A DNA stretch of 64,000 nt, taken from contig JAGTXO010000006.1 in NCBI GenBank assembly GCA_019448385.1, positions 806,001-870,000 of the forward strand. The letters are read 5' to 3'. Positions 1 to 64,000 of this stretch are shown in pieces. Source of the stretch: Diacronema lutheri (lineage: Eukaryota; Haptophyta; Pavlovophyceae; Pavlovales; Pavlovaceae). The position numbers and the translations under genes were made by a program. The notes under the pieces were generated by a model, which saw only the letters and a list, made by a program, of their open reading frames with translations, had not been told where the DNA came from and searched no databases. Position 1 is the first letter of the stretch; each line of letters begins with the position of its first letter.

Positions 1-2323
1 AGGTACAGGTCCTGCGCGGACAGGTCGACAAAGCGCTTCTGCATGCTCCCGCGCCGGGGGCAGAGCGCGTACGGCGGCGGCTCGCCGGTGACGTGCGTGT
101 AGAGCATCGCGAGGCGCGCGAGCAGCGACGCGCCCATCGCCGCCTTATCCGGCTGCGCGGCGCACGCAAGGGAAGGAAGGGGGGGAGGGGGGGGGGGTGG
201 AGGTCGGGGAGCACGCCATCAGCGCCGTCGAGCGCTCCGCGCGCCGTGGCCCTGCTGCGCGCGCGCGCGGCACGTCGTCCGCGCGGCGCGCGCCCGTCCA
301 TGCCCGGCCGCGGCGCCGCGCCGCGGAGCGCGCGCGCGCGGGGCGCGCCGCGGCACGCGCGCGCGCCGCGCGGACGGCGCGGCCACCGTCGCGCGGCCGG
401 CCCGTGCGTAGCCCCCTCCGTCCCCGCGCGCGCCGCGCGGCGCGCGCGCGCGCGCGTGCGCGCGCGCGCACCGTCAGGAAGTAGTTGGTCGTGTGCCTGA
501 CCTTGGGGTCATCCGTGCTGTAGTCGCATGGGAGCACGAGCCAGTCGGCGTGCTGCGCGAGCGCGGGCGGCAGCCGCGGCGCCGCGCCGGCCGTGTCGCC
601 GGACCACAGCAGCTTGAGCAGCGTCGCGACGTCCGCGTCGCGCTGCTCATTCGACGCGCGCGCGCCGCGCGGCTTGGCGGCCTCGCCCGCGTCGATCGCC
701 GCGCGCAGCAGCTTGCGCAGCAGCTTGTACGCGACGCGGCGCGGGTGCATCTTGTACGCGGTGAAGATCTTCTCCGCCTCGGCGTCGACGCAGCCTTTTA
801 GCGAAGGGTGCGAGCGCGCCGTCGGCGCGTCGCCCTGCGACAGCCGGTCAATGTGCCGCTGGTTGCGCGCCCGCTGCGCCGCGTTGGCCTCGCCGAGCGG
901 ATGGCCGCCCTTCTGGTCGGGCGGCAGCTCGATCTGGCGGATCAGGTTGTCCACGTCGTCCTCGCCCTTGGGGTAGCCCTTCAGCTCGTCGTCTGGGCGC
1001 TGCAGCTCGTCGCCGGGCGAGCACTGCCCGGCGTTCGGCAGCGATGTGTGCGCGCGGTCGTTGAGCACGTTGTACGTCATGCGCGTGCTGGCGTTCGCCT
1101 CGTCCACGACGTGCATCAGCTTGACGCCGTACTTTGCCCGCCCGCGAAAGGCGCCGTCGCTGAGCTCCAGGGTCCGGTACTCCGTGTGCCAGCCCTTCGG
1201 CTTCTGCAGGCAAGCGATGCGCTCGCCCGTCGCGTCCGGCGGCTCGGCCGGCGGCTCGGTGCTCGCGCAGCACGCGCAGGCGGACGCGTTGGCCGCGCCG
1301 GCCGCCGGCGCGGCCGTCCGCGCGGCGCGGCGCGGCGTCGCGGCCGGCTCCGCGCACTCGCCGCACGCGAGCACGCCCCCGCCGACCGCGCCGCCCGCGC
1401 GCGGCCGCGCCGCCGCCGCGCCGCGCCCGGACGCCGGCGCGGTGCTCACCGGCGACTTGAGGAGAGCGGCCTCGCGCTTGGCCTCCGCGCGCAGCCACGC
1501 CTCGAGCAGCCAGCCGGCCGCCTGCGCGTCGCGCTCGCGCGGCCACACGCGCCCGGCGTTGCCCAGCAGGCCGCCGCGCTCCACGCGCAGCACGCACAGC
1601 GCGAGCGCGAGCGCCCACACGCCCGCGCGGCCGGCGGGCGGCACGTACGCACGCGAGCGCTCCGACCGGCGCAGCTGCTCGAGCGTCGCGTCGCGGCCGA
1701 ACAAACGCGCGACGAGCCCGCCCGCCCAGCTTGTCGCCGCCGCGCCCGCCGCGCCATCGCGCGGCGCGCGCTCGAGCAGGAGGAACCGGCGCCAGCGGCC
1801 GCTCGGACCTGCGCCGTGCTCGTCGGCGGCGAGCAGGAGGAGGAGCTGCGGGTCGGCGCCGTCGCTCGGCGAGTGGACGAGCAGCAGCGCGTCGCAGTCG
1901 GTACCGTCGAGACGCTCGCGCAGCCGCTCTTGCGCGGCCTCGTGCCGTGCGTCGCGCGCGTCGAGCAGCGCGCGCGTCTCGCCCGGGCCGAAGAAGGCGC
2001 GGAACCCGCGCGCCGGGTCGCGCACCTGGGCGAGCACGCCGTCAATGGCGGCGGGCGTCACGACCGCATGCTTGCCGCCCGATGCCTTGAGCTCGTTCAG
2101 GCACCGCGCACGAGCCTCCCCCGGCGTCGGCGCCGCCGACGCCGGCGCGGACGCGACCGGCTGCTGCGTCACCGCCGCGTCGCGCGCTCGCAGCTGCGCT
2201 GCCGTCTCGCGCAGGATGAGCGCAAACACCGCCGCGCGGTACTCGGCGAGCTGCGCCGTCGCGTGCACGTTGAGCGCAAGCACGCTCGCCGCGGCAGCGA
2301 GCGCGCTCTGGTCGCCGCCGCCA

Positions 2324-2356
<33 letters not shown>

Positions 2357-5300
2357 ACGTCGGCGGCGGCGTCACGCGCGCCGAGCGCGAGCCAGGACAT
2401 GACCACGACGCAGGCGGCGCGCGAATCCGCCTTGCGCTCGACGCGCCAGCGGCCGCCGACCGCGCGCCCGTGCGCCGTCGGCTGCGCCGACCGCGCGGTC
2501 GCCGGCGCAGCGCCGTCGACGGGCGGAAGCGCGCGCAGGCGGAGCGCGCGCGCGAGCCCGCGGACGAGCTGCTCCGCCTGGCGCTCGATCTCCTTGGCGC
2601 GCTCGCGCACGGCGATCGGCTTGGCCCCCGTGGCGCGCTCCGGCGCGGCGGTCGGGTTGTAGTGCTGCACCCAGCCGCCCTCGCCGTCGCGCACGACGAC
2701 CACGACGGCCGCGCCGACCCGCCGATTGGTGCTGGCGAAGAGCAGCGCGAGGTGCGTGCACTTGCCGAGGCCGTGCTCGTCCAGCGCGGCCTGCGCGCGA
2801 TTGGGCTCGCCGCCGCCGTCGGCGACGGCGGCGAGCAGCGCGCGCGCGACGGCCGGTCCGGCCGTCCTCCACGGCCGGCCGGCTTTGTCCGCGGCGCGGT
2901 TGATCGCGCCGAGCTCGGCCTCGACGACGATCGAAGGCACCTCGGTGTACTTGCCCTGGAGCGCGCGCACGTCGTGCGTCGACAGCGGCCGCCCGCCACA
3001 CGTGTACGTGAGCGGCGGACCGCCGGGTCGCGCCGCCGCGTCGACGCGCGCGGTGTCGGCCGCGAGCCGCGCGCGCGCCTCGGCATCGCGCTTGCGCTTG
3101 CGCGGCAGCGGCGGCAGGTGCGGCGCGACGCGGCGGCCGCGCGACTCGCCGGCCGGCTCCGCGCTCGGCGCGCCGGGCGCGCCGGCCGGCGCGCCCGCCG
3201 CGCGCGCGCTCGCGCCGCCGCCGCGCGCGCGCGCGCCGTCCGGCTCGGCCGCGTACACGAGCAGCAGCGCGCGGCCCTCGAGCGCGACCCTCGCGGTGCA
3301 CGCGCGCCGGCTCGCGGCGGCAACGCGCATCCAGTCGCGATCGCCGGGCGCGAGGGCAGCGCAGGCGACGAGCCGCTCCTTGTCGTCGCACGCGTCGCGC
3401 AGCACGACGGCGACCAGCCTGAGCACGGCGGCGGGCTCGGCGTCGGCGTCGGCGTCGGCCCCGTCCGCGGTCGGCTCGGCCGGCTCGGCGCCGCGCGCGA
3501 CGCGCAGCGCGAGCCGCTCGGGCATCTCGAGCAGCGACTCGGTCGCGTCCGCGACGTGCACGACGACGAGCCGCGGCGGGTTGCGCACCCCGTGCGCGCC
3601 GAGCGTGCGCGACACGGCGGCGCTGGCGCTCGCGCCGCGCGCGTCGGCGGCGCGCAGCGCGACGAGCGGCCACGCGGCCGACGCGCCGCGCGCCGAGGGC
3701 GCGCCCGGCGCCGGCGGCTCGCCGCCGCGCAGCGCGCGCTCGAGCTCGTCGCTCGCGCCGCACGCGCGCAGCACGTCGAGCAGCGCGCGCAGCGCGCCGT
3801 CGGCCGACAAGCCGCGCGCCGTGCCCGCCGGCCAGCCCGCCGACTGCTCGAGCGCGGCGGCGAGCGGCGCGACGCGCGCCGACTCGGGCGCGCTCTCGTC
3901 ATCGGGCTCGAGCGCGTTGTGCAGGCGCGCGAGCGCGCGCGCGACGGCCGCGGCGCCACTGTCGGGGGCGCGGCTCGCCGCGCGCACCGCGCGCCGCCAG
4001 GCCGGCACGAACATGAGCGCCGACACGAGCGCCGCGAGCGCGCGCGCCTCGCGCGCGTCGCTCGCGCCGAGGCGCGGCGGCACGCGCGCGGCGCCGTGCG
4101 GCGCGGTGCCTCGGAAGCGTGGGCTTAGCGTGTAGGCGAGGTGCTGCGGCACGCCGCGCGCCTCCGCGAGCGCGCGTCCGTCCTCGACCTCGCGCCACGC
4201 CTCCTCGATCGCCGGCGTGGCGCGCGCGAGCCAGTCGGGGTCGGCGGGCAGGTGGATCACGACGAGAATCGGCGCCCAGTCCAGCCGCGGGTTCGTGTGA
4301 CGGTCGGGCACGACCCACACGAGCAGCACCGTGCCCTCCGCGCCGCACGCCGCCTCGTAGATCCTGGGCTGCGAGCGCCAATCGGGCTTGACGCGCAGCG
4401 CCCACGCGTGGACGATGGCAGCGGCGCGGTCGCCATCGAAGTGAACCGTCTTCACCTCGCCGATGACGGACCGGCCGGACCGCCAGCAGAACACCGCGTC
4501 CGCCGACCCGCCGGCGATGGCCGCGAGCGGTTCGGGCGCGGCGAGCCGCGGCAAGCCCTCGAAGACGGCAAAGTCCTCGTCCGCATTGTACACGCCGCCC
4601 CAGCCGTCGAGCGCGAGCCCGCGCGCGGCCGCTCGTACCGCGCGCAACTGGTTCTCCACGCCCGACGTCATGTGCCATGTCGTCCCCGCGAAGCCGGGCT
4701 TGCCCAGCTTGGCCAGCACGACGTTACCGTACCCCGCGCCCTGCGTCGCGGCGGCGAGGCGGTGCATCTCCGCGCCGGTCATGACCTCCGGGCGCTGCTG
4801 CGTGACGATCGTGCCCGTCGCGTGCGCGTCGAGCGTGCCGACCACGGCGGGCGCGCGCCCGGCGACGAGGAGGTGGTCGCGCCCGCCGAGTAGCAGCCGC
4901 GGCGCGCACACGAGCGCGCGGTTGTTCTTGCACTGCGAGCCATTGCCGCGCGTCGTGCGCGGCGCCTCGACAGCAATGCTGGCTGGCGTGAGCACGCCCG
5001 AGTGGCACGCGTTCGTGTGGCCATCCCGCGGCGGCCCAGCGGCGCCCCCCAGAGCGTGTGCAAGCGCGCGCGCCGCATCGCCGCCGACGCTGACGAGTAC
5101 GGCGATGCCCTCGCCGGACTCTGAAGGCACGGCGATCTGCTCGAGCACTGGCCCGACGCGTGTGTCGGCTTCGAAGGCCGCAGCGAGCCCGGGCACTCGG
5201 CCGAGCAGCAACCGGAAGAGCTCGGCGGCATCCTGCGGCGTCCTTCGCGCGCCACGGCCCGAGATGACGTCGATGACGGACACAAGACACAGCCGTGTCG

Positions 5301-5694
5301 GCGCCTTGGTGTCCTCGATCAGCGTGCCAAAGTCCCGAAAACGCGCCCTCTCGACGCTGTTGGCACGGCGCGAAGCGGAGCGAAGCATCGCACGGAGCAC
5401 GTTCAGGGCGAAGAGCGATTGCATAAGGACGGTCGTGTAGCACGCGTTGCCCTCGTTTTTCGCGCCTGCGCCGCGCCGCGCAGCGCCGGGTGTGCGGGGT
5501 GCGCACGCACGGTTTGCGGCGGGATGGAGGGAGGCTGGCTGGGCGCGCGCCGAGCCCGGCAAGCCGTGCAGGCGCTCACCACGCGGCACGCCGGGCACTC
5601 TCACCGGCCACATCGGGCCGTCAAACGCGTCTTCCACAGGCTGCCGACCAACGACGTAAAACTTGCTCAAGGCGCTGCGCCGTGCGCGCGCCAT
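1..5694 (-). CDS. USP-nuclease-Fanzor multidomain protein, runs off left edge
   Basis: Minus-strand ORF starting at 5694 and open to the left edge, with two placeable introns (5466-5579, GTGAGC...CAG; 153-471, GTGCGC...CAG with a long pyrimidine tract). Across the first intron the frame reads VPRG/AKNEGNACYTTVLM, a ubiquitin-specific-protease (peptidase C19) cysteine box, followed by PQDAAELFRLLL as in USPs. Next come a segment with GEVKT (PD-(D/E)XK-like), two degenerate protease-fold segments (about 2.3-3.1 kb and 1.4-2.1 kb) and, from about 1215 down, a Fanzor-type N-terminal region. Its signature HTTNYFLT plus LLARLAMLYTHVTGEPPPY matches HTTRYFLV plus LLCRLAHIHTQLTGRPPRY in the Fanzor near 45.4 kb. 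The RuvC core would lie beyond the left edge. It could be two genes rather than one fusion; the high GC makes stop-free runs easy. The domain calls are firmer than the gene model. Confidence 0.6.
472..1230 (-). other. Fanzor N-terminal region (left copy)
   Basis: Residues read from KPKGWHTEYRTLEL through HTTNYFLT, then across intron 153-471 into PDKAAMGASLLARLAMLY at the left edge. It shares the HTT-YFL and LL-RLA-T-TG-PP-Y signatures with the complete Fanzor at the other end of the window, but the rest has diverged strongly, so these are two Fanzor lineages and not a recent duplicate. The assignment rests on that similarity, because the catalytic half is outside the window. Confidence 0.5.
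3814..4860 (-). repeat. 1,047-bp direct repeat, copy 1 (PD-(D/E)XK-like segment)
   Basis: This stretch recurs at 59889-60935 in the same orientation with no net length change and, by eye, mid-90s percent identity. Read on the minus strand it encodes a roughly 345-residue segment containing ADAVFCW, then eleven residues, then GEVKTVHF. That D-x(n)-E-x-K spacing is typical of PD-(D/E)XK nucleases. Both copies are in frame inside larger protease-bearing ORFs. Confidence 0.9.
4861..5694 (-). other. USP (peptidase C19)-like catalytic head
   Basis: Protein segment from the proposed start at 5694. The cysteine box is KNEGNACYTTVLMQSLF, with the active Cys in NACY, assembled across intron 5466-5579 in matching phase (G|GC). 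It is followed by DAAELFRLLL, the family's QEF-like helix. I could not identify the C-terminal His box with confidence, because the segment runs into the repeat at 4860. It would remove ubiquitin or a ubiquitin-like modifier if active. Confidence 0.6.
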
Positions 5695-7180
5695 GCGCGC
5701 GCTGTTGCGGGCTGCGCAGCAGGGACGACGGGGGAATTGGCGAGCGAGGGTTGGGCGCAGATCAGCGTGGTGGCGCGGCAAGACGAGCGCGCGCCGGGCG
5801 TCTGGCGCGGAGGCGCCCCGCGCGAGGACGCGAGCCGCTTCTCGCACCGGACGGGCGCCCACGCGCAAGCCGGCTTTCGAGGGCTGGTGGATGGTGGCAG
5901 ATGCCGAAACGGACACATGAAATGATGCGTCGGCGGCGCGAGCGCGGGACGATCTTGCCCGGGCAATTGTGCGCACGCTGCCAGCGCGCGTATGCGTGCG
6001 CATGCAGCGGGCGGCGCGCACGTTGCGCGTGACGGGGCGCCGAGCGGCACACCGGCGGGGACGCGCTCGCCGCTGCCGTGGCATCGTACGCTGCCTGCGT
6101 GCTGGCCCGCACGCACGTTGCCGGCGCGAGGGGACGGCGAGTGCGCCTCGGCCGAACAGGCGCGAACGTTACGCCCGAGCGCGTGGCCGGGCCCCGCCGA
6201 CTGCACGCAGCGCCGGCCCAGGCGCGCATCCGCCCGACGCGGATTTGGACGACGCATCGAACGGCACGCCGAGCGTCTGCGCCCGCCTCGCGGCCGGTCG
6301 CGCCGGCCCCTCTTCGGCCCGAGGCCGCACGTCCGCCGCGCGCCGCTTCGGCGCGCGGCGCGGCGCTCCCGGAACGCGCATGGCACACGCGCGGTGCGCG
6401 GGCACGCCCGCAACGCGCCATTCCAGCGCGAGCAGTTCGGCAAGCTTACAGCGCGCGAGCAGCCGGGCATGTGCCGCGGACACACAGTTCGCTGTGTGCG
6501 CCGGCCGCGACGACACGGCGTAGCGGCGCGAGGCTGGCCGCCGGGGCCACGGGCGTAATCGTGGCGCGACGCCATGGCATGAGCATTCAATTCATCGGGG
6601 GGTGGGGGGGGGGAGGGGGGGGGGGGGGGGCGCGTTGTGCGCACTTGGCGCGCGAGTAGTGCGAGTAGCGGGCGAGCCTCGTCGCCCACCCCCGGCTCGG
6701 CGGCGCGCCGCCTGCTCGCCGGGTCGCGCACCGCCGTCGCCGCCGCTGCGCACTTGCCCAGCTTGCCGGCAGGCGGCGGCGACGGCGGCGGCTGCGGCTG
6801 CGGCGCGAGCGCGACGCCGGGCGGCGGCAGCGCCGACGGCACGCGCGCAGCGGCGACCCACGCGGCGGCGGGCAGCGCGCCAGCGTGAGGCCCCTGTGGC
6901 GCCCTGCGCGCCCTCGAAGGGCGCGCAGGTACGCGGGCCAGTCGCGCGGCGCGCGGTGTTGGCGAGCACCCGCCGGCTGCGCGTCGGCCGCGAGCGGCGC
7001 GGCGGGCGTCGCGCCGGCGGGTGCTGGGCAGCACCGCGCGCCGGCGGCGCGCCCGCCGCCAGCGCGCCGCCCGCCGCCGGCGCCGCGCGCGCCGTCCGAG
7101 CCGCGCCCGCCGCGCCCGCCGCCACCGCGCGCCGCCGCCGCGCATTCGCGCGCGGCGGCGACGGCGGCCGCGGCGAACGC
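5695..7180. other. No recognisable gene; low-complexity GC stretch
   Basis: Between the USP-Fanzor ORF and the helicase. The part at 6630-7180 is almost pure G/C with alanine/arginine-rich conceptual translations in every frame, and the part at 5700-6590 gives only Arg/Ala-rich open frames. I see no conserved motif. A homopurine run (6597-6630) lies inside. Confidence 0.5.
6597..6630. repeat. G-rich homopolymer tract
   Basis: About 34 bases, all G except one T and one A. Read on the minus strand, the sense strand of the flanking element genes, it is a C tract like those found in introns of this window. Confidence 0.9.
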
Positions 7181-7199
7181 CGCCGCCGCCGCCGCCGCC

Positions 7200-9280
7200 T
7201 CGCCACCGCTGACCGCGCGGAGCACCTCTTTGAAGACGACGGTGCGCGTCACAGGGTCCGGGCCAAGCGCAAAGCGGATGCGCGACGCGTGCCCGAGGGC
7301 GCGAAGCGGCCACGTAGAGCTGGCCGTGCGTGAAGCACAGCTCGGCGAGCCACACGCCCGCGCACCCAAGCGCTTGACCCTGCGCCTTGTTACGCCGGCC
7401 GCACCGGGAACTGGCGGTGCATCCATGCAAACGCGAACGTGCCCTCGTCGGGCGAGTGGTGGTCGATGCGCGCGATGAGCACGGTGCTGTCGCGCCCGGC
7501 GGCCGCGCCGGGGCGCGCGCACTTGAGCAGCCGGCCGCCGGCGCGCACGCCGCGCACGACCAGCCGCGTGCCGCTGCACAGCCCCTCGCCGTGCGAGAGG
7601 AGGCGAGTGGCTACGGGCTCCGTCGGGTAGGCCGAGACGCCTCGGGCAGCTGCACGGGATCGAGCGGGAACGCGCCGGGCATGGCCCCGGCAGGCGGCAC
7701 CGCCGCGGGAAAGGCGCCGTCGCCGAGGCTGCGCGGCAGCTTCGCCCACTCGCCCGCGCCGAGCGCGTCGCCCGTGTCGCGCGCCGCGTTCGAGGCGCGA
7801 GAGTTCCCGACCAAGGCGTGCGGCCGATCGTGCTGCCACGACGCCGAGTACTCGAGGCAGGAGCGCACGATCTGCGCGCGCGAGCCGCGCCGCACCACCG
7901 GCAAGCATTTGCAAAAGTCGCCGGCGAGCAGCAACGTCTTGCCGCCGAAGCGCTCGTCGACGCCCGTCACGTCGCGCAAACACCGATCGAGCGAGTCAAG
8001 GCGGCCCCGCTTCTGCATCGGCGCCTCGTCCCCCACGATCATTCGCCGCGGCGGCCACGGAGCACCCGCGCTCGGAGCGCGGCACGACATTAAAGGCTTG
8101 CCCGTCCGAGTCGGCGCCGACGGGCACCTTGAAGGTCGAGTGGAAGGTGCGGCCGTCGGGCAGCAGCGTGGCGGCGACGCCCGAGGACGCGCACACGACG
8201 ACCGCGTGCCCATCCGCGCGCACGGCGGCGATGATGGCGCGCTCGACGAACGTCTTGCCCGTGCCGCCCGGCGCGTCGCAAAGATGCAGCCGGTCGCCCA
8301 CGCCGCGCAGCGCCGATTCGACGACCGCGCCGTGGAGCGCGCGCTGCTGGCCGCCCTCGGCCATCGCCGCGCGCGCCGCCTCCGCGCTCGCAGCCCGCTC
8401 GGCGCGATCGTAGCCCTGCGCGCGCGCGAGCTCGCGCCCGCCCGGCCCGGCCGGCGCGCGCGCCGTGCGCAGACCGGCCACCGCCGCGAGCGCCGCCGCG
8501 CGCTCGCGCTCGTCGGGCACGTACAACCCCGTGGAGTCGAACGTGTCGGCCCAGGCGGCCACTCCGTACGAGGCGAAGGCGTCCGAGCCGGGCTGCGGGC
8601 GCTGCTCGGCGCGCCTGAGGAGCATGACCCCGCACACGTTCCACTTGGTGCCAAACATCGAGCCCGTGAGCCCCGTGTAGACGCAGTCGAGCTGCGTGGC
8701 GATGGCGCAGACGTCCTCGTGCCGGATCTCGTCGACCGGTTTGCGCCGCGCGTCGACGAGCGGCACGACGCGCTCGGAGCCCGCCCACGTGAACGTGCGC
8801 GTCGACATGTTCAGCCGCGTGTGCGCGAGCGTGTCGTCCTTGATATTTGGGCTTGACGGTGGGCGAGAGCTTGCCGCGCACCTCCTCCTTCGAGAGGCCG
8901 CGCATGTCGAGCAGCGCCTTCTGGCGCGCGTGCACCGTCTCGACGCGCTGATCGTCGATGGCGCGCAGGGCGCCAAAGTAGGCGTCCATCTGCGCGAGCG
9001 GCGCGCCTTCAATCGGCAGCTCCTTGTCGGTCACGCCGGCCGTGTACGCCGCCTTGTCGACGTCCGTCGGCCCGTACATGGTGCCAAAGTTGCCGTCGCC
9101 CGTGAGCTTGGGCCAGTCGACGACGCAGGGCGGCGTGACGAAGGCGAGCGCGCGGCGCGACGGCCCGTAGCTCAGCTTGTCGACCGTGCGCGCCTGCTCG
9201 CTCGGCTTGACCGGCCGCGTGCTCACGATCTCGCAGTTGACGAGCGCCGCGTCGAAGGCGCGCAGGTCGATGGCGGCCAT
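7200..9280 (-). pseudogene. Decayed PIF1-like helicase with an N-terminal unknown domain
   Basis: Starts near 9280 with a roughly 240-residue region I do not recognise, then a PIF1-family superfamily 1 helicase. Walker A GGTGKTF (about 8.25 kb), the following ASSGVAATLL and the HSTFK box, motif II DEAPMQ, motif III LLAGDFCKCLPVV, then LCSGTRLVV, QFPVR, NKAQGQ with HGQLYVAASR, and the C-terminal TVVFKEVL are all present in the right order on the minus strand. The reading frame is interrupted about four times, so the gene looks inactive unless some breaks are introns. PIF1 helicases of this kind are found in Helitrons and in large DNA viruses; I see no HUH-type Rep domain here. It probably belonged to the same element cluster as the adjacent Fanzor-USP ORF. 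Confidence 0.65.
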
Positions 9281-9470
9281 GGTCGTTTTGCGCGGGAGAT
9301 CACGCTGCAGGCGGCTCCACAGTGGGTTCGAGAAAAAAAAAAAGCTGGGCCAACGGTCAGTCGAGCGCCACAAGCAACCCTCGGGAGCCGGTGGCCAACC
9401 CAACCCAACGATCTTCGTCGCCACCCTTCGCGCGTTTTCCGTTCGCGCCCAAGCAGACAAGGAGACCACA

Positions 9471-9749
9471 ATGTCGGTGCTGCTCGGCGCGATGATGGGC
9501 GGCTCGGTGGCGATCGTGCTCTACGTGCGCGCGCGACGTCGCGAGGTGCAGCACGGGCGCGTGGCGACGCCGCGCATCATCCAGCGCCAGCTCGAGCTGC
9601 AGCTGCCGTGGGGCCGGCCGGACGAGGCATCCGTCGCCTCGCGTGCCGAAACGCCGGGCGTCGAGGCCGCGTCGCGCTCGGTGCGCGACGCGGCGCCCGA
9701 GCCGGACCCGGACGAGGGCTACGTGCGCGTGGCGAGCGCGGCGTTCTGA
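9471..9749 (+). CDS. Small single-pass membrane protein, 92 aa
   Basis: Short ORF beginning MSVLLGAMMGGSVAIVLYVR, a clear N-terminal transmembrane or signal-anchor segment followed at once by a basic RARRRE stop-transfer cluster. The remainder is polar, acidic near the end (EPDPDEGYV), with no recognised domain. It is head-to-head with the decayed helicase (start 9280), and its stop lies 80 bp before a MITE. The ATG is the only one in frame in front of the hydrophobic stretch. I do not recognise the family. It could be a small mitochondrial or endomembrane protein; the sequence supports only the topology. Confidence 0.5.
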   Translation: MSVLLGAMMGGSVAIVLYVRARRREVQHGRVATPRIIQRQLELQLPWGRPDEASVASRAETPGVEAASRSVRDAAPEPDPDEGYVRVASAAF

Positions 9750-9828
9750 GGCGCGCGCGACGTCGCCCAGCCAGAGCAGCCCGGGGCGGGGCGAGTCCGG
9801 CTGCGCGGAGGTCCGGCTCGAGCGGGCG

Positions 9829-10198
9829 GGCGCCATGCTCTGAGCCGCCGCCGCTTTTCAAAAGGGTGTAGGGTGTAGGGTGTAGGATGCAAAACAAGCC
9901 CTCCCCACATTTGGGCCCGACGTCATTCCTTCTTTCGAAGCCGTGACGTTACTCACGTACGAGTACTTTTACTTAGTGTAGGATGTATCTATTCTCTAAG
10001 TATTTACATAGTGTATGGTGTAGGATAAGTACGGTTATGAAAGTCCCATAGGGGGAGAAGGAATGACGCTGTGACGAAAGAAGGAATGACGTCGGGCCCA
10101 GATGTGGGGAGGGCTTGTTTTGCATCCTACACCCTACACCCTACACCCTTTTGAAAAGCGGCGGCGGCGCGGAGCATGGCGGCTCAGAGCATGGCGCC
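9829..10198. mobile_element. MITE with long terminal inverted repeats (about 105 bp)
   Basis: The left arm from 9829 and the right arm ending at 10198 are inverted copies. Both carry GCCGCTTTTCAAAAG, three GGGTGTA-type units, then GATGCAAAACAAGCC and CATT(C)TGGGCCCGACGTC, with one base mismatch in the inner 90 bp. A 12-bp insertion in the right arm separates an outer 21-bp matching block. The roughly 130-bp core is AT-rich compared with the surroundings. No ORF for a transposase. I found no convincing target-site duplication. Confidence 0.8.
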
Positions 10199-10827
10199 TC
10201 GACAGCATGGCGTCGTCCAGCGTGGCGTCCAGGATGGCGACTGCGCCCGGGCCGTGACGCCGCGACGTCGTTCGGCTGCGTCACGGAGGAGCGCCATCCG
10301 TGCGCCACGGAGAAGCCGCCCTGGCGCTCGGCTGTCGCGGGGATGTCGCACGTGGGAATCAGCCTGGCGCACGCCGACGCAACCGCCTCGTGCGGCGCGG
10401 CGCCGCCGCCGGCGTTCGCCGCCGCAGCGCCAGCGTCGCCAGCGTCGCCAGCGTCGCCAGCGTCGCCAGCGTCGCCAGCGTCGCCAGCGTCGGCAAAGGC
10501 GAGGGCGATGGGCGCATGGACGTCGATCACCATGCCAAATGCCACCTTGCAGTCTAAGCAGTACGCGACTGGCGCGAGCCGGTGCAAGAACCACACCCAC
10601 GCGACGTCGAGGCGCGGCGGGCCGACCGCCGCGTGGCCGCGCTCGGCGACCGCGGGCATGTACTCCTCGCCGTAGCGACGCATCGCGTCGAGCAGCTGCT
10701 GGGTTTTGCTGTAGAGCACGCCGTGCTGGTTGAGCGGCGACGTGTGCACGGCGCGCAAGAAGGCGCGCAGCGCGTGCGCCGTGCCGATGAGGTCGGCGCT
10801 CACGGCCGGTGGGCTGCTGCCCGGCAT
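10141..10827 (-). CDS. GRDP/DUF1399-like protein, 3' end formed by a MITE
   Basis: The N-terminal half matches the glycine-rich domain protein (GRDP, DUF1399) family. DLIGTAHALRAFLRAVH is followed by a helix with RRYGEEYMPAVAE and then the hallmark PPRLDVAWVWFLHRLAP plus VAYCLDC. In the family this D-x-W-x-W-x-H-x-L-x-P-x-Y-x-x-DC block precedes the glycine-rich part; its molecular role is poorly known. I chose the ATG at 10827 (MPGSSPPAVSADLIG) over an upstream in-frame one at 10914 because similarity begins there. After CKVAFGMVIDVHAP the frame enters a Gly-Asp-Ala repeat (10427-10497) and low-complexity sequence. Its last residues and stop lie in the terminal repeat of the adjacent MITE, so the protein seems truncated or re-ended compared with the family. 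Confidence 0.55.
   Translation of the reverse strand: MPGSSPPAVSADLIGTAHALRAFLRAVHTSPLNQHGVLYSKTQQLLDAMRRYGEEYMPAVAERGHAAVGPPRLDVAWVWFLHRLAPVAYCLDCKVAFGMVIDVHAPIALAFADAGDAGDAGDAGDAGDAGDAGAAAANAGGGAAPHEAVASACARLIPTCDIPATAERQGGFSVAHGWRSSVTQPNDVAASRPGRSRHPGRHAGRRHAVEAPCSEPPCSAPPPLFKRV
10427..10497. repeat. 9-bp tandem repeat, GCCAGCGTC unit
   Basis: About eight head-to-tail copies of GCCAGCGTC, encoding Gly-Asp-Ala repeats on the minus strand in the GRDP-like ORF. A length-variable minisatellite in a coding region. Confidence 0.9.
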
Positions 10828-11102
10828 TGCTTGAGACACTCCGTTGAGAATCTCGCAAGACGAAACCGTCACACCGCGCACACCGGCACATGGTTTCACC
10901 CTGATGAGCCGCACAAATGCGCCGCGCGCTGTGTGGCTCGCCCGAAAAGCTCGTCCGGCCCCCCTCTTTGGCCTCCTGCGGTTGTGCGCATGCTGCGTGA
11001 GTCACGCGCGCAGCCGCCTCTCATTCAACTGAGTCAACTCTCAACGTGCCCCGGCCTGGTGGCCCTCGCGAACCGCGCCTTACGCGCGCAGCCGCCTCTC
11101 AT

Positions 11103-13223
11103 TCATGCGCCGCGCTGCACGTTGCGCGCGCGATTGAGCGCCATCGCCGGCTCGTAGATCAGCGGCTGCGCCTTGAGCAATTTGAGGTGCGCGTCCGCCG
11201 CTTCGCGCATCCCGTACGCCTCCGAGAGCTCCTGCAGGCGACGCGAGCGCGCGCGCGCGCGCGCGCACGCGCCGGCGTCAGGCGTTGCGCGCGCGCCGGC
11301 GCGATGGCGTGTGGAGCGCGGAGCGGCGGCGCATTCGCATCCGCTCGCGCCAGCGCAGCTGCGCGCGCGCTGGCCGCCGTGGTGGGCACTGCGCCGTTAC
11401 GCGCCGTTACCTCTTTTGTCCGGAGGAGCTCAATTGCCCGGTCGTAGAGCGCAACGGCCTCGGCGAGCTCGGAGCGGTGCCACTTCATCTGCGCGAGGTG
11501 CACGAGCGCGGCTTCTGAGAGCGGGTCGACAAGCGCCGCTTTTTCAATCAGGCGCAGCACCTGCTCGCCGCGCGCCACCGGCGGCGGGGTCGCTGGCATG
11601 AGCGCGCGTCCTCAGGCGCGCGGCGATTAAAATGGTGGCGCGGCGCACGCGCAACGGGACGGTGGGCGCGCGACGCGCGCGCGCCTCGTCATCCGGCCCG
11701 CCGCGGCTGATCGCGAGCGCATTGGCTTTGTTCACGTACGCCGCCGCGAGCCTGTCGCCGCCCACTCGGATCGCCGTGTCAAACTTGACGAGCGCTTCAG
11801 CCATCTGGCCACACTCGACGAGCAGCTCGCCGTGGAAGTTGTACACGTCGGCGCAGTCCGGGAACAGCCGCTCCGCCTCAACGAAGGCGCGGAGCGCGTC
11901 GTCGCGCCGTTCGAGGCGGTAAAGCGACATGGCGAGCTGGATGTGCGTGAGCATCACCGACGAGTCGATCGCGAGGCCGCGTTCGAGCTCGGCGATGGCC
12001 TCGTGCAGCTGGCCGCGGAGCATGAACACCTGCCCGCGGTGGCAGCACACGTCCGCCTGCTCGCGCCCGCGCGCCGCCTTGTGCGCGGCGTCGAAGTCAG
12101 CGAGGCAGGGCGCCATCGCCTCCCGTTCAAAATGGAGGGACGCGCGCTTGATCAGCGCGTTCGCGTCGGACTCGTCCAGTGCGAGCGCCTGCTCGTACTG
12201 CGCGAGCGCCTCGTCGAGCGAGCCGCGCACGTGGTAAAAGGTGCCGACCATGTTGTGCGCGCGCTGCGCGCCGCGCGCGCCGGGCCTGGCGCCGTGTCTA
12301 CCCGCCGCTGCCGCCTCGGCCCACGCGCCGATCGCAGCCTCCCACGCGGCGAGCGCCTCGTCGAAGCGTTGCTCGCTCATGAGCGCGATCGCCTCCTCCT
12401 CGAGCAGCGCCGCATGCTTCGCCGGCTCCGCCTCGCGCGCGCATGCGGCGCGGCGCGCGCCGGCCTGCGCGGCCGTCTGCGCCTGGCCGCCCACCGGCGT
12501 CAACAGCCGCCGGTGCGAGACGAACGAGTCCATGAAGGTGCGGATGAAGTTGGGCGAGGGCAGGCGCTTGGTGGCCGTACGCGAACGCTCCTCCGCCTTG
12601 CGCTGACCGATCACCTTGAGCACGCGGTCGGCCGCCTGGATCGTCGCTTGCTGCTCAAAGCAAGAGAGGAGACAGCTCGCCGTGTAGTCGAGCAGCGCGC
12701 CGTCGAGGTTGTCGAGCTTCTCGAGCGCGGAGCCGCGCCGGTTGAGGGCCTTGACGTACTTGGGGTTGATCGCGAGCGCCGCGTCGCAGTCGCGCACGCA
12801 CCCCGCGAAGTCGTCGAGCATGCTGAGGCAGGCCGCGCGGTTACAATAGAACACGGACACGCGCTCGTCCGCGCTGTCGGGCGCGGTGCTGATCGCGCGC
12901 GAGTAGTCTCGCAACGCCTGCTCGTACTGACGGCCGGTGAAGCGCTTGTTCCCACGCTCCTTCGCGCGCATCGCCTCCTCCCACGCCTCGGCCGGCGTGA
13001 GCGGCGCGCGCGCGCCATCGCCCTCCTCCTCCTCCTCGGCGATCGGCGCGATCGAAGACGGCGGCTCGGGCAGCCCGCCGCGCGGCCGACCGGCGTGCGC
13101 GGGCGGCGCGTCCACGCCCTCCTTGCCCGCAGCCGCGGCCGCCGCCGCCCGCCGCCATCTGAGCAGCACGTAGAGCCCGACGCCGCCGGCGACGAGCCCG
13201 GCCGCGACGAGGGGCGCCCTCAT
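11103..13223 (-). CDS. TOM70: Mitochondrial import receptor subunit TOM70
   Basis: Predicted exons 11675-13223, 11411-11592 and 11103-11231 join in phase to a 619-residue protein, close to the usual TOM70 length of about 610. The N-terminus is a signal anchor (LVAAGLVAGGVGLYVLLRW) for the outer mitochondrial membrane, followed by an acidic linker. The first TPR clamp starts at AKERGNKRFTGRQYEQAL and continues with SVFYCNRAACLSMLDDF, and more TPRs follow to the C-terminus (MKWHRSELAEAVALYDRAI). TOM70 binds Hsp70/Hsp90-delivered preproteins. The last intron is well supported (GTAACG...CAG, KE/ELSEAYGM). The first (11593-11674) has a weak GTCGCG donor and was placed by phase. It lies 193 bp downstream of the kinase gene on the same strand. 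Confidence 0.88.
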
Positions 13224-13415
13224 CGCTGTGCACGTGAGGGACTCGCCGTACAGTCTGACTGCATGACACTCGGTTCACACGAGCTTCTCAGATCAGGATG
13301 TGCACAGAAACAGAATCCCACATGGCAAAACGAGCTCCAAGAACGAGGCGCGCGGCGCCGGCGCGCCGCGCGCGCGCAGCGCGGCCCTCGCGTCGGGCCG
13401 GCCGTCGGCCGCCGC

Positions 13416-14993
13416 TCAGCTGATCAAGCACATCGACGACGACTTGTGCCCCGTTTTCTTCTTGCCCGACTCGAGCTCCGCGCCTCTTCGCTGCGCGGCG
13501 GCGTGCTCGCCGTTGGGCCTGCTTTGCCTGCCGGTGGGGCTCTGCTTGCCGGGGGGGCTGCGCTTGTCGACGCCTTGCTTTCCGGCGGCGTTGTGCTTGG
13601 CGGCGGGGCCGTGCTTGTCGGCGCCGGGCGTGGTGGGGTGTCTCCGGTTCATCGAGGGCGTGCCGTTGCCGCCGATCAGCGGCGCGAGCAGCGTCGGGTC
13701 AAGCTTTGCGTTCTCCTCGAAGACGCGCAGCTTGACGACGATCGCCGGAAAGTCCGGCCTCGCCTCCGCCTCCTGCGCCCAGCACAGCGAGAGGAGGTCG
13801 CGCAGCGGCTGGGGCCAGGCGGGCGGCAGGCTCGGCCGCAGCCCCGACTCGGCCACCGCGTCTGCGAGCGCCTGCCCATTCATCATCAGCTCGCCGTACG
13901 CGCGCTGGCCCGAGAGCACCTCGAACGCTAGGATGGAGAAGGAGAACACGTCGACCTTGTACGTGTAGCTCGAGCCCGCCCAGTTCTCCGGTGCCATGTA
14001 GCGCGGCGTGCCCGTGCGGCACGTGACCGAGAAGGACGGCTTGCGCGCCAACGCCGGCGACGTCGGCGCTGCCGCGCTCGAGTAGTTTTGGTCGAGGTCG
14101 ACGTGGTTGATCTCGCCCGACGTCGCGCGCATCGCGATGCGCGCCATCCCCATGTCGGCGATCTTCGCCACGCCGAACTCGTCAAGCAGGATGTTGTCGG
14201 GCTTAAGGTCGCGATGCGCCACGCCAATTTTCGCTACCGAGTGCAGGTACGACATGCCTTCGGCGATCTCGCGCAGCCAGCGGATCGCCTGCTCGCCCGT
14301 GTAGTCGCGCTTGGCGATGCGCGCGCGGAGCGAGCCGCCCTGTAGGTACTCGAGGAGGATCATGACACAGTGCATGCCGTCGCGCTTGTCACGGTACTCG
14401 ATACAGCCATAGCACTCGATCACGTTCTTGTGCACGAGCATCTTGACGAGCGCCGCCTCGGTCATAAAATTGTCAAACTCGAGCGGCTCTTCGGCGATGC
14501 ACTCGGGCTTGAGGCGCTTGCACGCGACGAGGCCGGTCCTCGCAGCATAGCTGCCCTTGGGAAAAACGTGATGCTTGGTCGTCTTGCACAGCTCGACGAC
14601 CGCGAATGCGCCCTCGCCGAGCGACGCGAGGTTGACGAGGTCGGTCGACGGGTCGAGGTGCTGCTCGGTGTGCGCGAGCGCCGCGACCTTGTCGACGCCC
14701 GAATTGATGCGCGTCTCGTCGGTCTCGATGTCGTGTGCCGCGTCAGGGACGACGCCGTGCGGCAGGCTCACTGAGAGATTGCGCGACGGCCCGCGCGCGC
14801 GGTACGCTTTCGAGTTGACGATGAGCGCGAGCTCATTGAGCACGCGCTCCTCGTCGCTCATGCGGAGCGAGCGATCGTCGGGCGCGTCGAAGCTATCGGC
14901 GGCGGCGTTTGTGGTGAGTAGCTTGTCGAGATTGTACGCAAGCTTCTCGGCGTCCTCCTGCGCCACCAGCTCCGTCGACACGCTCGCCGTCAT
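13416..14993 (-). CDS. TKL-like Ser/Thr protein kinase with C-terminal CaaX box
   Basis: Single-exon protein of 525 residues. The catalytic domain spans roughly residues 120-425: glycine loop GEGAFAVV (126), ATP lysine in VACKRLK (159), catalytic loop HRDLKPDN (260), magnesium motif DMG in place of DFG (280), GTPRYMAPE (328-336) and a conserved RPDF C-lobe arginine. The first 115 residues look regulatory and lack a known domain. The tail is Lys/Pro/Gly-rich and ends GKKKTGHKSSSMCLIS. CLIS fits a CaaX farnesylation box with an upstream basic patch, predicting membrane anchoring after lipidation. The activation loop carries an insert between DMG and APE (SAAAPTSPALARKPSF). Substrates are unknown. 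A plasma-membrane signalling kinase is an inference from the tail. Confidence 0.85.
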   Translation of the reverse strand: MTASVSTELVAQEDAEKLAYNLDKLLTTNAAADSFDAPDDRSLRMSDEERVLNELALIVNSKAYRARGPSRNLSVSLPHGVVPDAAHDIETDETRINSGVDKVAALAHTEQHLDPSTDLVNLASLGEGAFAVVELCKTTKHHVFPKGSYAARTGLVACKRLKPECIAEEPLEFDNFMTEAALVKMLVHKNVIECYGCIEYRDKRDGMHCVMILLEYLQGGSLRARIAKRDYTGEQAIRWLREIAEGMSYLHSVAKIGVAHRDLKPDNILLDEFGVAKIADMGMARIAMRATSGEINHVDLDQNYSSAAAPTSPALARKPSFSVTCRTGTPRYMAPENWAGSSYTYKVDVFSFSILAFEVLSGQRAYGELMMNGQALADAVAESGLRPSLPPAWPQPLRDLLSLCWAQEAEARPDFPAIVVKLRVFEENAKLDPTLLAPLIGGNGTPSMNRRHPTTPGADKHGPAAKHNAAGKQGVDKRSPPGKQSPTGRQSRPNGEHAAAQRRGAELESGKKKTGHKSSSMCLIS

Positions 14994-15959
14994 CGATGCG
15001 GACGCGCGCCTCGGCTCCTCGCGAGGTGGGCCGCCCTGGAGGGATCCAGCCCTTGTGCCCCGAGGCCGGTTATAGATGCGACCCTCATTAACAGAACTGA
15101 ACCGGCCAGTTCTCCAGCCTCAGTAATGAACAGAGTATTGAAGGAATCTCTGTTGACGATCGCGCATCAGGCTGGACGAAATTGGCCGGGGCGGCGCGAC
15201 GCGCACTCGAGCGGCGCTCGAGCGGCGCGCGGCTCGATCCGACGCATGGCGATCGTGCGTAGTTGGCGTATTGGGCCTCCAAAGTCCGGCACGCCCCGCC
15301 CCGCGCGCACCCCGCACGGGCGCGCACGCACCCCCGCCAGTCGACGCACCTCCACGCCAGCCAATGAATAACAACAAGCTGCCCGCTCGCTGGTGACCGG
15401 GATGCGCGGGAATCGACGACATTGGTGGCTACTCGATTCCCCCGCAGCTGGTGCTGACCCCGCTGTCCTGACGTAAGCGCCGTTAGTATAACTTTTCGCC
15501 CCGGTCGGTGGGTTTGGGGGTGGCGGGGCGCGCGTGCGCGGCCACGCGGCCAGCATCGCGGCGCTTGCCACGCTGGCGGCGGGTGGCGGTGCGCTTCGCG
15601 GCGACGGCAGGGGGCTGCGACGCGGCGGGGAGGGCGGCGGCTCGCTGGCGGCGGGCGTCGCGCTCTGCAGCGGCGGCGGGCGGCTTGGCGACGTGGCAGG
15701 CGGCGGCTCGGGGGTGGCGGTCGTCGCCGACGATCTTCGGGCCTCGGCGTGCGCGTGCGCGTCGGCCGGTGGTGTGATTGACGGCGGCCACCGGTGCGGC
15801 GGCGCGCGGGCGGCGGCGCGCGGTGGCTAGGCGCGTGTGGGCCTTTGGGCCTGCTCCGCCTGGCGCCTCGCTGCGCACTTCCTGACCCCATCTGTTGACC
15901 CGTCGGAAAGCGTCGTTAGTATAACAACAAGCTGCGCATCGGAGGCGTAACGGCGAGCC
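14994..15959. other. Intergenic region with repeated short motifs
   Basis: No convincing gene. The 11-mer GTTAGTATAAC occurs at 15482-15492 and again at 15915-15925, bracketing 422 bp, and AACAACAAGCTGC occurs near 15368 and 15923. The bracketed stretch is GC-rich and low in complexity. This may be an old insertion with a flanking duplication, or chance repetition. Confidence 0.4.
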
Positions 15960-16821
15960 ATGGGTGCCGGTAGCGAGCGATGGGTGCCGGAGGGCTGGCG
16001 GCCGAGCTCGGCGCTGCCGAGCGCGCGACTCGCCTTCGGACCGCCCTCGCGAGACGACGCGCACGCGCACCCCGCGAGCTCGGGAGACTTCGCACGTGCG
16101 CACGCGCGCCGGCCGCGCGGCGCGGCACCAGCGCCGCACCAGCAGCTCTCGCGGCTCTCGGCGGAGGCGGCGGCGCAACTTGCAGCGGAGCTGGCGCGGC
16201 TGAGCTCGGCGCACGGCACGCGCATCCGCCCGCCCGGCGAGGCCTTCCTCACCACACAGCCGCGCACCATGCGGCGGGAGCGCGCCGTCGCGCGCTCCGT
16301 GCCTGGCGAGGGCGCGCGCGCCGCGGCCGCGCCGTGGGACGCGCCGACGGGTGCGCGGGCGGGTGGCGCGCGCGCGCGGCCGTCGGCGGCGTTTCGCTCG
16401 TCCGCGCCCCCGCGCGTGCCGCGCACACTCGGCGAGCGTGCGGGTCGCAGAGCCAAGCCGACCGTCGAGCGCGTTCGTCTCGATAAGCCGCAGCGACCGG
16501 CTGCTCGCGCTCGGCCGCGGCGGCGTGTTCGCGGGCATGCCTCCTCGGCTAACGAGCCACGCCGCGCGCCTGCGCTGCGACGACGACGGGTACGTTGGCT
16601 TTTCGCGCGCGGCTCGCGCACCCGACGGCGTGCGCGGCCGCGCGCCGCTCGGCCGCGCGCCCTTCGTGGCGGCCGCGCTCGGAGACCGCGGCGGCGCGAC
16701 ACGCCTGCAATCGACTCGACGCGTGCTGCACATGCTGCTCGGTGCACCCGCCGGCGAGCGTGAGTTCCTCCGCGCCGCCGAGCTTGGCTTGCTCGAGTCG
16801 CGCGTCGGCACGTGGCGCTGA
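15960..16821 (+). CDS. Hypothetical protein, model uncertain
   Basis: Two plus-strand open frames abut here. The first begins MGAGSERWVPEGW and contains an Ala/Leu-rich helix (LSRLSAEAAAQLAAELARL). The second, one frame over, contains FVSISRSDRLLALGRGG and ends RRVLHMLLGAPAGEREFLRA...VGTWR before a stop at 16821. Their composition is less arginine-rich than that of shadow frames, and GC at third positions fits a coding strand. I could not find an intron with matching phase joining them, so this is either one spliced gene or two unrelated frames. No family recognised. It is separated from the TPI fusion by 147 bp in a tail-to-tail arrangement. Confidence 0.3.
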
Positions 16822-16968
16822 CGCATTCGCGAAGGACATTTGCCCCGGATCGGCTGACTGCGAGCACGACGGGTTGAGCAGACGCGAGCCTGCCCCCTCC
16901 CAGAGGGCGAGAAAGGCAACTTTTCCAGAAATTTCGTTTTTGGCACCCGACTGGCCCCGCGTCGGCCG

Positions 16969-18837
16969 TCAGGCGGCGACGGCCGCGGCCGCGCAGCTCT
17001 CGAGCAGTCGCTCGACGAGCGCGGCGGGCACCGTCGGCTCAGCGAGGCCGCGGAGACCAAACGGCACCTGCACCGAGAAGAGGCCACCGCCGTCCGGCCC
17101 GCGCGTCGTGACGAAGAGCGTGTCGAGCTCGGCGCCGCCAAACGTGACGGACGTGGGCGAGGCGACGGGCAGGTGCACCACGATCCGCGTCTCACCGGTT
17201 GCCGGGTCGATGCGCACGACCTGGCCCGCACCGGACAGGGCGAGCCACAGGCCGCCGCTCGCATCGACCTGCGCGCCGTCGGGCGAGCCTGCGAGCGCAC
17301 TCGGCATCGTGTACACGAGCCTCCGGCCGGTGAGCGACGCGGCGCCGCGCGCGTACGGGTCGTAGGCGAACGAAAAGACCTTACGCGTCGGCGAATCGCA
17401 GAAGTACATCGTGCGGCCGTCGGGCGAGAAGGCGATGGCGTTGGAGACGCGAAACCTGTAGTCGAGGATCTCCTCAAGGCCCGACGCGCCCAGCCGGTAC
17501 AAGCCGGCGTTGTCGTCGCCTGCCGTGACGCCGGCGCGGTGGAAGTTGTTGTAAGCTCCGACCACGAGCTGGCCGGCGCGGTCGACGCGCGCGTCGTTGA
17601 GGCGCGTGAGGCCGTGCGGCTCGGGCGCGCGCTCGAGCTCGGCGGCGACGCCGCTCTCCATCGAGTAGGCGAGCGTGCGGTCTTCCAGGTTGACGAGGAG
17701 TCGGCCGTCATCGACGAGCGCGACGGAGCCGACGATCTGGTCGAACTTGCGCACGAGCGGCGCGTCGCGCAAATTCCAGCTCCACACCTCGCGGTCGGCG
17801 GCGGAGGCCCAGAAGAGGCGGTGCTGCGCGGCGCTCCACACGGGCGACTCGCCCAGCGCATTCTTGCACGCCACCACCTCGCGCGCGCTCAGCTGCCGCG
17901 GCGCACTGCGCGGCCGGTCCGGCGGCGCAAACTCGACGATCCGGGAGAATTTGTCCGCGATGAGCGACGCGCCGCCGACGAGCGCGCCGTCAACGTCGGG
18001 CATGCGCATGAGGTCGTCGATCGACTCGGGCGTGACCGAGCCGCCGTACGCGATGCGCACCGCGCGCGCCGGCTCGTGCTCGAAGAGCTCGGCGATCACG
18101 GACCGGATGATCGCGTGCGCGTCCTGCGCCTGCGCGGGCGTCGCGGTCCGGCCGGTGCCGATCGCCCAGACGGGCTCGTAGGCGATGCTGATGCGCTCGA
18201 GATCGGCGGGCTGGAGGCCGTGCAGCGCCTTCTTCAGCTGCAGCGCGCACACTGCCGGGAGCAGCCCCATCTCGTACTCGGCCTCCGTCTCGCCGACGCA
18301 CAGCACAACGTCGAGCCCGCCGTCGAGCGCGAGCCGCACCTTCCGCCGGATCATCTCGTCGTCCTCGCCGTAGAGCAGCCGGCGCTCCGAGTGGCCAAGT
18401 AGGACGAGTTGACACCCGAGCGAACGCACCATTGACGCCGACACCTCGCCCGTGAACGCGCCCTTGCCCTCGAGCCCGACATTCTGCGCGCCCACCTTGA
18501 TGCCCGTGCCCGCGACCGCGTCGACCGCGAGCTGCAAGAAGGGGAAGGGCGGGAAGATGGCGACGTCGGGCAGCTCGGCGGTGCGCCCGCTGGACTCTAG
18601 CGCGCGCTGATTTGCCACGACCAGCTTGAGCAGCGCAAGCGCCTCGGGCGCGGTCGCCGGGTTCAGCTTCCAGTTGCCCGCAATCAGCGGCCGCCGCGCG
18701 CTCGCGCCGGCGTACCAGACGGCAGACACCTTGGCGCCACGACCACTACCCGCGTTGCGCGTCCAAATTGCCGAGGCTGACGCGCACGCCGCAATCACGC
18801 CCACCGTGAGAGCGAATAACGCGCCAGCCCTCGGCAT
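16969..18837 (-). CDS. Triosephosphate isomerase-SMP30/gluconolactonase fusion
   Basis: One uninterrupted 622-residue frame. A hydrophobic leader (ALFALTVGVIAACASASA, then IWTRN) is followed by a full TPI: GNWKLN with the active lysine, LLGHSERR with the catalytic histidine, AYEPVWAIGTGRT with the catalytic glutamate, AYGGSVT and GALVGGASL. About 25 residues on, a complete six-bladed SMP30/gluconolactonase-like domain begins: GESPVW (metal Glu), NDARVDRAG, SNAIAFSPDGRTMYFCDS (metal Asn and Asp) and ASGGLWLALSGAGQVVRIDP. TPI interconverts dihydroxyacetone phosphate and glyceraldehyde 3-phosphate; SMP30 enzymes hydrolyse sugar lactones. The leader with an Ala-Ser-Ala cleavage-like site resembles the signal part of a secondary-plastid presequence, so a plastid or secretory location is likely. 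It is divergently transcribed from the acyl-CoA dehydrogenase gene 66 bp away. Confidence 0.9.
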   Translation of the reverse strand: MPRAGALFALTVGVIAACASASAIWTRNAGSGRGAKVSAVWYAGASARRPLIAGNWKLNPATAPEALALLKLVVANQRALESSGRTAELPDVAIFPPFPFLQLAVDAVAGTGIKVGAQNVGLEGKGAFTGEVSASMVRSLGCQLVLLGHSERRLLYGEDDEMIRRKVRLALDGGLDVVLCVGETEAEYEMGLLPAVCALQLKKALHGLQPADLERISIAYEPVWAIGTGRTATPAQAQDAHAIIRSVIAELFEHEPARAVRIAYGGSVTPESIDDLMRMPDVDGALVGGASLIADKFSRIVEFAPPDRPRSAPRQLSAREVVACKNALGESPVWSAAQHRLFWASAADREVWSWNLRDAPLVRKFDQIVGSVALVDDGRLLVNLEDRTLAYSMESGVAAELERAPEPHGLTRLNDARVDRAGQLVVGAYNNFHRAGVTAGDDNAGLYRLGASGLEEILDYRFRVSNAIAFSPDGRTMYFCDSPTRKVFSFAYDPYARGAASLTGRRLVYTMPSALAGSPDGAQVDASGGLWLALSGAGQVVRIDPATGETRIVVHLPVASPTSVTFGGAELDTLFVTTRGPDGGGLFSVQVPFGLRGLAEPTVPAALVERLLESCAAAAVAA

Positions 18838-18903
18838 GGGCGTGCGCGCGTCGGCGTCCGTCGTCGTCCCGTCGGACGACGTGAGAAGGAGCGATGGAAA
18901 ATA
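18838..18903. promoter_or_regulatory. 66-bp divergent intergenic region
   Basis: Only 66 bp separate the TPI-SMP30 ATG from the first ATG of the cytochrome b5-acyl-CoA dehydrogenase (87 bp if the second ATG at 18925 is used). Both promoters, or one bidirectional promoter, must lie here or inside the 5' ends. It contains the locally AT-rich stretch AAAATATTGGAAATCCG at its edge. No TATA-type element can be assigned with confidence. Confidence 0.45.
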
Positions 18904-20469
18904 TTGGAAATCCGAAAAGCGAGAATGCGCGCGTTCACGCGCGAGGAGGTGGCGCGCCACTCGGCGCCGGGCAACGCGCTGGTGATCATCGATCAGAACG
19001 TGTACGACGTAAGCAAATTCGCCGCCGCGCACCCTGGCGGCGATCGCTTCCTCCTCGAGCTCGCGGGCCAGGACGCGACGCGCACCTTCTACCAGCTGCA
19101 CCGGAAGGAGGTGCTCGCAAAGCTCGGCCCGGGGCTGCTCGTCGGCACGCTCGACGGGAGCGACCCGGCGGGCGAGGTTGAGCCGCTGCTGAGCTCGGTG
19201 CCGTTTGCCGAGGCCATGTGGAGCCGCGACGGCCACGCGAGCCCCTACTACAACGAATCGCACCGCCGCTTCCAGCGCGCGATCCGCGCCTTCTTGCGCG
19301 ACATCCAGCCCGAGGCGGACCGCTCGGAGACGGATGGGCGCGTGCCAACGCCCGAGCTGTTCCGTAAGCTCGGCGACTTTGGCCTGCTCGCCTCGCGCAT
19401 TGGCGTCCTCGGCGTGCGCCACTTGCCGCGCGGCGTCGCTCTGCCGGGTGGCGTACGACCGGACGAGTTTGACGATTTCCACGAACTGATCGCGCACGAG
19501 GAGATGGGCACGCTCGGCACGCCCGCGTTCACCAACGGGCTTGGCGGCGGGATGGTCATCGGCTTGCCGCCCGTCCTCGCATTCGGCCGGCCCGAGCTCG
19601 CGCAGCGCGTCGCCGAGGACGTGCTCAGCGGCCGCCGGCAGATCGCGCTCGCCGTCTCCGAGCCGTTCGCCGGGAGCGACGTTGCGGCCATCCGGACGAC
19701 GGCGACGCGCACGGCCGACGGACGGCACTACGTGCTCCACGGCGTGAAGAAGTGGATCACCAACGGCACGTTCGCGCACTACTTCGTGACCGCCGTGCGC
19801 ACGGGGGGCGACGGGATGCGCGGTATCTCCCTTCTGCTCGTCGAGCGCGGCGAAGGGCTGAGCACTGAGCAGATCAAGGTGATGTACGGCTCGGCGGCGG
19901 GGACGGCGCTCGTCACGCTCGACGGCGTGCGCGTGCCCGTCGAGAACCTGCTCGGCGAGGAGCACGCCGGCTTCCGCTGCATCATGTACAACTTCAACCA
20001 CGAGCGTTGGCTCATGAACGCGAGCATGCTGCGCGGCTCGCGCGCGATGCTCGAGGAGTGCTTCAAGTGGGCGCACCAGCGCGAGACGTTTGGCGACAAG
20101 CTCACCGATAAGCCCGTCATTCGCGCCAAACTCGCGCGCATGGCCGCGGTGGTCGAGTCGGCGCACGCATGGCTGGAGGCGCTCACTTTTCAAATGACGC
20201 GCATGACGCACGACGAGCAGGTGCTGCACCTGGCCGGGCCGATCGCGTTGCACAAGCTCTTTACGACGCGCACCGCGACGATGGTCGCGGACGAGGCCGC
20301 GCAGATCTTCGGCGGCCGCGCGCTCACGCAGACTGGCATGGGCCGGTACTGCGAGCGCTTCTGGCGGTCGGTCAAGTTTGGCGCGATCCTCGGCGGCTCT
20401 GAAGAGATCATGGCCGACCTCGGGATCAAGCAGGCGCTCCGGCAGTTTCCCGCGCGCGCGCGGCTGTGA
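18904..20469 (+). CDS. Cytochrome b5-acyl-CoA dehydrogenase fusion
   Basis: Single-exon, 521 residues (514 from the second ATG at 18925, which directly precedes the b5 fold). Residues 10-85 form a cytochrome b5 heme domain: FTREEVARH, then VYDVSKFAAAHPGGDRFL with the HPGG heme histidine, and a second histidine in YQLHRKEV. The rest is an acyl-CoA dehydrogenase: AVSEPFAGSDVAAIRTTA, GVKKWITNGT, VENLLGEEHAGF, HQRETFGDKL, ADEAAQIFGGRAL and GGSEEIM with the catalytic glutamate. It oxidises acyl-CoA to the enoyl-CoA with FAD, and the b5 domain could pass electrons on. Such b5-ACAD fusions are known in fungi and other protists. It lacks a C-terminal SKL-type peroxisome signal and an obvious mitochondrial presequence. 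A 46-base G tract follows 65 bp after the stop. Confidence 0.92.
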   Translation: MEIRKARMRAFTREEVARHSAPGNALVIIDQNVYDVSKFAAAHPGGDRFLLELAGQDATRTFYQLHRKEVLAKLGPGLLVGTLDGSDPAGEVEPLLSSVPFAEAMWSRDGHASPYYNESHRRFQRAIRAFLRDIQPEADRSETDGRVPTPELFRKLGDFGLLASRIGVLGVRHLPRGVALPGGVRPDEFDDFHELIAHEEMGTLGTPAFTNGLGGGMVIGLPPVLAFGRPELAQRVAEDVLSGRRQIALAVSEPFAGSDVAAIRTTATRTADGRHYVLHGVKKWITNGTFAHYFVTAVRTGGDGMRGISLLLVERGEGLSTEQIKVMYGSAAGTALVTLDGVRVPVENLLGEEHAGFRCIMYNFNHERWLMNASMLRGSRAMLEECFKWAHQRETFGDKLTDKPVIRAKLARMAAVVESAHAWLEALTFQMTRMTHDEQVLHLAGPIALHKLFTTRTATMVADEAAQIFGGRALTQTGMGRYCERFWRSVKFGAILGGSEEIMADLGIKQALRQFPARARL

Positions 20470-20533
20470 GCGACCGCGCAGGTGCGCGAAACGAGGCACG
20501 GCCATTTTCCACTTTACGCGCCGAGATGCTCGT

Positions 20534-20534
<1 letters not shown>

Positions 20535-20570
<36 letters not shown>

Positions 20571-20580
20571 GGGGGGGGGG
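20535..20580. repeat. 46-base G tract
   Basis: Forty-five G residues interrupted by a single A at 20570, in the 3' flank of the acyl-CoA dehydrogenase gene and upstream of the SYCP2-like gene. Strong potential for G-quadruplex or R-loop formation; length may vary with sequencing. Confidence 0.95.
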
Positions 20581-20736
20581 CGTTTCCGAGCGCGCGCTCG
20601 CATTGCGCCGCACAGCTCTCACCCGAGCTCGCAGACGTGATGACAACGAAGTACAGCATAATAATGCGGAAAAAAAGGAGAAAAAAGGGGAAAGATAAGC
20701 CTGCCAGATTTGGGCGGGAGGACAACGCTGAGACGC

Positions 20737-22738
20737 ATGCCGTACCGGGAGAAGGGCGAGAGCGAGGATGTGCGCTCGAGCGTCATCGCGTGCGTCGACC
20801 ATTTGGATGCGCTGGCAAGCGCACCGGACGCCACAGCTGCGGACAAGGTCATCGAGCAGATCGTCAATGGTTTGCGCGGCGCGGCGGAAGTCGCGGTCGG
20901 CAGCCCGAAGAGCATGCATGACGTGCTGCACGGCGACGTGCCAGAGATCCTTGTGAAGAACTTTGCGGAGCCAGCGCGCGAGCAGCCGGTCATCGCGCGC
21001 GAGTGCTTCATGTTCATCGGCGCGCTCATCGACACGGCGACCGCGGCCAAGCGGAGCAAGGCGCTCATCTGCAACCGCCCGACCGCCGCGACCGAGTGGG
21101 TCGTGCGTACGGCGCTCGACGGCCCACGCCCGTCGAGCGCCGACGCGCGGCTCGGCGAGCGGCTCGAGGGCCAGATGGCCGCGACGGCGGTGATGGAGCT
21201 TCTCGCACGCGACCCCTTTGGCCGCGCGATGCTCCTCGATATCGCGCCGCTCGAGCGCATGTGGGGCGCGGCGCGCGCGTGCGCGTCCGGCGCGATCAGC
21301 TCGGCGTTGCTCAAGGTCATCGGCGCGCTCGGCTCGGAGGCCGAGCTGCACGGGCTGGTTGGCAGCTGCACGGCGAGCCTGACGGACTTGTACAACGGCG
21401 AGTTTGACTTTGCGCGCATCGCGCAGCACGCGCTCGACAGCGCGCGCCTCGCCGACGGCCAGCTCGTCGAGCTCTCGCCCAAGCAACTCTGGTGCTTTGG
21501 TGCGCGCCGCGCATGCGCGCCCGTATGCGCTGAGCGCACCGCGGCGCTCGTCGCGCGCGTTCGGCCGATGCGCACCGCTGCGCCGCTCGCGCGTGCGCCG
21601 CGACGTGCCTGGCTCGCGCACACCCTTGCGGCGCCTCAACATACGCCCGCCTGGTGCGCGCTCTACGCTCGCGCCCAGGCGTGCGCGCGAATTGCGAGCG
21701 CCTTCGCTTCGAGCAGAACCACGTCGAACTTGAGCTTGCGCTCGCGGGCAGGGCGGGCGGCTCGGAGGCCGACGAGGATGGTGGCGCGCAGCCCGGTGCG
21801 GCCATCTTCATCGCGCGCGCCGACCTGGCCTCGAGCTCGTGGTCCAAGGACATTGGCGCGCTCTCGCTCCAGCTGCGTGCGAGCTCGATCGAGCGCGTCA
21901 AGTACACCCTTGATTTTGCGGACGGCGACGAGACGCGCACAGCGGGCGGCGCGCGCGGCGCGAAGGAGGCGAGCTCGATCGTGTTCGAGCTGGACGCTGC
22001 AGACGCACGCAGCGTCGCGCGCAAGCCGTCCGCGCCCAACTTTCTCGGCGCCGTGCTCGCGCTGTGCCCTGCGCTTGAGACGGTGAGCAAGATGTACGTG
22101 GCCAGCAAGGCGGCGGTCGTGCGCGTGCCCGTCAGCGCGCGGCCTGGCGGCTCGCAGCCCAACGATAGGCAGCACGAGGCTGTCGACGGCGAGCGCACGC
22201 CGGCGTTGCTCGAGCTGCGCGCTTCGAAGGGCAGCACCATTCTCGAGCAGCGCCGCGCGAGCGAGCCTCGCCCCGACGCAGTGACTTCGCGCGTGGACGA
22301 GCCGCCGCCGCCGCAGCGGCAGCAACAGCCGCCCGCGACAGGGCGCGGCGCGCGCCTCACGCCGCGCGACGCGACCTCCAGCGCGGCGCTCGGCGGCAAG
22401 GCAACGTCACTGCCGCGCAGCACCTCCGTGTCCAAGGGCAGCGTCCGCGCGCCAACCGTGACGCCTGCCGGCGCTGCGCACGTGAACGCAAAGGGCGGCG
22501 CGCACGACAGCTTCCGCGTCTTTGAAAGCGTGAAGTCTCTTTATCCCGAGGACGGCGCCGCGCGCATCCTCGCTACGACGACGACGACGACGCTCCGTGC
22601 GCGCGCGCGCAGAGCACACGCCTTACCCTGCGCCGAGCCGCTGCGCTTCGTGCACGCGCCGCCTTGCGGCTGCGCTGTGCGCAGCGCAAACGCGTGCACA
22701 CACGTTTCTCACCCTGTGCACTGCCTCCTTCCCCTGCC

Positions 22739-22779
<41 letters not shown>

Positions 22780-24797
22780 TTTCCCCCCCCCAAGCCGGCG
22801 GGCCCAACCTGCACGCAGTCGCGGCGCACGCGGGCGCCGCTGCTGCGCCGCAGCGCGGTGCGAGCACGGGCAACGGCTCGGCGCCCAAGGCGGATTCCGA
22901 TGCGCCCGAGAAGGGAGCGGCCGTGGCACAGCTTGCCGAGGCGGCGAGCGCAGCGCGCCCTTCGACAGCGGCGCAGCGTGGCGCGCCGCTGCCAGCCAAC
23001 GCGGGCGTGGCGCCCGCGTTGGACGCGCGCGCCGGCGGAGACGCCGTCGACGGCGCGGTCGAGCGCTCGCCTTTCGCGATCAACGGCCGTGGCGCGGCGC
23101 GCGGCGGTGCGGCGGCCAAGTCTGCCACAACGCCCGCGCCAGCTGCGTCGCCAGCCAAGGGCGCCGCTCAGCAACGCTCGCGCCAACGCGCGCAGCCCGC
23201 ACGGCCAGCGCAGCCAGCGCGCACGTCGCCGCGCTCCAAAGCAAAAGCCAACGCGTCAACCACCGCCGCCGCGCAGCTTTTGGCGCCGCCCGTCGACGAT
23301 GCCGACGGCGCCTTTGAGCCCAACTTTGACGACCTGCTTGGCAGCGACGACGTGCAGCTCGACCTCGCGCCGTCGGCCAAGCCTGCGACATCCAAAAAGG
23401 GTGCGGCGCGGTCGGCACTGCAGCAGCCCGCGCGCGCCTCGCGCCAGCCCGCCAAGAAGGACGCCAAGAGCGCCGCTCCCGCCACGGCCAATGCGGCGCG
23501 CGCGCCTACGCGTGTGGACGACGGCGCCGGCACGCAAGCGCTCGCACGCGCGAAGCACGCGTCGCCACCGCAGGGCGACGCGCTCTGCGAGCGCCCGCCC
23601 GCCAAAAGCGTGCGCTTTGGCGAGCGCACGGCAGTGCTCAAGGCAGAGGCGGCCGGCACGCGCGCAGCGGATGCAGCTGCGGCCGCGGCGGCGCTCGCAC
23701 GCCGCGCGGCGGTCCGCATCGCCGAGGGCGGAGCCGCCGTGCACGGCGCGACGCTCACGCTCGCTGAGCGGATGATGGAGGCGGCTGCTCCGACCGGCCA
23801 GACGCTCGCCTTCGACGAGGCGGTCGAGCAAGGCGCAAAGGCCGCCGGCGGCGCGCACTCGGTCACTGGCGCGCTCGCGCTCGTGCAGATGGACTGGACG
23901 AGCAACGTGCCGGATATGGACGCCGAGCTCGCGCTTGCCGTCGACGCCGCCGCCGACGATCTCTGCCTGCCTGACGCGTCGCACGAGCCACTTGACTTCG
24001 GCGCGCGCGCAGCCACGCCAGCGCTCTCCACCACGGGGCGCACGCAGTGGCGCGCGCCGCCCGTGCCCAGCGCGGGCACCGCGAAGCGCGCGCCGGCGGC
24101 GACGGCCACCGCCGCCGCGACGACGCTCGATACGCCGATAGGGGACGTGCTCCGCGCGCCTGGCGCTGCGGTCTCGCGCCCCACGGCCAAGGACCGGCTC
24201 GGCCACGGCGGCCTCGCGCACGCCGCGGCGGTGATTGCCGCCAAGCGCGGCGCGTATGCGGCGACGCCGTCAGCCGCGCTGCGCGCGCACATTGGCGACG
24301 ACGCAATCGCGATGCACGCCGCGGCGATCATCAACCGCCTCACGGACAAGGCGGTCCTCGTGGCCAAGCGCAAGCGCGAAAGCATCGAGCACATCGATCG
24401 CAATCTGCTGCGCAACGTTGACGGCCTGCGCGTCCGGTGCTCGGACGCCCTCGACGAGCACGTGCACGAGTTGACCGAGCAGAACGCGCTGAACGTCAGC
24501 AAGATTGACGCGTTCGTCTCGCGCACGGAGGAGGACCTCTGTTCCGACTTCACGCTGCGCGTCGGCGCGCTGCTCTCCGAGTGGCAATCTCACAACAAGG
24601 AGCTCGTCGAGCGCGCGCAGTCCGTGCTCGAATCGGGCGAGGCCAAGGTCAGCGCGCTGGTGCTCGAGTCCAAGCGCGAGCTCGGGCGCATCACGGCGGC
24701 GCACGCGGACGCGATGCGCCACCAGCTGCACTCGAGCGCGAGCTCGACCGTGCTCGATTGCTTTGGCACCGTCTTCAAGGGCGCTCTCACCGCCTGA
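20737..24797 (+). CDS. Possible SYCP2-like meiotic axis protein
   Basis: Exons 20737-21499, 21679-22596 and 22795-24797 join in phase (both introns start GTGCGC; the second carries a 38-base C run) to about 1,227 residues. Residues 1-254 are an armadillo-like helical domain (MHDVLHGDVPEILVKNF, ECFMFIGALIDTATAAKRS). Next is a PH-like segment: FEQNHVELELAL, LQLRASSIERVKYTL, IVFELDAADAR. A long Ala/Pro/Lys-rich disordered middle follows, then a C-terminal coiled coil (VDGLRVRCSDALDEHVHELT to AHADAMRHQLHSS). Armadillo-like plus PH-like plus distal coiled coil is the layout of SYCP2/Red1/ASY3 chromosome-axis proteins, which recruit HORMA proteins in meiosis. I rely on architecture and the PH-like strand pattern, not on invariant motifs, so the family call is tentative. 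The gene itself is well supported. Confidence 0.5.
22742..22791. repeat. C tract at intron 3' end
   Basis: Thirty-eight C residues, TTT, then about nine more C residues, ending right before the AAG acceptor of the second intron of the SYCP2-like gene. It appears to serve as the polypyrimidine tract. Confidence 0.9.
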
Positions 24798-24979
24798 TCG
24801 CGGCAGCGCACTGGCACGCCGCGCCGCGTTGCGCCCAGCCGCTCTGCGCTGTCGCTCGCGGCGCAACGCGTACGCTGGCGGCGCGTTCGTCGAACGCCCA
24901 AATGCAGGGCGGCGCCCGCGGCGGGACGCGCTACGGCCATGCCATCGGCTGACAGCACACCGTGTGGCACACAGAGTCT

Positions 24980-25975
24980 CTAGCCAAGGCGGGTCGTGAA
25001 TGCCCGTTTCCTCCGTGACTTGAGGAAAGCGAAAAGCCCGGGCAAGCCGCCGAGGTACGCGCGGAAGAGCTCTTCCTGCAGCGGGTTGTCGGCAAGCGCG
25101 AGGAGGGTGAGGTGCTCGTGCATCCTGGCGATGCTGGCAGGCAACGTCTGCAACTCGTTCGTGTCGAGGTACAGCTTCTTCAGCACGGTCAGTGTCTCAA
25201 TCTCGTTGGGGATCTGGCGCAGCTTGTTGTCGCCGAGGTCGACGATTTCCATATCCCTCACGAGCGCAAACAGCTCGGGCGGGACGGCTGTCAGGCCCTG
25301 CCCGCGAAGGACGAGCGTCTTGCTCGCCTGCGCGCGCTTGATCGTGGCCGCCCACGCTTCGACCGACTCGCTGCCGTCGCCAATCTCACGCAGCTCGTCG
25401 GCCTCGACGGCCTCCTGCGCCACGATTCTGCGCGCCTCCGCCTGCGCGAGCTTGTCGACCTCGCCGAGCTTGAGCTCGATGTCGGCAGGCCGCACGGGGC
25501 GCTCGTTCTCGATGTTTTTGAGGTGTGCGACCGCGTCGTAGAGCATGTCAATTCGCATTTTCTCGGCGAGCGTCGTGAGGTACATGGGCGTGCCGGGCTC
25601 TTGCAGCGCGAGCTCGTTCGTCTTGGACTTGAGCAGCCCGGGGCACGAGATGGCCCACACGCTGACCAGCGTTGGCCGCTCGATAAACTTGCGCATGATG
25701 TCCGCGCATGTCGTGTAGGCCGAGTGGTAGACGCGCATCTCGTCGAGGATCTTCCTGCAACGCGTGCGCCGTCGAAGAACCGGCGACGGCCCACGCATGC
25801 GGTGAGGCGTGGGGAGGCGCGTCGCGGGCGAGCAGCGCACCAGGGCCAGGCGCCGCGGCGCGCACTTGTGGTATCGCCTCGTATCGCGCGTCTGCATTTC
25901 AATGTCCGCCCATCGCGCCGACGTCTTGAGCATTTTTCGCGCGACGTCCTTCACGGGGTCGACGCTGCTCTCCAT
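24980..25975 (-). CDS. Leucine-rich-repeat protein
   Basis: Exons 25866-25975 and 24980-25754 (intron 25755-25865, GTGCGC...GCAG, joining YHK/KILDEM in phase) give 294 residues from MESSVDPVKDVARK. The N-terminal half is helical (RVYHSAYTTCADIMRKFIE, LKLGEVDKLAQAEARRIVAQ). The C-terminal half is a set of about five LRRs of the Shoc2/PIRL type (KTLVLRGQGLTAVPPELFAL, VDLGDNKLRQIPNEIETL, LYLDTNELQTLPASIARM, LALADNPLQEE). Such proteins act as interaction scaffolds, often in Ras signalling, but nothing here shows a partner. I preferred this ATG to the one at 26062, which would overlap the divergent GST start. Confidence 0.8.
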   Translation of the reverse strand: MESSVDPVKDVARKMLKTSARWADIEMQTRDTRRYHKCAPRRLALVRCSPATRLPTPHRMRGPSPVLRRRTRCRKILDEMRVYHSAYTTCADIMRKFIERPTLVSVWAISCPGLLKSKTNELALQEPGTPMYLTTLAEKMRIDMLYDAVAHLKNIENERPVRPADIELKLGEVDKLAQAEARRIVAQEAVEADELREIGDGSESVEAWAATIKRAQASKTLVLRGQGLTAVPPELFALVRDMEIVDLGDNKLRQIPNEIETLTVLKKLYLDTNELQTLPASIARMHEHLTLLALADNPLQEELFRAYLGGLPGLFAFLKSRRKRAFTTRLG

Positions 25976-26051
25976 GCTGGTTTGGCGAAACGGAATCCCG
26001 CAGGTCCCCCGGTGTCCGACCCCGGTGTCCGACCCGACCAGACCCGAAGTC
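25976..26051. promoter_or_regulatory. 76-bp divergent promoter region
   Basis: Lies between the LRR gene (minus) and the GST gene (plus). It contains a tandem pair of GGTGTCCGACCC(C/G)-type motifs (near 26010 and 26023), which may be a regulatory duplication. Confidence 0.4.
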
Positions 26052-27203
26052 ATGCTGCGCACGGTCGCCGGAGTGGGCGCGGGCTTCGCGCTCGGCTACT
26101 GCATGCCCAAGCTGGACGCGCTCGCGCCGCTCGCCGAGCCGGTGGAGCAGGCGCTCCACAAGCTTCACCTCCAGTTCGGGCCCAAGCCCAACATTCAGCT
26201 CACGTGCGCACCGCGCGTGCGATTCGCGCGAGCTGCGCGCATCGCGCCGCGCGCATCGCGCGGGCGAGCCGGCGCGCGGCGCGCGGCAACGCGGGTGCGT
26301 GATGCTGCCACGCGCATGCGCCATCGCGCGCTCTCGCGCCGTTCACGCTCCTCACTTGACCGGGCGTCGCCTGCATGCGTGTCTTGCGCGCGTGCAGCTA
26401 CTTTGACATCGCCGGCGTGGCCGAGAAGGTGCGGCTGACGTGCGTGGTGGGCAAGCTGCCATTCAATGACGTGCGCGTCAGCTTCGAGCAGTGGCCAAAG
26501 CTCAAGCCCACGTCCAAGTTTGGGCAGCTGCCGATGATGGAGGTCGACGGCACGACGGTCGCGCAGTCGTCCGCGATGCTCAACTACGTGGGCAAGGTGA
26601 CGGGCATGTACCCGTCCGAGCCGAAGAAGGCGCTCAAGGTGGACGAGGTGATCGGGCTGCACGAGGACCTGTGGGGCGCCATCCGCCCCTCTATCCTCGT
26701 CATGCGCGACCCGAAGCTCTCGCAGAAAGAGGCGCAGCGCCGGCAGGCGGAGATGCGCAAGGAGCTGGCCGACGAGAAGATCCCCGCGATTTTGGGCTTC
26801 TTCGAGAAGATGCTCGCCGAGAACGGCACGGGCTTTTTCGTGGGCAGCACGCCCACCACCGCCGACATCGCCGTCTACACGCAGCTTCGCGCGCTGCAGG
26901 CTGGCTACCTCGACGGTAAGCGCAGCGCCGAACGCGCGCGCGGGATCGCGCCGAACGCGCGCGCGCGGCCGCGCCGAGCGCGCGCGCGCGGCCGAATGCA
27001 CAGCGAGCCGGCGTGCGCGTGGATGCCGCGCGACCTCGTGACCGCTGCCGCGCCCCTTCCGCCCTCCCGCTTGCTCGCGCTCGCGCCGACTTTCAAAAGG
27101 CATCCCGAAGACTTGCGTCGATCCGTTCCCGAAGCTCAAGGCGTTCTACAACCAGATCAACAGCCGGCCAGAGGTGGAGGAGTGGTACAAGAAGAAGAAG
27201 TGA
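26052..27203 (+). CDS. Membrane-anchored sigma-type glutathione S-transferase
   Basis: Exons 26052-26203, 26398-26915 and 27100-27203 (donors GTGCGC and GTAAGC) join in phase to 257 residues. The thioredoxin-like half starts NIQLTYFDIAGVAEKVRL, with the family tyrosine in LTYFD, and includes GQLPMMEVDG and QSSAMLNYVGKVTG, the glutathione-binding loop. The all-helical half has NGTGFFVGSTPTTADIAVYT, and the end NQINSRPEVEEWYKKKK is typical of GSTs. An extra roughly 50 residues precede it (MLRTVAGVGAGFALGYCMPK), a possible membrane anchor or organelle leader. GSTs conjugate glutathione to electrophiles or isomerise prostaglandin-like substrates; the substrate here is unknown. Exon 3 is short and its AAG acceptor has only a modest pyrimidine tract. 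Confidence 0.88.
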
Positions 27204-27294
27204 GCGTTCGCTAGGCGCGCCTCGCGCTGATCTGCCATGTGCCGGCGTTTCTTCGTCCTTGAATAAGCGCCTGCAGCCGCGACGTTGGGGCAGG

Positions 27295-27340
27295 GCTCGT
27301 GCGAGTCGTGCCACACCGCTCGTGCAAGTCGTGCCACACC
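27295..27340. repeat. 23-bp tandem duplication
   Basis: GCTCGTGCGAGTCGTGCCAC and its near copy with one A for G lie head to tail (27295-27317 and 27318-27340) in the 322-bp gap between the GST stop and the XPG start. A third, weaker copy of the GTGCTGCACGC type follows. No gene is seen in this gap. Confidence 0.75.
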
Positions 27341-27524
27341 ACATGCGGGGTGCTGCACGCACTTGCCGCGTTGAGTGCTCCGAGAGGCAGCCAGCCGCCT
27401 GCCGGCCGCTGCCTGGCGTGAAACTTGCATCGACCCCACAGTGTCGTCACTTGACTCGTGGCTTCGACTCAAGAGCCGCGCGGGCGCGAGCGAGGCGGAC
27501 GGGTTCGGCGTCGGCGCGGCGGCC

Positions 27525-30045
27525 ATGGGCGTGACCGGGTTGTGGGACCTGCTGGCGCCATGCACGCGGCGCGTCTCAGTTGAATCGCTCGCGCGCAAGC
27601 GCATCGCGGTCGACGCGTCGATCTGGCTCATCCAGTTCATCAAGGCAATGCGCGACGAGCGAGGCGAGATGCTGCGGAACGCGCCGCTCATTGGCCTCTT
27701 CCGCCGGCTGTGCAAGCTGCTTTTCCTGCACGTCAAGCCGGTGCTCGTGTTCGACGGCGCAACGCCTGAGCTCAAGATGCGCACCCTCGCGCGCCGCCGC
27801 GCCGTGCGCGACAAGCAGGAGCGCAACCTCAAGAAGACGGCGGAGAAGCTCTTCCTCGCGCAGATGCGGCGCACGCTGCCGCACGCCGCGCCGGCGCCGG
27901 CGACCACGGGCGTCGCGGCGAGCGCGCGCGCGAGCGCAAGCGGCAGCGCGCTCATCGCGCGAGCTCCCGTCGCGCCTGTCGCCGCGGGCGTCGGCTCGTT
28001 TGACGGCGTGCGAACGCTCAGCGACGTGGAGGACGAGGAGATGGCGCTCGACGCCGGTCTCGAGCGCGCGCCGGCCGCGCCGTACTTCGGCGCGGGCGGG
28101 AGCGGCGGTGCGGGCGGGAGCGGTGGCGCGGGCGGGTGTGGCATCGCGCTCTGCACCGCCGAGCCGCTGAGCGACTCGGCCGCCGACTCGGACGACGACG
28201 ACGGCGACTGGCGCGCGCGTGCGGGCAGCGCGGACGGTGAGACCGTGACGCTGCAGGACCTCATTGACGCGGCGCGGCGCAAGCGGCACGAGTCGCACGG
28301 CGGGAAGGGCAAGGTGATGCGGCTTGTGCCGACGGGCTCGACCTCGAGCGCCGCCGGCCAGATCATCATCCCGCGCAACGCGCCCGTAAGTGAGGACGTG
28401 ATCAATGCACTCCCCGCCGCGCTCCAGTATGAGGTGCTTCATGAAGTGAAATACTCGGAGCGCGGCAAGCGGCGGGTCGGGCTCGTGCGGCAGGCGCACT
28501 CGATCGAGGCCTTCTCGCGTGCGCAGCTCTCCAACTACGTGGCCATCTCGCGCATCTCCGAGCGCATCGAGAAGGTTCGCGGAAAGCTCGGCGGCGGCGT
28601 AGATGATGGGAGCGGGCGCGCGATCGCGTCACAGCCGGGCAAGGGCTTTGTGCATCGCAAGTCGGCGCGGCCGGGCGGGCCGGTGCGCGCGTCGGACGGC
28701 AAGGACGAGGGCGGCGCTGGCTTCTTCGCCGATGCCGCAGCCGACGGCGCAACGGCCGGAAGCGACGAAGAAGGCGAAGTGCCGCGTGCGCGCGCGCTCG
28801 GCGCCGTTGTGCGAGCCGGCGGCGATGGCGGCGATCCTGGCGCCCGCGACGAGGCACTCGCGCCGGCGCGCGCGCACGCGCGCGGCTCGAGCATCCAATA
28901 CGCGGACGGGTTGGGCAGAGAGGGCGGCGCGTGCGCGCTGAGCGTGCGCGATGGCGCTAGCGCCGCCGGCGAGGCGCGCGGAGCCGAACGGCGGCGGGGG
29001 CGCGAGGAGGAGGCGGAGGGCGACGACGACGATAGCGACGACGGCGGCTTTGAGCTTGAGCATGGCGCGCTCCGAGGCGGGAAGCGTGCTGGTCTTACGT
29101 GGGACAACCCATTTGCGGCCACGGCGCGCGCGGCGGCTTCGCGCACGGCGCTGCGCAAGCGGCCGGCCGCCGCCGCGGGCGCCGCCGAGCACGCCGGGCG
29201 CGGCGGCGGCGGTGGCGCGCCCGCACCGATCTTCGTCGATGCGAGCGGTCAAGCGCACGCGAGCTTGGAGGAGGCGGAGGCTGCAGACATGGAGTTGGGC
29301 GAAGCCCTTTCGCTGTCGCTCGTGCGCGCAGCGGACGAAGGGCGAGCGGACGGCGCGTGTAGGGAGACGGCGATCAATCTCTTTGACGGTGGACACGCGA
29401 ACGGCGACCACGATGGCGGTCGCCGCCCGGGCGGAGTCCACGGCACGGACGGCGAGGACAACGAGGCGGGCGCGATCGAGGTCACGATCAGCCTCGAGGA
29501 CGGAGAGTTTTGTGCCGGCGGTTCGTCAGACGATGAGTTTGGCGCCGCGCTCGCCTCGCCAGACTCGCCCGACAAGCGCTCGGCGCGCGCGACGGCGATC
29601 GCGCAGCGCGCGCGCGCTGGCGGCGCGTCACTGCAACGCGCCGAGCACGGTGGGCGCGGCAACCGCGCAGCAGTCGGCGACCTGAGCGGTGGTGATGACG
29701 GCTGTGACGACGAATACGGGGCGGGCGACGGCAGCGCGGGGTATGCCGCCGCACTGGTCGACCCGAGCAGGCCGCTGCCTGCCGATCACTGGTTCCGCAC
29801 CAAGCAGCGCCTCTTCAGCTCTCTGTCTGCGCCGCGGCGCGACGGCGACGACGACGACAACGATGGCGGCGCCTCGGGCGTGCGCGCAGCACGCGGCGCG
29901 AACCGCGCGCCGACGGCGAACGTCGGCTGCGCGCACCCGGCAGAGCCCCGAGGCGGCGCCATGCTTGCGCCGGTGCGCGCGGTTGGCTTTATGGAGGATG
30001 GGGTCGTCACGATGGCTGCGTCATACGGGCTTGACGGCCGCACTC

Positions 30046-30093
<48 letters not shown>

Positions 30094-31244
30094 GCGCGGG
30101 CGTTGCCTTGGACGCGGACGTGGAGGCGGCGCAGATTGACATTTTGCAGGTGGATGAGGATGCCGAGCCGGACGCACCGGACGCGCACAGCGACGAGCGG
30201 GATGCGCGCGACGGCGCGGGTGGCGAGAGCAGAGCGCCAACGATCCCACACGCAGCCGTTACGGCGAGGGGTTGTATCACATCGGTGCTCGCTGCTCAGC
30301 AGGGCGTGGGCGCCGCGCACAGCGGCGCAGCGGCCTTGCCCGCCCCGGCCTCAGCGACGCACTGCCCGCCCGGCTCCATGGTGGCCGCCATCCCGAGCAC
30401 AAACGATGTGACCGGGCTCGGGCTCGTGATCGCCGCGAACACGCTCGACGCGTTCGCGCGCGCCACGCCGCCCGGCAGTGCGTCGGCGACGTGCGCACAC
30501 GCGACGGGCGGTGCACAGCCGCCCGCGGACCCAGCCAACGCGCAACCCGCCGCACACGCCGCAGTGGGCGCCGGCGCGGCGTCCGGAGCGCAGACCACGC
30601 CCTGCACCGGCGCGGGCGCGCGGCCCGGCGGCTCGGTCACGTGGTTCGCGGCGGGCTCGGTGCCGGCACCGCCGGCCGGCGCGGCCGGCGCGGCGACCGA
30701 CGCACGCGCCGCGGCGGAGCGGACGGCACGCGCGGAGGCGGAGGCGGCGGCCGACCGCGAGCTCGAGCGGTTGCGCGCGGCGCAGTACAAGGCGCAGCGC
30801 GACGTGGACACAGTGAGCCCCGAGATGCTCGCCGAATGCCATGAGCTGCTCCGCCTCTTCGGCATCCCCGTCGTCGTCGCGCCGATGGAGGCCGAGGCGG
30901 AGTGCGCCGCGCTCGAGCTCGCGGGCCTCGTCGATGGAATCGCAACTGACGATTCGGACGTTTTGCTTTTTGGCGGGAAACACGTGTACCGGCGGCTCTT
31001 CGACCAGCGCCGGCTCGTCGAGCTGATCGAGGCCAAGGACATCTCGTCGGAGCTCGGCCTCACCCGCGTCGACCTCGTCGATCTCGCCCTGCTTCTCGGT
31101 TCTGACTACACAGAGGGTGTGAACGGCGTTGGCATTGTGAACGCGGCGGAAATCGTCGCCGCGTTCCGCGACGCGGGCAGCGGGCAGATTGACCTGCGCG
31201 CCTTCCATCGCTGGGCGGACACACTCATCGACGAGCCGGAGCGC

Positions 31245-31290
<46 letters not shown>

Positions 31291-32348
31291 ATGACGCCGA
31301 CGACGGCGCCGTTGGCGCGGGCGGCGGCGTGGGCGGCGACGACGTGGACGCGCGCCGCGCCAGGCGCACACAGCAGCGCGCGCGCCTCCTCCAGTTCAAA
31401 CGCAAGCACGCAAACATGCGGCGCAGTTGGAGCTTTCCCGACGACTTCCCTTCCGAGCGCGTGCGCCTTGCCTACCTACGGCCGCACGTCGAACTTCCTC
31501 ACGCGGGCGACGACGGCACGCTGCAGCCGCTCGCGTGGCGTATGCCGGACGTTGGCGGCTTGCTCCGCTTCTGCGCGGACAAGATGGGCTGGTCGCACGA
31601 GCAGACGCGCGCGCAGCTCGAGCCTGTGCTCGAGAAGGCCGCCATCACCAGCTCGCAGCAGCGCATTGACGCGCACTTCGCATTCGACCAGCGCTTTGCA
31701 AACTTCCGATCCGCGCGGCTTCAGGGCGCGATTCGTGGGCTGGCGGGCGCTGCGGGCGGCACCGCCGACCACTTGTGCCCGCCGTTGCTACCCGCACCGC
31801 CCGGCGCGGCGCGCAAGCGCAAGCAGCCGGCGAACGCCGACGCGCCGCCGCCCTCCGCCAAGCACAGCGCCGAGCCGAAGAAGGCGCGCGGCGCTCGCGG
31901 CGCGCGCGCGGCCGACGACGATGGCGACCGCGCGGCGCCCAAGGCCAAGCGCGCGCCCACCTCGTTCATGCTGTTCAGCATGGAGCAGCGGCCGGCGCTG
32001 CGCGCGGAGCTGCCGGGCGTGCCTTTGGGTCAGCTCGCGCAGGTCCTCGGCGACCGCTGGCGCGCGCTCAGCCAAGCGGAACGTGACGAGTACAACATGC
32101 GCGCGCGCGCGCTGCGCGACGCACAGCCGGACGCCGCGCGCCCGGACGCGCCGCGCGGCATGGCGGGCGCAAACGGCACCCGGGCCGGCTCAAACGCAGC
32201 GATGGAGGCCGTGCTCGCCTCGTCAAACGCAGCGATGGAGCGCCTGAGCGGCACGCGCGTTGACGAGGTGCCGATGCGCGCGCTCAACTACGGCGACGGA
32301 CGGACGGACGACGCTGGTGCGAACAGCTCAGAGTCAGGCTCAGAGTGA
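27525..32348 (+). CDS. XPG: XPG/Rad2-type repair endonuclease with C-terminal HMG box
   Basis: Single exon, 1,607 residues. The N domain starts at the Met (MGVTGLWDLLAP, then KRIAVDASIWLIQFIKAM, PVLVFDG), which must be the true start since the glycine after Met is catalytic in this family. A roughly 1,000-residue acidic, low-complexity spacer follows, as in XPG/Rad2, with a ubiquitin-interacting motif near residue 585 (DMELGEALSLSL) and Gly-Ala and Asp-Ala repeats. The I domain begins near residue 1097: EAEAECAAL, GIATDDSDVLLFG, LGSDYTEGVNGVG, holding the metal-binding acids and helix-hairpin-helix. XPG cuts 3' of the lesion in nucleotide excision repair. Residues about 1472-1532 are an HMG box (APTSFMLFSMEQRPALR, LGDRWRALSQAERDEY), which is unusual for the family and would add DNA bending or binding. 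No intron is needed. Confidence 0.93.
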
Positions 32349-32575
32349 CATGTGCTGGGCCGTGGGCTGTGTATACATGCGCAAAATTTGCGCAGGCGGC
32401 CGTGGCGTGGCGCCGCGGCGCCGCGCGCCGCGCGCGCGTGCTGAGCCGGCGCCATGCCCGCCGAGCGTAGAGTGGCCTCGCGGCCAACATGGAGGCCATG
32501 GCTGCGCGGCCAGCACCTAGCGCCTCGAGGAGCCGTCGGACGCGCCGAGCAGCCACCGGAGGCGCCGGGCAGCCG
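32349..32575. other. Convergent intergenic region
   Basis: 227 bp between the 3' ends of XPG and adenylosuccinate synthetase. It contains imperfect repeats of a GAGCCGTCGGACGCGCCGAG-type unit around 32528-32580. No gene seen. Confidence 0.5.
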
Positions 32576-34217
32576 TCAAATGTTCACTTGAATCATGTCC
32601 TCGCGGCCGGGGCCAACGCCCACCCACGAAACCGGCACGCCGACGAGCCGCTGGATGGCGCGCAGGTACTCCTGCGCGGCGGCGGGCAGCTGCGCGAAGC
32701 TCGCGCACTTTGAGATATCCTCCTGCCAGCCCGGCATCGTCACGTACTCCACCTCGACGGCGGCGAGGTCGGCGAGGCCGGCGGGCATCGCGCTCGGTGG
32801 GAGCTGCTTGCCGCGCAAGCTGTAGCTGGTCGCGATCTTGAGCTCGGGCAGGCCAGTGAGCACGTCGAGCTTGGTGATGTTGATCGACTCGTACCCGTTC
32901 ACGCACGCCGCGTACTTGACCACCTGCAGGTCGAGCCAGCCGCACCGGCGCGGGCGGCCTGTCGTCGTGCCGTATTCGTGGCCCACGTTGCGCAGCCGCT
33001 GGCCGACATCGTCGTGCAGCTCGGTGGGGAATGGGCCGGCGCCGACGCGCGTGGTGTACGCCTTCACCACGCCGATCACGCAATCCACCTGCTTCGGGTG
33101 GATGCCGAGGCCAGTGAATACGCCGCCGATCGTCGTCGAGCTCGAGGTCACGTACGGGAACGTTCCGAAGTCAATGTCGAGCAGCGCGGCGTTCGCGCCC
33201 TCGATCAGCACGCGCTCGCCGCGCGCGATCGACTCGTGGATGAAGGACGTCGAGTCGACGATCTGCGGCGCGAGGATTTTGGCGTATTCCACGTGCCTGC
33301 CATGCGCCGGCGCACGGGGCTCGGGGCACGGTCGGTCGGTCGGTCGGTCGCAGGGGCGCGCGCGCACACGCCCGCCGGCGCGTCTCTGGGAAGCCACGCG
33401 GGAGCGCAAGATGCATTCGACGCGCGCGCGGCGCGCACCTCTTTATTTCTTCCTCGATGTCGCCGCGCGCGAGCGAGCCGGGGTAGTGTGCGTCCTGGAA
33501 TTTGTAAAGATCGCGCATCTTGCTCGGCAGAGTGCCCACGTCGAGCAGGTCGGTGAAGCGCAAGCCGTTACGGTTGATCTTGGAGGCGTAGCACGGGCCG
33601 ATGCCGCGCTTCGTCGTGCCTGTGCGCGCGCGGGCGCGCGCGCGGCGGAGGGAGCCTGATGAGCCGCGCGCCGCGCAGCGCGACGCGCCGCCGCGCGCCG
33701 CCGCGCGCAAGCGCGCACCGAGCGAACCCGACGCGCTGCTCGACTTCTCGGCCTCGATGAGGCCGTCGATCTCGCGGTGCGTGTCAAGCAACACCGCCGC
33801 GCGATCCGAGATGAACAGGCGCGACAGCGCGGCCGGGTCAAACTCCTTGAGCTGCGCGAGCTCTTCGAGGAGCGTCGGGATGTGCACGACAACGCCGTTG
33901 CCGATCAGGTTCTTGGAGGCGCGGTTCATCATGCCGCACGGCACAAGGTGGAAAGCGTACTTTTTGCCCTCCACCACCAGCGTGTGCCCCGCGTTGGCAC
34001 CGCCGTTGAAGCGCGCGCACACCTGCACCGTCTGCGCGAGGATGTCGACGAGCTTGCCCTTCCCCTCGTCTCCCCACTGGCCGCCGAGGACGACGACCAC
34101 CTTGGCTGAGCTGCCCGTGGTGTCGCTCCGTTTGTATAAGCGCGAGAGCGCGTACAGAGCCGCTCCAGCGGCCACCGCGCCCGCTGCGGCCGCTGCGAGC
34201 CCCCCGCTGCTGAGCAT
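32576..34217 (-). CDS. purA: Adenylosuccinate synthetase
   Basis: Exons 33728-34217, 33439-33619 and 32576-33296 join in phase to 463 residues (introns 33620-33727 with GTTCGG donor, 33297-33438 with GTGCGC donor). Key motifs: GGQWGDEGKGKLVD (catalytic Asp, P-loop), GANAGHTLVVEGKKYAFH (catalytic His), TTKRGIGPCYASK, EGANAALLDIDFGTFPYVT, GRPRRCGWLDL, NITKLDVLTG and a C-terminal VSWVGVGPGRED. It makes adenylosuccinate from IMP, aspartate and GTP in AMP synthesis. About 45 residues precede the core and include a hydrophobic stretch (AAAAAGAVAAGAALYALSRL), suggesting an organelle leader or membrane anchor; another ATG lies at 34259. Divergent from the LPA1-like gene. Confidence 0.95.
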
Positions 34218-34306
34218 CTGCGCCCTGTCGGCGCACCTCCGAGCTGGGCAGGAAGCCAAAACCGAAAAAAAGTTGTGGCTTGGGTGCTCGTGGCGTTAAT
34301 AGCACG

Positions 34307-34819
34307 ATGGCGGCATGTGGCGCGCGGCGCGCGACGATGGTCCTGATGCACTGTCTGTGTCTGTCCTCGTCCATGGGGATGGCGCCGAGGGGCGTCGCGC
34401 GCGTGACGCTGCGTGGTAGAGCAAACGCGCCTCGGCTGGCCGCCGTCGCGTACGAAGGCGAGAAGTTCTCGCGCGAGGTGCGCATGAAGGAGGAGCTGGC
34501 GTCGCCGTTCCGGGGCTTCCGCTTCTTTGCGTACGCGGGCATGCTGCTCGGCGGGAGCACGTCGGGTTACATTGCGCTCACTGGCCTCCTCGCGACGCTC
34601 AGCGGCAGGGAAGGCGTTGTTGGGAAGGACCAGCTCGTCGTCAACTGCGCGGTGAACGCCGGCGTCGTCGCGCTCGCCGCTGTCGGCGTGTGGAACGACC
34701 TGCGTCTGCGCGAGCAGAACCTGGAGCGGATCGCCGAGCGCCTCGCGGCCAAGGCGAGCACGAAGAAGGGCGGCAGCGGAGGCGCTGCGGACGACGACCT
34801 CTTCATCGGCACCAAGTAG
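34307..34819 (+). CDS. LPA1/DUF3493-like thylakoid protein
   Basis: About 170 residues. After a basic, Ser/Cys/Met-rich leader (RATMVLMHCLCLSSS), the core EELASPFRGFRFFAYAG to LATLSG, then VVNCAVNAGVVALAAVGVW and RLREQNLERIAERLAA, fits the DUF3493 domain of low-PSII-accumulation 1 (LPA1/REP27) proteins. These have two transmembrane helices and help D1 synthesis and photosystem II assembly. Here the N-terminal TPR part of plant LPA1 is absent, so it is a short version. The leader is compatible with plastid import, but I cannot tell its type. Start uncertain: ATGs at 34280, 34307 and 34337 are all in frame. It lies between two convergent or divergent housekeeping genes with no shared function apparent. 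Confidence 0.7.
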   Translation: MAACGARRATMVLMHCLCLSSSMGMAPRGVARVTLRGRANAPRLAAVAYEGEKFSREVRMKEELASPFRGFRFFAYAGMLLGGSTSGYIALTGLLATLSGREGVVGKDQLVVNCAVNAGVVALAAVGVWNDLRLREQNLERIAERLAAKASTKKGGSGGAADDDLFIGTK

Positions 34820-34992
34820 CGCCACGGCCCACGACACGGGCGCGCGCGGCCCGCAGTTTCGAGCAAGAGTCGCCCCTCATAGCAACGCTCTGACCGGTTG
34901 TCGCGCTTGACTCAAGTGGGCGTGCGCGCCTCAACGGCGCACGGCTCCACGCGACCACGACCACGTGGACGGGCGATCGTCCGCGATCCACG

Positions 34993-36687
34993 ATGGCCGA
35001 TCGCGACGAGGATGAGCGTGGCCGGCACAACTTTGTCGCCGACCTCGCCGAGGAGACGGGGTTTCCGCGAAGCCTCGTGTCCAAGCTGCTCGACATGTGG
35101 CGCGCCGGCTCGCCCCCGCACTTTACGCACGTCGTCGACGGCGCGCTTCCGCCCGCTGGCCTGAGCGCGATCGTGAGGGACCTTGGCGTGACGCACCCGC
35201 TGCTCCTGCGGTCGGTCGTGCGCGTGATCACGCGCGACGCGCCGGAGGGTGGCGGCCTGGACTTTGCGCGCTTCATGCGCGGCTACGGCTGGCTGCAGAG
35301 TCGCACGCTCGCCGATGCGCTCCCGTTCGTGTTCCGCGTCTTTGACCTCGATGGCGACGGGCGGCTTTCGCGCGCCGAGTTTGAGGAGGTCCTGTCGGCC
35401 GTCATCTCGCTCGGCGGCGCGGACGTGGCGCCGATGCGCCGGCTGATCGAGGCGCAGTTTGCGGAGCATGAGGCCAGCCACCTCACTTACGACCAGTTCT
35501 GCTACTTCGTCTCCGTCAACACGCAGTCTGTGTTTGCCGCGTGCGCGTTCATGCCGCACGTCATGCACTTCTCCGCGTCTGCGCTCGTCGTGCCCAAGGC
35601 ACGGGCAGGCGAAAGCGAGGAGCGCGCGGGCGGCGAGGGCGGCGCGCGCACCGCGTCCGCGTCGGGCGCGCCGGCCGCCGATTCGGACGTGCCCTTCTTC
35701 GACGAATCGTTCGTGTCCGCGCTCGACTCGCTCAAGTCAACGTCGGCCGAGCGCGCAGGCTTCGCCAAGGACAAGGGCAACGACGCGTTCAAAAAGGGGC
35801 GCGCGTTCTGGGCGGTGGCGCTGGAGCACTACAGTCGCGGGCTGCGCGAGCGCTGCGACGATCGCCCAATCAACGCCGCGCTGCTCTCCAACCGCGCGGC
35901 CATTCACCTCTCGCTGAGAAATTACCGCCATGCTCTGAATGACAGTCTCGCCGCGCTCGAGCTCGACCCGCGGAACGCAAAGGCGGCGCGCCGCGCCGCG
36001 CTCAGCGCGCACGCGCTCGGCGAGCTCGAGCATGCCACGCGCACGTGCGCGCTCGCGCTTGAGCTCCTCGAGCGCACAGGCGCAGACACCGCCAGTCCAC
36101 CAACGGCGGACGATGCGCGCGAGTTACGCACGCTCTCCGCCAAGATCGACGCGGCGGCGCACGAGCGCGCCGAGGCGGCAGCGCGCGCACGCGCGAGCGA
36201 GCTCGCGGATGCCGCGCTCGCGCGCGCGATCGTCGCGCGCGCGATCACGCTCGCGCCCTTCCGCGACGAGGCGGCGGAGGCGCAGCTTGTCGGCGCGCAC
36301 TCGGGCGCGCGTGTCTGGTGGGACGACGTTGAGGACGAACTACACTGGCCCGTGCTGCTGCTCTACCCGCAGCACCAGCAGACCGACTATTTGCAGGACG
36401 TGGCCGAGCGCTCGCGCGTCGCCGACCTGCTCGCCGAAGTCCTGCCCGTGGGCGGGCCACGCGCGCCGTGGGACCAGCTTGGCGAATACCGCGAGGACAA
36501 CGTCAACGTGTACATCGCGCCGGGCGAGGAGGGCCAAAAGCCGCGGCAGGTGCCGCTGAGCGCGAGCCTGCTCGAGCTCACGCAAGGGAAGGGGACGATC
36601 ATTGCGGGCATCCCGATGCTCCTCGTGCTCGCGCGCGGATCCGCGTTTGAGCGCGAGTGGCGCCGGCAAGAGGAGCTCGACCCGTGA
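34993..36687 (+). CDS. EF-hand-TTC4/CNS1-type Hsp90 co-chaperone fusion
   Basis: Single exon, 564 residues. Residues about 1-200 form a calcineurin-B/recoverin-like EF-hand module with one canonical loop, DLDGDGRLSRAEFEE (about residue 118), and degenerate partners. After an Ala/Gly/Ser linker, a TPR clamp begins near 255: FAKDKGNDAFKKG, LLSNRAAIHLSLRNYRHAL, LELDPRNAKAARRAAL. A long helix leads to the C-terminal wheel domain of TTC4/Cns1: WPVLLLYPQHQQTDYLQDV (about residue 447) and GKGTIIAGIPMLLVLARGS. TTC4/Cns1 proteins bind the Hsp90/Hsp70 C-termini and support folding of translation factors. An EF-hand front end suggests calcium control; that is an inference, as no linker evidence of a splicing error was found and the frame is continuous. 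Confidence 0.9.
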   Translation: MADRDEDERGRHNFVADLAEETGFPRSLVSKLLDMWRAGSPPHFTHVVDGALPPAGLSAIVRDLGVTHPLLLRSVVRVITRDAPEGGGLDFARFMRGYGWLQSRTLADALPFVFRVFDLDGDGRLSRAEFEEVLSAVISLGGADVAPMRRLIEAQFAEHEASHLTYDQFCYFVSVNTQSVFAACAFMPHVMHFSASALVVPKARAGESEERAGGEGGARTASASGAPAADSDVPFFDESFVSALDSLKSTSAERAGFAKDKGNDAFKKGRAFWAVALEHYSRGLRERCDDRPINAALLSNRAAIHLSLRNYRHALNDSLAALELDPRNAKAARRAALSAHALGELEHATRTCALALELLERTGADTASPPTADDARELRTLSAKIDAAAHERAEAAARARASELADAALARAIVARAITLAPFRDEAAEAQLVGAHSGARVWWDDVEDELHWPVLLLYPQHQQTDYLQDVAERSRVADLLAEVLPVGGPRAPWDQLGEYREDNVNVYIAPGEEGQKPRQVPLSASLLELTQGKGTIIAGIPMLLVLARGSAFEREWRRQEELDP

Positions 36688-36725
36688 CCGTGAGTTGAGC
36701 CGCAAATTCAGAGTCTGAGGCATCG

Positions 36726-36752
36726 CCCCCCCCCCCCCCCCCCCCCCCCCCC
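36726..36752. repeat. 27-base C tract
   Basis: An uninterrupted run of C between the convergent 3' ends of the EF-hand-TTC4 and ankyrin-like genes (gap of 88 bp). It may act in transcription termination of one strand, where it reads as G in the RNA-like strand of the minus gene. Confidence 0.9.
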
Positions 36753-36775
36753 ACCCCACCACCGGTATGCCTAGG

Positions 36776-37634
36776 TCAGACCTCGTCCTTGATGGCCTGT
36801 GCCTTCGCCTTCAACGCCGCGACCTTCGCGGCGATGTCGTCGGGCATTGCACTCGGCGGCTTGGACGGCGAAGGCGGCGCCTCCTCATCCTCGTCGTCGC
36901 CCGCGTCGTCGTACGGCTCGTCCTCGCGCTCGTCGCTGTCCAAGCTGCCGTCTGCGCCGTCCTCCTCGTCCGCAAAGGGCGCCGAGTCCTCCTCGAAGCG
37001 ATCGGCCTGCTGCCGTTTCATCTCCTCGAGCTTCTCGCTGAACTGCTGCAGCATCGCCGGGATGCCCGGCACGCGCTGCTCCGCGTCCGCGATCAGCTGC
37101 GCGAGCTCCTCAGACGAGCCGTCAAACGTGTCGGACGGGCGCGAGCCGCCGCCGTCCGTCTCCGTGTCGCTCACCCCAAAGTGCTTAAAAAGCGCGAGCG
37201 CACTCGGGTTCTTGAACTCGTACGCCCACCACATGGGCCCCCGCCCGTCCTGCGGTGCGCACGCGCGCGAGCCAGACGGAAGGGCGCAGCCCTGCTGAGG
37301 GCCGCGCGACGTGCGCGCGCGGCCGCGCCCAGGGCCGCGCGAGACGCGGCTCGGCGATTGGAACATACCGACGCCCGCAGGTGCGCGTAGCCCGGCTGCG
37401 CGGAGACGGAAAGCGCGAGCAGCGTGTTGAAGTCACCGCCGGAGACTGCTCGCCACGTGTCGGTCAGCACCTGCCCACGCGCGGACGGGGGAGCAGAGCG
37501 GCGAGCGGTGCGCGCGCGCGAGTGTCAAGGCGTTCTACTCGGTAGGCCACGCCTCGTCCGCCGCGCGCAAGCGAGCAGACCGGAGTGTCCTCCCACTGCG
37601 CCGCGAGCACGTGCAAGAGCAGACCGAAGGCCAT
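36776..37634 (-). CDS. Secretory/ER ankyrin-like protein
   Basis: Exons 37581-37634, 37369-37470 and 36776-37249 (introns 37471-37580 and 37250-37368, donors GTCTGC and GTATGT) join in phase to 209 residues. The first exon is a short signal peptide (MAFGLLLHVLAAQWEDTP). Exons 2-3 give an ankyrin-like pair of helices: TDTWRAVSGGDFNTLLAL, then ASDGRGPMWWAYEFKNPSAL. The DGRGP-WWAYE motif is one I associate with small algal and stramenopile secretory ankyrin proteins, from memory only. The last 110 residues are acidic with helical ends (EELAQLIADAEQRVPGIPAM; KVAALKAKAQAIKDEV). No HDEL-type retention signal is visible. Function unknown. Confidence 0.7.
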
Positions 37635-37761
37635 TCTTTGCGCGGTGACGGTGACGCGTTCGATCGTGGGTCGCGCGGTGACGCGTTCCGAGGCTCCCAC
37701 ACGGTACAAAAATAATCATCATAAATTTTGCACCCTTGCGCGGAGCACCGCGCGTGGTCTA

Positions 37762-38092
37762 CAGTGCTCGGCGTTTACGAAAGGCGTTCATGAACGATGA
37801 ATGTGAACAGATGAACGTTCATGAACAGGCGTTCATGAACGCTCATTTAGATCGCGCGCTCGTTCGGACCTGAGGTGCGTAACCGTCGTGAGCAGGGAGG
37901 CCTCGCGCCAGGACCTAATGAACGTTACATAAGGTAAACATTTATATGATTACATGAACGTTCATGAACGTTTGTTCACGCAGGCGACCGTCGAGGCGAT
38001 GTAAATGAACGGTTCGTTCAGGTGTAAACAAGCCCACGGCCCAGTCTAAACGTTCAGAAAATTTCTTCGCTCGGCGTAAACGCCGAGCACTG
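37762..38092. mobile_element. hAT-type MITE, 331 bp, with 8-bp TSD
   Basis: Ends are perfect 18-bp inverted repeats CAGTGCTCGGCGTTTACG. Both sides are flanked by the direct repeat GTGGTCTA (37754-37761 and 38093-38100). CAGTG termini plus an 8-bp target duplication are diagnostic of the hAT superfamily. The interior is AT-rich compared with the host DNA and packed with the palindrome GTTCATGAAC (near 37787, 37818, 37832, 37960) and half-sites ATGAACG, as expected for subterminal transposase-binding repeats. No ORF; non-autonomous. The perfect TSD and TIRs suggest a fairly recent insertion. Confidence 0.93.
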
Positions 38093-38224
38093 GTGGTCTA
38101 ATGAGGCTCCGACCAAAACAGTGTTTCGTCAGGAGAGGACCTGTGGCTGCCCTTAAACCGGGCCATAAGCCCGCAGCGCGGCGCGGCAGAAGCGCTGGCC
38201 GCGCGGCTGGCGCGCGCCAAGGCG

Positions 38225-39067
38225 ATGGCGGAGGAGGCCACGCGCGTCACAGACGCGGCGTCGGCCGAGGTCGCGCGGTTCACGGCGGTCGCCGATGACG
38301 GCGTGGTGGCGCGTTATAAGGCGGCGGATGCGACTGCGACGGCGCCCGCTGCAAGTTGCGAAACGACCGCTGCAGCAGCCACGCTCGACACCGCGCAAGC
38401 CGGCTCGGCCGCCGCCGCCGCAGCCGCCGCCATGGCCGCGAACGTTTTCGGCACGTTTGGCGAGGATGACGAGGCTTTGCTTCCACCGCCGGCGCCTCCG
38501 TCGGCCTGTGCGCGTGCGCCTACTAGCGCGCATAGCCGCGGCTGCAATCCGTCCGGCGGCCCGGGTTCGGGCGCGCCGCGCATGGGCGCGTCCGCCGCGC
38601 GTCCATACGACGCGCGTGCGGGCGCGCGAAAGTCCAAGCGCGGCGGCGCCGGCGCGCGCACTCGGCACGGGGCGGTGGTTGCGCAGCACGACTTCACGAT
38701 GGCGATGGCGATGGCGACGCACCACCACCACGTGGCCTCCGTGGGGCTGCCGCCGCAGTTGCTCGCGCCTGCCGTGCGCATGGGCTGGTGCGCGCCGCCA
38801 CAGCACGTGCACCCCGCGCTCTTGCCTTCGCCGGCGCACGGTGCCATGCTCCTGCCCTTTGCTGGCCTGGGCCAGCACGCGCACGCGTTCGCGCCGGGCT
38901 GGCCGAGGTTCTTCCCGCCTTTGCCGCCAGGCCCGCCTCTGCCGCCGGGCCCGCCTCCACGCCGCGCGCCGCCTGCCGCCCAATTGTACGCGCAGCAGCA
39001 GCACGGGCACGCGCACATCGCGCTGCACCCGGGCTTAGCGCTCGGCGTCAACTTTACAACACAGTGA
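38225..39067 (+). CDS. Low-complexity His/Pro/Ala-rich protein
   Basis: Open frame of 280 residues from MAEEATRVTDAASAEV, helical and Ala-rich for about 70 residues, then a Pro/Gly/His-rich stretch (MATHHHHVASVGLPPQLL; FPPLPPGPPLPPGPPPR; QQQHGHAHIALHPGLALG). No domain recognised. The upstream frame stays Ala/Arg-rich (LARAKAMAEEATR), so the true start or an upstream exon may lie beyond the hAT MITE ending 133 bp before this ATG. Its stop is 36 bp from the stop of TANGO6 on the other strand. It could be an RNA-binding or transcription-type disordered protein, but nothing in the sequence proves that. Confidence 0.45.
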   Translation: MAEEATRVTDAASAEVARFTAVADDGVVARYKAADATATAPAASCETTAAAATLDTAQAGSAAAAAAAAMAANVFGTFGEDDEALLPPPAPPSACARAPTSAHSRGCNPSGGPGSGAPRMGASAARPYDARAGARKSKRGGAGARTRHGAVVAQHDFTMAMAMATHHHHVASVGLPPQLLAPAVRMGWCAPPQHVHPALLPSPAHGAMLLPFAGLGQHAHAFAPGWPRFFPPLPPGPPLPPGPPPRRAPPAAQLYAQQQHGHAHIALHPGLALGVNFTTQ

Positions 39068-39103
39068 CAGACACAGTTCCACCAGCCAGTCTTCTCCTTT
39101 TTC

Positions 39104-42100
39104 TCAGCGCGCACTAGGGAAGAGGAGCCGCAGGCAGGCGCGCTCAAGCTCGCCAAGCGCGCATGCCGCGTGCCGCACCAGCAGCTCGTCGGATGCGCGC
39201 TCGCGCACGAGCGTGAGCGCGCGATACGCTTGTTTCACCGCGGGCGCGCCCGCCATATCGATGAGCTGCGCGCCTAGAGCGGCCATCACGAGGTTGAGCG
39301 CCTGCGCGGCTGCGCGGCGCACGTCGGCGTCATCCGCGTCCGCCGCGAGCGCCGCCGCGCACACTTCGACCAGCGCGGGCGCCCATGGGTGAAAGCCTGC
39401 GCCAGCAGCGACGCACGTGTCCGCGAGCGCGACGAGCGCGCCCGCGTTCAGCAGCCGCGGCGCACGAGCGTCGCAGCAGCGGAGGAGCACCGGCGTCACG
39501 ACGCGCGCGTGCGAGCCCATCGCCGCGCCGACGCGCTGCACGACCTGGCAAATCGCCTGGGTGAGCTTGAGCGCTTGTGCGAGGGCTGGGCCAATGCCCG
39601 GCTCCGCCTGCTCGTGCTCGATCGCAACGCCTCCGCCCACATCCGCGCCCTCGCGCGCTCTCTCTCTCGCGCGCGCGTGCGCGCACATTTCCGCGTCCGC
39701 GCGCGCCGCTGCGTCGCCGAGGTGGCGAGCGAGAGTGTCGAGCACGCGTGCCGACGCGACGTTGGCCGCGGCCACGTATGCGTTCACCGCCGCTTGGTAG
39801 ACGTACGAGTCGCCGTCCGTCAGCTGGCCCTCGAGCTGGACAAGGAGGAGCGCGACGCGCGGCCAGTCGCCATCGCCGCCGGTCAGGCCGTGGCTCCTCC
39901 TGCATTCCACTTCCGCGCGGCGGCCTCCTTCGCGCGCGCGGCCGTCGGCCGTCGCGCGCGCGCTCGCGGCGGCGCGCGCGGCGGCCGCGTCCGCCTCGGC
40001 TGCGGCGGGCAGCTCCTTGGCAAGCAGCGCAATTCCGCGCACGCGCTCGGGCACGAAAGGCGAGCGCAGGGCGCCAAGCGCCTCGCCGAGCGCAGCGTCC
40101 TCTCGCGGCTGCGCAGGCGCGGTGGGCTCGACCGCCGCCGCGCGCGCGTCGTGCGCAGCCGCGGGCGCGCTGCTCGGCACAGGCGGATGCCGCACAGACG
40201 ACTGCCCGCCAGCCGCGCTCGCTGCCGCACCGACGTGCCGAAATGCAGCCCAGCGCGCGTCGCGCGTGAGGATGGCGGTGTATGTGGCCGTGGCAATGTC
40301 GCGCACTTGCGGCTCGGCGTGCGAGCGTAACGTACCGACGGCGGGCACGAGGTGCTCGCGGACGAACGCGTCGTCGTTCGGGTCGAGCGCGCGCTCGCCG
40401 AAGCAGAGCACCGCGTGCAACACCGCGAGCGCGAGCGTCGTCGAGTCGTCCGCGTCCGCGTCCGCGCGCGCGCTCCCCGCCGCACCCGCCGCGCGCGGCT
40501 CGGGCACGGCGGCCGTGGCGCCGAGCAGCGCGGCGACGACGCGCAGCAGCTGGCCGAGCTCGGTGACGGCCTGCGCGCCCAGCGCGTCGCTCAGCGAGAT
40601 CGCCGTGCGCATGGCCGTCGCTGACGAGCGAAGGGCGCGCCGGACGCGCCGCCCGTCAGCCGACCCGTCAGCCGACGCGGCCGCGGCCGCTGCCGCGAGC
40701 GCGCGGCGCGCTGCGAGGGCGGAGGCGAGCGCATCAACGAGGAGCTGGCCGCCGAGCGAGCGCGCGTCCAAGGCGCCGCCGCCAGCGCCGCCACCCCCGC
40801 CGCGCGCCGCGAACCGCGCGGCGGCGGCGAGCACGGCGGCGACGCACTCCGCGCGCCACGCGGCGCCGCCGCGCGCACGCGCGCTCGCCTCGCGTCCCGC
40901 GCTCGCCTCCTCGTCGCCGCCGTCGTTGTTGTCTTGCACGGCGTGCGCGAGCGGCGAAGCGCGCATGGCTGACGAGGCGATGTTTAAAAGGGCGTGCAGG
41001 CTCGGTGGCACACCACTCGCGCGCGGCCGCGCGCTCGTGGTCGCCGCCATCCGCACGCGCGCGCGCGGCGGCGCGCTCTCGCAGGCGCGCACGACCAGGC
41101 CACCGTCCGGTCCCGGCGCGAAGCGCACACGCGCGCCTCGGCGCGTGCGCGGGGCGATGTGCGTCGCGGCGCGCTCGGCATCGTCGGCGCCGCCCGAGCC
41201 TGAGCTGTCCGACACGACGGCGTCGGAATCCGAGTCCAAGCTCGCGTCGGACGCGTCGGACCACGCGTCGTCGTCCGCTCGGCGCGTGAGCGGCTCGGCG
41301 CCGGCGACTGCCGGCGAGTGCCCGTGCCCGTCGACGCGCGCGAGCTCGTCAACCAAAGGGCGCGTGAGCCGTGCGTGTCGCCGCAGCGCGCGCAGCACGT
41401 GCGCGCGGTCCGCGTGGCGCACGATCGAAGCGCACACTTCGAGCGCGGCGGAGGCGAGCGCGCTGGCGGCGGGCGCGCGCGCAGCCGCGGCGTGCAGCTC
41501 AAGCAGCGGCCGAAGCGAGGGCACGATGGCGGCGCTGAGCGCCGCGGATGGCGCGCACCCGGTGAGCAGCACGTGCAGCTCCTCCACGCACGCGGAGAGC
41601 TCGCGTGCGCCGACGAGCGACTGCGGGAGCAATGCCGGCGGCGCGCCATCCGGCAGCTCGCGCGTGGCGCCGCGCTGCGCCGCGCGCGGCGCCGCGGCCA
41701 CGTGCGCTGCGCCCGTGCTGCGGCGGCGCAACGCCATGTACCGGACGAGCGGCGCAAGCGCCGGCAAGAGCAGCTTGGCGCTCGCGACCTCCGGCGCGCG
41801 CCTCGCCACCTCGCCCACGAGCCGCGCGCCGTGCGCGCGCAGCGTGGGCGCGCCAGCGCCGGTAGCGCGGCAAAGGAGTCGGAGTTGGGCGCACACTCCG
41901 GTCGCGCGCTCCTCCGCGTGCAGCCCGGCGTCGGCGAGCGGCGCGAGGACGAGCGCGTCGAGCCGCGCGCGCACGCCGCGACCTCCGTCCTGCGCGCCCG
42001 CCGACGCGTCCTCGAGCATGCCGACGAGCGCGCGCACGCCGCCGTCACGCGCCAGCGCTGCGGACAGCGCGCGCGCGCAACCGGCCCTCAGCCATGGGGG

Positions 42101-42979
42101 CGCGCCGCGGAGCGCGCGCAAGCCGAGTAGCAGGTGCATGAGGAAGTGCGGCGGCAGCGTGAGCTCGAGGTGGCACAACAGCCTCGCGCACGCGCCAATG
42201 GCCTCAGGCGCGCCGTCCGCGTCGCCCCTGTCGGCATTTGCCGATGCGGCGTCCACCGCGCCCGTGGCGTCCACGGGTGCACCGTCGCCGTCGGCCAGGT
42301 CGTTATGCTGCGCAGCGGGCTGCGGCTGCGAGCCGCACTCAGTCGAGTTGCGCGCGTGCGCCGGCGAGGCGGCAGCAGAGCATGATTCGACTTGTACGTC
42401 AGCCGCGCGCGCGGCCACAGCGCCGCTCGCGCCCACGTCGCCCTCCGCGTCGGCGGTGCATGCCGCGCGCTCGCCGTCGGGCTCGTGCAGCTCGCCGGGC
42501 GTGCTGGGCGGCGGATCGAGCGGCGCAAGCCCTATCTGCAGCAGCGCGCCGAGCAGCTGCGCGCTGTGCGCGCGCAGCAGGAGCTCACGGCACAGCTCGA
42601 TGTCGCTCAGCGCCCACAGCTTCTGGACCGCGCGCGCGAGCGCAGCGCGGGCGCGAGCGTCCCACGCGGGGCGTAGGCCGGCGCCGACGTCGGCATTGTT
42701 GCTAGCGCTCTCTTCGGCGGCGCCGTCGCGCCGCGCGACGCCCGGAAGCAGCGCCGGCACGACGACCACGGCGACCAGGCGCTGCACGGCCGCTCGCACG
42801 ATCCGAACCTCCGGCTGAGAGCGCAGCGCGCCGGGCGCGCCGGAATCGCGCGCAGCGGCCAGCTCGCGCAGGCGCTCGACGAGGTGCTGCGCGTAGGCGC
42901 TCCACTGCGCCTCGCTGCGCGGCGCTGGCCGGATCACAAGCGCCTCGAGCGCGCGCAGCTCCTGCGCGCCACTCGCCAT
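39104..42979 (-). CDS. TANGO6/RTP1 homologue (RNA polymerase II import factor)
   Basis: Single exon, 1,291 residues, almost entirely HEAT-like helical repeats. The C-terminal third carries the RTP1 signatures: LRSPFVPERVRGIALLAKEL followed by QLEGQLTDGDSYVYQAAV (residues about 960-1060), and VVTPVLLRCCDARAPRLLNA with ALVALADTCVAAG (about 1170). An earlier block, LALAVLHAVLCFGERAL to EPQVRDIATATYTAILTR, fits the first RTP1 domain. RTP1/TANGO6 proteins bind RNA polymerase II and the R2TP complex and help its assembly and nuclear import. A low-complexity stretch near residues 165-240 and an acidic one near 560-600 interrupt the repeats. The long plus-strand frames inside are shadows. Followed upstream by 475 bp with no gene before the Fanzor. 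Confidence 0.82.
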   Translation of the reverse strand: MASGAQELRALEALVIRPAPRSEAQWSAYAQHLVERLRELAAARDSGAPGALRSQPEVRIVRAAVQRLVAVVVVPALLPGVARRDGAAEESASNNADVGAGLRPAWDARARAALARAVQKLWALSDIELCRELLLRAHSAQLLGALLQIGLAPLDPPPSTPGELHEPDGERAACTADAEGDVGASGAVAARAADVQVESCSAAASPAHARNSTECGSQPQPAAQHNDLADGDGAPVDATGAVDAASANADRGDADGAPEAIGACARLLCHLELTLPPHFLMHLLLGLRALRGAPPWLRAGCARALSAALARDGGVRALVGMLEDASAGAQDGGRGVRARLDALVLAPLADAGLHAEERATGVCAQLRLLCRATGAGAPTLRAHGARLVGEVARRAPEVASAKLLLPALAPLVRYMALRRRSTGAAHVAAAPRAAQRGATRELPDGAPPALLPQSLVGARELSACVEELHVLLTGCAPSAALSAAIVPSLRPLLELHAAAARAPAASALASAALEVCASIVRHADRAHVLRALRRHARLTRPLVDELARVDGHGHSPAVAGAEPLTRRADDDAWSDASDASLDSDSDAVVSDSSGSGGADDAERAATHIAPRTRRGARVRFAPGPDGGLVVRACESAPPRARVRMAATTSARPRASGVPPSLHALLNIASSAMRASPLAHAVQDNNDGGDEEASAGREASARARGGAAWRAECVAAVLAAAARFAARGGGGGAGGGALDARSLGGQLLVDALASALAARRALAAAAAAASADGSADGRRVRRALRSSATAMRTAISLSDALGAQAVTELGQLLRVVAALLGATAAVPEPRAAGAAGSARADADADDSTTLALAVLHAVLCFGERALDPNDDAFVREHLVPAVGTLRSHAEPQVRDIATATYTAILTRDARWAAFRHVGAAASAAGGQSSVRHPPVPSSAPAAAHDARAAAVEPTAPAQPREDAALGEALGALRSPFVPERVRGIALLAKELPAAAEADAAAARAAASARATADGRAREGGRRAEVECRRSHGLTGGDGDWPRVALLLVQLEGQLTDGDSYVYQAAVNAYVAAANVASARVLDTLARHLGDAAARADAEMCAHARARERAREGADVGGGVAIEHEQAEPGIGPALAQALKLTQAICQVVQRVGAAMGSHARVVTPVLLRCCDARAPRLLNAGALVALADTCVAAGAGFHPWAPALVEVCAAALAADADDADVRRAAAQALNLVMAALGAQLIDMAGAPAVKQAYRALTLVRERASDELLVRHAACALGELERACLRLLFPSAR

Positions 42980-43454
42980 CCTGGCGGAGTGGTTGCTTGT
43001 TACGACCTTTAAAACATTACAAATAATTGTAGGACGGTGTGCATTGGGCGTATAGATGGTCAAGCCAAATCCGATCAGGGGCACGATCGCGCCCCGAGTG
43101 CAGCGCGGGCCGTTCGGAAGGACGTCCTTGTGAGGGAGCTCTTCGCGTTTGGCGAGCGGGGGAGCACGACGCGCAGCGTTGCTGCGGCGGCGTGCGGGCG
43201 GCGAGCAGCGGTCGGGCTGCTCGCGACGAGGCCGGAGCAGACGGCGCCGTGGCCGCCGGCGCAGGTGACGCGCGCCGACGAGCCGTAGCGAGCGTCCGTG
43301 ATCCGCACGGCGGTTGGAGCGGGCCGGCTGGTGCGGCGCGCTCGGCCACGGGTGGCGGCGTGCACGGTCGTGCCGCGCGCGGCACGCGTCGCCAGCCGCG
43401 CGCGACCTGGGCAGAGCCCGCAAAGCGTCGACCGCTGCGCGGCTCGGCCGTGCG
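42980..43454. other. Gap 3' of the Fanzor gene; possible guide-RNA locus
   Basis: No protein gene seen. Contains the AT-richest bit nearby (TTTAAAACATTACAAATAAT, about 43009-43028). In TnpB/Fanzor systems the guide RNA is made from DNA at or overlapping an end of the nuclease gene, often the 3' end, so this gap and the last part of the ORF are the first place to look. Nothing in the sequence proves an RNA. Confidence 0.25.
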
Positions 43455-46400
43455 TCAACGCCGGCCGCGCTTCGGCCCGCGCGCGCTGCCGCCGCCGGCA
43501 CTGGCGCTGGCAGCTCCGCGGGCGGGGGTGCGGGCGCGAGAGCCGCCGCCGCCACCGCCGCCGCGCCCGCCGCCGTCGTCGCCACCGCCGTCGCCGCCGC
43601 CGCCTCCCCCGCCGTCATCGTCGTCGTCGCCGCCGCCGCCTCCGTCGCCGTCGCCGTCACCGTCGCCCTCGCCGCCGCCGCCGTCGCCGCTGCCATCGTC
43701 GTCGTCGTCGTCGTCGCCCTCGTCGTCGCCCTCGTCGTCGCCGTCGCACTCGTCGTCGCAGTCGTCGCCCTCGCCGTGCACCATGCGCTCCTCACGCTCC
43801 CACACCTCGCCGCGCGCCCACCAGGCGAGCACGAGGGCAAAGCGCTCAGGCGTCGACGTGGTGTCGCGCCCGGCCGCGTGCGCCGCCATGTCGTGCACGT
43901 CGTAGAAGATGTTGCGCGCGGCGTTGTAGTCGCGGTGCACGGGCTTCTTGCCGCCGTTGCACGCCGGGCAGATGACGAGCGCGTGCACCGTGCGCGTGCC
44001 GCCCTTTGCCACGGGCAGGCGCGGGTTCTGCGCGAGCTCCGCGCCGCAGCGCTGCAGCCTGCCGCCCTTGGCGAGCCGCGGCATCGAGCAGTGCATCGAC
44101 GTGTACGGCTCGGGCACGAAGACGGCCGCGACGCCGCGCCGCCGCAGCTCGCGCAGCAGCCCCACCTGGAAGGCGGGCGGCGCGCCCTTGGGCTGCGCGC
44201 CCTTGTGGTCGCGCAGCCACTTGCCCACGCACACGAGCAGCCGGTCGCGCGTCACGCCGTCGACACAGTGCGCCGCGATGAGCGCCTCGGCGACGCGCGC
44301 CGCGTTGGACCGCCCGCCGCTGTCGCGCCGCCAGCGCTCCTTCCGGCGCGCCGGCGCGTCGTACACGTGCTCGGCGGCGCGCTCGCGCACCCGCGCGCTC
44401 TCGCGGTGGAAGGCGTGGAACTCGCCCTCGCCGAGCACCTTGGCGCTGTGCGCCTCGCCAAGCCGCGCCTCGTCCGCCTCCACGCTGAACTCCTCGCCGC
44501 GCCCGTCCTTGCGCACGCGCCGCCGCGCCGCGTTGGTCTTGGCCGTCTCGCGCGCAAAGCCCGCGGCGCGCGCGCGCGCGCGCTGCGTGAACTGCCGCCA
44601 GACGGCCGCCCGCCCGACGTGCGCAGAGTAGGTGGTGATGTTGCCCATGTTCGGGTCGGCCGCGACGACGACCGCCGCCTCGACGTCGATCGCCCGCCGC
44701 AGCTCGGAGCCGAGCGCGACGGCGATGCGCCCGTCCGGCCGGCGCCAGCGGTGCAGGACGCCCGAGCCGCCGGCCGGCGCCTGCGCCTTCGGCACGAGGA
44801 CGGTCCCGACGGCGTGCACGGCGACGCCATCTGTCACCACCGACTTGACGGGCTGCCGGCCCGGGAGCGGCACGCGCGGCAGCGGCGCGAGGCCAACCCA
44901 CGAGCGCCGCGCGTGCCACGGCAGATCGGCCGGCGGCCGCTCGCGCCCGGCGTAGTCGAAGACGCGGTTGGAGATGTCGAAGCGCGTCGCAAAGACCGCG
45001 TACCTGACGCGCACGTCCGACATCGGCGGGGTGTTGCCGTTTGTGCCTGTCCACTTGATCGGCTCGCCATCGTGGTCGCGCAGGTCCAGCGCCTTGAGCC
45101 GCGCGCGCAGCTCCTTGCGCTCGTCGTCCGAAAGCGTCACCCAGATGGCGCTCGCGGCGAGGCGCACGTTGCGCGGCACCTGCGCGCAGCGCGCGGCGCG
45201 CGAGCGCGCGGGCGCGTGACCAACCTGGCCGCGGGGCGGCGCGCACGGCGGCGGCGCGCGCGCTTGGGCGCTCGGCGGCGGCAGCGGCAGCCGCGCCTCG
45301 CGCGCACATTGTGCGTGCGCAGTGGCGCCACATTGTACCGCGGCGGCCGTCCGGTCAGCTGCGTGTGGATGTGCGCGAGCCGGCAGAGCAGCGCCTGCCC
45401 CTCGGCCACGTGCTGCAGGTTGCGGATCTGCACGAGGAAGTAGCGCGTCGTGTGCCGGTCGTAGTTCCACCTTTTCGTGGGCGTGCACTTGTAGTCGATC
45501 TTGTGGAGGACCATGTCGGGCAGGTGGCGGTCGAGCGCGGCGGGGCAGCCGACGCGCGCGCCCTCCACGTCGCCGCGCAGCAGCCGCTCGCACAGCTCGC
45601 GCACGCGCGCGTTTCGCTGCATCTCGGGCAGCGCGACGAGCGCCTCGTCGCGCTCGACTGCCGCGCGGACGACGTCGCGGAGCAGCCCGTTCACGACGCG
45701 CGATGGATGCATCAGGCACGCGGTGGACACCTGCGTCGCCTCCGCCTCGAGGATCTCCGTGAGGCCCACCGCGCAGACGGGCTGGACGCCCTCGGCCATC
45801 TCGCCGACGGCGCGCGCCGTCGCCGCCTTGGTCTGCGCGGCGGCTTGCTCGGCGGGCTTGCCTCGGGGCGCTGCACCGTACGTGCTCTCGTCCTTGTGCC
45901 AGCCGATGGCCGAGAAGATCGCACGGACGGTTCCCTTGTCCATCGTGGTCGACGTGTGCACGCTGGTCGACGGGCCGCCCGACGCCGCGCCGACGGCCTG
46001 CGCGCTCGCCACCGCAGCCTCGTCGCGCACCACCTTGTTGATGACGCGGTACGCCTGTGTCGTGAGCCTGTGCACGGCCGCCGCGATGCGCCGCAGCTCC
46101 TTCCGCGCACCGGGCTGCGCCGTCACCGCCTGCGGCCCCGCGTTGAGCGTCGAGCGCTTGACCACGAAGCCCGGGAGCACGCTGCCGCGCGTGCGCGCCG
46201 TCGCGCCGCCGGCGGCGCGCGCGCTCGGCGCAGCGGGCTCGTCCACGCGCGCGCGCTCGACGCCGCGCGCGCGGGGAACGCTCGGCGCGCGCGCGCCCGC
46301 GGCGTCGCGCGCGCTCGCGGCGGCACCCGCCGCGGCGCGCTTGCCCGCGGCGCCCGACTCGCCGTGCGCGCGAAGCGGCGCCGACGCCAATGCCGACGCC

Positions 46401-49400
46401 GCGCCCGCGCCGCCGCTGCCGCTGCCCGATCCGCCCGCGCGCCGCTTCTGCTCGTCGCGCGTCTTGCGGAACTGGGCGACGAGGTCGCTGCTCACGTTGG
46501 CCTCAGGCTCCCACGTGTCGGCGCTCTCGTCGTAGCCCCGCCACCTGATCCGGAACTGGAACGTCACCTTCTTGCCCGCCTTGCGGCGCTCGTCGACGAC
46601 CGCCTCGACCTCGTACGTGCGCGCCTCCTCGTCGACGCTCGCGCCCGCCGCGCTCGCGCCCGTGTCCGGCCACCCAGCGACCGTGCCGCCCAGCCTCTCG
46701 GCGGCCGCGCGCAGCTGCCGCTCGCGCTGGGCGGCCGCGGCGCCTCGCGCGACCAGCGCGGGCAGCATGCCCGCGCCGCCCGCGAGGCCGTGCGCGCCGA
46801 CGCTGGCGGTCATCAGCGCGTCGAGGCACGCGAACGTTGCGAGCGCACACGCGCCATCGTCGCCGCCGCGCGGCTGCGAGCGCACGACGGGCGATGGCCG
46901 CGGCTCCCCCTCGGCCGCGAGCAGCGGCCAGATCGCACTGGCCAGCGCGACGGCATGCGCGCCGACCGCGACGGCCACGTCCGCGTCGAGCGGCGCAAAG
47001 TCGTAGCGCACGAGCGCGGCCGGGCGCGAGTCGTCCGTCGGCCGGTCGGCGACGAGCAGCCCGACCGGGCGCGGCGGCTCGCCGGACGGCGCGGCGACGG
47101 GCACGCAGAGGAGCACGACGAGCAGGCGCGGCGTGCCGCCGAGCAGCGCGCGCGCGGCATCCGCCCCGTCGGCTCCGCCGCGCGCGGCCGCGGCGAGCAG
47201 CTCGGCCGCGCGCGTCGGGCCCAGCGCCGTGCGCGCGTCCTTGCGCGCGCGTGCGCGCGCCGTGTACGCGGCGCAGGCGTCGTCGAGCACCGCCGCGCTG
47301 GGCGCGGTGCCAGTCGTCGCCCACGCGCGCAGCGCGTCGCGCACCCGCGTGACGATCGCCTGGTCGACCGCCGCCTCGCCGGCAGCGTGCGCCGGCGCGC
47401 ACGCCGGCGGTGCGGCGGCAGGCGCGAGCGCGGGCGCGCCGTCGGCGCCGTCAACGCCGACGGCGCCGTCGGCGCGCCGCCACGCGAGCTTCGCCTCGAT
47501 CTGCTGCCGGACGGCGTGGCAGTGCCGGTCGATGCCGCGCGCGTCGTCGAGCGCGGCCAGCGCGTCCTCAGCGGCGGGACGGCCGCTCGCGTCCGCGACG
47601 GCCTGCAGGCAGAGCAGCGCGGCCGCACGCGCGTTGCACGCGCTCTGCGGCTCGGGCGCGAGCGCGAGCTCGAGCTCGAGCGGCGACGCGCCTCGCGCCG
47701 CGGCGATCGCGTCCATCAGCACGTCCAACCGCTGCACCAGCGCCCTGTGCGCGTCGCGCGGCGCGCCCGTCGACGGCGCGCGCGAGCGCGTCGCCACGAG
47801 CCCGAGCGCGCGCGCCGGCGCGCCCGCCGGCGTGTGCAGCACGAGCAGCGCCGCGCCCGCCAAGCTCGCGTTGCGCGTGACGAGCGCGAAGATGCGCGTC
47901 GCCTCGTGCGCGCCCACCGACGCCCAGATCGCAGCGCGATCGGCGTCCGTCTGCGCGTCGCACAGGTCGCGCACGTCGTCCGGCGCGAGCAGCGCGCCGC
48001 CGCCGGCGGAGCGCGCGACGATCGCCCGCGCCTCCGCCACGAAGACGGCCTGCGGCAGGTCGGCGTGGCGCGCGTCGACGATGGCGCGCGTCGCGTGCAC
48101 GCCGAGCTCCACGCCGCGGTAGAAGGCGCGCGCGTTGGCCGCGCGCGCGTGCGCCGGCCGTCCGTCCGCGTTGCGCCTCGCGCGCGCCTGCTTGCTCGTG
48201 CGCGCGAGGCCGTCGCGTGGCGGTGGCGGCAGCGTGGCGAGGAAGCGCGCGGCGGGCGGCGGCGCGCGCACGCCGCGCTGCCGCCGTGCGATGGCCGCGA
48301 GCCGCCGGCCCGCCGCGCTGCCGCCCGCGCCGACGTGCTGCCGGCGGCCGAGCGCCGCCGGTGGCGGCGGCGGCGGCGGCGCGGCGGCGGGCGGCGGCGC
48401 GACGGCGGGCGGCGGCGCGGCGGCGGGCGGCGGCGCGGCGGTGGGCGGCGGCGCGGCGGCGGGCGGCAGCGGCGGCGGCGCGGCGGCGACGGCAGCACCA
48501 GTCGGCTTGTCCGCCCACGCACCCGAGACGCTGTCCCAGGCCTTGCCCGGTGGCGCGCGCCCACGCGGCCGCGGGTGGCGGGCTCGAGCGGCGGGGGGCG
48601 GGCGGCCGGCGCGCCAGTCGAAGACAGGTGCAACCGTGGCGGCAGGCGCCGAGTGCCGCGCGTCGGTCACAGAGCGCGTGGTGCGCGCGGCGACCGTGGC
48701 ACGCATGGCGGGCGGGCGGTGAGCAGCGCCCGCCGGCGCGCCGGCGGGCGCGGCAGCCGGCGCGCCGGCGGGCGCGGCCGCCTCGAGCCCGGCGGAGGCG
48801 CCGCGCTTGCGCTTGCGCGTGCCGCCGCGCGTGCGCCTGCGCGCGCGCCCGCCGCGCGCCCGTTCGGCCTGCGCGTCGCCAGCCGCGTCGCCGGCCGCGT
48901 CGCCGCGCCGCACGTAGACGACCGCGAACGCCTCCTCGCCGGTCCCGTCGACGCCGCCGCGCGCGCGGCGCAGGACCGACCGCCACTGCAGCCGCCGCGC
49001 GCGGCCGGGCTCGCACGCAAACCAGCGCCCACCGCGCCTGACGACGGCCACAAAGTCGTCGTCGCGCCGCCCGCGCCGGCGCGTGCGCAGCAGCACGCAC
49101 TGCACGTCGAGCCAGCCCTCGTGCCAGTCGGCCGTGCTGGGGGCGACGCGAATCGACTGCGGGAGCTCGACGCCAAAGCCGGCGAGGCGCACGATGTGCG
49201 CGACGATGACGCTCGAAATGGCGGGGGCGCTCGTCGGGTCGCCCGCTGCAGCGAGCACCGCCCCGCCCCAGTGCTCACGCGTGACGCAATCCGCGTCCTC
49301 GACGTGCACGTGCGCCACGCTCGCGCCGAGCTGGTGCAGCAACGCGCAGATGTCGGCGTCGACCGTCCTCTCCTCCTCGGCCGCCTCGGCCGTGCCGCGG

Positions 49401-52400
49401 GCGGCGGCGTCGCCTGCCGGCTGCCCGAGGTACGCGATCGCCCGCTCGACGGCCGCGCGCTCCGCACGCGCTGCGCTGTCGATCGCCGCATTGCCGACGG
49501 GCGCGCGCAGCGCCGCGATCGCGTCTTGCAACGCCGTCGCGTCGCCCGTCGCCGCCGCCGCCGTCACCGCCGCCGCGCTCGCGGTGCCGTGCGCGACGGC
49601 GTGCAGCGCGGCGGCGCGCGCGGCGGGGATGCGCCCGTCCAGCGCGAGCACGAGCGGCGGCCCGGCCGGCGTCTGCTGCCGCCGGTGCCGCCGGCTCGCA
49701 GCCGGGTGGTCGGCGCGCGCGCGCTCGAGCCGCGCGCGCCGCTCGACGACGCGCGCCCAGAAGGCCTGCACCCTCGGCTGCGCGAATGCAAGCCAGCCGG
49801 CGCCGCGCGTCACGACGTGCACGACGATCCGGTCCTCGTGCCTGAGGTACTGCACGTAGAGCGCTTTGCGCACGCCGAGGACGTGCATGCCGAGCTGCAG
49901 CTGATCGCGGTGCGGCTGCGGCGGCCCGTCCTCGTGCGCCGTGGCGCCCGCCTTGGTGAGCGTCTTCACCTCGACGAGGACCTGCTCGTTGTCTTCGGGG
50001 AGGATGGCGAGCCCGTCCGGCGAGAAGGCGAACGGCGCGCTCTTGTCGTGCGGGTCCGCACGCACCATCGGCAGGTTGCACACGACGGTGATGCCGTACG
50101 CGGCCGCCAGCTTGCGCAGCGCGACGGCCTCGCCGAGGATGCCCGCGGTCGTCGCCTTGGTCCGCACATCGCGCCGCCGCCGGTGCACGTACTCGTCGGT
50201 GAGCGTCTCGTGCGCGACGCCGGCGTTGTCGTTCACGACGTCGCCAACCTTGCTGCCCGTGACCTCCTCCCATCGCTCGTCGTGCCAGCGCGGGCTGCGC
50301 TGCGCGGGCGCGCCCGCGCCGACGGCGTCGAGCACGCGGCGCAGCGCTGTGCCGTCGGGCGCAGCAGGCACGCGCGCGCGGTCCTGGGCCTCGCGAGCGT
50401 CGAGGACGCAGCCCGTAGTGGAATCTTGGGGTAGGTCGAGCTTGCTCGCCTCGCCGTAGCGGCTCTCCAGCTGGCGCGGTGCGTCGGCAGGGCCGCCGTC
50501 CGTGCGCGCACCCGACGCGCCCGCCAGTGCACGGGGCGCAGCGTCCGAGGCGCCCGCCGCGCCCGCGCCGCCGCCAATCGCGCCAGCGCACGCGCGCGCC
50601 GCGACCTGCGGACGGCCAGCCGCAGGGACCTCGTCCGCTCGGCCGGCCGCTGCGTCGGCCGTCCGCTTGGCCACCTCGCGCACGTCTCCGAGCGCGAGCG
50701 TGGCTGGCGCCGTCGAGCTCCCGTGGCGTTTGTTCCAAAACTCGAGCAGCCCGCCAAGGAAGGGCGTGCCCGTCGGGCGGTCCTCGGGCACCTCCGCCAG
50801 GATCGCGTCGACGCGCAGCGCGGCCGCCACATCGCAAAACGCGCGCGCGGCGCGCGCCATCCGCTCGGCGCGCGCGCCGCCGTCGTCCGCCGCGCGGCGG
50901 ATGGCGTGGCTCACGTGCGCGACGCGGAGCGAGACGACGGCGTGCGCCGGCGCGTCGGCGCCCGTGCCGAGCGTGTGCCGCCGGATGGCCAGCTGCCCAT
51001 CGCCCATGCGCGGCGGGAGCGACGCGCACGCCGCGACGGTCGTCTTGCCGGCCGCGCTGTCGCACAGCCAGCTCGCCTCGCCGCCGCCCGCAAACTCAAA
51101 GGTCGCGAAGCCCTCGCGGCCGAAAAGCGCGACGAAGTGGTCGAGCACCGCCTTGTTGATCGCGCGCGCCGCCGGCCGCGTCGATGCGCCGCGGGCAGCG
51201 CCACCCGCCGCGCCGCGCGCATCGCTGCACGTCGCAGGGCAGGTGCAGCCGGACGCGCGCACGCCGTCCGACCGCGTCCGCGGCAGCTCGAGCTCGCGCA
51301 CCTTGGGGCAGAACCAGAGCGGGTTGGACGCCTCGAGGCACAGCACGACGAGCCGCCCGTCCGTGCCGGCCAGCGCGCGCGCGTCGCGCAGCAGCTCGAC
51401 GGCGAGCTCGGACGTCGCCGCGTGCACCGCCGGCTCGCCCGTCGCGCGGTCGGGCGGGAAGAGGCCGCCGCCGACGAGCGGGCTGGGGCAGCGGCCGAGC
51501 ATCACGAGCAGCGGCGGCGGCGGCGTCTGCGGCGCCTGCTGCCCGACCGCAGCCGCCGTCAGCCCGGCCAGGTCGGAGCTCGTGCGGAGGGCCTTGAGCG
51601 CGACGCGCGAGCCGGTGCCCGCCTGCTCGGAAAACGTGGCGAGCATGGCGCACGTGCTCGCCCTCGCGCCGCACTGCCAGCTGACGCGCGCGAGGAGGCC
51701 TTCCAGCGTGTCGTTTTCGCGCGGCCGCGTGACCGCGTCGAGCGCCGCCGAGTCGAGCTGGAGGCTGCCGGGCGTGACGCACAGCACCGCCTCGTGGTAG
51801 GCGCGCAGCAGCTCCCTCGGCAGCTGCTCGGCGGGCGTCGCCGCCTGCCCGCCCACCCACCGTGCATCGTGGCCGCCGTCGCCCGCGCCCGCGAGCCGCA
51901 CCGCCGGCCCGCCCGTGATCGCCGAGGTCGGTGGCGTGCCGAGCGCGTCGACGAGCGCGCGCACGGGCGCGACACGCCTGCGCGCAGCGTCCGCGCCGAC
52001 GGCGAGCGCGGCGATCCGAGCGCCCTCCCGTGCGCGCTCCCTCGCGTCGTCCCGCGCGGCCGCCGGCGCGGCGCCCGGCCGCGCGCCGGGCGGCACCGCG
52101 CACGCCGCCGCGACGACCTCCGCGCGCGCGCCGGCGGCGTCGGGCGCGTGCAGCTGCGCGAGCGCGCCAGAGAGCGCGGCGGCCGAGCGGTAGCGGCCGT
52201 GCGCCGCGACGAGCGCGTAGAGCACGCGCAGCGCGGCCACGCCCGCCTGGTCGGGCGCGTCGTCAGCGATGCGCTCGACCTCCCACGTGCGCGTGGGCGG
52301 CGGGCTGCCGTCGGCCGGGTCCGGACGCAGCGCCCACGCGCGCTCGACGATCGCGTTGAACACGCCGTGCGCGGCGCCCTCGTCAAACTCGGCGGCGCCC

Positions 52401-53996
52401 GCCGCGTGCGCGCACCACCCGTGCACGCGCGACGTGGGCGCGTCCACGGCGCGCTGCACGACGAGCACCGCCGGCCGGTCGACGCAGCCGAGGCTCACCG
52501 CCGCGTGCTTGCCCTCGAGCAGCGCCGCCGCCGCAGCCTCGACCAAGGCGTCACCAGGCGCGTCGCCGACGACGACGGCACAGCCGTCGCCGTACTCGGC
52601 CTGCATCGCGGCGACGCACGACGCGACAAAGTCGCCGCCCGCGGCCGCCGCGTGTCGCGCCGCCAGCATCCGGCGCGCGATGGCAAGCCAGACGTACTCG
52701 GCCGGCGCGCGCGCGGCGCGCGCGCGAGGCGCGCCGGCCGCGCCGCGTGCGCCAGCGCGTGCGCCTCCAGCGGCCGCAACGGCCGAGGCGGCTGGAGCGG
52801 CGGTGAGCGTGCGCCGCGCGCGCTTCGCCGGCCGCGTGATGGGCGATGCACCCGCCGTCGCCCCGCCCGCAGCAGCCGGTGCGGCCGCCACAGCGCCCGC
52901 CGCAACGCCACTCGTCACGACGCCCGTGGCGGGCGGCGCGGCGGCGGACGCGGCCGCCTCGACGGGCGTCGCGCAACTACCGCCAGCGGTCGCGGACGCG
53001 CCCGGCGACGCGTCGGCGAGGAGGTGGCGCAGCACGCCGCGCGCGAGCGCGACTCGCACGGCGAGCGTCAGCGCGCGCAGGCGGTCGGAAGGCGAGGCGT
53101 CGCGCTCGGCGTCGGCGGACGTGGCGGCAGCAGGCGAGGCGGCGGGCGGCGCGGCGGCGGGCTGGGCGGCCGCCGGCGCAACCTCGTCGGCCTTGGCCAG
53201 CCAGACGAGCCCGGCGACTGCGAGCACGACGCTGTACGCGCCGACATCGTCACCCGCAACGCGCGCCAGCCGGGCGTGGGCGTCGGCCTCGGACACGGCG
53301 ACGTGGAAGAGCACGTCGTCGCGGGCAGCTTGCTCGGCAAACTGACGCAGCTGCTTGGCCATCGTCACGCCGGCGACGCACGCCTCGCCCGCCTCTGCCT
53401 CGACCTGCTCGTCCTGGCCGATGGCGGACGCGCCGGCCTCGGCGCCAGCGTCGAGTGTCCGGCGGCGCTCGAGGGCGAAGCCACGCACACAGACGCGCTG
53501 GAGGCCGCCGAGCGCGCCCGCCTTCTCGTGCAGCGCGCACGACAGCTCGACCACCGAGTCCACGCGCCTCGCGGCGGCGCCCCCCCGCTCGCCGCGCGTG
53601 GCCGCGCGCACGACGAACACCGTGAATTGCGCGCGCTTCGCCGCGCGCGCCGACGCGCACGCGTGCTTCAGGAGCCGGCAAAGCGCGGGCCTTTGCGCCG
53701 CTGCGCCCCGCGTGCACAGCAGCAGTTGGCCGCGCTCGTCGCCCAGCTCCTGCTCGATGGCGGCCTCGAGCGCGTCGTCCGTCAAATCGCCGTGCTCCGT
53801 CGAGGCGAGCGCGCGCGCAGCCGCGAGCGCCAGCTCGCCTGCGCCCGCGCGCCGCCGGCGGCGCGCACCGGCGGGCGCGTGCGGCGCCGACGCGTGTGAC
53901 GACGCCGCCGCGTCCGCGCGCGCACACGCGGCGCGCAACGCCTCACGCGCCGAGGCGGCCGCGCGCGCCCTGGGCGCGAGCTTCAAGAACGTGCGC

Positions 53997-54041
<45 letters not shown>

Positions 54042-57000
54042 TCGCCCGCGTCGCCGGCCGGCGGCGGCGGTGGCGGCGGTGACGGCGCGGCCACGGCGGC
54101 GGCAGCAGCGGCGGCGGCGGCGGTGGCGGCGGCGGCGGCGCCCAGCGCGGGCGGCGGCGGCGTGGCGGCGGCGGTGGCGGCGGCGGTGACGCCAGCGGCG
54201 GCCTTGGCGCCGCGCGTCTGCGGCGGCGTTTCGGCGCGATCGGGGCTGCCCCCGCCACGCACCGCGCTCGTGACCGCGCAGACGCCGCCCGGCGCACGAT
54301 CGCTGGCCGCGCCGGTCAGCGCGACGCGGAGGCGCTCGCCGACAGCGTACATGTCCGCCACGCTGAACGTGCGCGGCGCGGACGAGCAGCCCGCCGCGGC
54401 GAGCGCGTCGTTGAGCGCGCCCACTATCGCGAGGCCGCACGTCGCGCCACGCTGCGCCGCCTCGTTGAGCAGCAGCGCGCGGCGCACGCGCGAAATGTCG
54501 AGACCCGCCGCGTGCAGCGTGGCAGTTATCGCCTTGGCGAGCATGAGCGCCTGCCTGCAGGGCGACGCGAGCGTGTCGACGAGCACCGCGTCGTAGCGAT
54601 GCTCGCCCGCGCGCGCGACGCGCACAAGGCGCAACGCGGTGAAATGGCCGGAGGCGAGCTGCGCGCCGTCGTCACCGCCCGCGCCGCCGCGCTCGTCCGA
54701 CGGGCTCCACACGCCGATGACAGCCTGCGTTGTCGCCTCGCTGCGCAGGCGGTGCAGCAGCGCGGCGCGCTCGGCGTCGTCCTGAAACACCGCGGGTTGC
54801 GCGGCGAGCGGCACGTGGCAGACATGCCCGCCGCCGGCCTGCCCGTGCACGCGCAGCACGACCTCGCAGCACGCGTCGACGGTTGAGGCGAGCATGTCGC
54901 CGCTGGCGATGCGCTCCACCTCTGCCTGCGGGAGGCCGGCGCTCGCGGCGGCGGCGGCCAGCCGGCGCGCAGCCGCGTCGCCCGCCCACGCAAGCAGCGC
55001 CGAGTTGGCGGGTTGGAGGGGAAGCTCAAGGGCGGCTGGTTCGGTGGCGGTAGCCTCGTTGGCAACGGGCACGTTGGCGGTGCGCGCGTTGGCGGCGGGC
55101 GCGGCGGCGATGGCTGGTGGGGCGGAAGACGCGCCCGCGGCGGCGGGCGCGGACGCGGCAGCGGCAGCGGCTAGTGGCGCGGGGAAAACGCCGTCGGTGG
55201 CAGGCGCGGAGGCGAATGCAGGAGCAACTAGTGGGGCGGGAAAATCGGCGGCAGGCGCGAAGGCGGATGCAGGAGCGGCTAGTGCGGCGGGGAAAACACC
55301 GTCGGCGGCAGGCGCGAAGGCGGATGCAGGAGCGCCCAGCGGGGCGCAGAAAACACCGCCGGCGGCAGGCGCGAAGGCGACAGCAGCAGTGGCCAGTGGA
55401 GCGGAGGCGCAGGGCCACGCGCGCGCCAGCCGTGCAAGCCCAAGCCGCGCGCGAGCGACGCACGCGCCGATGGCCGAGGCGGCGGCGCAGGCCACGACGT
55501 GGCCTGGCACCGGTGTGGCCAGCCGCTCGCGGGTGTGCACGTCGAGCCGCGCCCCACGCCAAGAGCGGCGGCGCGCTGAACGGAGGCGCGCGACCCCGAT
55601 CGATCCGCCCGCGCACGCGCGCGCCGGCTCAGTGTGGCCAACGCGCGCCGCTATGCGAGGCGCGCGCGCGATAACGGCGGCTGTCGGCCGTGGCGTGCGC
55701 GAGGCGGCGCCGCGGCGACGGGCGCGGCACACGAGCCGCTCGGGCGCGCCGCCGCCGCGCGGCACGATGTCGAGCAGCACGGTCACGCCGCGCGCGCGCG
55801 CGACCGCCGTGCACGCGAGCCGCACGGGCAGCGGCGGCCCGTCCGGGCGCGCGAGCGCCGCCACCTCGGCGTCGGTGAGGCTGTGCAGCTCGCGGCGCGC
55901 GCGCGCGAACGCGGCGATGTCCGCGCGCAGCTCCGCGTCCGTGCCGAGCGCAACGCGCGCGTGCACGGGGAGCGACGCGCGCAGCGCGTGGAGCACGCCG
56001 CCGCGCGCGCCGCGCGGCGCCGGCGCGCGCTCGCGCTCAGCGCGCGCGGCGCGCGTGAGCTCGCGCACCGCGCGCGCTAGATTGCGCCGCGCGGCCGCGA
56101 CGGGAGGGCTAGGTGCGCGCGCGCGCCGGTTGTAGCGCGGCCGCGCCGAGTCGAGGGGCGGCGGACGCGGTGCGTACGCCGCGGCGCGGCCCGCGCGCCA
56201 AAAGGCCGGCGGCGGGCGCAGCTCCGTCGCGTCGACCGCGGCCGCGAGCGCGCCGAGCGCGGCGTCGCTGTCGCCCGCCGCGTCGGCCGCGTCGACGAGC
56301 ACGAAGAGCGCGCCGAGCGCGCGCGACGCGGCCGCCTGCGCGGCGGTGGGGCGGGCGCAGGCAGCGACGCATGCGGCCGCCATGCCGCGCGCCGCGGCGA
56401 ACGCCGGTGACGTGACGGCCGCGCCGATGGCAACGGCGGCGGCGGCGACGGTCGAGGCGGCAGCGCCGGCGATGGAGGTGGCAGCGGCGGCGGCGCTTGC
56501 CATCGCGCGGCGCGCGAGACGCGAGGCGCCACCGACCGCCGCCGCCGCAGCGCGCGCTGCGCGCGCGCCGGTGGCGCGCATCGTCGCCGCGCCAGGCGCC
56601 GCCGCGCCGACGCCGCCGGCGCCCGCGCCGTCGCCGCTCTCGGCCGTGCAGGGCTCCGATGGCGAACCCGGCGTGCGCTGGCGCGTGATGCGCGCGCCGA
56701 GGCGCGCGCTCCGCGCCGCGCGGCCGGCGACGTCGAGGAAGCGCCGTGCGCGCGCCGCGCGCAGGCCACGCGCGCGCGGCGGCGCAGCGACAGGCGCCGA
56801 GCGCCGCGGCGCGCACGCCGGCGCGTCGCTGTCGGGTTGCGCAGCGCGCGCGCGGGAACTCGGCGCGGCGTGTGCGGGCGGCGGGCGCGCGCCCGCGCGG
56901 CGCAGAGGCGCGAGGCGCCGGCCGCAGACGAGGCGTGTGCGCAACCAGGACGGCGAGGGCCGCAGGGCGCCGTCGACGTCGCGCATCGGCGGGCCGCGAG

Positions 57001-58561
57001 CCCGCCGCGCAGCCGTGCGGCGCGCGCGAGGCGCTCGGCGGCGCGCGCGCCGCACGGCGCGCGCGGCGGCGCGCACGCCAGCGACGGCTGCGGCCACGCC
57101 GCGCGCCAACACGGCCGCGGCGTGCGCCATCGCACCGAGCACGGCGCGTGGCGCGCCGAGCAAGCGCAGCAAGCGCGACGCCGTCGCGCGCGCCGGCGCA
57201 CTGTGTGCAGGGGCCTCGCCAGCGCCAGCACCGACGCCGCCATCGCCGCAGCCGCAGGTGGCGTCGCCGCCGCCGCAGGCGTCGCGACGGACGCCGCCGC
57301 CGCCGAAACAATCGCCGCACACGTCGCCGCCGACGTTGCCACCCCAGCCGCCGTTGCGTGCGCAGGTGGCTGCGGCGCGTGCGTGCGGGAGGCGTGCCGT
57401 GCGGCGCGCATCACACGGGCTGCGCGACGCGAGCGACGCCGCCGGGGTCCCCGCTGCGCCAGGCGCGCCGTGCGTGCCAGCCTCGCCGGCCTCGCCGGCG
57501 CGCGGTCGCGCGCTCGCCTCGACGTGGCCGCCTCCGCCGCCATCGCCGCCGTCGAACCGGGCGGCGGAGGGCTGCCGCTCGAACCGCTCGTCGGCGTCGG
57601 CCGCCACCGCCGCCTCGCGCTCCGCCGCCGCGGCGGCCGCCGTACGCGCGTGGCGGAGCGCGCGGCCGCCGTCCGCTGCGCGGCGTGGCGGCGCGGGCGC
57701 CGCCTTCGGCGCGCGCGGCCCCTCGGCGCGCTCGCGGAGCACGGCGAGCGGCGTGCCCGTGGCGACGCTCGTGCAGACGCGCCGCAAGGCGGCGCTTACG
57801 CACGCGTGGACGACGCGCGCCGTCCGCTTGTCGGCGGCGCGCGCGGCGCGGCGCGCGGCCTTGGCGGCGGCCTTTTTGGCGCGCCTCTGCTCCGCCTGCT
57901 CCGACAGCGCGCGCGCCTGGCGCTCGGCTGCGAGCGCGTCCTCGGGCGAAACGGTCGGCCTCGGCGGCCGCGCGCGCGCGCTGCGACGCTGCGCGCTGCG
58001 GCGGTCGGACGGCGGCTGCCGCGGCGGCGAGGACGGCGAGCGCGAGCTCGGCGTGGGCGACCAATCGCCGCTGACGGTTGCGAGCGGCGCAAACGGGTTG
58101 TCGTCCCCGCGCCCCGCGGCGTGCGACAGTGCACGCGGCGTCGGGCGCCGGCCGACCGCTGGCGGGCCCCACTCGGACGGCGGCTCCGAGGGCGAGCGCG
58201 CCGTCGGCGCCGCGCGTTGCGCGGCCGGCGGCGCCTCCCGGTCCAGCGCCGCCTGCTCTCTCGCCGCGGCCTGCTCGTCACCCTCCGGCACGCCACGCGG
58301 CGCGAGCACCGCGGTGGCGCAGCGCGTCGCGTTGAGCAACGCCGCCTCCATCTGCCGCACGCTGGCCTTGGCGCACGCCACACCCTGTCTCGCCCGGCGC
58401 AGCGCCTCGTGCGCGCGGCGCACATCCGCGTCGGCATCTTCGCGCATGCCAAAGTGCGCCTGTTGCAGCCGCAGGTCCGCAGGGCGCCCCTGCGCGCGAG
58501 GGGCACGGGCGCGGCGGCGCGCGGGTGACGGAGCTGGCGCGCCGTTCTGCGCTGCGCGCAC
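43455..58561 (-). CDS. Giant ORF ending in a complete Fanzor nuclease
   Basis: Exon 43455-45179 joins exon 45308-(up to)58561 across intron 45180-45307 (AAT|GTGCGC ... GCGCAG|GTG, phase 0; THN/VPRNVRLAASAIWV). The upstream frame is stop-free for 13.3 kb. The last about 700 residues are a Fanzor: N-terminal HTTRYFLV signature, RuvC-I ADPNMGNI (about 44,650), a VGKW...KG block, PEPYTSMHC with a Glu, paired cysteines of a zinc ribbon, and RuvC-III HRDYNAARNI (about 43,920). An acidic Gly/Asp tail ends at 43455. Fanzors are RNA-guided DNA nucleases in eukaryotic mobile elements. Upstream in frame lie a chromodomain, USP-like, YqaJ-like and Ulp1-like domains and long Ala/Arg-rich spacers. Whether all form one polyprotein-sized product is unproven; an in-frame Met near 46771 could start a separate chromo-Fanzor. 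Confidence 0.65.
46441..46619 (-). other. Chromodomain upstream of Fanzor
   Basis: Reads YEVEAVVDERRKAGKK, FQFRIRWRGYDESADTWEPE, then a helix LVAQFRKTRDEQKRR. The Y-V-E, W-x-G-Y and W-E-P positions form the aromatic cage and fold of a chromodomain, which binds methylated histone tails. It sits in the same frame about 110 residues before the Fanzor N-terminus (FVVKRSTLN). Confidence 0.88.
48355..48480. repeat. GC-only tandem repeat encoding Pro/Ala units
   Basis: About six imperfect 18-bp units of GGCGGCGCGGCGGCGGGC type, read on the minus strand as PPPAAAP blocks inside the giant ORF. Confidence 0.8.
48890..49345 (-). other. USP C-terminal-half-like domain
   Basis: Segment HQLGASVAHVHVEDADC, DDDFVAVVRRGGRWFACEPG and EEAFAVVYVRRG resembles the C-terminal His-box half of ubiquitin proteases (H-x-x-x-x-x-x-W-x-x-x-D then A-x-x-L-x-Y). 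The usual His is not conserved at DDFVAVV, so it may be inactive. It is flanked by a Pro/Ala 18-bp repeat (48355-48480). Confidence 0.35.
49826..50305 (-). other. YqaJ/lambda-exonuclease-type nuclease domain
   Basis: Motifs in order: QRSPRWHDERWEEVTGSKVG, TAGILGEAVALRKLAAAYG, FSPDGLAILPEDNEQVLVEV then KTLT, and HRDQLQLGMHVLGVRKALYV. The G-E-x-x-x, SPDGL and VEVKT motifs plus Q-x-Q-x-GM are those of YqaJ-like viral/phage recombinases, PD-(D/E)XK exonucleases that trim dsDNA for strand annealing. The active Asp, Glu and Lys are all present. Confidence 0.85.
53985..54180. repeat. GCG/GGC triplet repeat
   Basis: Near-pure GGC triplets encoding polyalanine on the minus strand, between the Ulp1-like domain and the next segment of the giant ORF. 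Likely a linker of variable length. Confidence 0.9.
54330..54920 (-). other. Ulp1/SENP-type (C48) protease domain in the giant ORF
   Basis: GHFTALRLVRV (His), AVLVDTLASP (Asp) and AAQRGATCGLAIVGALNDAL (Gln and Cys) give the H-D-Q-C order of C48 SUMO proteases. All four residues are present, so it may be active, unlike the degenerate protease-fold segments elsewhere in these ORFs. Confidence 0.72.
55160..55405. repeat. Minisatellite of about 60 bp units
   Basis: Four imperfect copies of a GGCGGCAGGCGCGAAGGCGG-containing unit, encoding repeats of the form APAADGVFPAPLAAPASAF on the minus strand. Confidence 0.85.
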
Positions 58562-61500
58562 GCCAATCGACGGGCGCGCGCGCGGCGGGGCGCGCGCGCG
58601 CGCACGCGCGCGCGCTGCCTACCCAGCCGCCGGCCGGCTCGCGCGAGCGCGCCAGCTGCTCCGCCGCCTCGGCGTCGAGCACGCGCTGCTGCGCCTCCTC
58701 CTCGCCCAGTGCAGCGAGGTGCAGCCGGCGGGCTGCCTTGCGGCAGTTGCCCTCCGCCTTGCCCACGGCCTTGCGCGCCGCGTCGACGGGGTCGTCGTTG
58801 GCTCTGTCGCGCCTGCGCTTGCCCTTGTCGGCGGGCGGCGGCTCGGCGCGCTGCGGCGCGCCGAGCGCGTCGTCGGCTCCGCGCGCGGCCGCCCGCGGGC
58901 GGCGGGCCCCAAAGAGCGCACCGGTCGCCGTGCGCGCCGCGCAAGCAACGACCAGCGCTGACATGCCGGCGAAGACCGCACCGCCCAGCGCCACGGTTGC
59001 CACGATGCGCAGCGTCCCGTGCGCAGGCCGCGCTGCCTCCGCCGCTTTGGCGGCCTCGCGCGCGCGCGCATCGGCGGCTCTCATCTCGTGCAGCAGCCCG
59101 GCCGCGCCGCTCGCGCCGTCGCGGCCGCGCGCGAGCTCGCACAGCACCGCCGCCGCGTGCCGCGTGGGCTCGCGCGCGAGCAGCTGCGCGCCGCCGTCGG
59201 GGCGCAGCTTCTCAACGAACTCGACAAACGTCGCGTCGCGCCAGAGGGACATGCAGAAGGCCCTGTGCACCACCCCCTCTTGCTCGCGCATCCGCCGTGC
59301 CGCCCGCCTGCCGTCGCGCGCGTGCGCGTGCGCGGCCGCGTCGAATCCAGCGACGCCGCGCTGCGCGTCGCGCACGGCCGACGACGGCGCCGCCGCGCTG
59401 CCCGCCAAGGGCGCCGCAGCGGCGACGCGCGCGTGCGGAGCGACGGGATCGCCGGCGGCCGGCGGCTCGGCGCGCTGCGGCGTGCCGTTTGCTCCGCGCG
59501 CGGCCGTCCCGGGGGAGATGGCCGCGATGGCGCCGCCAGCCGCGCCGTGCGCCAGCCACGCGCATAGGCTGCCGACGAGCTCGCCGAGACCCCCGACGGT
59601 CGCCGCGGCGGCGAGTGCGCCGGGCTTGCCGGCCGACAGCGGCTCGCGAGCGTCGTCGTCGCAGCCGCCGGCACCCGTCTTGGCGAGTGCGTCGCGCTCG
59701 CCCGCGACGCCCGCCACGACCGCCGCCCCTCCGTCGTCCGCCGCGCCGGCCGCGCGCGCGGCCGGGCGCAGAGGAGGCGTGCCGGTGCAGCCGTCGCCGC
59801 TCGTCTTCGCCGTTTCCTCCACCTTGATCGCTTCGTCGCCACCTGCGCCATCTCCGACGCCGGGGCCCTTGGTCACGCTTGCCGCCATGCGCGCCGTGCC
59901 CGCCGGCCAGCCCGCCGACTGCTCGAGCGCGGCGGCGAGCGGCGCGACGCGCGCCGACTCGGGCGCGCTCTCGTCATCGGGCTCGGGCGCGTTGTGCAGG
60001 CGCGCGAGCGCGCGCTCGACGGCCGCGGCGCCACTGCCGGGGGCGCGGCTCGCCGCGCGCACCGCGCGCCGCCAGGCCGGCGCGAACATGAGCGCCGACT
60101 CGAGCGCCGCGAGCGCGCGCGCCTCGCGCGCGTCGCTCGCGCCGAGGCGCGGCGGCACGCGCGCGGCGCCGCGCGGCGCGGTGCCTCGGAAGCGTGGGCT
60201 CAGCGTGTAGGCGAGGTGCTGCGGCACGCCGCGCGCCTCCGCGCGCGCGCGTCCGTCCTCGACCTCGCGCCGCGCCTTCGCGATCGCCGGCGTGGCGCGC
60301 GCGAGCCAGTCGGGGTCGGCGGGCAGGTGGATCACGACGAGAATCGGCGCCCAGTCCAGCCGCGGGTTCTTGTGACGGTCGGGCACGACCCACACGAGCA
60401 GCACCGTGCCCTCCGCGCCGCACGCCGCCTCGTAGATCCTGGGCTGCGAGCGCCAATCGGGCCTGACGCGCAGCGCCCGCGCGTGGTCGATGGCGGCGGC
60501 GCGGTCGCCATTGAAGTGAACCGTCGTCACCTCGCCGTTGACGGACCGGCCGGACCGCCAGCAGAACACCGCGTCCGCCGACCCGCCGGCGATGGCCGCG
60601 AGCGATTCGGGCGCGGCGAGCCGCGGCAAGCCCTCGAAGGCGGCAAAGTCCTCGTGCGCATTGTACACGCCGCCCCAGCCGTCGTGCGCGTACGCGCGCG
60701 CGGCCGCTCGTACCGCGCGCGGCTGGTTCTCCACGCCCGACGTCATGTGCCATGTCGTCCCCGCGAAGCCGGGCTCGCCCAGCTCGGCCCGCACGACGTT
60801 ACCGTACCCCGCGCCCTGCGTCGGGGCGGCGAGGTGGTGCATGCCCGCGCCGGTCACGCCCTCCGTGCGCTGCCGCGTGACGATCGTGCCCGTCGCGTGC
60901 GCGAAAAGCGTGTCGACCACGGCGGGCGCGCGCCCGCTGTTCGCCCGTAGCCGCGCCCTGCCCGCTTTTAGCTGCTCGGGGTCCTTGGCGTCGTACACGC
61001 GCGCGTCCGCGTCGCCCTCATCAGGCGCAGTGTAGACGCAGCGGCGTTCGAGCGGCGCCGAGCGACCGCCGTCCGCGGCCGCCGGCGAGGTTGGCGCCGC
61101 GCCCGCCGCCACCGCGCTCGTCGCCGCCGTGCCCGTCGCCACCGCCGCAGCCGCCGCGCCCGCGAGGTCGTCGTCCCCGTCCTCCGCGCCCTCCCCGTCG
61201 TCAGCGGTGGTGGCGTCGCCATCGTCCCCGTCGCCCTCGCCCCCGCTGAGGCTGCTGAATGGTCGGGGCCCCCACGCCGAGGCGGCGCGCCGCTGCGGCG
61301 CACGCGGCGGTGGCGCTCGCGACGGCGGCCTTGGCGCCGCCGCGCCGCGCGGCCTGGCCGCCGTCGACAGCGCGCGGCCTGCAGCGCCCGTGAGCGCGTC
61401 GAGCGCGGCCGTGCGTGCGATGCGGTCGTCGGGCGCGCGCAGCGCCGCCTCGACGGCCTGCAGCAGCCCGTCGGGCGCGGATCCGCCGACACTGGCATCG

Positions 61501-62297
61501 CACGCCTCGGCGAGCCGCGCGGCCTCGGCGAGCCGCGCGGCCTCGCGGGTGAACGGGCCGAAGCGCCTGGCGCGGTCGCCGAGCAGAGCGCCGATGGCGG
61601 CGCGGAGCGTGCGCGCGCGGGTCTCCTCGTACGCGGCCGTCGTGAGGCGCGCGAGGCGCGCGTCCAAAGCCTTCTTGATGTCGACAAGGACATTCGCGCG
61701 GCGGCCGTAGAGCGTCGATGCGCTCGCCACGACCTCGGCCGCGACTGTTGCCGCGGCGAAGCAACACGCGGCCCCACTCTGCGGGGGCGCCTTGAAGGCA
61801 TCGATGGGCGGCGCTGTTCTGCCGATGCGCTGCGCAAGCTTCTTGATGAGCACGCCGGCCGCCGTGGCGTACGCCGATTCGCCGTTGCCCAAGGTGCGCG
61901 AATCGGCGAGCAGGGCGAGCGCGGCGCCGGGCGGCGCGCCGCGCTGCGCGGGCGGCGCGAGGAGCAGGTACGCCGCCGTCCAGTGCGCGAGGCCGCTGGA
62001 CGCGCGGAGGCAGAGCGGTAGCACGACCACGAGCACCTGCCCAAACCGGTCCGCATCCGCGCATGCTTTGCGCAGGTTGCGCAGCGCCACCTTGAGCGCA
62101 TGCTGCGAGCACCCCGTGTCGCCCACCCTAACCCTGCTCGTGCCGAAATCCGCGTAACGCAGCAGGGCGATGAGGCAAGTGGATGGGACCACGTGGGGGT
62201 GGGTATCTCCCGGCGACAGAATGGTGCTGAGGGCCAGCGAGAAACTGTCCGAGCCGCCCCGCCCGCCGGGCAAAGCGTCCTTCACGGAGTCCTCCAT
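58278..62297 (-). CDS. Ulp1-type (C48) protease with nuclease segment and membrane helix
   Basis: ORF of up to 1,339 residues starting MEDSVKDALPGG. Residues 1-190 form a C48 protease: HWTAAYLLL (His105), LLADSRTLG (Asp132), PPQSGAACCF (Gln173, Cys178/179). After a Ser/Asp/Ala-rich linker comes the second copy of the PD-(D/E)XK-like segment (59889-60935). Beyond it, starting at an in-frame ATG at the repeat edge (MAASVTKGPGVGD, 59888), is a further about 440 residues with a charged helix (REQEGVVHRAFCMSLWRDAT), a single transmembrane helix (IVATVALGGAVFAGMSALVV) and a coiled coil (RKAVGKAEGNCRKAARRLHL). The C-terminal limit is unclear because the frame overlaps the start of the giant ORF; the last 90 residues are Arg-rich and may be noncoding. 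C48 enzymes process or remove SUMO-like modifiers. Confidence 0.65.
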   Translation of the reverse strand: MEDSVKDALPGGRGGSDSFSLALSTILSPGDTHPHVVPSTCLIALLRYADFGTSRVRVGDTGCSQHALKVALRNLRKACADADRFGQVLVVVLPLCLRASSGLAHWTAAYLLLAPPAQRGAPPGAALALLADSRTLGNGESAYATAAGVLIKKLAQRIGRTAPPIDAFKAPPQSGAACCFAAATVAAEVVASASTLYGRRANVLVDIKKALDARLARLTTAAYEETRARTLRAAIGALLGDRARRFGPFTREAARLAEAARLAEACDASVGGSAPDGLLQAVEAALRAPDDRIARTAALDALTGAAGRALSTAARPRGAAAPRPPSRAPPPRAPQRRAASAWGPRPFSSLSGGEGDGDDGDATTADDGEGAEDGDDDLAGAAAAAVATGTAATSAVAAGAAPTSPAAADGGRSAPLERRCVYTAPDEGDADARVYDAKDPEQLKAGRARLRANSGRAPAVVDTLFAHATGTIVTRQRTEGVTGAGMHHLAAPTQGAGYGNVVRAELGEPGFAGTTWHMTSGVENQPRAVRAAARAYAHDGWGGVYNAHEDFAAFEGLPRLAAPESLAAIAGGSADAVFCWRSGRSVNGEVTTVHFNGDRAAAIDHARALRVRPDWRSQPRIYEAACGAEGTVLLVWVVPDRHKNPRLDWAPILVVIHLPADPDWLARATPAIAKARREVEDGRARAEARGVPQHLAYTLSPRFRGTAPRGAARVPPRLGASDAREARALAALESALMFAPAWRRAVRAASRAPGSGAAAVERALARLHNAPEPDDESAPESARVAPLAAALEQSAGWPAGTARMAASVTKGPGVGDGAGGDEAIKVEETAKTSGDGCTGTPPLRPAARAAGAADDGGAAVVAGVAGERDALAKTGAGGCDDDAREPLSAGKPGALAAAATVGGLGELVGSLCAWLAHGAAGGAIAAISPGTAARGANGTPQRAEPPAAGDPVAPHARVAAAAPLAGSAAAPSSAVRDAQRGVAGFDAAAHAHARDGRRAARRMREQEGVVHRAFCMSLWRDATFVEFVEKLRPDGGAQLLAREPTRHAAAVLCELARGRDGASGAAGLLHEMRAADARAREAAKAAEAARPAHGTLRIVATVALGGAVFAGMSALVVACAARTATGALFGARRPRAAARGADDALGAPQRAEPPPADKGKRRRDRANDDPVDAARKAVGKAEGNCRKAARRLHLAALGEEEAQQRVLDAEAAEQLARSREPAGGWVGSARACARARPAARAPVDWRARSAERRASSVTRAPPRPCPSRAGAPCGPAAATGALWHARRCRRGCAPRARGAAPGETGCGVRQGQRAADGGGVAQRDALRHRGARAAWRAGG
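59889..60935 (-). repeat. 1,047-bp direct repeat, copy 2
   Basis: Same orientation and frame as 3814-4860. The nuclease-like motif reads GEVTTVHF here, so the motif lysine of copy 1 is threonine. The sequence otherwise stays open, with many silent or conservative differences. Confidence 0.9.
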
Positions 62298-63689
62298 CTG
62301 CAGACTGTGGGCACGTCAGTGTCCGGATGGCGGCCCGGATGATACTTGGGAGAATTTACATGATGCCCTGGAGAATGCCCCGCTCTCCCACAACCAGGAC
62401 CCGCCAGCGCGCCGAGCCTACTCGTTTGCCCGCGCCGCCTCTCTTTGCGCGCCCGAGCGCGGCCTCCGAGCGCGGCCAACGTCCTCCGGGGGCGTGCATC
62501 GTGGCTGCTCGGAGGGGCTGCGACGCGGCGAAAGCTCGCTGCGCGGCCGCAACGTGAGCGCGCGCGCGCGGCCGCGCGCCGGCCTGCGCTGCTCTGCACG
62601 GCCGCGCGCCGGCCTGCGCAGCCTCGTCGCGCAGCGTGAGCGCGAGCGCGCGCGCGGTGAGCTCGGCGGATGGGTGCGCGGCGGCGTTGGCGGCGGGTGC
62701 GGCGGCAGGCTGGGCGGCGGGTTTGGACGGAGAGTGTCGGGGAAGAACGGGGCGCATCCTGGTTGGGAGTTGGACGGCGCCCACCACGCGCTGGCGGATC
62801 CTGGTTGCCACCACCACCAAACCCCCCCCCCCCCCCCCCCGGAGACGAGGACCAGGGGCATGGCCGACTCGCTGCGCCGCACAGCGCGCGGCGCGCGGCA
62901 TGCTGCGCGACCTCAAGCACATCCAGCCGCGCTCCGCCCACGCAACGCGCGCAATGCCGCGTTGCACTGCGGGCGTGCACGTGCGGCTCTCACGCGCACT
63001 GTGTTGCACGAACGGCATCACGCCACCCAGCTGCGTCCGGACCACGCGCCGCGCGCAGGCGACCACACAGGGGCGCGCCGCGCCGCGCGTGCGCGCCCTC
63101 GCAACCGTTGCAGCACGCTCTGCCTTGCACTGCGCCGAGCCGCCGCGCGCTGTGCGCGTGCATGCAGGGCGCACGCGTGCGACGAAGCGCGCGCGCGGCG
63201 AGGCGCGCGGGCGGCTCGCTGCGCGGGCGGCAACGCGCCCAGCTGCGCCCAGGCCAGGCGCGCGCCCGCGAGTGCCACCGGGACGCACTGCCCCCGCCGG
63301 GGTCGCCGCGCGCTCTGTGCGTGCGCTCGCGCGCTGCGAGCGCGGCGGAACGTTCGTGCATGGCGCGAAGAGCGCGGCACCCGAAGACGGCTGCCCCGAG
63401 CCCGCGCCGGGTGGCAGCGAGCGGCGGCACCTCCTCGGCGAGCCCGCCCCGCGCCTTCCCCTCCACGTGGCGTTTTGAGGCAGACGGACACGCGCCCACA
63501 CTGCGACTGGGCACGCTGCTCGAGGCAGACACGCACCCAACGCGCGCGCACCACGCGCCCGCGTCGGCGGGCCGGTGTGAACGAGCGAGAGCTCGGTGTC
63601 GCCAACGGGGGCACGGGCGCGAGTTCGGTCCGCCTCTCGACGGACGCAGGCGACGCTGCCGGGAACTTCCCCGACGCCTGCACATCCAG
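62298..63689. other. No recognisable gene; C tract inside
   Basis: Upstream of the C48 protease gene. Contains a C run at about 62822-62840. Minus and plus frames are Arg/Ala-rich without motifs. A promoter for the protease gene is expected at its left end. Confidence 0.45.
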
Positions 63690-64000
63690 GGCTTCGAGGT
63701 ACAGAGCTGGGCAACAGTGCCGCTCGTCACCGATGAGGCGGCCAAGCTCGCTATCCTTGCTGCCCTCGGCTCCGCCAAACAGCCGGGCGACCCAACGGTT
63801 CGTGATCGCCTGGCCGCCAGGTGCGAACCGCGCCCGTGCAAGCGCTTCGCCGCATTCTCCGCCCCGCTGCGGACGTCCGCCTGCCGGCCGCGAACACGGC
63901 CGGTGCGCGTTGCCGCCTGGCCCAACACGAAAACGCGCCCGCCCCCGAGGCCGCAGGTCCTACCTGCCCAAGCGCAGCCCAACGGCACGCAGACAGCCCG
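63690..64000 (+). CDS. Possible exon cut by right edge
   Basis: After an AG acceptor-like CATCCAG the plus frame reads GFEVQSWATVPLVTDEAAKL and continues ILAALGSAKQPGDPTVRDRL with normal protein composition, unlike the Arg-rich frames around it; codons GCT, CTT and GTT are frequent compared with neighbouring genes. It then becomes Arg/Pro-rich towards the edge. No family recognised; the phase and the upstream exon are unknown. It may be chance. Confidence 0.22.

Follow-up and report, generated by a model that had tools for sequence, protein, structure and literature searches.

A chromodomain and a Fanzor1-like nuclease encoded in one open reading frame of a high-copy giant element in Diacronema lutheri

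The question raised by this locus of the marine alga Diacronema lutheri is whether a Fanzor-type nuclease and a chromodomain are encoded together and, if so, in what kind of gene. The window analyzed here, a stretch of 64,000 nucleotides, had been read in a first-pass annotation as carrying both domains in a single open frame, and this is confirmed by Pfam matches, stop counts and codon periodicity (features are collected in Table 1). The coding phase contained no stop over 45332-58618 (13.3 kb), whereas the other sense phases had 34 and 18 and the antisense phases 11, 18 and 45. Since the DNA is about 75-83% GC, an open frame alone carries little weight. However, in a sliding comparison from 47000 to 45320 the position-3 minus position-2 GC signal favored the coding phase at 28 of 29 steps, all but the last, which falls inside the intron, and the absence of in-phase stops plus this codon signal support the chromodomain-Fanzor frame. 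A single exon holds the chromodomain and the conserved N-terminal part of the Fanzor in the same frame, with no interruption and with a linker of weak coding signal (0.08-0.10) between them; in-frame ATGs occur at 46813 and 46768, upstream of the chromodomain, and at 45943, on its downstream side. In each of the 60 pairs with both parts listed, chromodomain and exon 2 lay the same distance apart to within 9 bases, a pairing that drew on at least 76 Fanzor and at least 146 chromodomain places and left 16 Fanzor places without a partner among the chromodomain matches listed. The antisense strand carries a 1778-aa open frame.

The limits first assigned to this unit have to be redrawn. A frame start at 46634 did not hold, because the actual frame extends stop to stop to 58618; the pair given as 43455..46634 is real, but it makes up just the C-terminal end of a giant frame that belongs to a high-copy transposable element. 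At 102 of the 146 chromodomain places listed, the open frame measured at least 4,000 aa. The in-phase intron stands as a GT-AG intron on the NCBI model of a related copy, with the donor corrected to give 45307-45180, and the coding signal drops out across it; an alternative donor (AAT/GTG at 45331, 24 nt earlier) is also possible. The sister Fanzor in locus L065 aligns without a break across the intron position.

Table 1. Features of the window and of the element copy that extends beyond it
Feature	Position	Strand	Remarks
Second related giant element (S1 family)	1..10316	-	helicase region, USP-like region, sister Fanzor without chromodomain; comparison case
Window part of the 26,215-bp element copy	43050..64000	-	3' end 43050; 5' end 69264 in extended coordinates (L009 position 5264)
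3' non-coding tail, candidate guide-RNA (omega RNA) region	43050..43454	-	RNA fold not significant
Hairpin GGGGC-loop-GCCCC	43078..43095	-	28 bases from 3' terminus; aligned copies
Exon 2: Fanzor core, RuvC, zinc ribbon, acidic/Gly tail	43455..45179	-	575 codons including stop; sequence, Pfam, homologues P0003-P0008
TNB zinc ribbon PF07282	43908..44147	-	E 3.6e-6, 27.5 bits (cut-off 26.3)
Intron GTGCGC...GCGCAG	45180..45307	-	128 bp, GT-AG; junction in NCBI model KFE25_011467 (P0009, related copy)
Fanzor N-terminal region	45308..46171	-	exon common with chromodomain; likeness to sister Fanzor
Giant open frame, stop to stop	45308..58618	-	C-terminus is chromodomain plus Fanzor; 5,011 aa with exon 2; first in-frame ATG 58447
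Gly/Ala/Arg-rich linker, chromodomain to Fanzor	46172..46462	-	low complexity
Chromodomain PF00385	46463..46615	-	cage positions Y, W, Y; Pfam and CDYL/HP1 likeness
YqaJ-like nuclease match, weak	49877..50287	-	inside giant frame; PF09588 E 0.0068, 17.1 bits (under cut-off 22)
Upstream coding stretch, other phase	58622..62315	-	possibly another exon of this gene; codon periodicity changes phase at ~58.6 kb

The originally annotated RuvC and zinc-ribbon residues are upheld by the sequence, the alignment and PF07282: the nuclease keeps both RuvC Asp residues, a Glu at the repositioned site and the zinc ribbon. The RuvC-I Asp lies at 44657-44655 (DPNMGN), the alternative Glu at 44111-44109 (PEPYTS) and the last Asp, read from the window sequence and not from the alignment, at 43931-43929 (HRDYNAARN). 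D175, E357 and G319, the latter replacing the canonical Glu, were invariant in all six aligned sequences, so that the pattern, canonical Glu absent, is shared with other Fanzor-like sequences of this genome; a repositioned Glu has been described for Fanzors (PMC10711439, sections consulted). A profile of these six sequences, which has the window Fanzor first and includes other Fanzor-like families, ranked SpuFz1 (8gkh) first among PDB entries (E 3.5e-10), and another Fanzor1 (9cf0) also matched, with E 7.8e-4. SpuFz1 was not found with a profile of the window Fanzor and its sister only, nor with one of the window Fanzor plus seven database homologues; the latter profile gave only Cas12f1 (E 0.038) and TnpB (about 0.3). 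A 1,019-aa relative (L066), a further Fanzor of this genome without a chromodomain, reached SpuFz1 at E 0.55 when searched alone. The AlphaFold2 model of exon 2 was poor (pLDDT 55, pTM 0.29). The algal protein resembles SpuFz1-type Fanzor1 in its RuvC with repositioned Glu, its zinc ribbon and its eukaryotic transposable-element carrier, and differs in that its frame also holds a chromodomain and a giant upstream part, and in an N-terminal WED/REC region unrecognized by sequence. It is probably a Fanzor1-like nuclease and a putative RNA-guided DNA cutter.

A profile search of the protein database, in which the best 8000 candidates were scored, yielded at least nine relatives (P0001-P0009). P0001 is a copy of exon 2 (99% identical), and P0003-P0008, from other public contigs, were 43-50% identical to the window exon 2 (39-50% by BLASTP), which suggests a long-lived protein family. 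No chromodomain was seen in P0002-P0009, whose frames of 174-674 aa, 8/9 on contigs shorter than 3 kb, may end short of an upstream chromodomain. Searches of viral contigs gave no pattern match with exon 2 and no confirmed hit among 11 stretches with the helicase frame or 27 with alignment A6; genome contigs searched with exon 2 gave 41 stretches, none confirmed, and phages searched with exon 2 or P0003 gave no match.

The chromodomain matched PF00385 with E 2e-12 (47.3 bits, cut-off 25.1), and it also matched CDYL (8.9e-10) and HP1 (1e-7). The Y-W-Y aromatic cage, placed by alignment to CDYL/CDY, was retained in all 23 chromodomain sequences read, which had been picked by the letters YEVEA. 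Sequence and cage are like those of the HP1, CDYL and MPP8 chromodomains, and the domain appears to be of the methyl-lysine type, a putative reader of methylated lysine. A recent capture from another chromodomain gene of D. lutheri was rejected, as the four compared were at most 39% identical to it.

We characterized the element through its copies. Identity with other copies stops sharply at 43050 and 69264, and the termini read TATATA(G/C)GG...CCATCTATAC, the base preceding the 5' end being C or G in 12 of 12 cases. No consistent duplication was found in 12 flank pairs (in the window copy, GCCC flanks either end), and the two ends match at just 15 of 60 ungapped positions; a DDE transposon with terminal inverted repeats (TIR) and target site duplication (TSD) was rejected, since neither was found. 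The element occurs at 162 or more places in the genome. Exon 2 was stop-free in 75 of the 76 copies scored among the matches listed, and eight copies were 99.5-99.8% identical to the window copy over 3.6 kb, which together indicate recent activity. In the exon-2 core of the ~98% subfamily there were 35 nonsynonymous (N) and 20 synonymous (S) changes (N fraction 0.64 against 0.72 expected), which is near neutral; against an older copy (L069), dN/dS was 0.50 for the Fanzor and 0.73 upstream, and some copies (L056, L027) had a frameshift or stop. Among the places listed (copies on contig C89, for example, are not among them), the variance/mean of the distribution was 0.82, and 4459 of 5000 random placements were at least as uneven (68 interior 250-kb bins, 19 contigs). 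That the copies listed are no more clustered than random counts against a heterochromatin-biased insertion, as does the position of the window copy, which stops 70 bp short of the ATG that begins an open frame at least 340 aa long. An apparent preference for contig ends, suggestive of subtelomeric insertion, was rejected as an assembly effect because many contigs break at or near the ends of the element, both 5' and 3'.

The helicase region is missing from the window copy and is present in the second (S1) element at 96% DNA similarity. A 31-kb copy on contig C36 carries a PIF1 helicase in two overlapping frames (PF05970, 3.7e-14 and 1.8e-24) with the Helitron transposase Helraiser as top PDB match (4e-25). 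Canonical Helitrons have 5' TC and 3' CTRR ends and insert between A and T. The element shares with Helitrons and Helraiser (7lcc) the PIF1 helicase, nearest among PDB chains, and the lack of TIR and TSD. However, its ends are TATATA...CTATAC, and no Rep/HUH nuclease was found, none of seven HxH-type motif matches being followed by a Tyr motif; Helitron_like_N was found at one place, outside the element (contig C63). Because of the missing Rep and the end features we have not filed it as a canonical Helitron. A close parallel is found in CRe-1, 2 and 3 of Chlamydomonas, described in the sections consulted as Fanzor1 carriers, most likely non-autonomous Helitrons (Helitron2-type), inserted after T-rich tetranucleotides (PMC3627910). 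Like the present element they are algal, have precise 3' ends and an association with Helitron-type replication, and lack a TSD at copies with intact ends; in contrast, the D. lutheri flanks follow no T-rich rule, the 31-kb form has a helicase, and those sections mention no chromodomain.

The S1 element and the 26-kb element have a common 5' backbone (94-98% DNA identity). The S1 sister Fanzor is 34-36% identical to the window Fanzor, and at window 472-1248 it shows 28% identity to the Fanzor N-terminal region (tblastn 5e-13, 35.5% over 152 aa). No chromodomain lies between the upstream frame and the Fanzor in S1, and none was seen by eye in the low-complexity linker of S3 (701 bases read); an ancestral chromodomain was rejected on this comparison of S1 and S3. 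The chromodomain family, with its 162 or more places, is the most abundant of the four counted among the matches listed (S1, at least 25 at 84% identity or more; S2, at least 6; S3, at least 3). Since S1 has a Fanzor without chromodomain on the same backbone, the chromodomain was, most simply, gained in the most abundant family.

The reading we favor, with a probability of roughly 0.55 for the whole of it, is as follows. The locus is a 26-kb copy of a giant transposon whose main gene encodes a protein of up to some 5,000 residues or more, at the end of which a flexible linker joins a chromodomain to a Fanzor1-like nuclease. The sequence supplies the continuous frame, the domains, the catalytic and cage residues, the sharp ends, the high copy number and the chromodomain-less sister family. 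The element would move by a helicase-dependent, Helitron-like single-strand mechanism, and the Fanzor, loaded with RNA from the element's 3' end, would cut the empty donor or sister site, whose repair would restore the element. The chromodomain would hold the nuclease on nucleosomes with methylated lysine and thereby direct it to one chromatin state or keep it away from that state; on this view the Fanzor would be "chromatin-targeted". A bolder version, which we put forward tentatively and would not expect to hold in full, is that nature itself has equipped an RNA-guided nuclease to read histone marks. A giant algal transposon would have acquired a chromodomain ahead of its Fanzor, so that guided cutting, and with it the retention or spread of the element, came to depend on chromatin state; carried on a backbone shared with other element families, this cassette would have accompanied the rise to well over 100 copies.

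It is rather unlikely, though worth weighing, that both domains are encoded together and parted before acting, whether by a linker splice, by translation that starts internally or by cleavage of the long product, which would leave an ordinary Fanzor and a chromodomain that is the tail of the upstream protein. The low-complexity linker with its weak signal, the ATGs on either side of the chromodomain and the S1 long frame of the same kind, which enters the Fanzor without a chromodomain, would fit such a separation, as would peptidase-like stretches in the giant frame, identified by eye from their motifs (no Pfam match was found there). Against it, frame and phase are unbroken, the domain spacing hardly varies, and homology of the Fanzor N-terminus starts directly after the linker in the same exon. 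Nor do we favor, although it too has some chance, a chromodomain serving the whole element. It would tether the giant protein or the insertion complex to chromatin, a role supposed for it in chromoviruses, and the Fanzor, whether passenger or retention device, would draw no benefit from it. Other Fanzors of the genome (L066, S1) manage without one, the chromodomain family is the most abundant, and chromodomains are known as accessory domains of LTR-transposon polyproteins (PMC6338049, sections consulted); yet the copies listed are not clustered, and the copy-number contrast is one event.

An element family largely defunct, its copies derived from one burst and both domains no longer under selection, would account for the near-neutral substitutions and for the damaged copies, but seems improbable given the stop-free exon-2 copies, the eight near-identical ones and the dN/dS of 0.50 against the older copy. 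That the fusion is an accident of GC-rich DNA, two unrelated frames open by chance, we regard as very improbable: long chance frames do occur, such as the antisense one, but the stop-free 13.3 kb, against 11-45 stops in the five other phases, and the in-phase codon signal contradict it, and each domain has independent family support.

The design had been annotated as one not known to be described, and our literature search likewise found no chromodomain-Fanzor fusion. In chromoviruses and other chromodomain retroelements an accessory chromodomain is similarly part of a transposon polyprotein (PMC6338049, sections consulted); unlike theirs, the algal one is joined to a Fanzor-type nuclease, not to an integrase. 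The biological role of Fanzors is described as unknown in the consulted sections of PMC10432273. The pairing may link DNA cutting to chromatin state, and a Fanzor that shares its frame with a chromatin reader, at more than 100 places and in apparently recent copies, offers a direct route to ask about chromatin-dependent action, with the S1 sister element as a natural comparison. If true, nature would supply a precedent for the fusion of chromatin readers with guided nucleases. As to the guide, the candidate region folded no better than shuffled sequences (z -1.13 and -1.46); the terminal hairpin was retained across 7 aligned copies, with indels confined to the loop.

Since the local DNA is 75-83% GC and long open frames are cheap in it, the frame joining the chromodomain to the Fanzor was tested by other means. 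Over 45332-58618 its phase contained no stop, as compared to 34, 18, 11, 18 and 45 in the five other phases. Of 29 steps spanning the chromodomain, linker and Fanzor N-terminus, 28 had a position-3 minus position-2 GC signal in favour of this phase; the signal was weak in the linker and absent in the intron. In 300-base steps, GC periodicity followed this phase between 58.6 and 45.6 kb, although it was weak in patches and another phase scored higher in one bin (55.5 kb); from 62.4 to 58.8 kb, a coding-like signal lay in another phase. From stop to stop, the exon at 45308-58618 plus exon 2 give 5,011 aa. These results place both domains at the C-terminus of a 5,011-aa predicted frame, perhaps longer if an upstream exon is used. 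Thus, the shared frame proposed in the first-pass annotation stands but its span (43455..46634) does not, as the frame reaches 58618.

Features of the chromodomain-Fanzor element and the sister element (window positions; 69264 lies beyond the window end)
Feature	Position	Strand	Evidence
Chromodomain-Fanzor element, 26,215 bp	43050-69264	minus	between-copy identity breaks off sharply at both ends
Chromodomain (PF00385)	46615-46463	minus	E 2e-12, above curated cut-off
Predicted intron GTGCGC...GCGCAG, 128 bases	45307-45180	minus	join transferred from KFE25_011467
Exon 2	43455-45179	minus	
Fanzor zinc ribbon (PF07282)	44147-43908	minus	E 3.6e-6, above curated cut-off
S1-family giant element: helicase region, USP-like region, sister Fanzor	1-10316	minus	DNA identity to chromodomain element

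The single intron previously read in the Fanzor part is supported by the NCBI model KFE25_011467 (P0009), a D. lutheri hypothetical protein with 86% identity over a short part, whose exon junction joins ...GRPPRYNVAPLRTHN to VPRNVRL.... According to the genome paper, that annotation was made with BRAKER2 and RNA-seq (PMC8379373). The called frames of the database homologues P0003-P0008 start from two residues before to five after the acceptor, which fits a site at 45180, and start-codon choice may account for part of this. The alignment with the sister Fanzor in L065 runs straight over the intron position, and the sister intron seems to be at a different one.

The catalytic and zinc signature was also confirmed. 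Besides the zinc ribbon, D175 (DPN), E357 and G319, the latter at the canonical Glu position, were invariant in an alignment of the window Fanzor with five Fanzor-like sequences of the same genome, three of them from one family; a repositioned Glu is reported for Fanzors in PMC10711439. The six-sequence profile recovered SpuFz1 (3.5e-10) and a second Fanzor1 (7.8e-4), neither of which was recovered by the profile of the window Fanzor and its sister (A3). That of the window Fanzor and seven database homologues (A5) found only Cas12f1 (0.038) and TnpB (~0.3), exon 2 alone found Cas12f1 at 0.2, and L066, a 1,019-aa relative, found SpuFz1 at 0.55, ranked behind low-complexity matches. The NCBIfam TnpB model matched with 14 bits (E 0.023; cut-off 100), and an AlphaFold2 model of exon 2 was poor (pLDDT 55.0, pTM 0.29) and was set aside. 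The homologues P0003-P0008, which are from other contigs and 43-50% identical (several are partial), speak for a nuclease that has been conserved over the long term. The best solved relatives of the chromodomain include CDYL, CDY, HP1, MPP8 and Clr4, and the aromatic cage positions were kept in 23 of 23 chromodomain sequences read.

The genome search (43,492,796 bases, 103 contigs) disclosed at least 162 element places, partial copies included. This figure is the union of at least 146 chromodomain places, assigned to the family on near-identical scores, and at least 76 Fanzor places. Among the matches listed, 75 of 76 exon-2 copies lacked stops, and an open frame of at least 4,000 aa was present at 102 of 146 chromodomain places (4,480-4,625 aa at 68). 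Other copies with paired ends measured ~31.0-31.1, 21.6, 26.3, 29.4 and 32.2 kb. No consistent target duplication was found in 12 flank pairs, the GCCC on both sides of the window copy being taken as chance, and an ungapped comparison of the ends showed no terminal inverted repeat (15 of 60 positions matching). The 31 kb copy on contig C36 is ~5 kb longer than that of the window, and its extra DNA carries a PIF1 helicase split across two overlapping frames (PF05970, 3.7e-14 and 1.8e-24; Pif1_2B, 6.2e-13), which implies either a frameshift or an intron. Among PDB chains, the helicase matched Helraiser best (4e-25, versus 6.2e-6 for cellular PIF1), and a USP-type peptidase lies upstream (PF00443, 5.8e-8). 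No Rep was found: the one Helitron_like_N place is elsewhere in the genome (C63), and none of 7 HxH-type matches in a motif scan was followed by the Tyr motif. Ahead of the helicase, in the same frame, is an uncharacterised stretch (L015:2496-3881) starting MAAIDLRAFDAALVNCEIVS. The genome paper gives 22.9% repeats, those annotated being mostly LTR and LINE, and in its main text the word start "transpos" is absent (PMC8379373). A second abundant repeat (L061-L064; 94 pattern matches per strand) ends in ...GTTGACCCGTCGGAAAGCGTCGTTAGTAT in the four read, and the element copies on C4 and C8 directly adjoin an end of this type.

The S1 element was 96.2% (10223-7636) and 95.5% (7600-4859) identical to the helicase and USP region of the C36 copy, and 95.9% identical to the window element over 4861-3814, diverging thereafter; its USP match was under the Pfam cut-off (19.1 versus 23.9). 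The two elements look mosaic, with 5' parts of 94-98% DNA identity and a different remainder. A single 2,007-aa S1 frame continues into the sister Fanzor (34-36% identity to that of the window), whose N-terminal alignment begins directly past the linker of the window element, with no chromodomain at that position. Among the 101 candidates scored out of 396, sister Fanzors occupied at least 25 S1 (at least 84% identity, pieces merged), 6 S2 (60-62%) and 3 S3 (50-51%) places. More distant families are also present, and the 1,019-aa frame of L066, which belongs to one of them, had no chromodomain match. The chromodomain would therefore most simply be a gain in the family of the window element, on a backbone common with the family of the other 3' half. 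The more distant Fanzor-like families number at least two (e.g., C11:803083, C1:154701, C71:710021, C36:901547); besides the 1,019-aa frame in one of them, a short frame (316 aa) occurs in another.

Near-identical copies carry little measurable selection signal. In the exon-2 core, the ~98% subfamily (L056-L060) differed from the window copy by 35 replacement and 20 silent changes (N fraction 0.64, expected 0.72), a nearly neutral pattern. Comparison with L069, an older copy that has an internal deletion, gave dN/dS of 0.50 over 250 Fanzor codons and 0.73 over 647 codons of the upstream frame. In L069 (C49:212800-216100), the chromodomain and Fanzor N-terminus are deleted in frame, so that the upstream frame continues directly into the RuvC part. 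Copies L027 and L054 diverge more from the window in their upstream parts (window 45180-49032) than in exon 2, for which gene conversion or, in L027, a contig-end effect are alternative explanations.

The literature on Fanzors, TnpB, Helitrons, haptophytes and domain fusions, mostly outside subscription papers, yielded no chromodomain-Fanzor among the matches listed. Fanzors in transposons, Fanzors near Helitrons (on algal elements, PMC3627910) and chromodomains in transposon proteins (PMC6338049) are each known; the fusion, a design that the first-pass annotation did not know to be described, and the giant frame are new as far as could be searched. We propose that a Helitron-like helicase and a further nuclease would move the element, that Fanzor cutting guided by a 3'-end RNA would retain it, and that the chromodomain may act as a tether to marked nucleosomes. 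Retention by RNA-guided cutting is a role that PMC10432273 describes as proposed both for TnpB and for Fanzors close to Helitrons. A candidate guide RNA would most naturally lie in the 3' tail (43454-43050), but the fold of this tail was not better than that of its shuffles (z of -1.13 and -1.46, with 26 and 12 of 200 equally good); 28 bases from the 3' end, a small hairpin has arms that are conserved in seven copies and a loop that varies. Among the copies listed, insertions showed no clustering in 68 bins of 250 kb (variance/mean 0.82). In nine 3' flanks, the 100 bases next to the element had 42-66% GC, versus 73% for the genome (73.25% published for NIVA-4/92; PMC8379373). Therefore, any chromodomain steering is not obviously toward heterochromatic blocks, and the low-GC flanks would fit promoters. 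A long open frame, probably of a host gene, has its ATG at window 42979 (minus strand), 70 bp past the element 3' end, and copy L005 ends 53 bp upstream of an ATG that opens a 217-aa frame.
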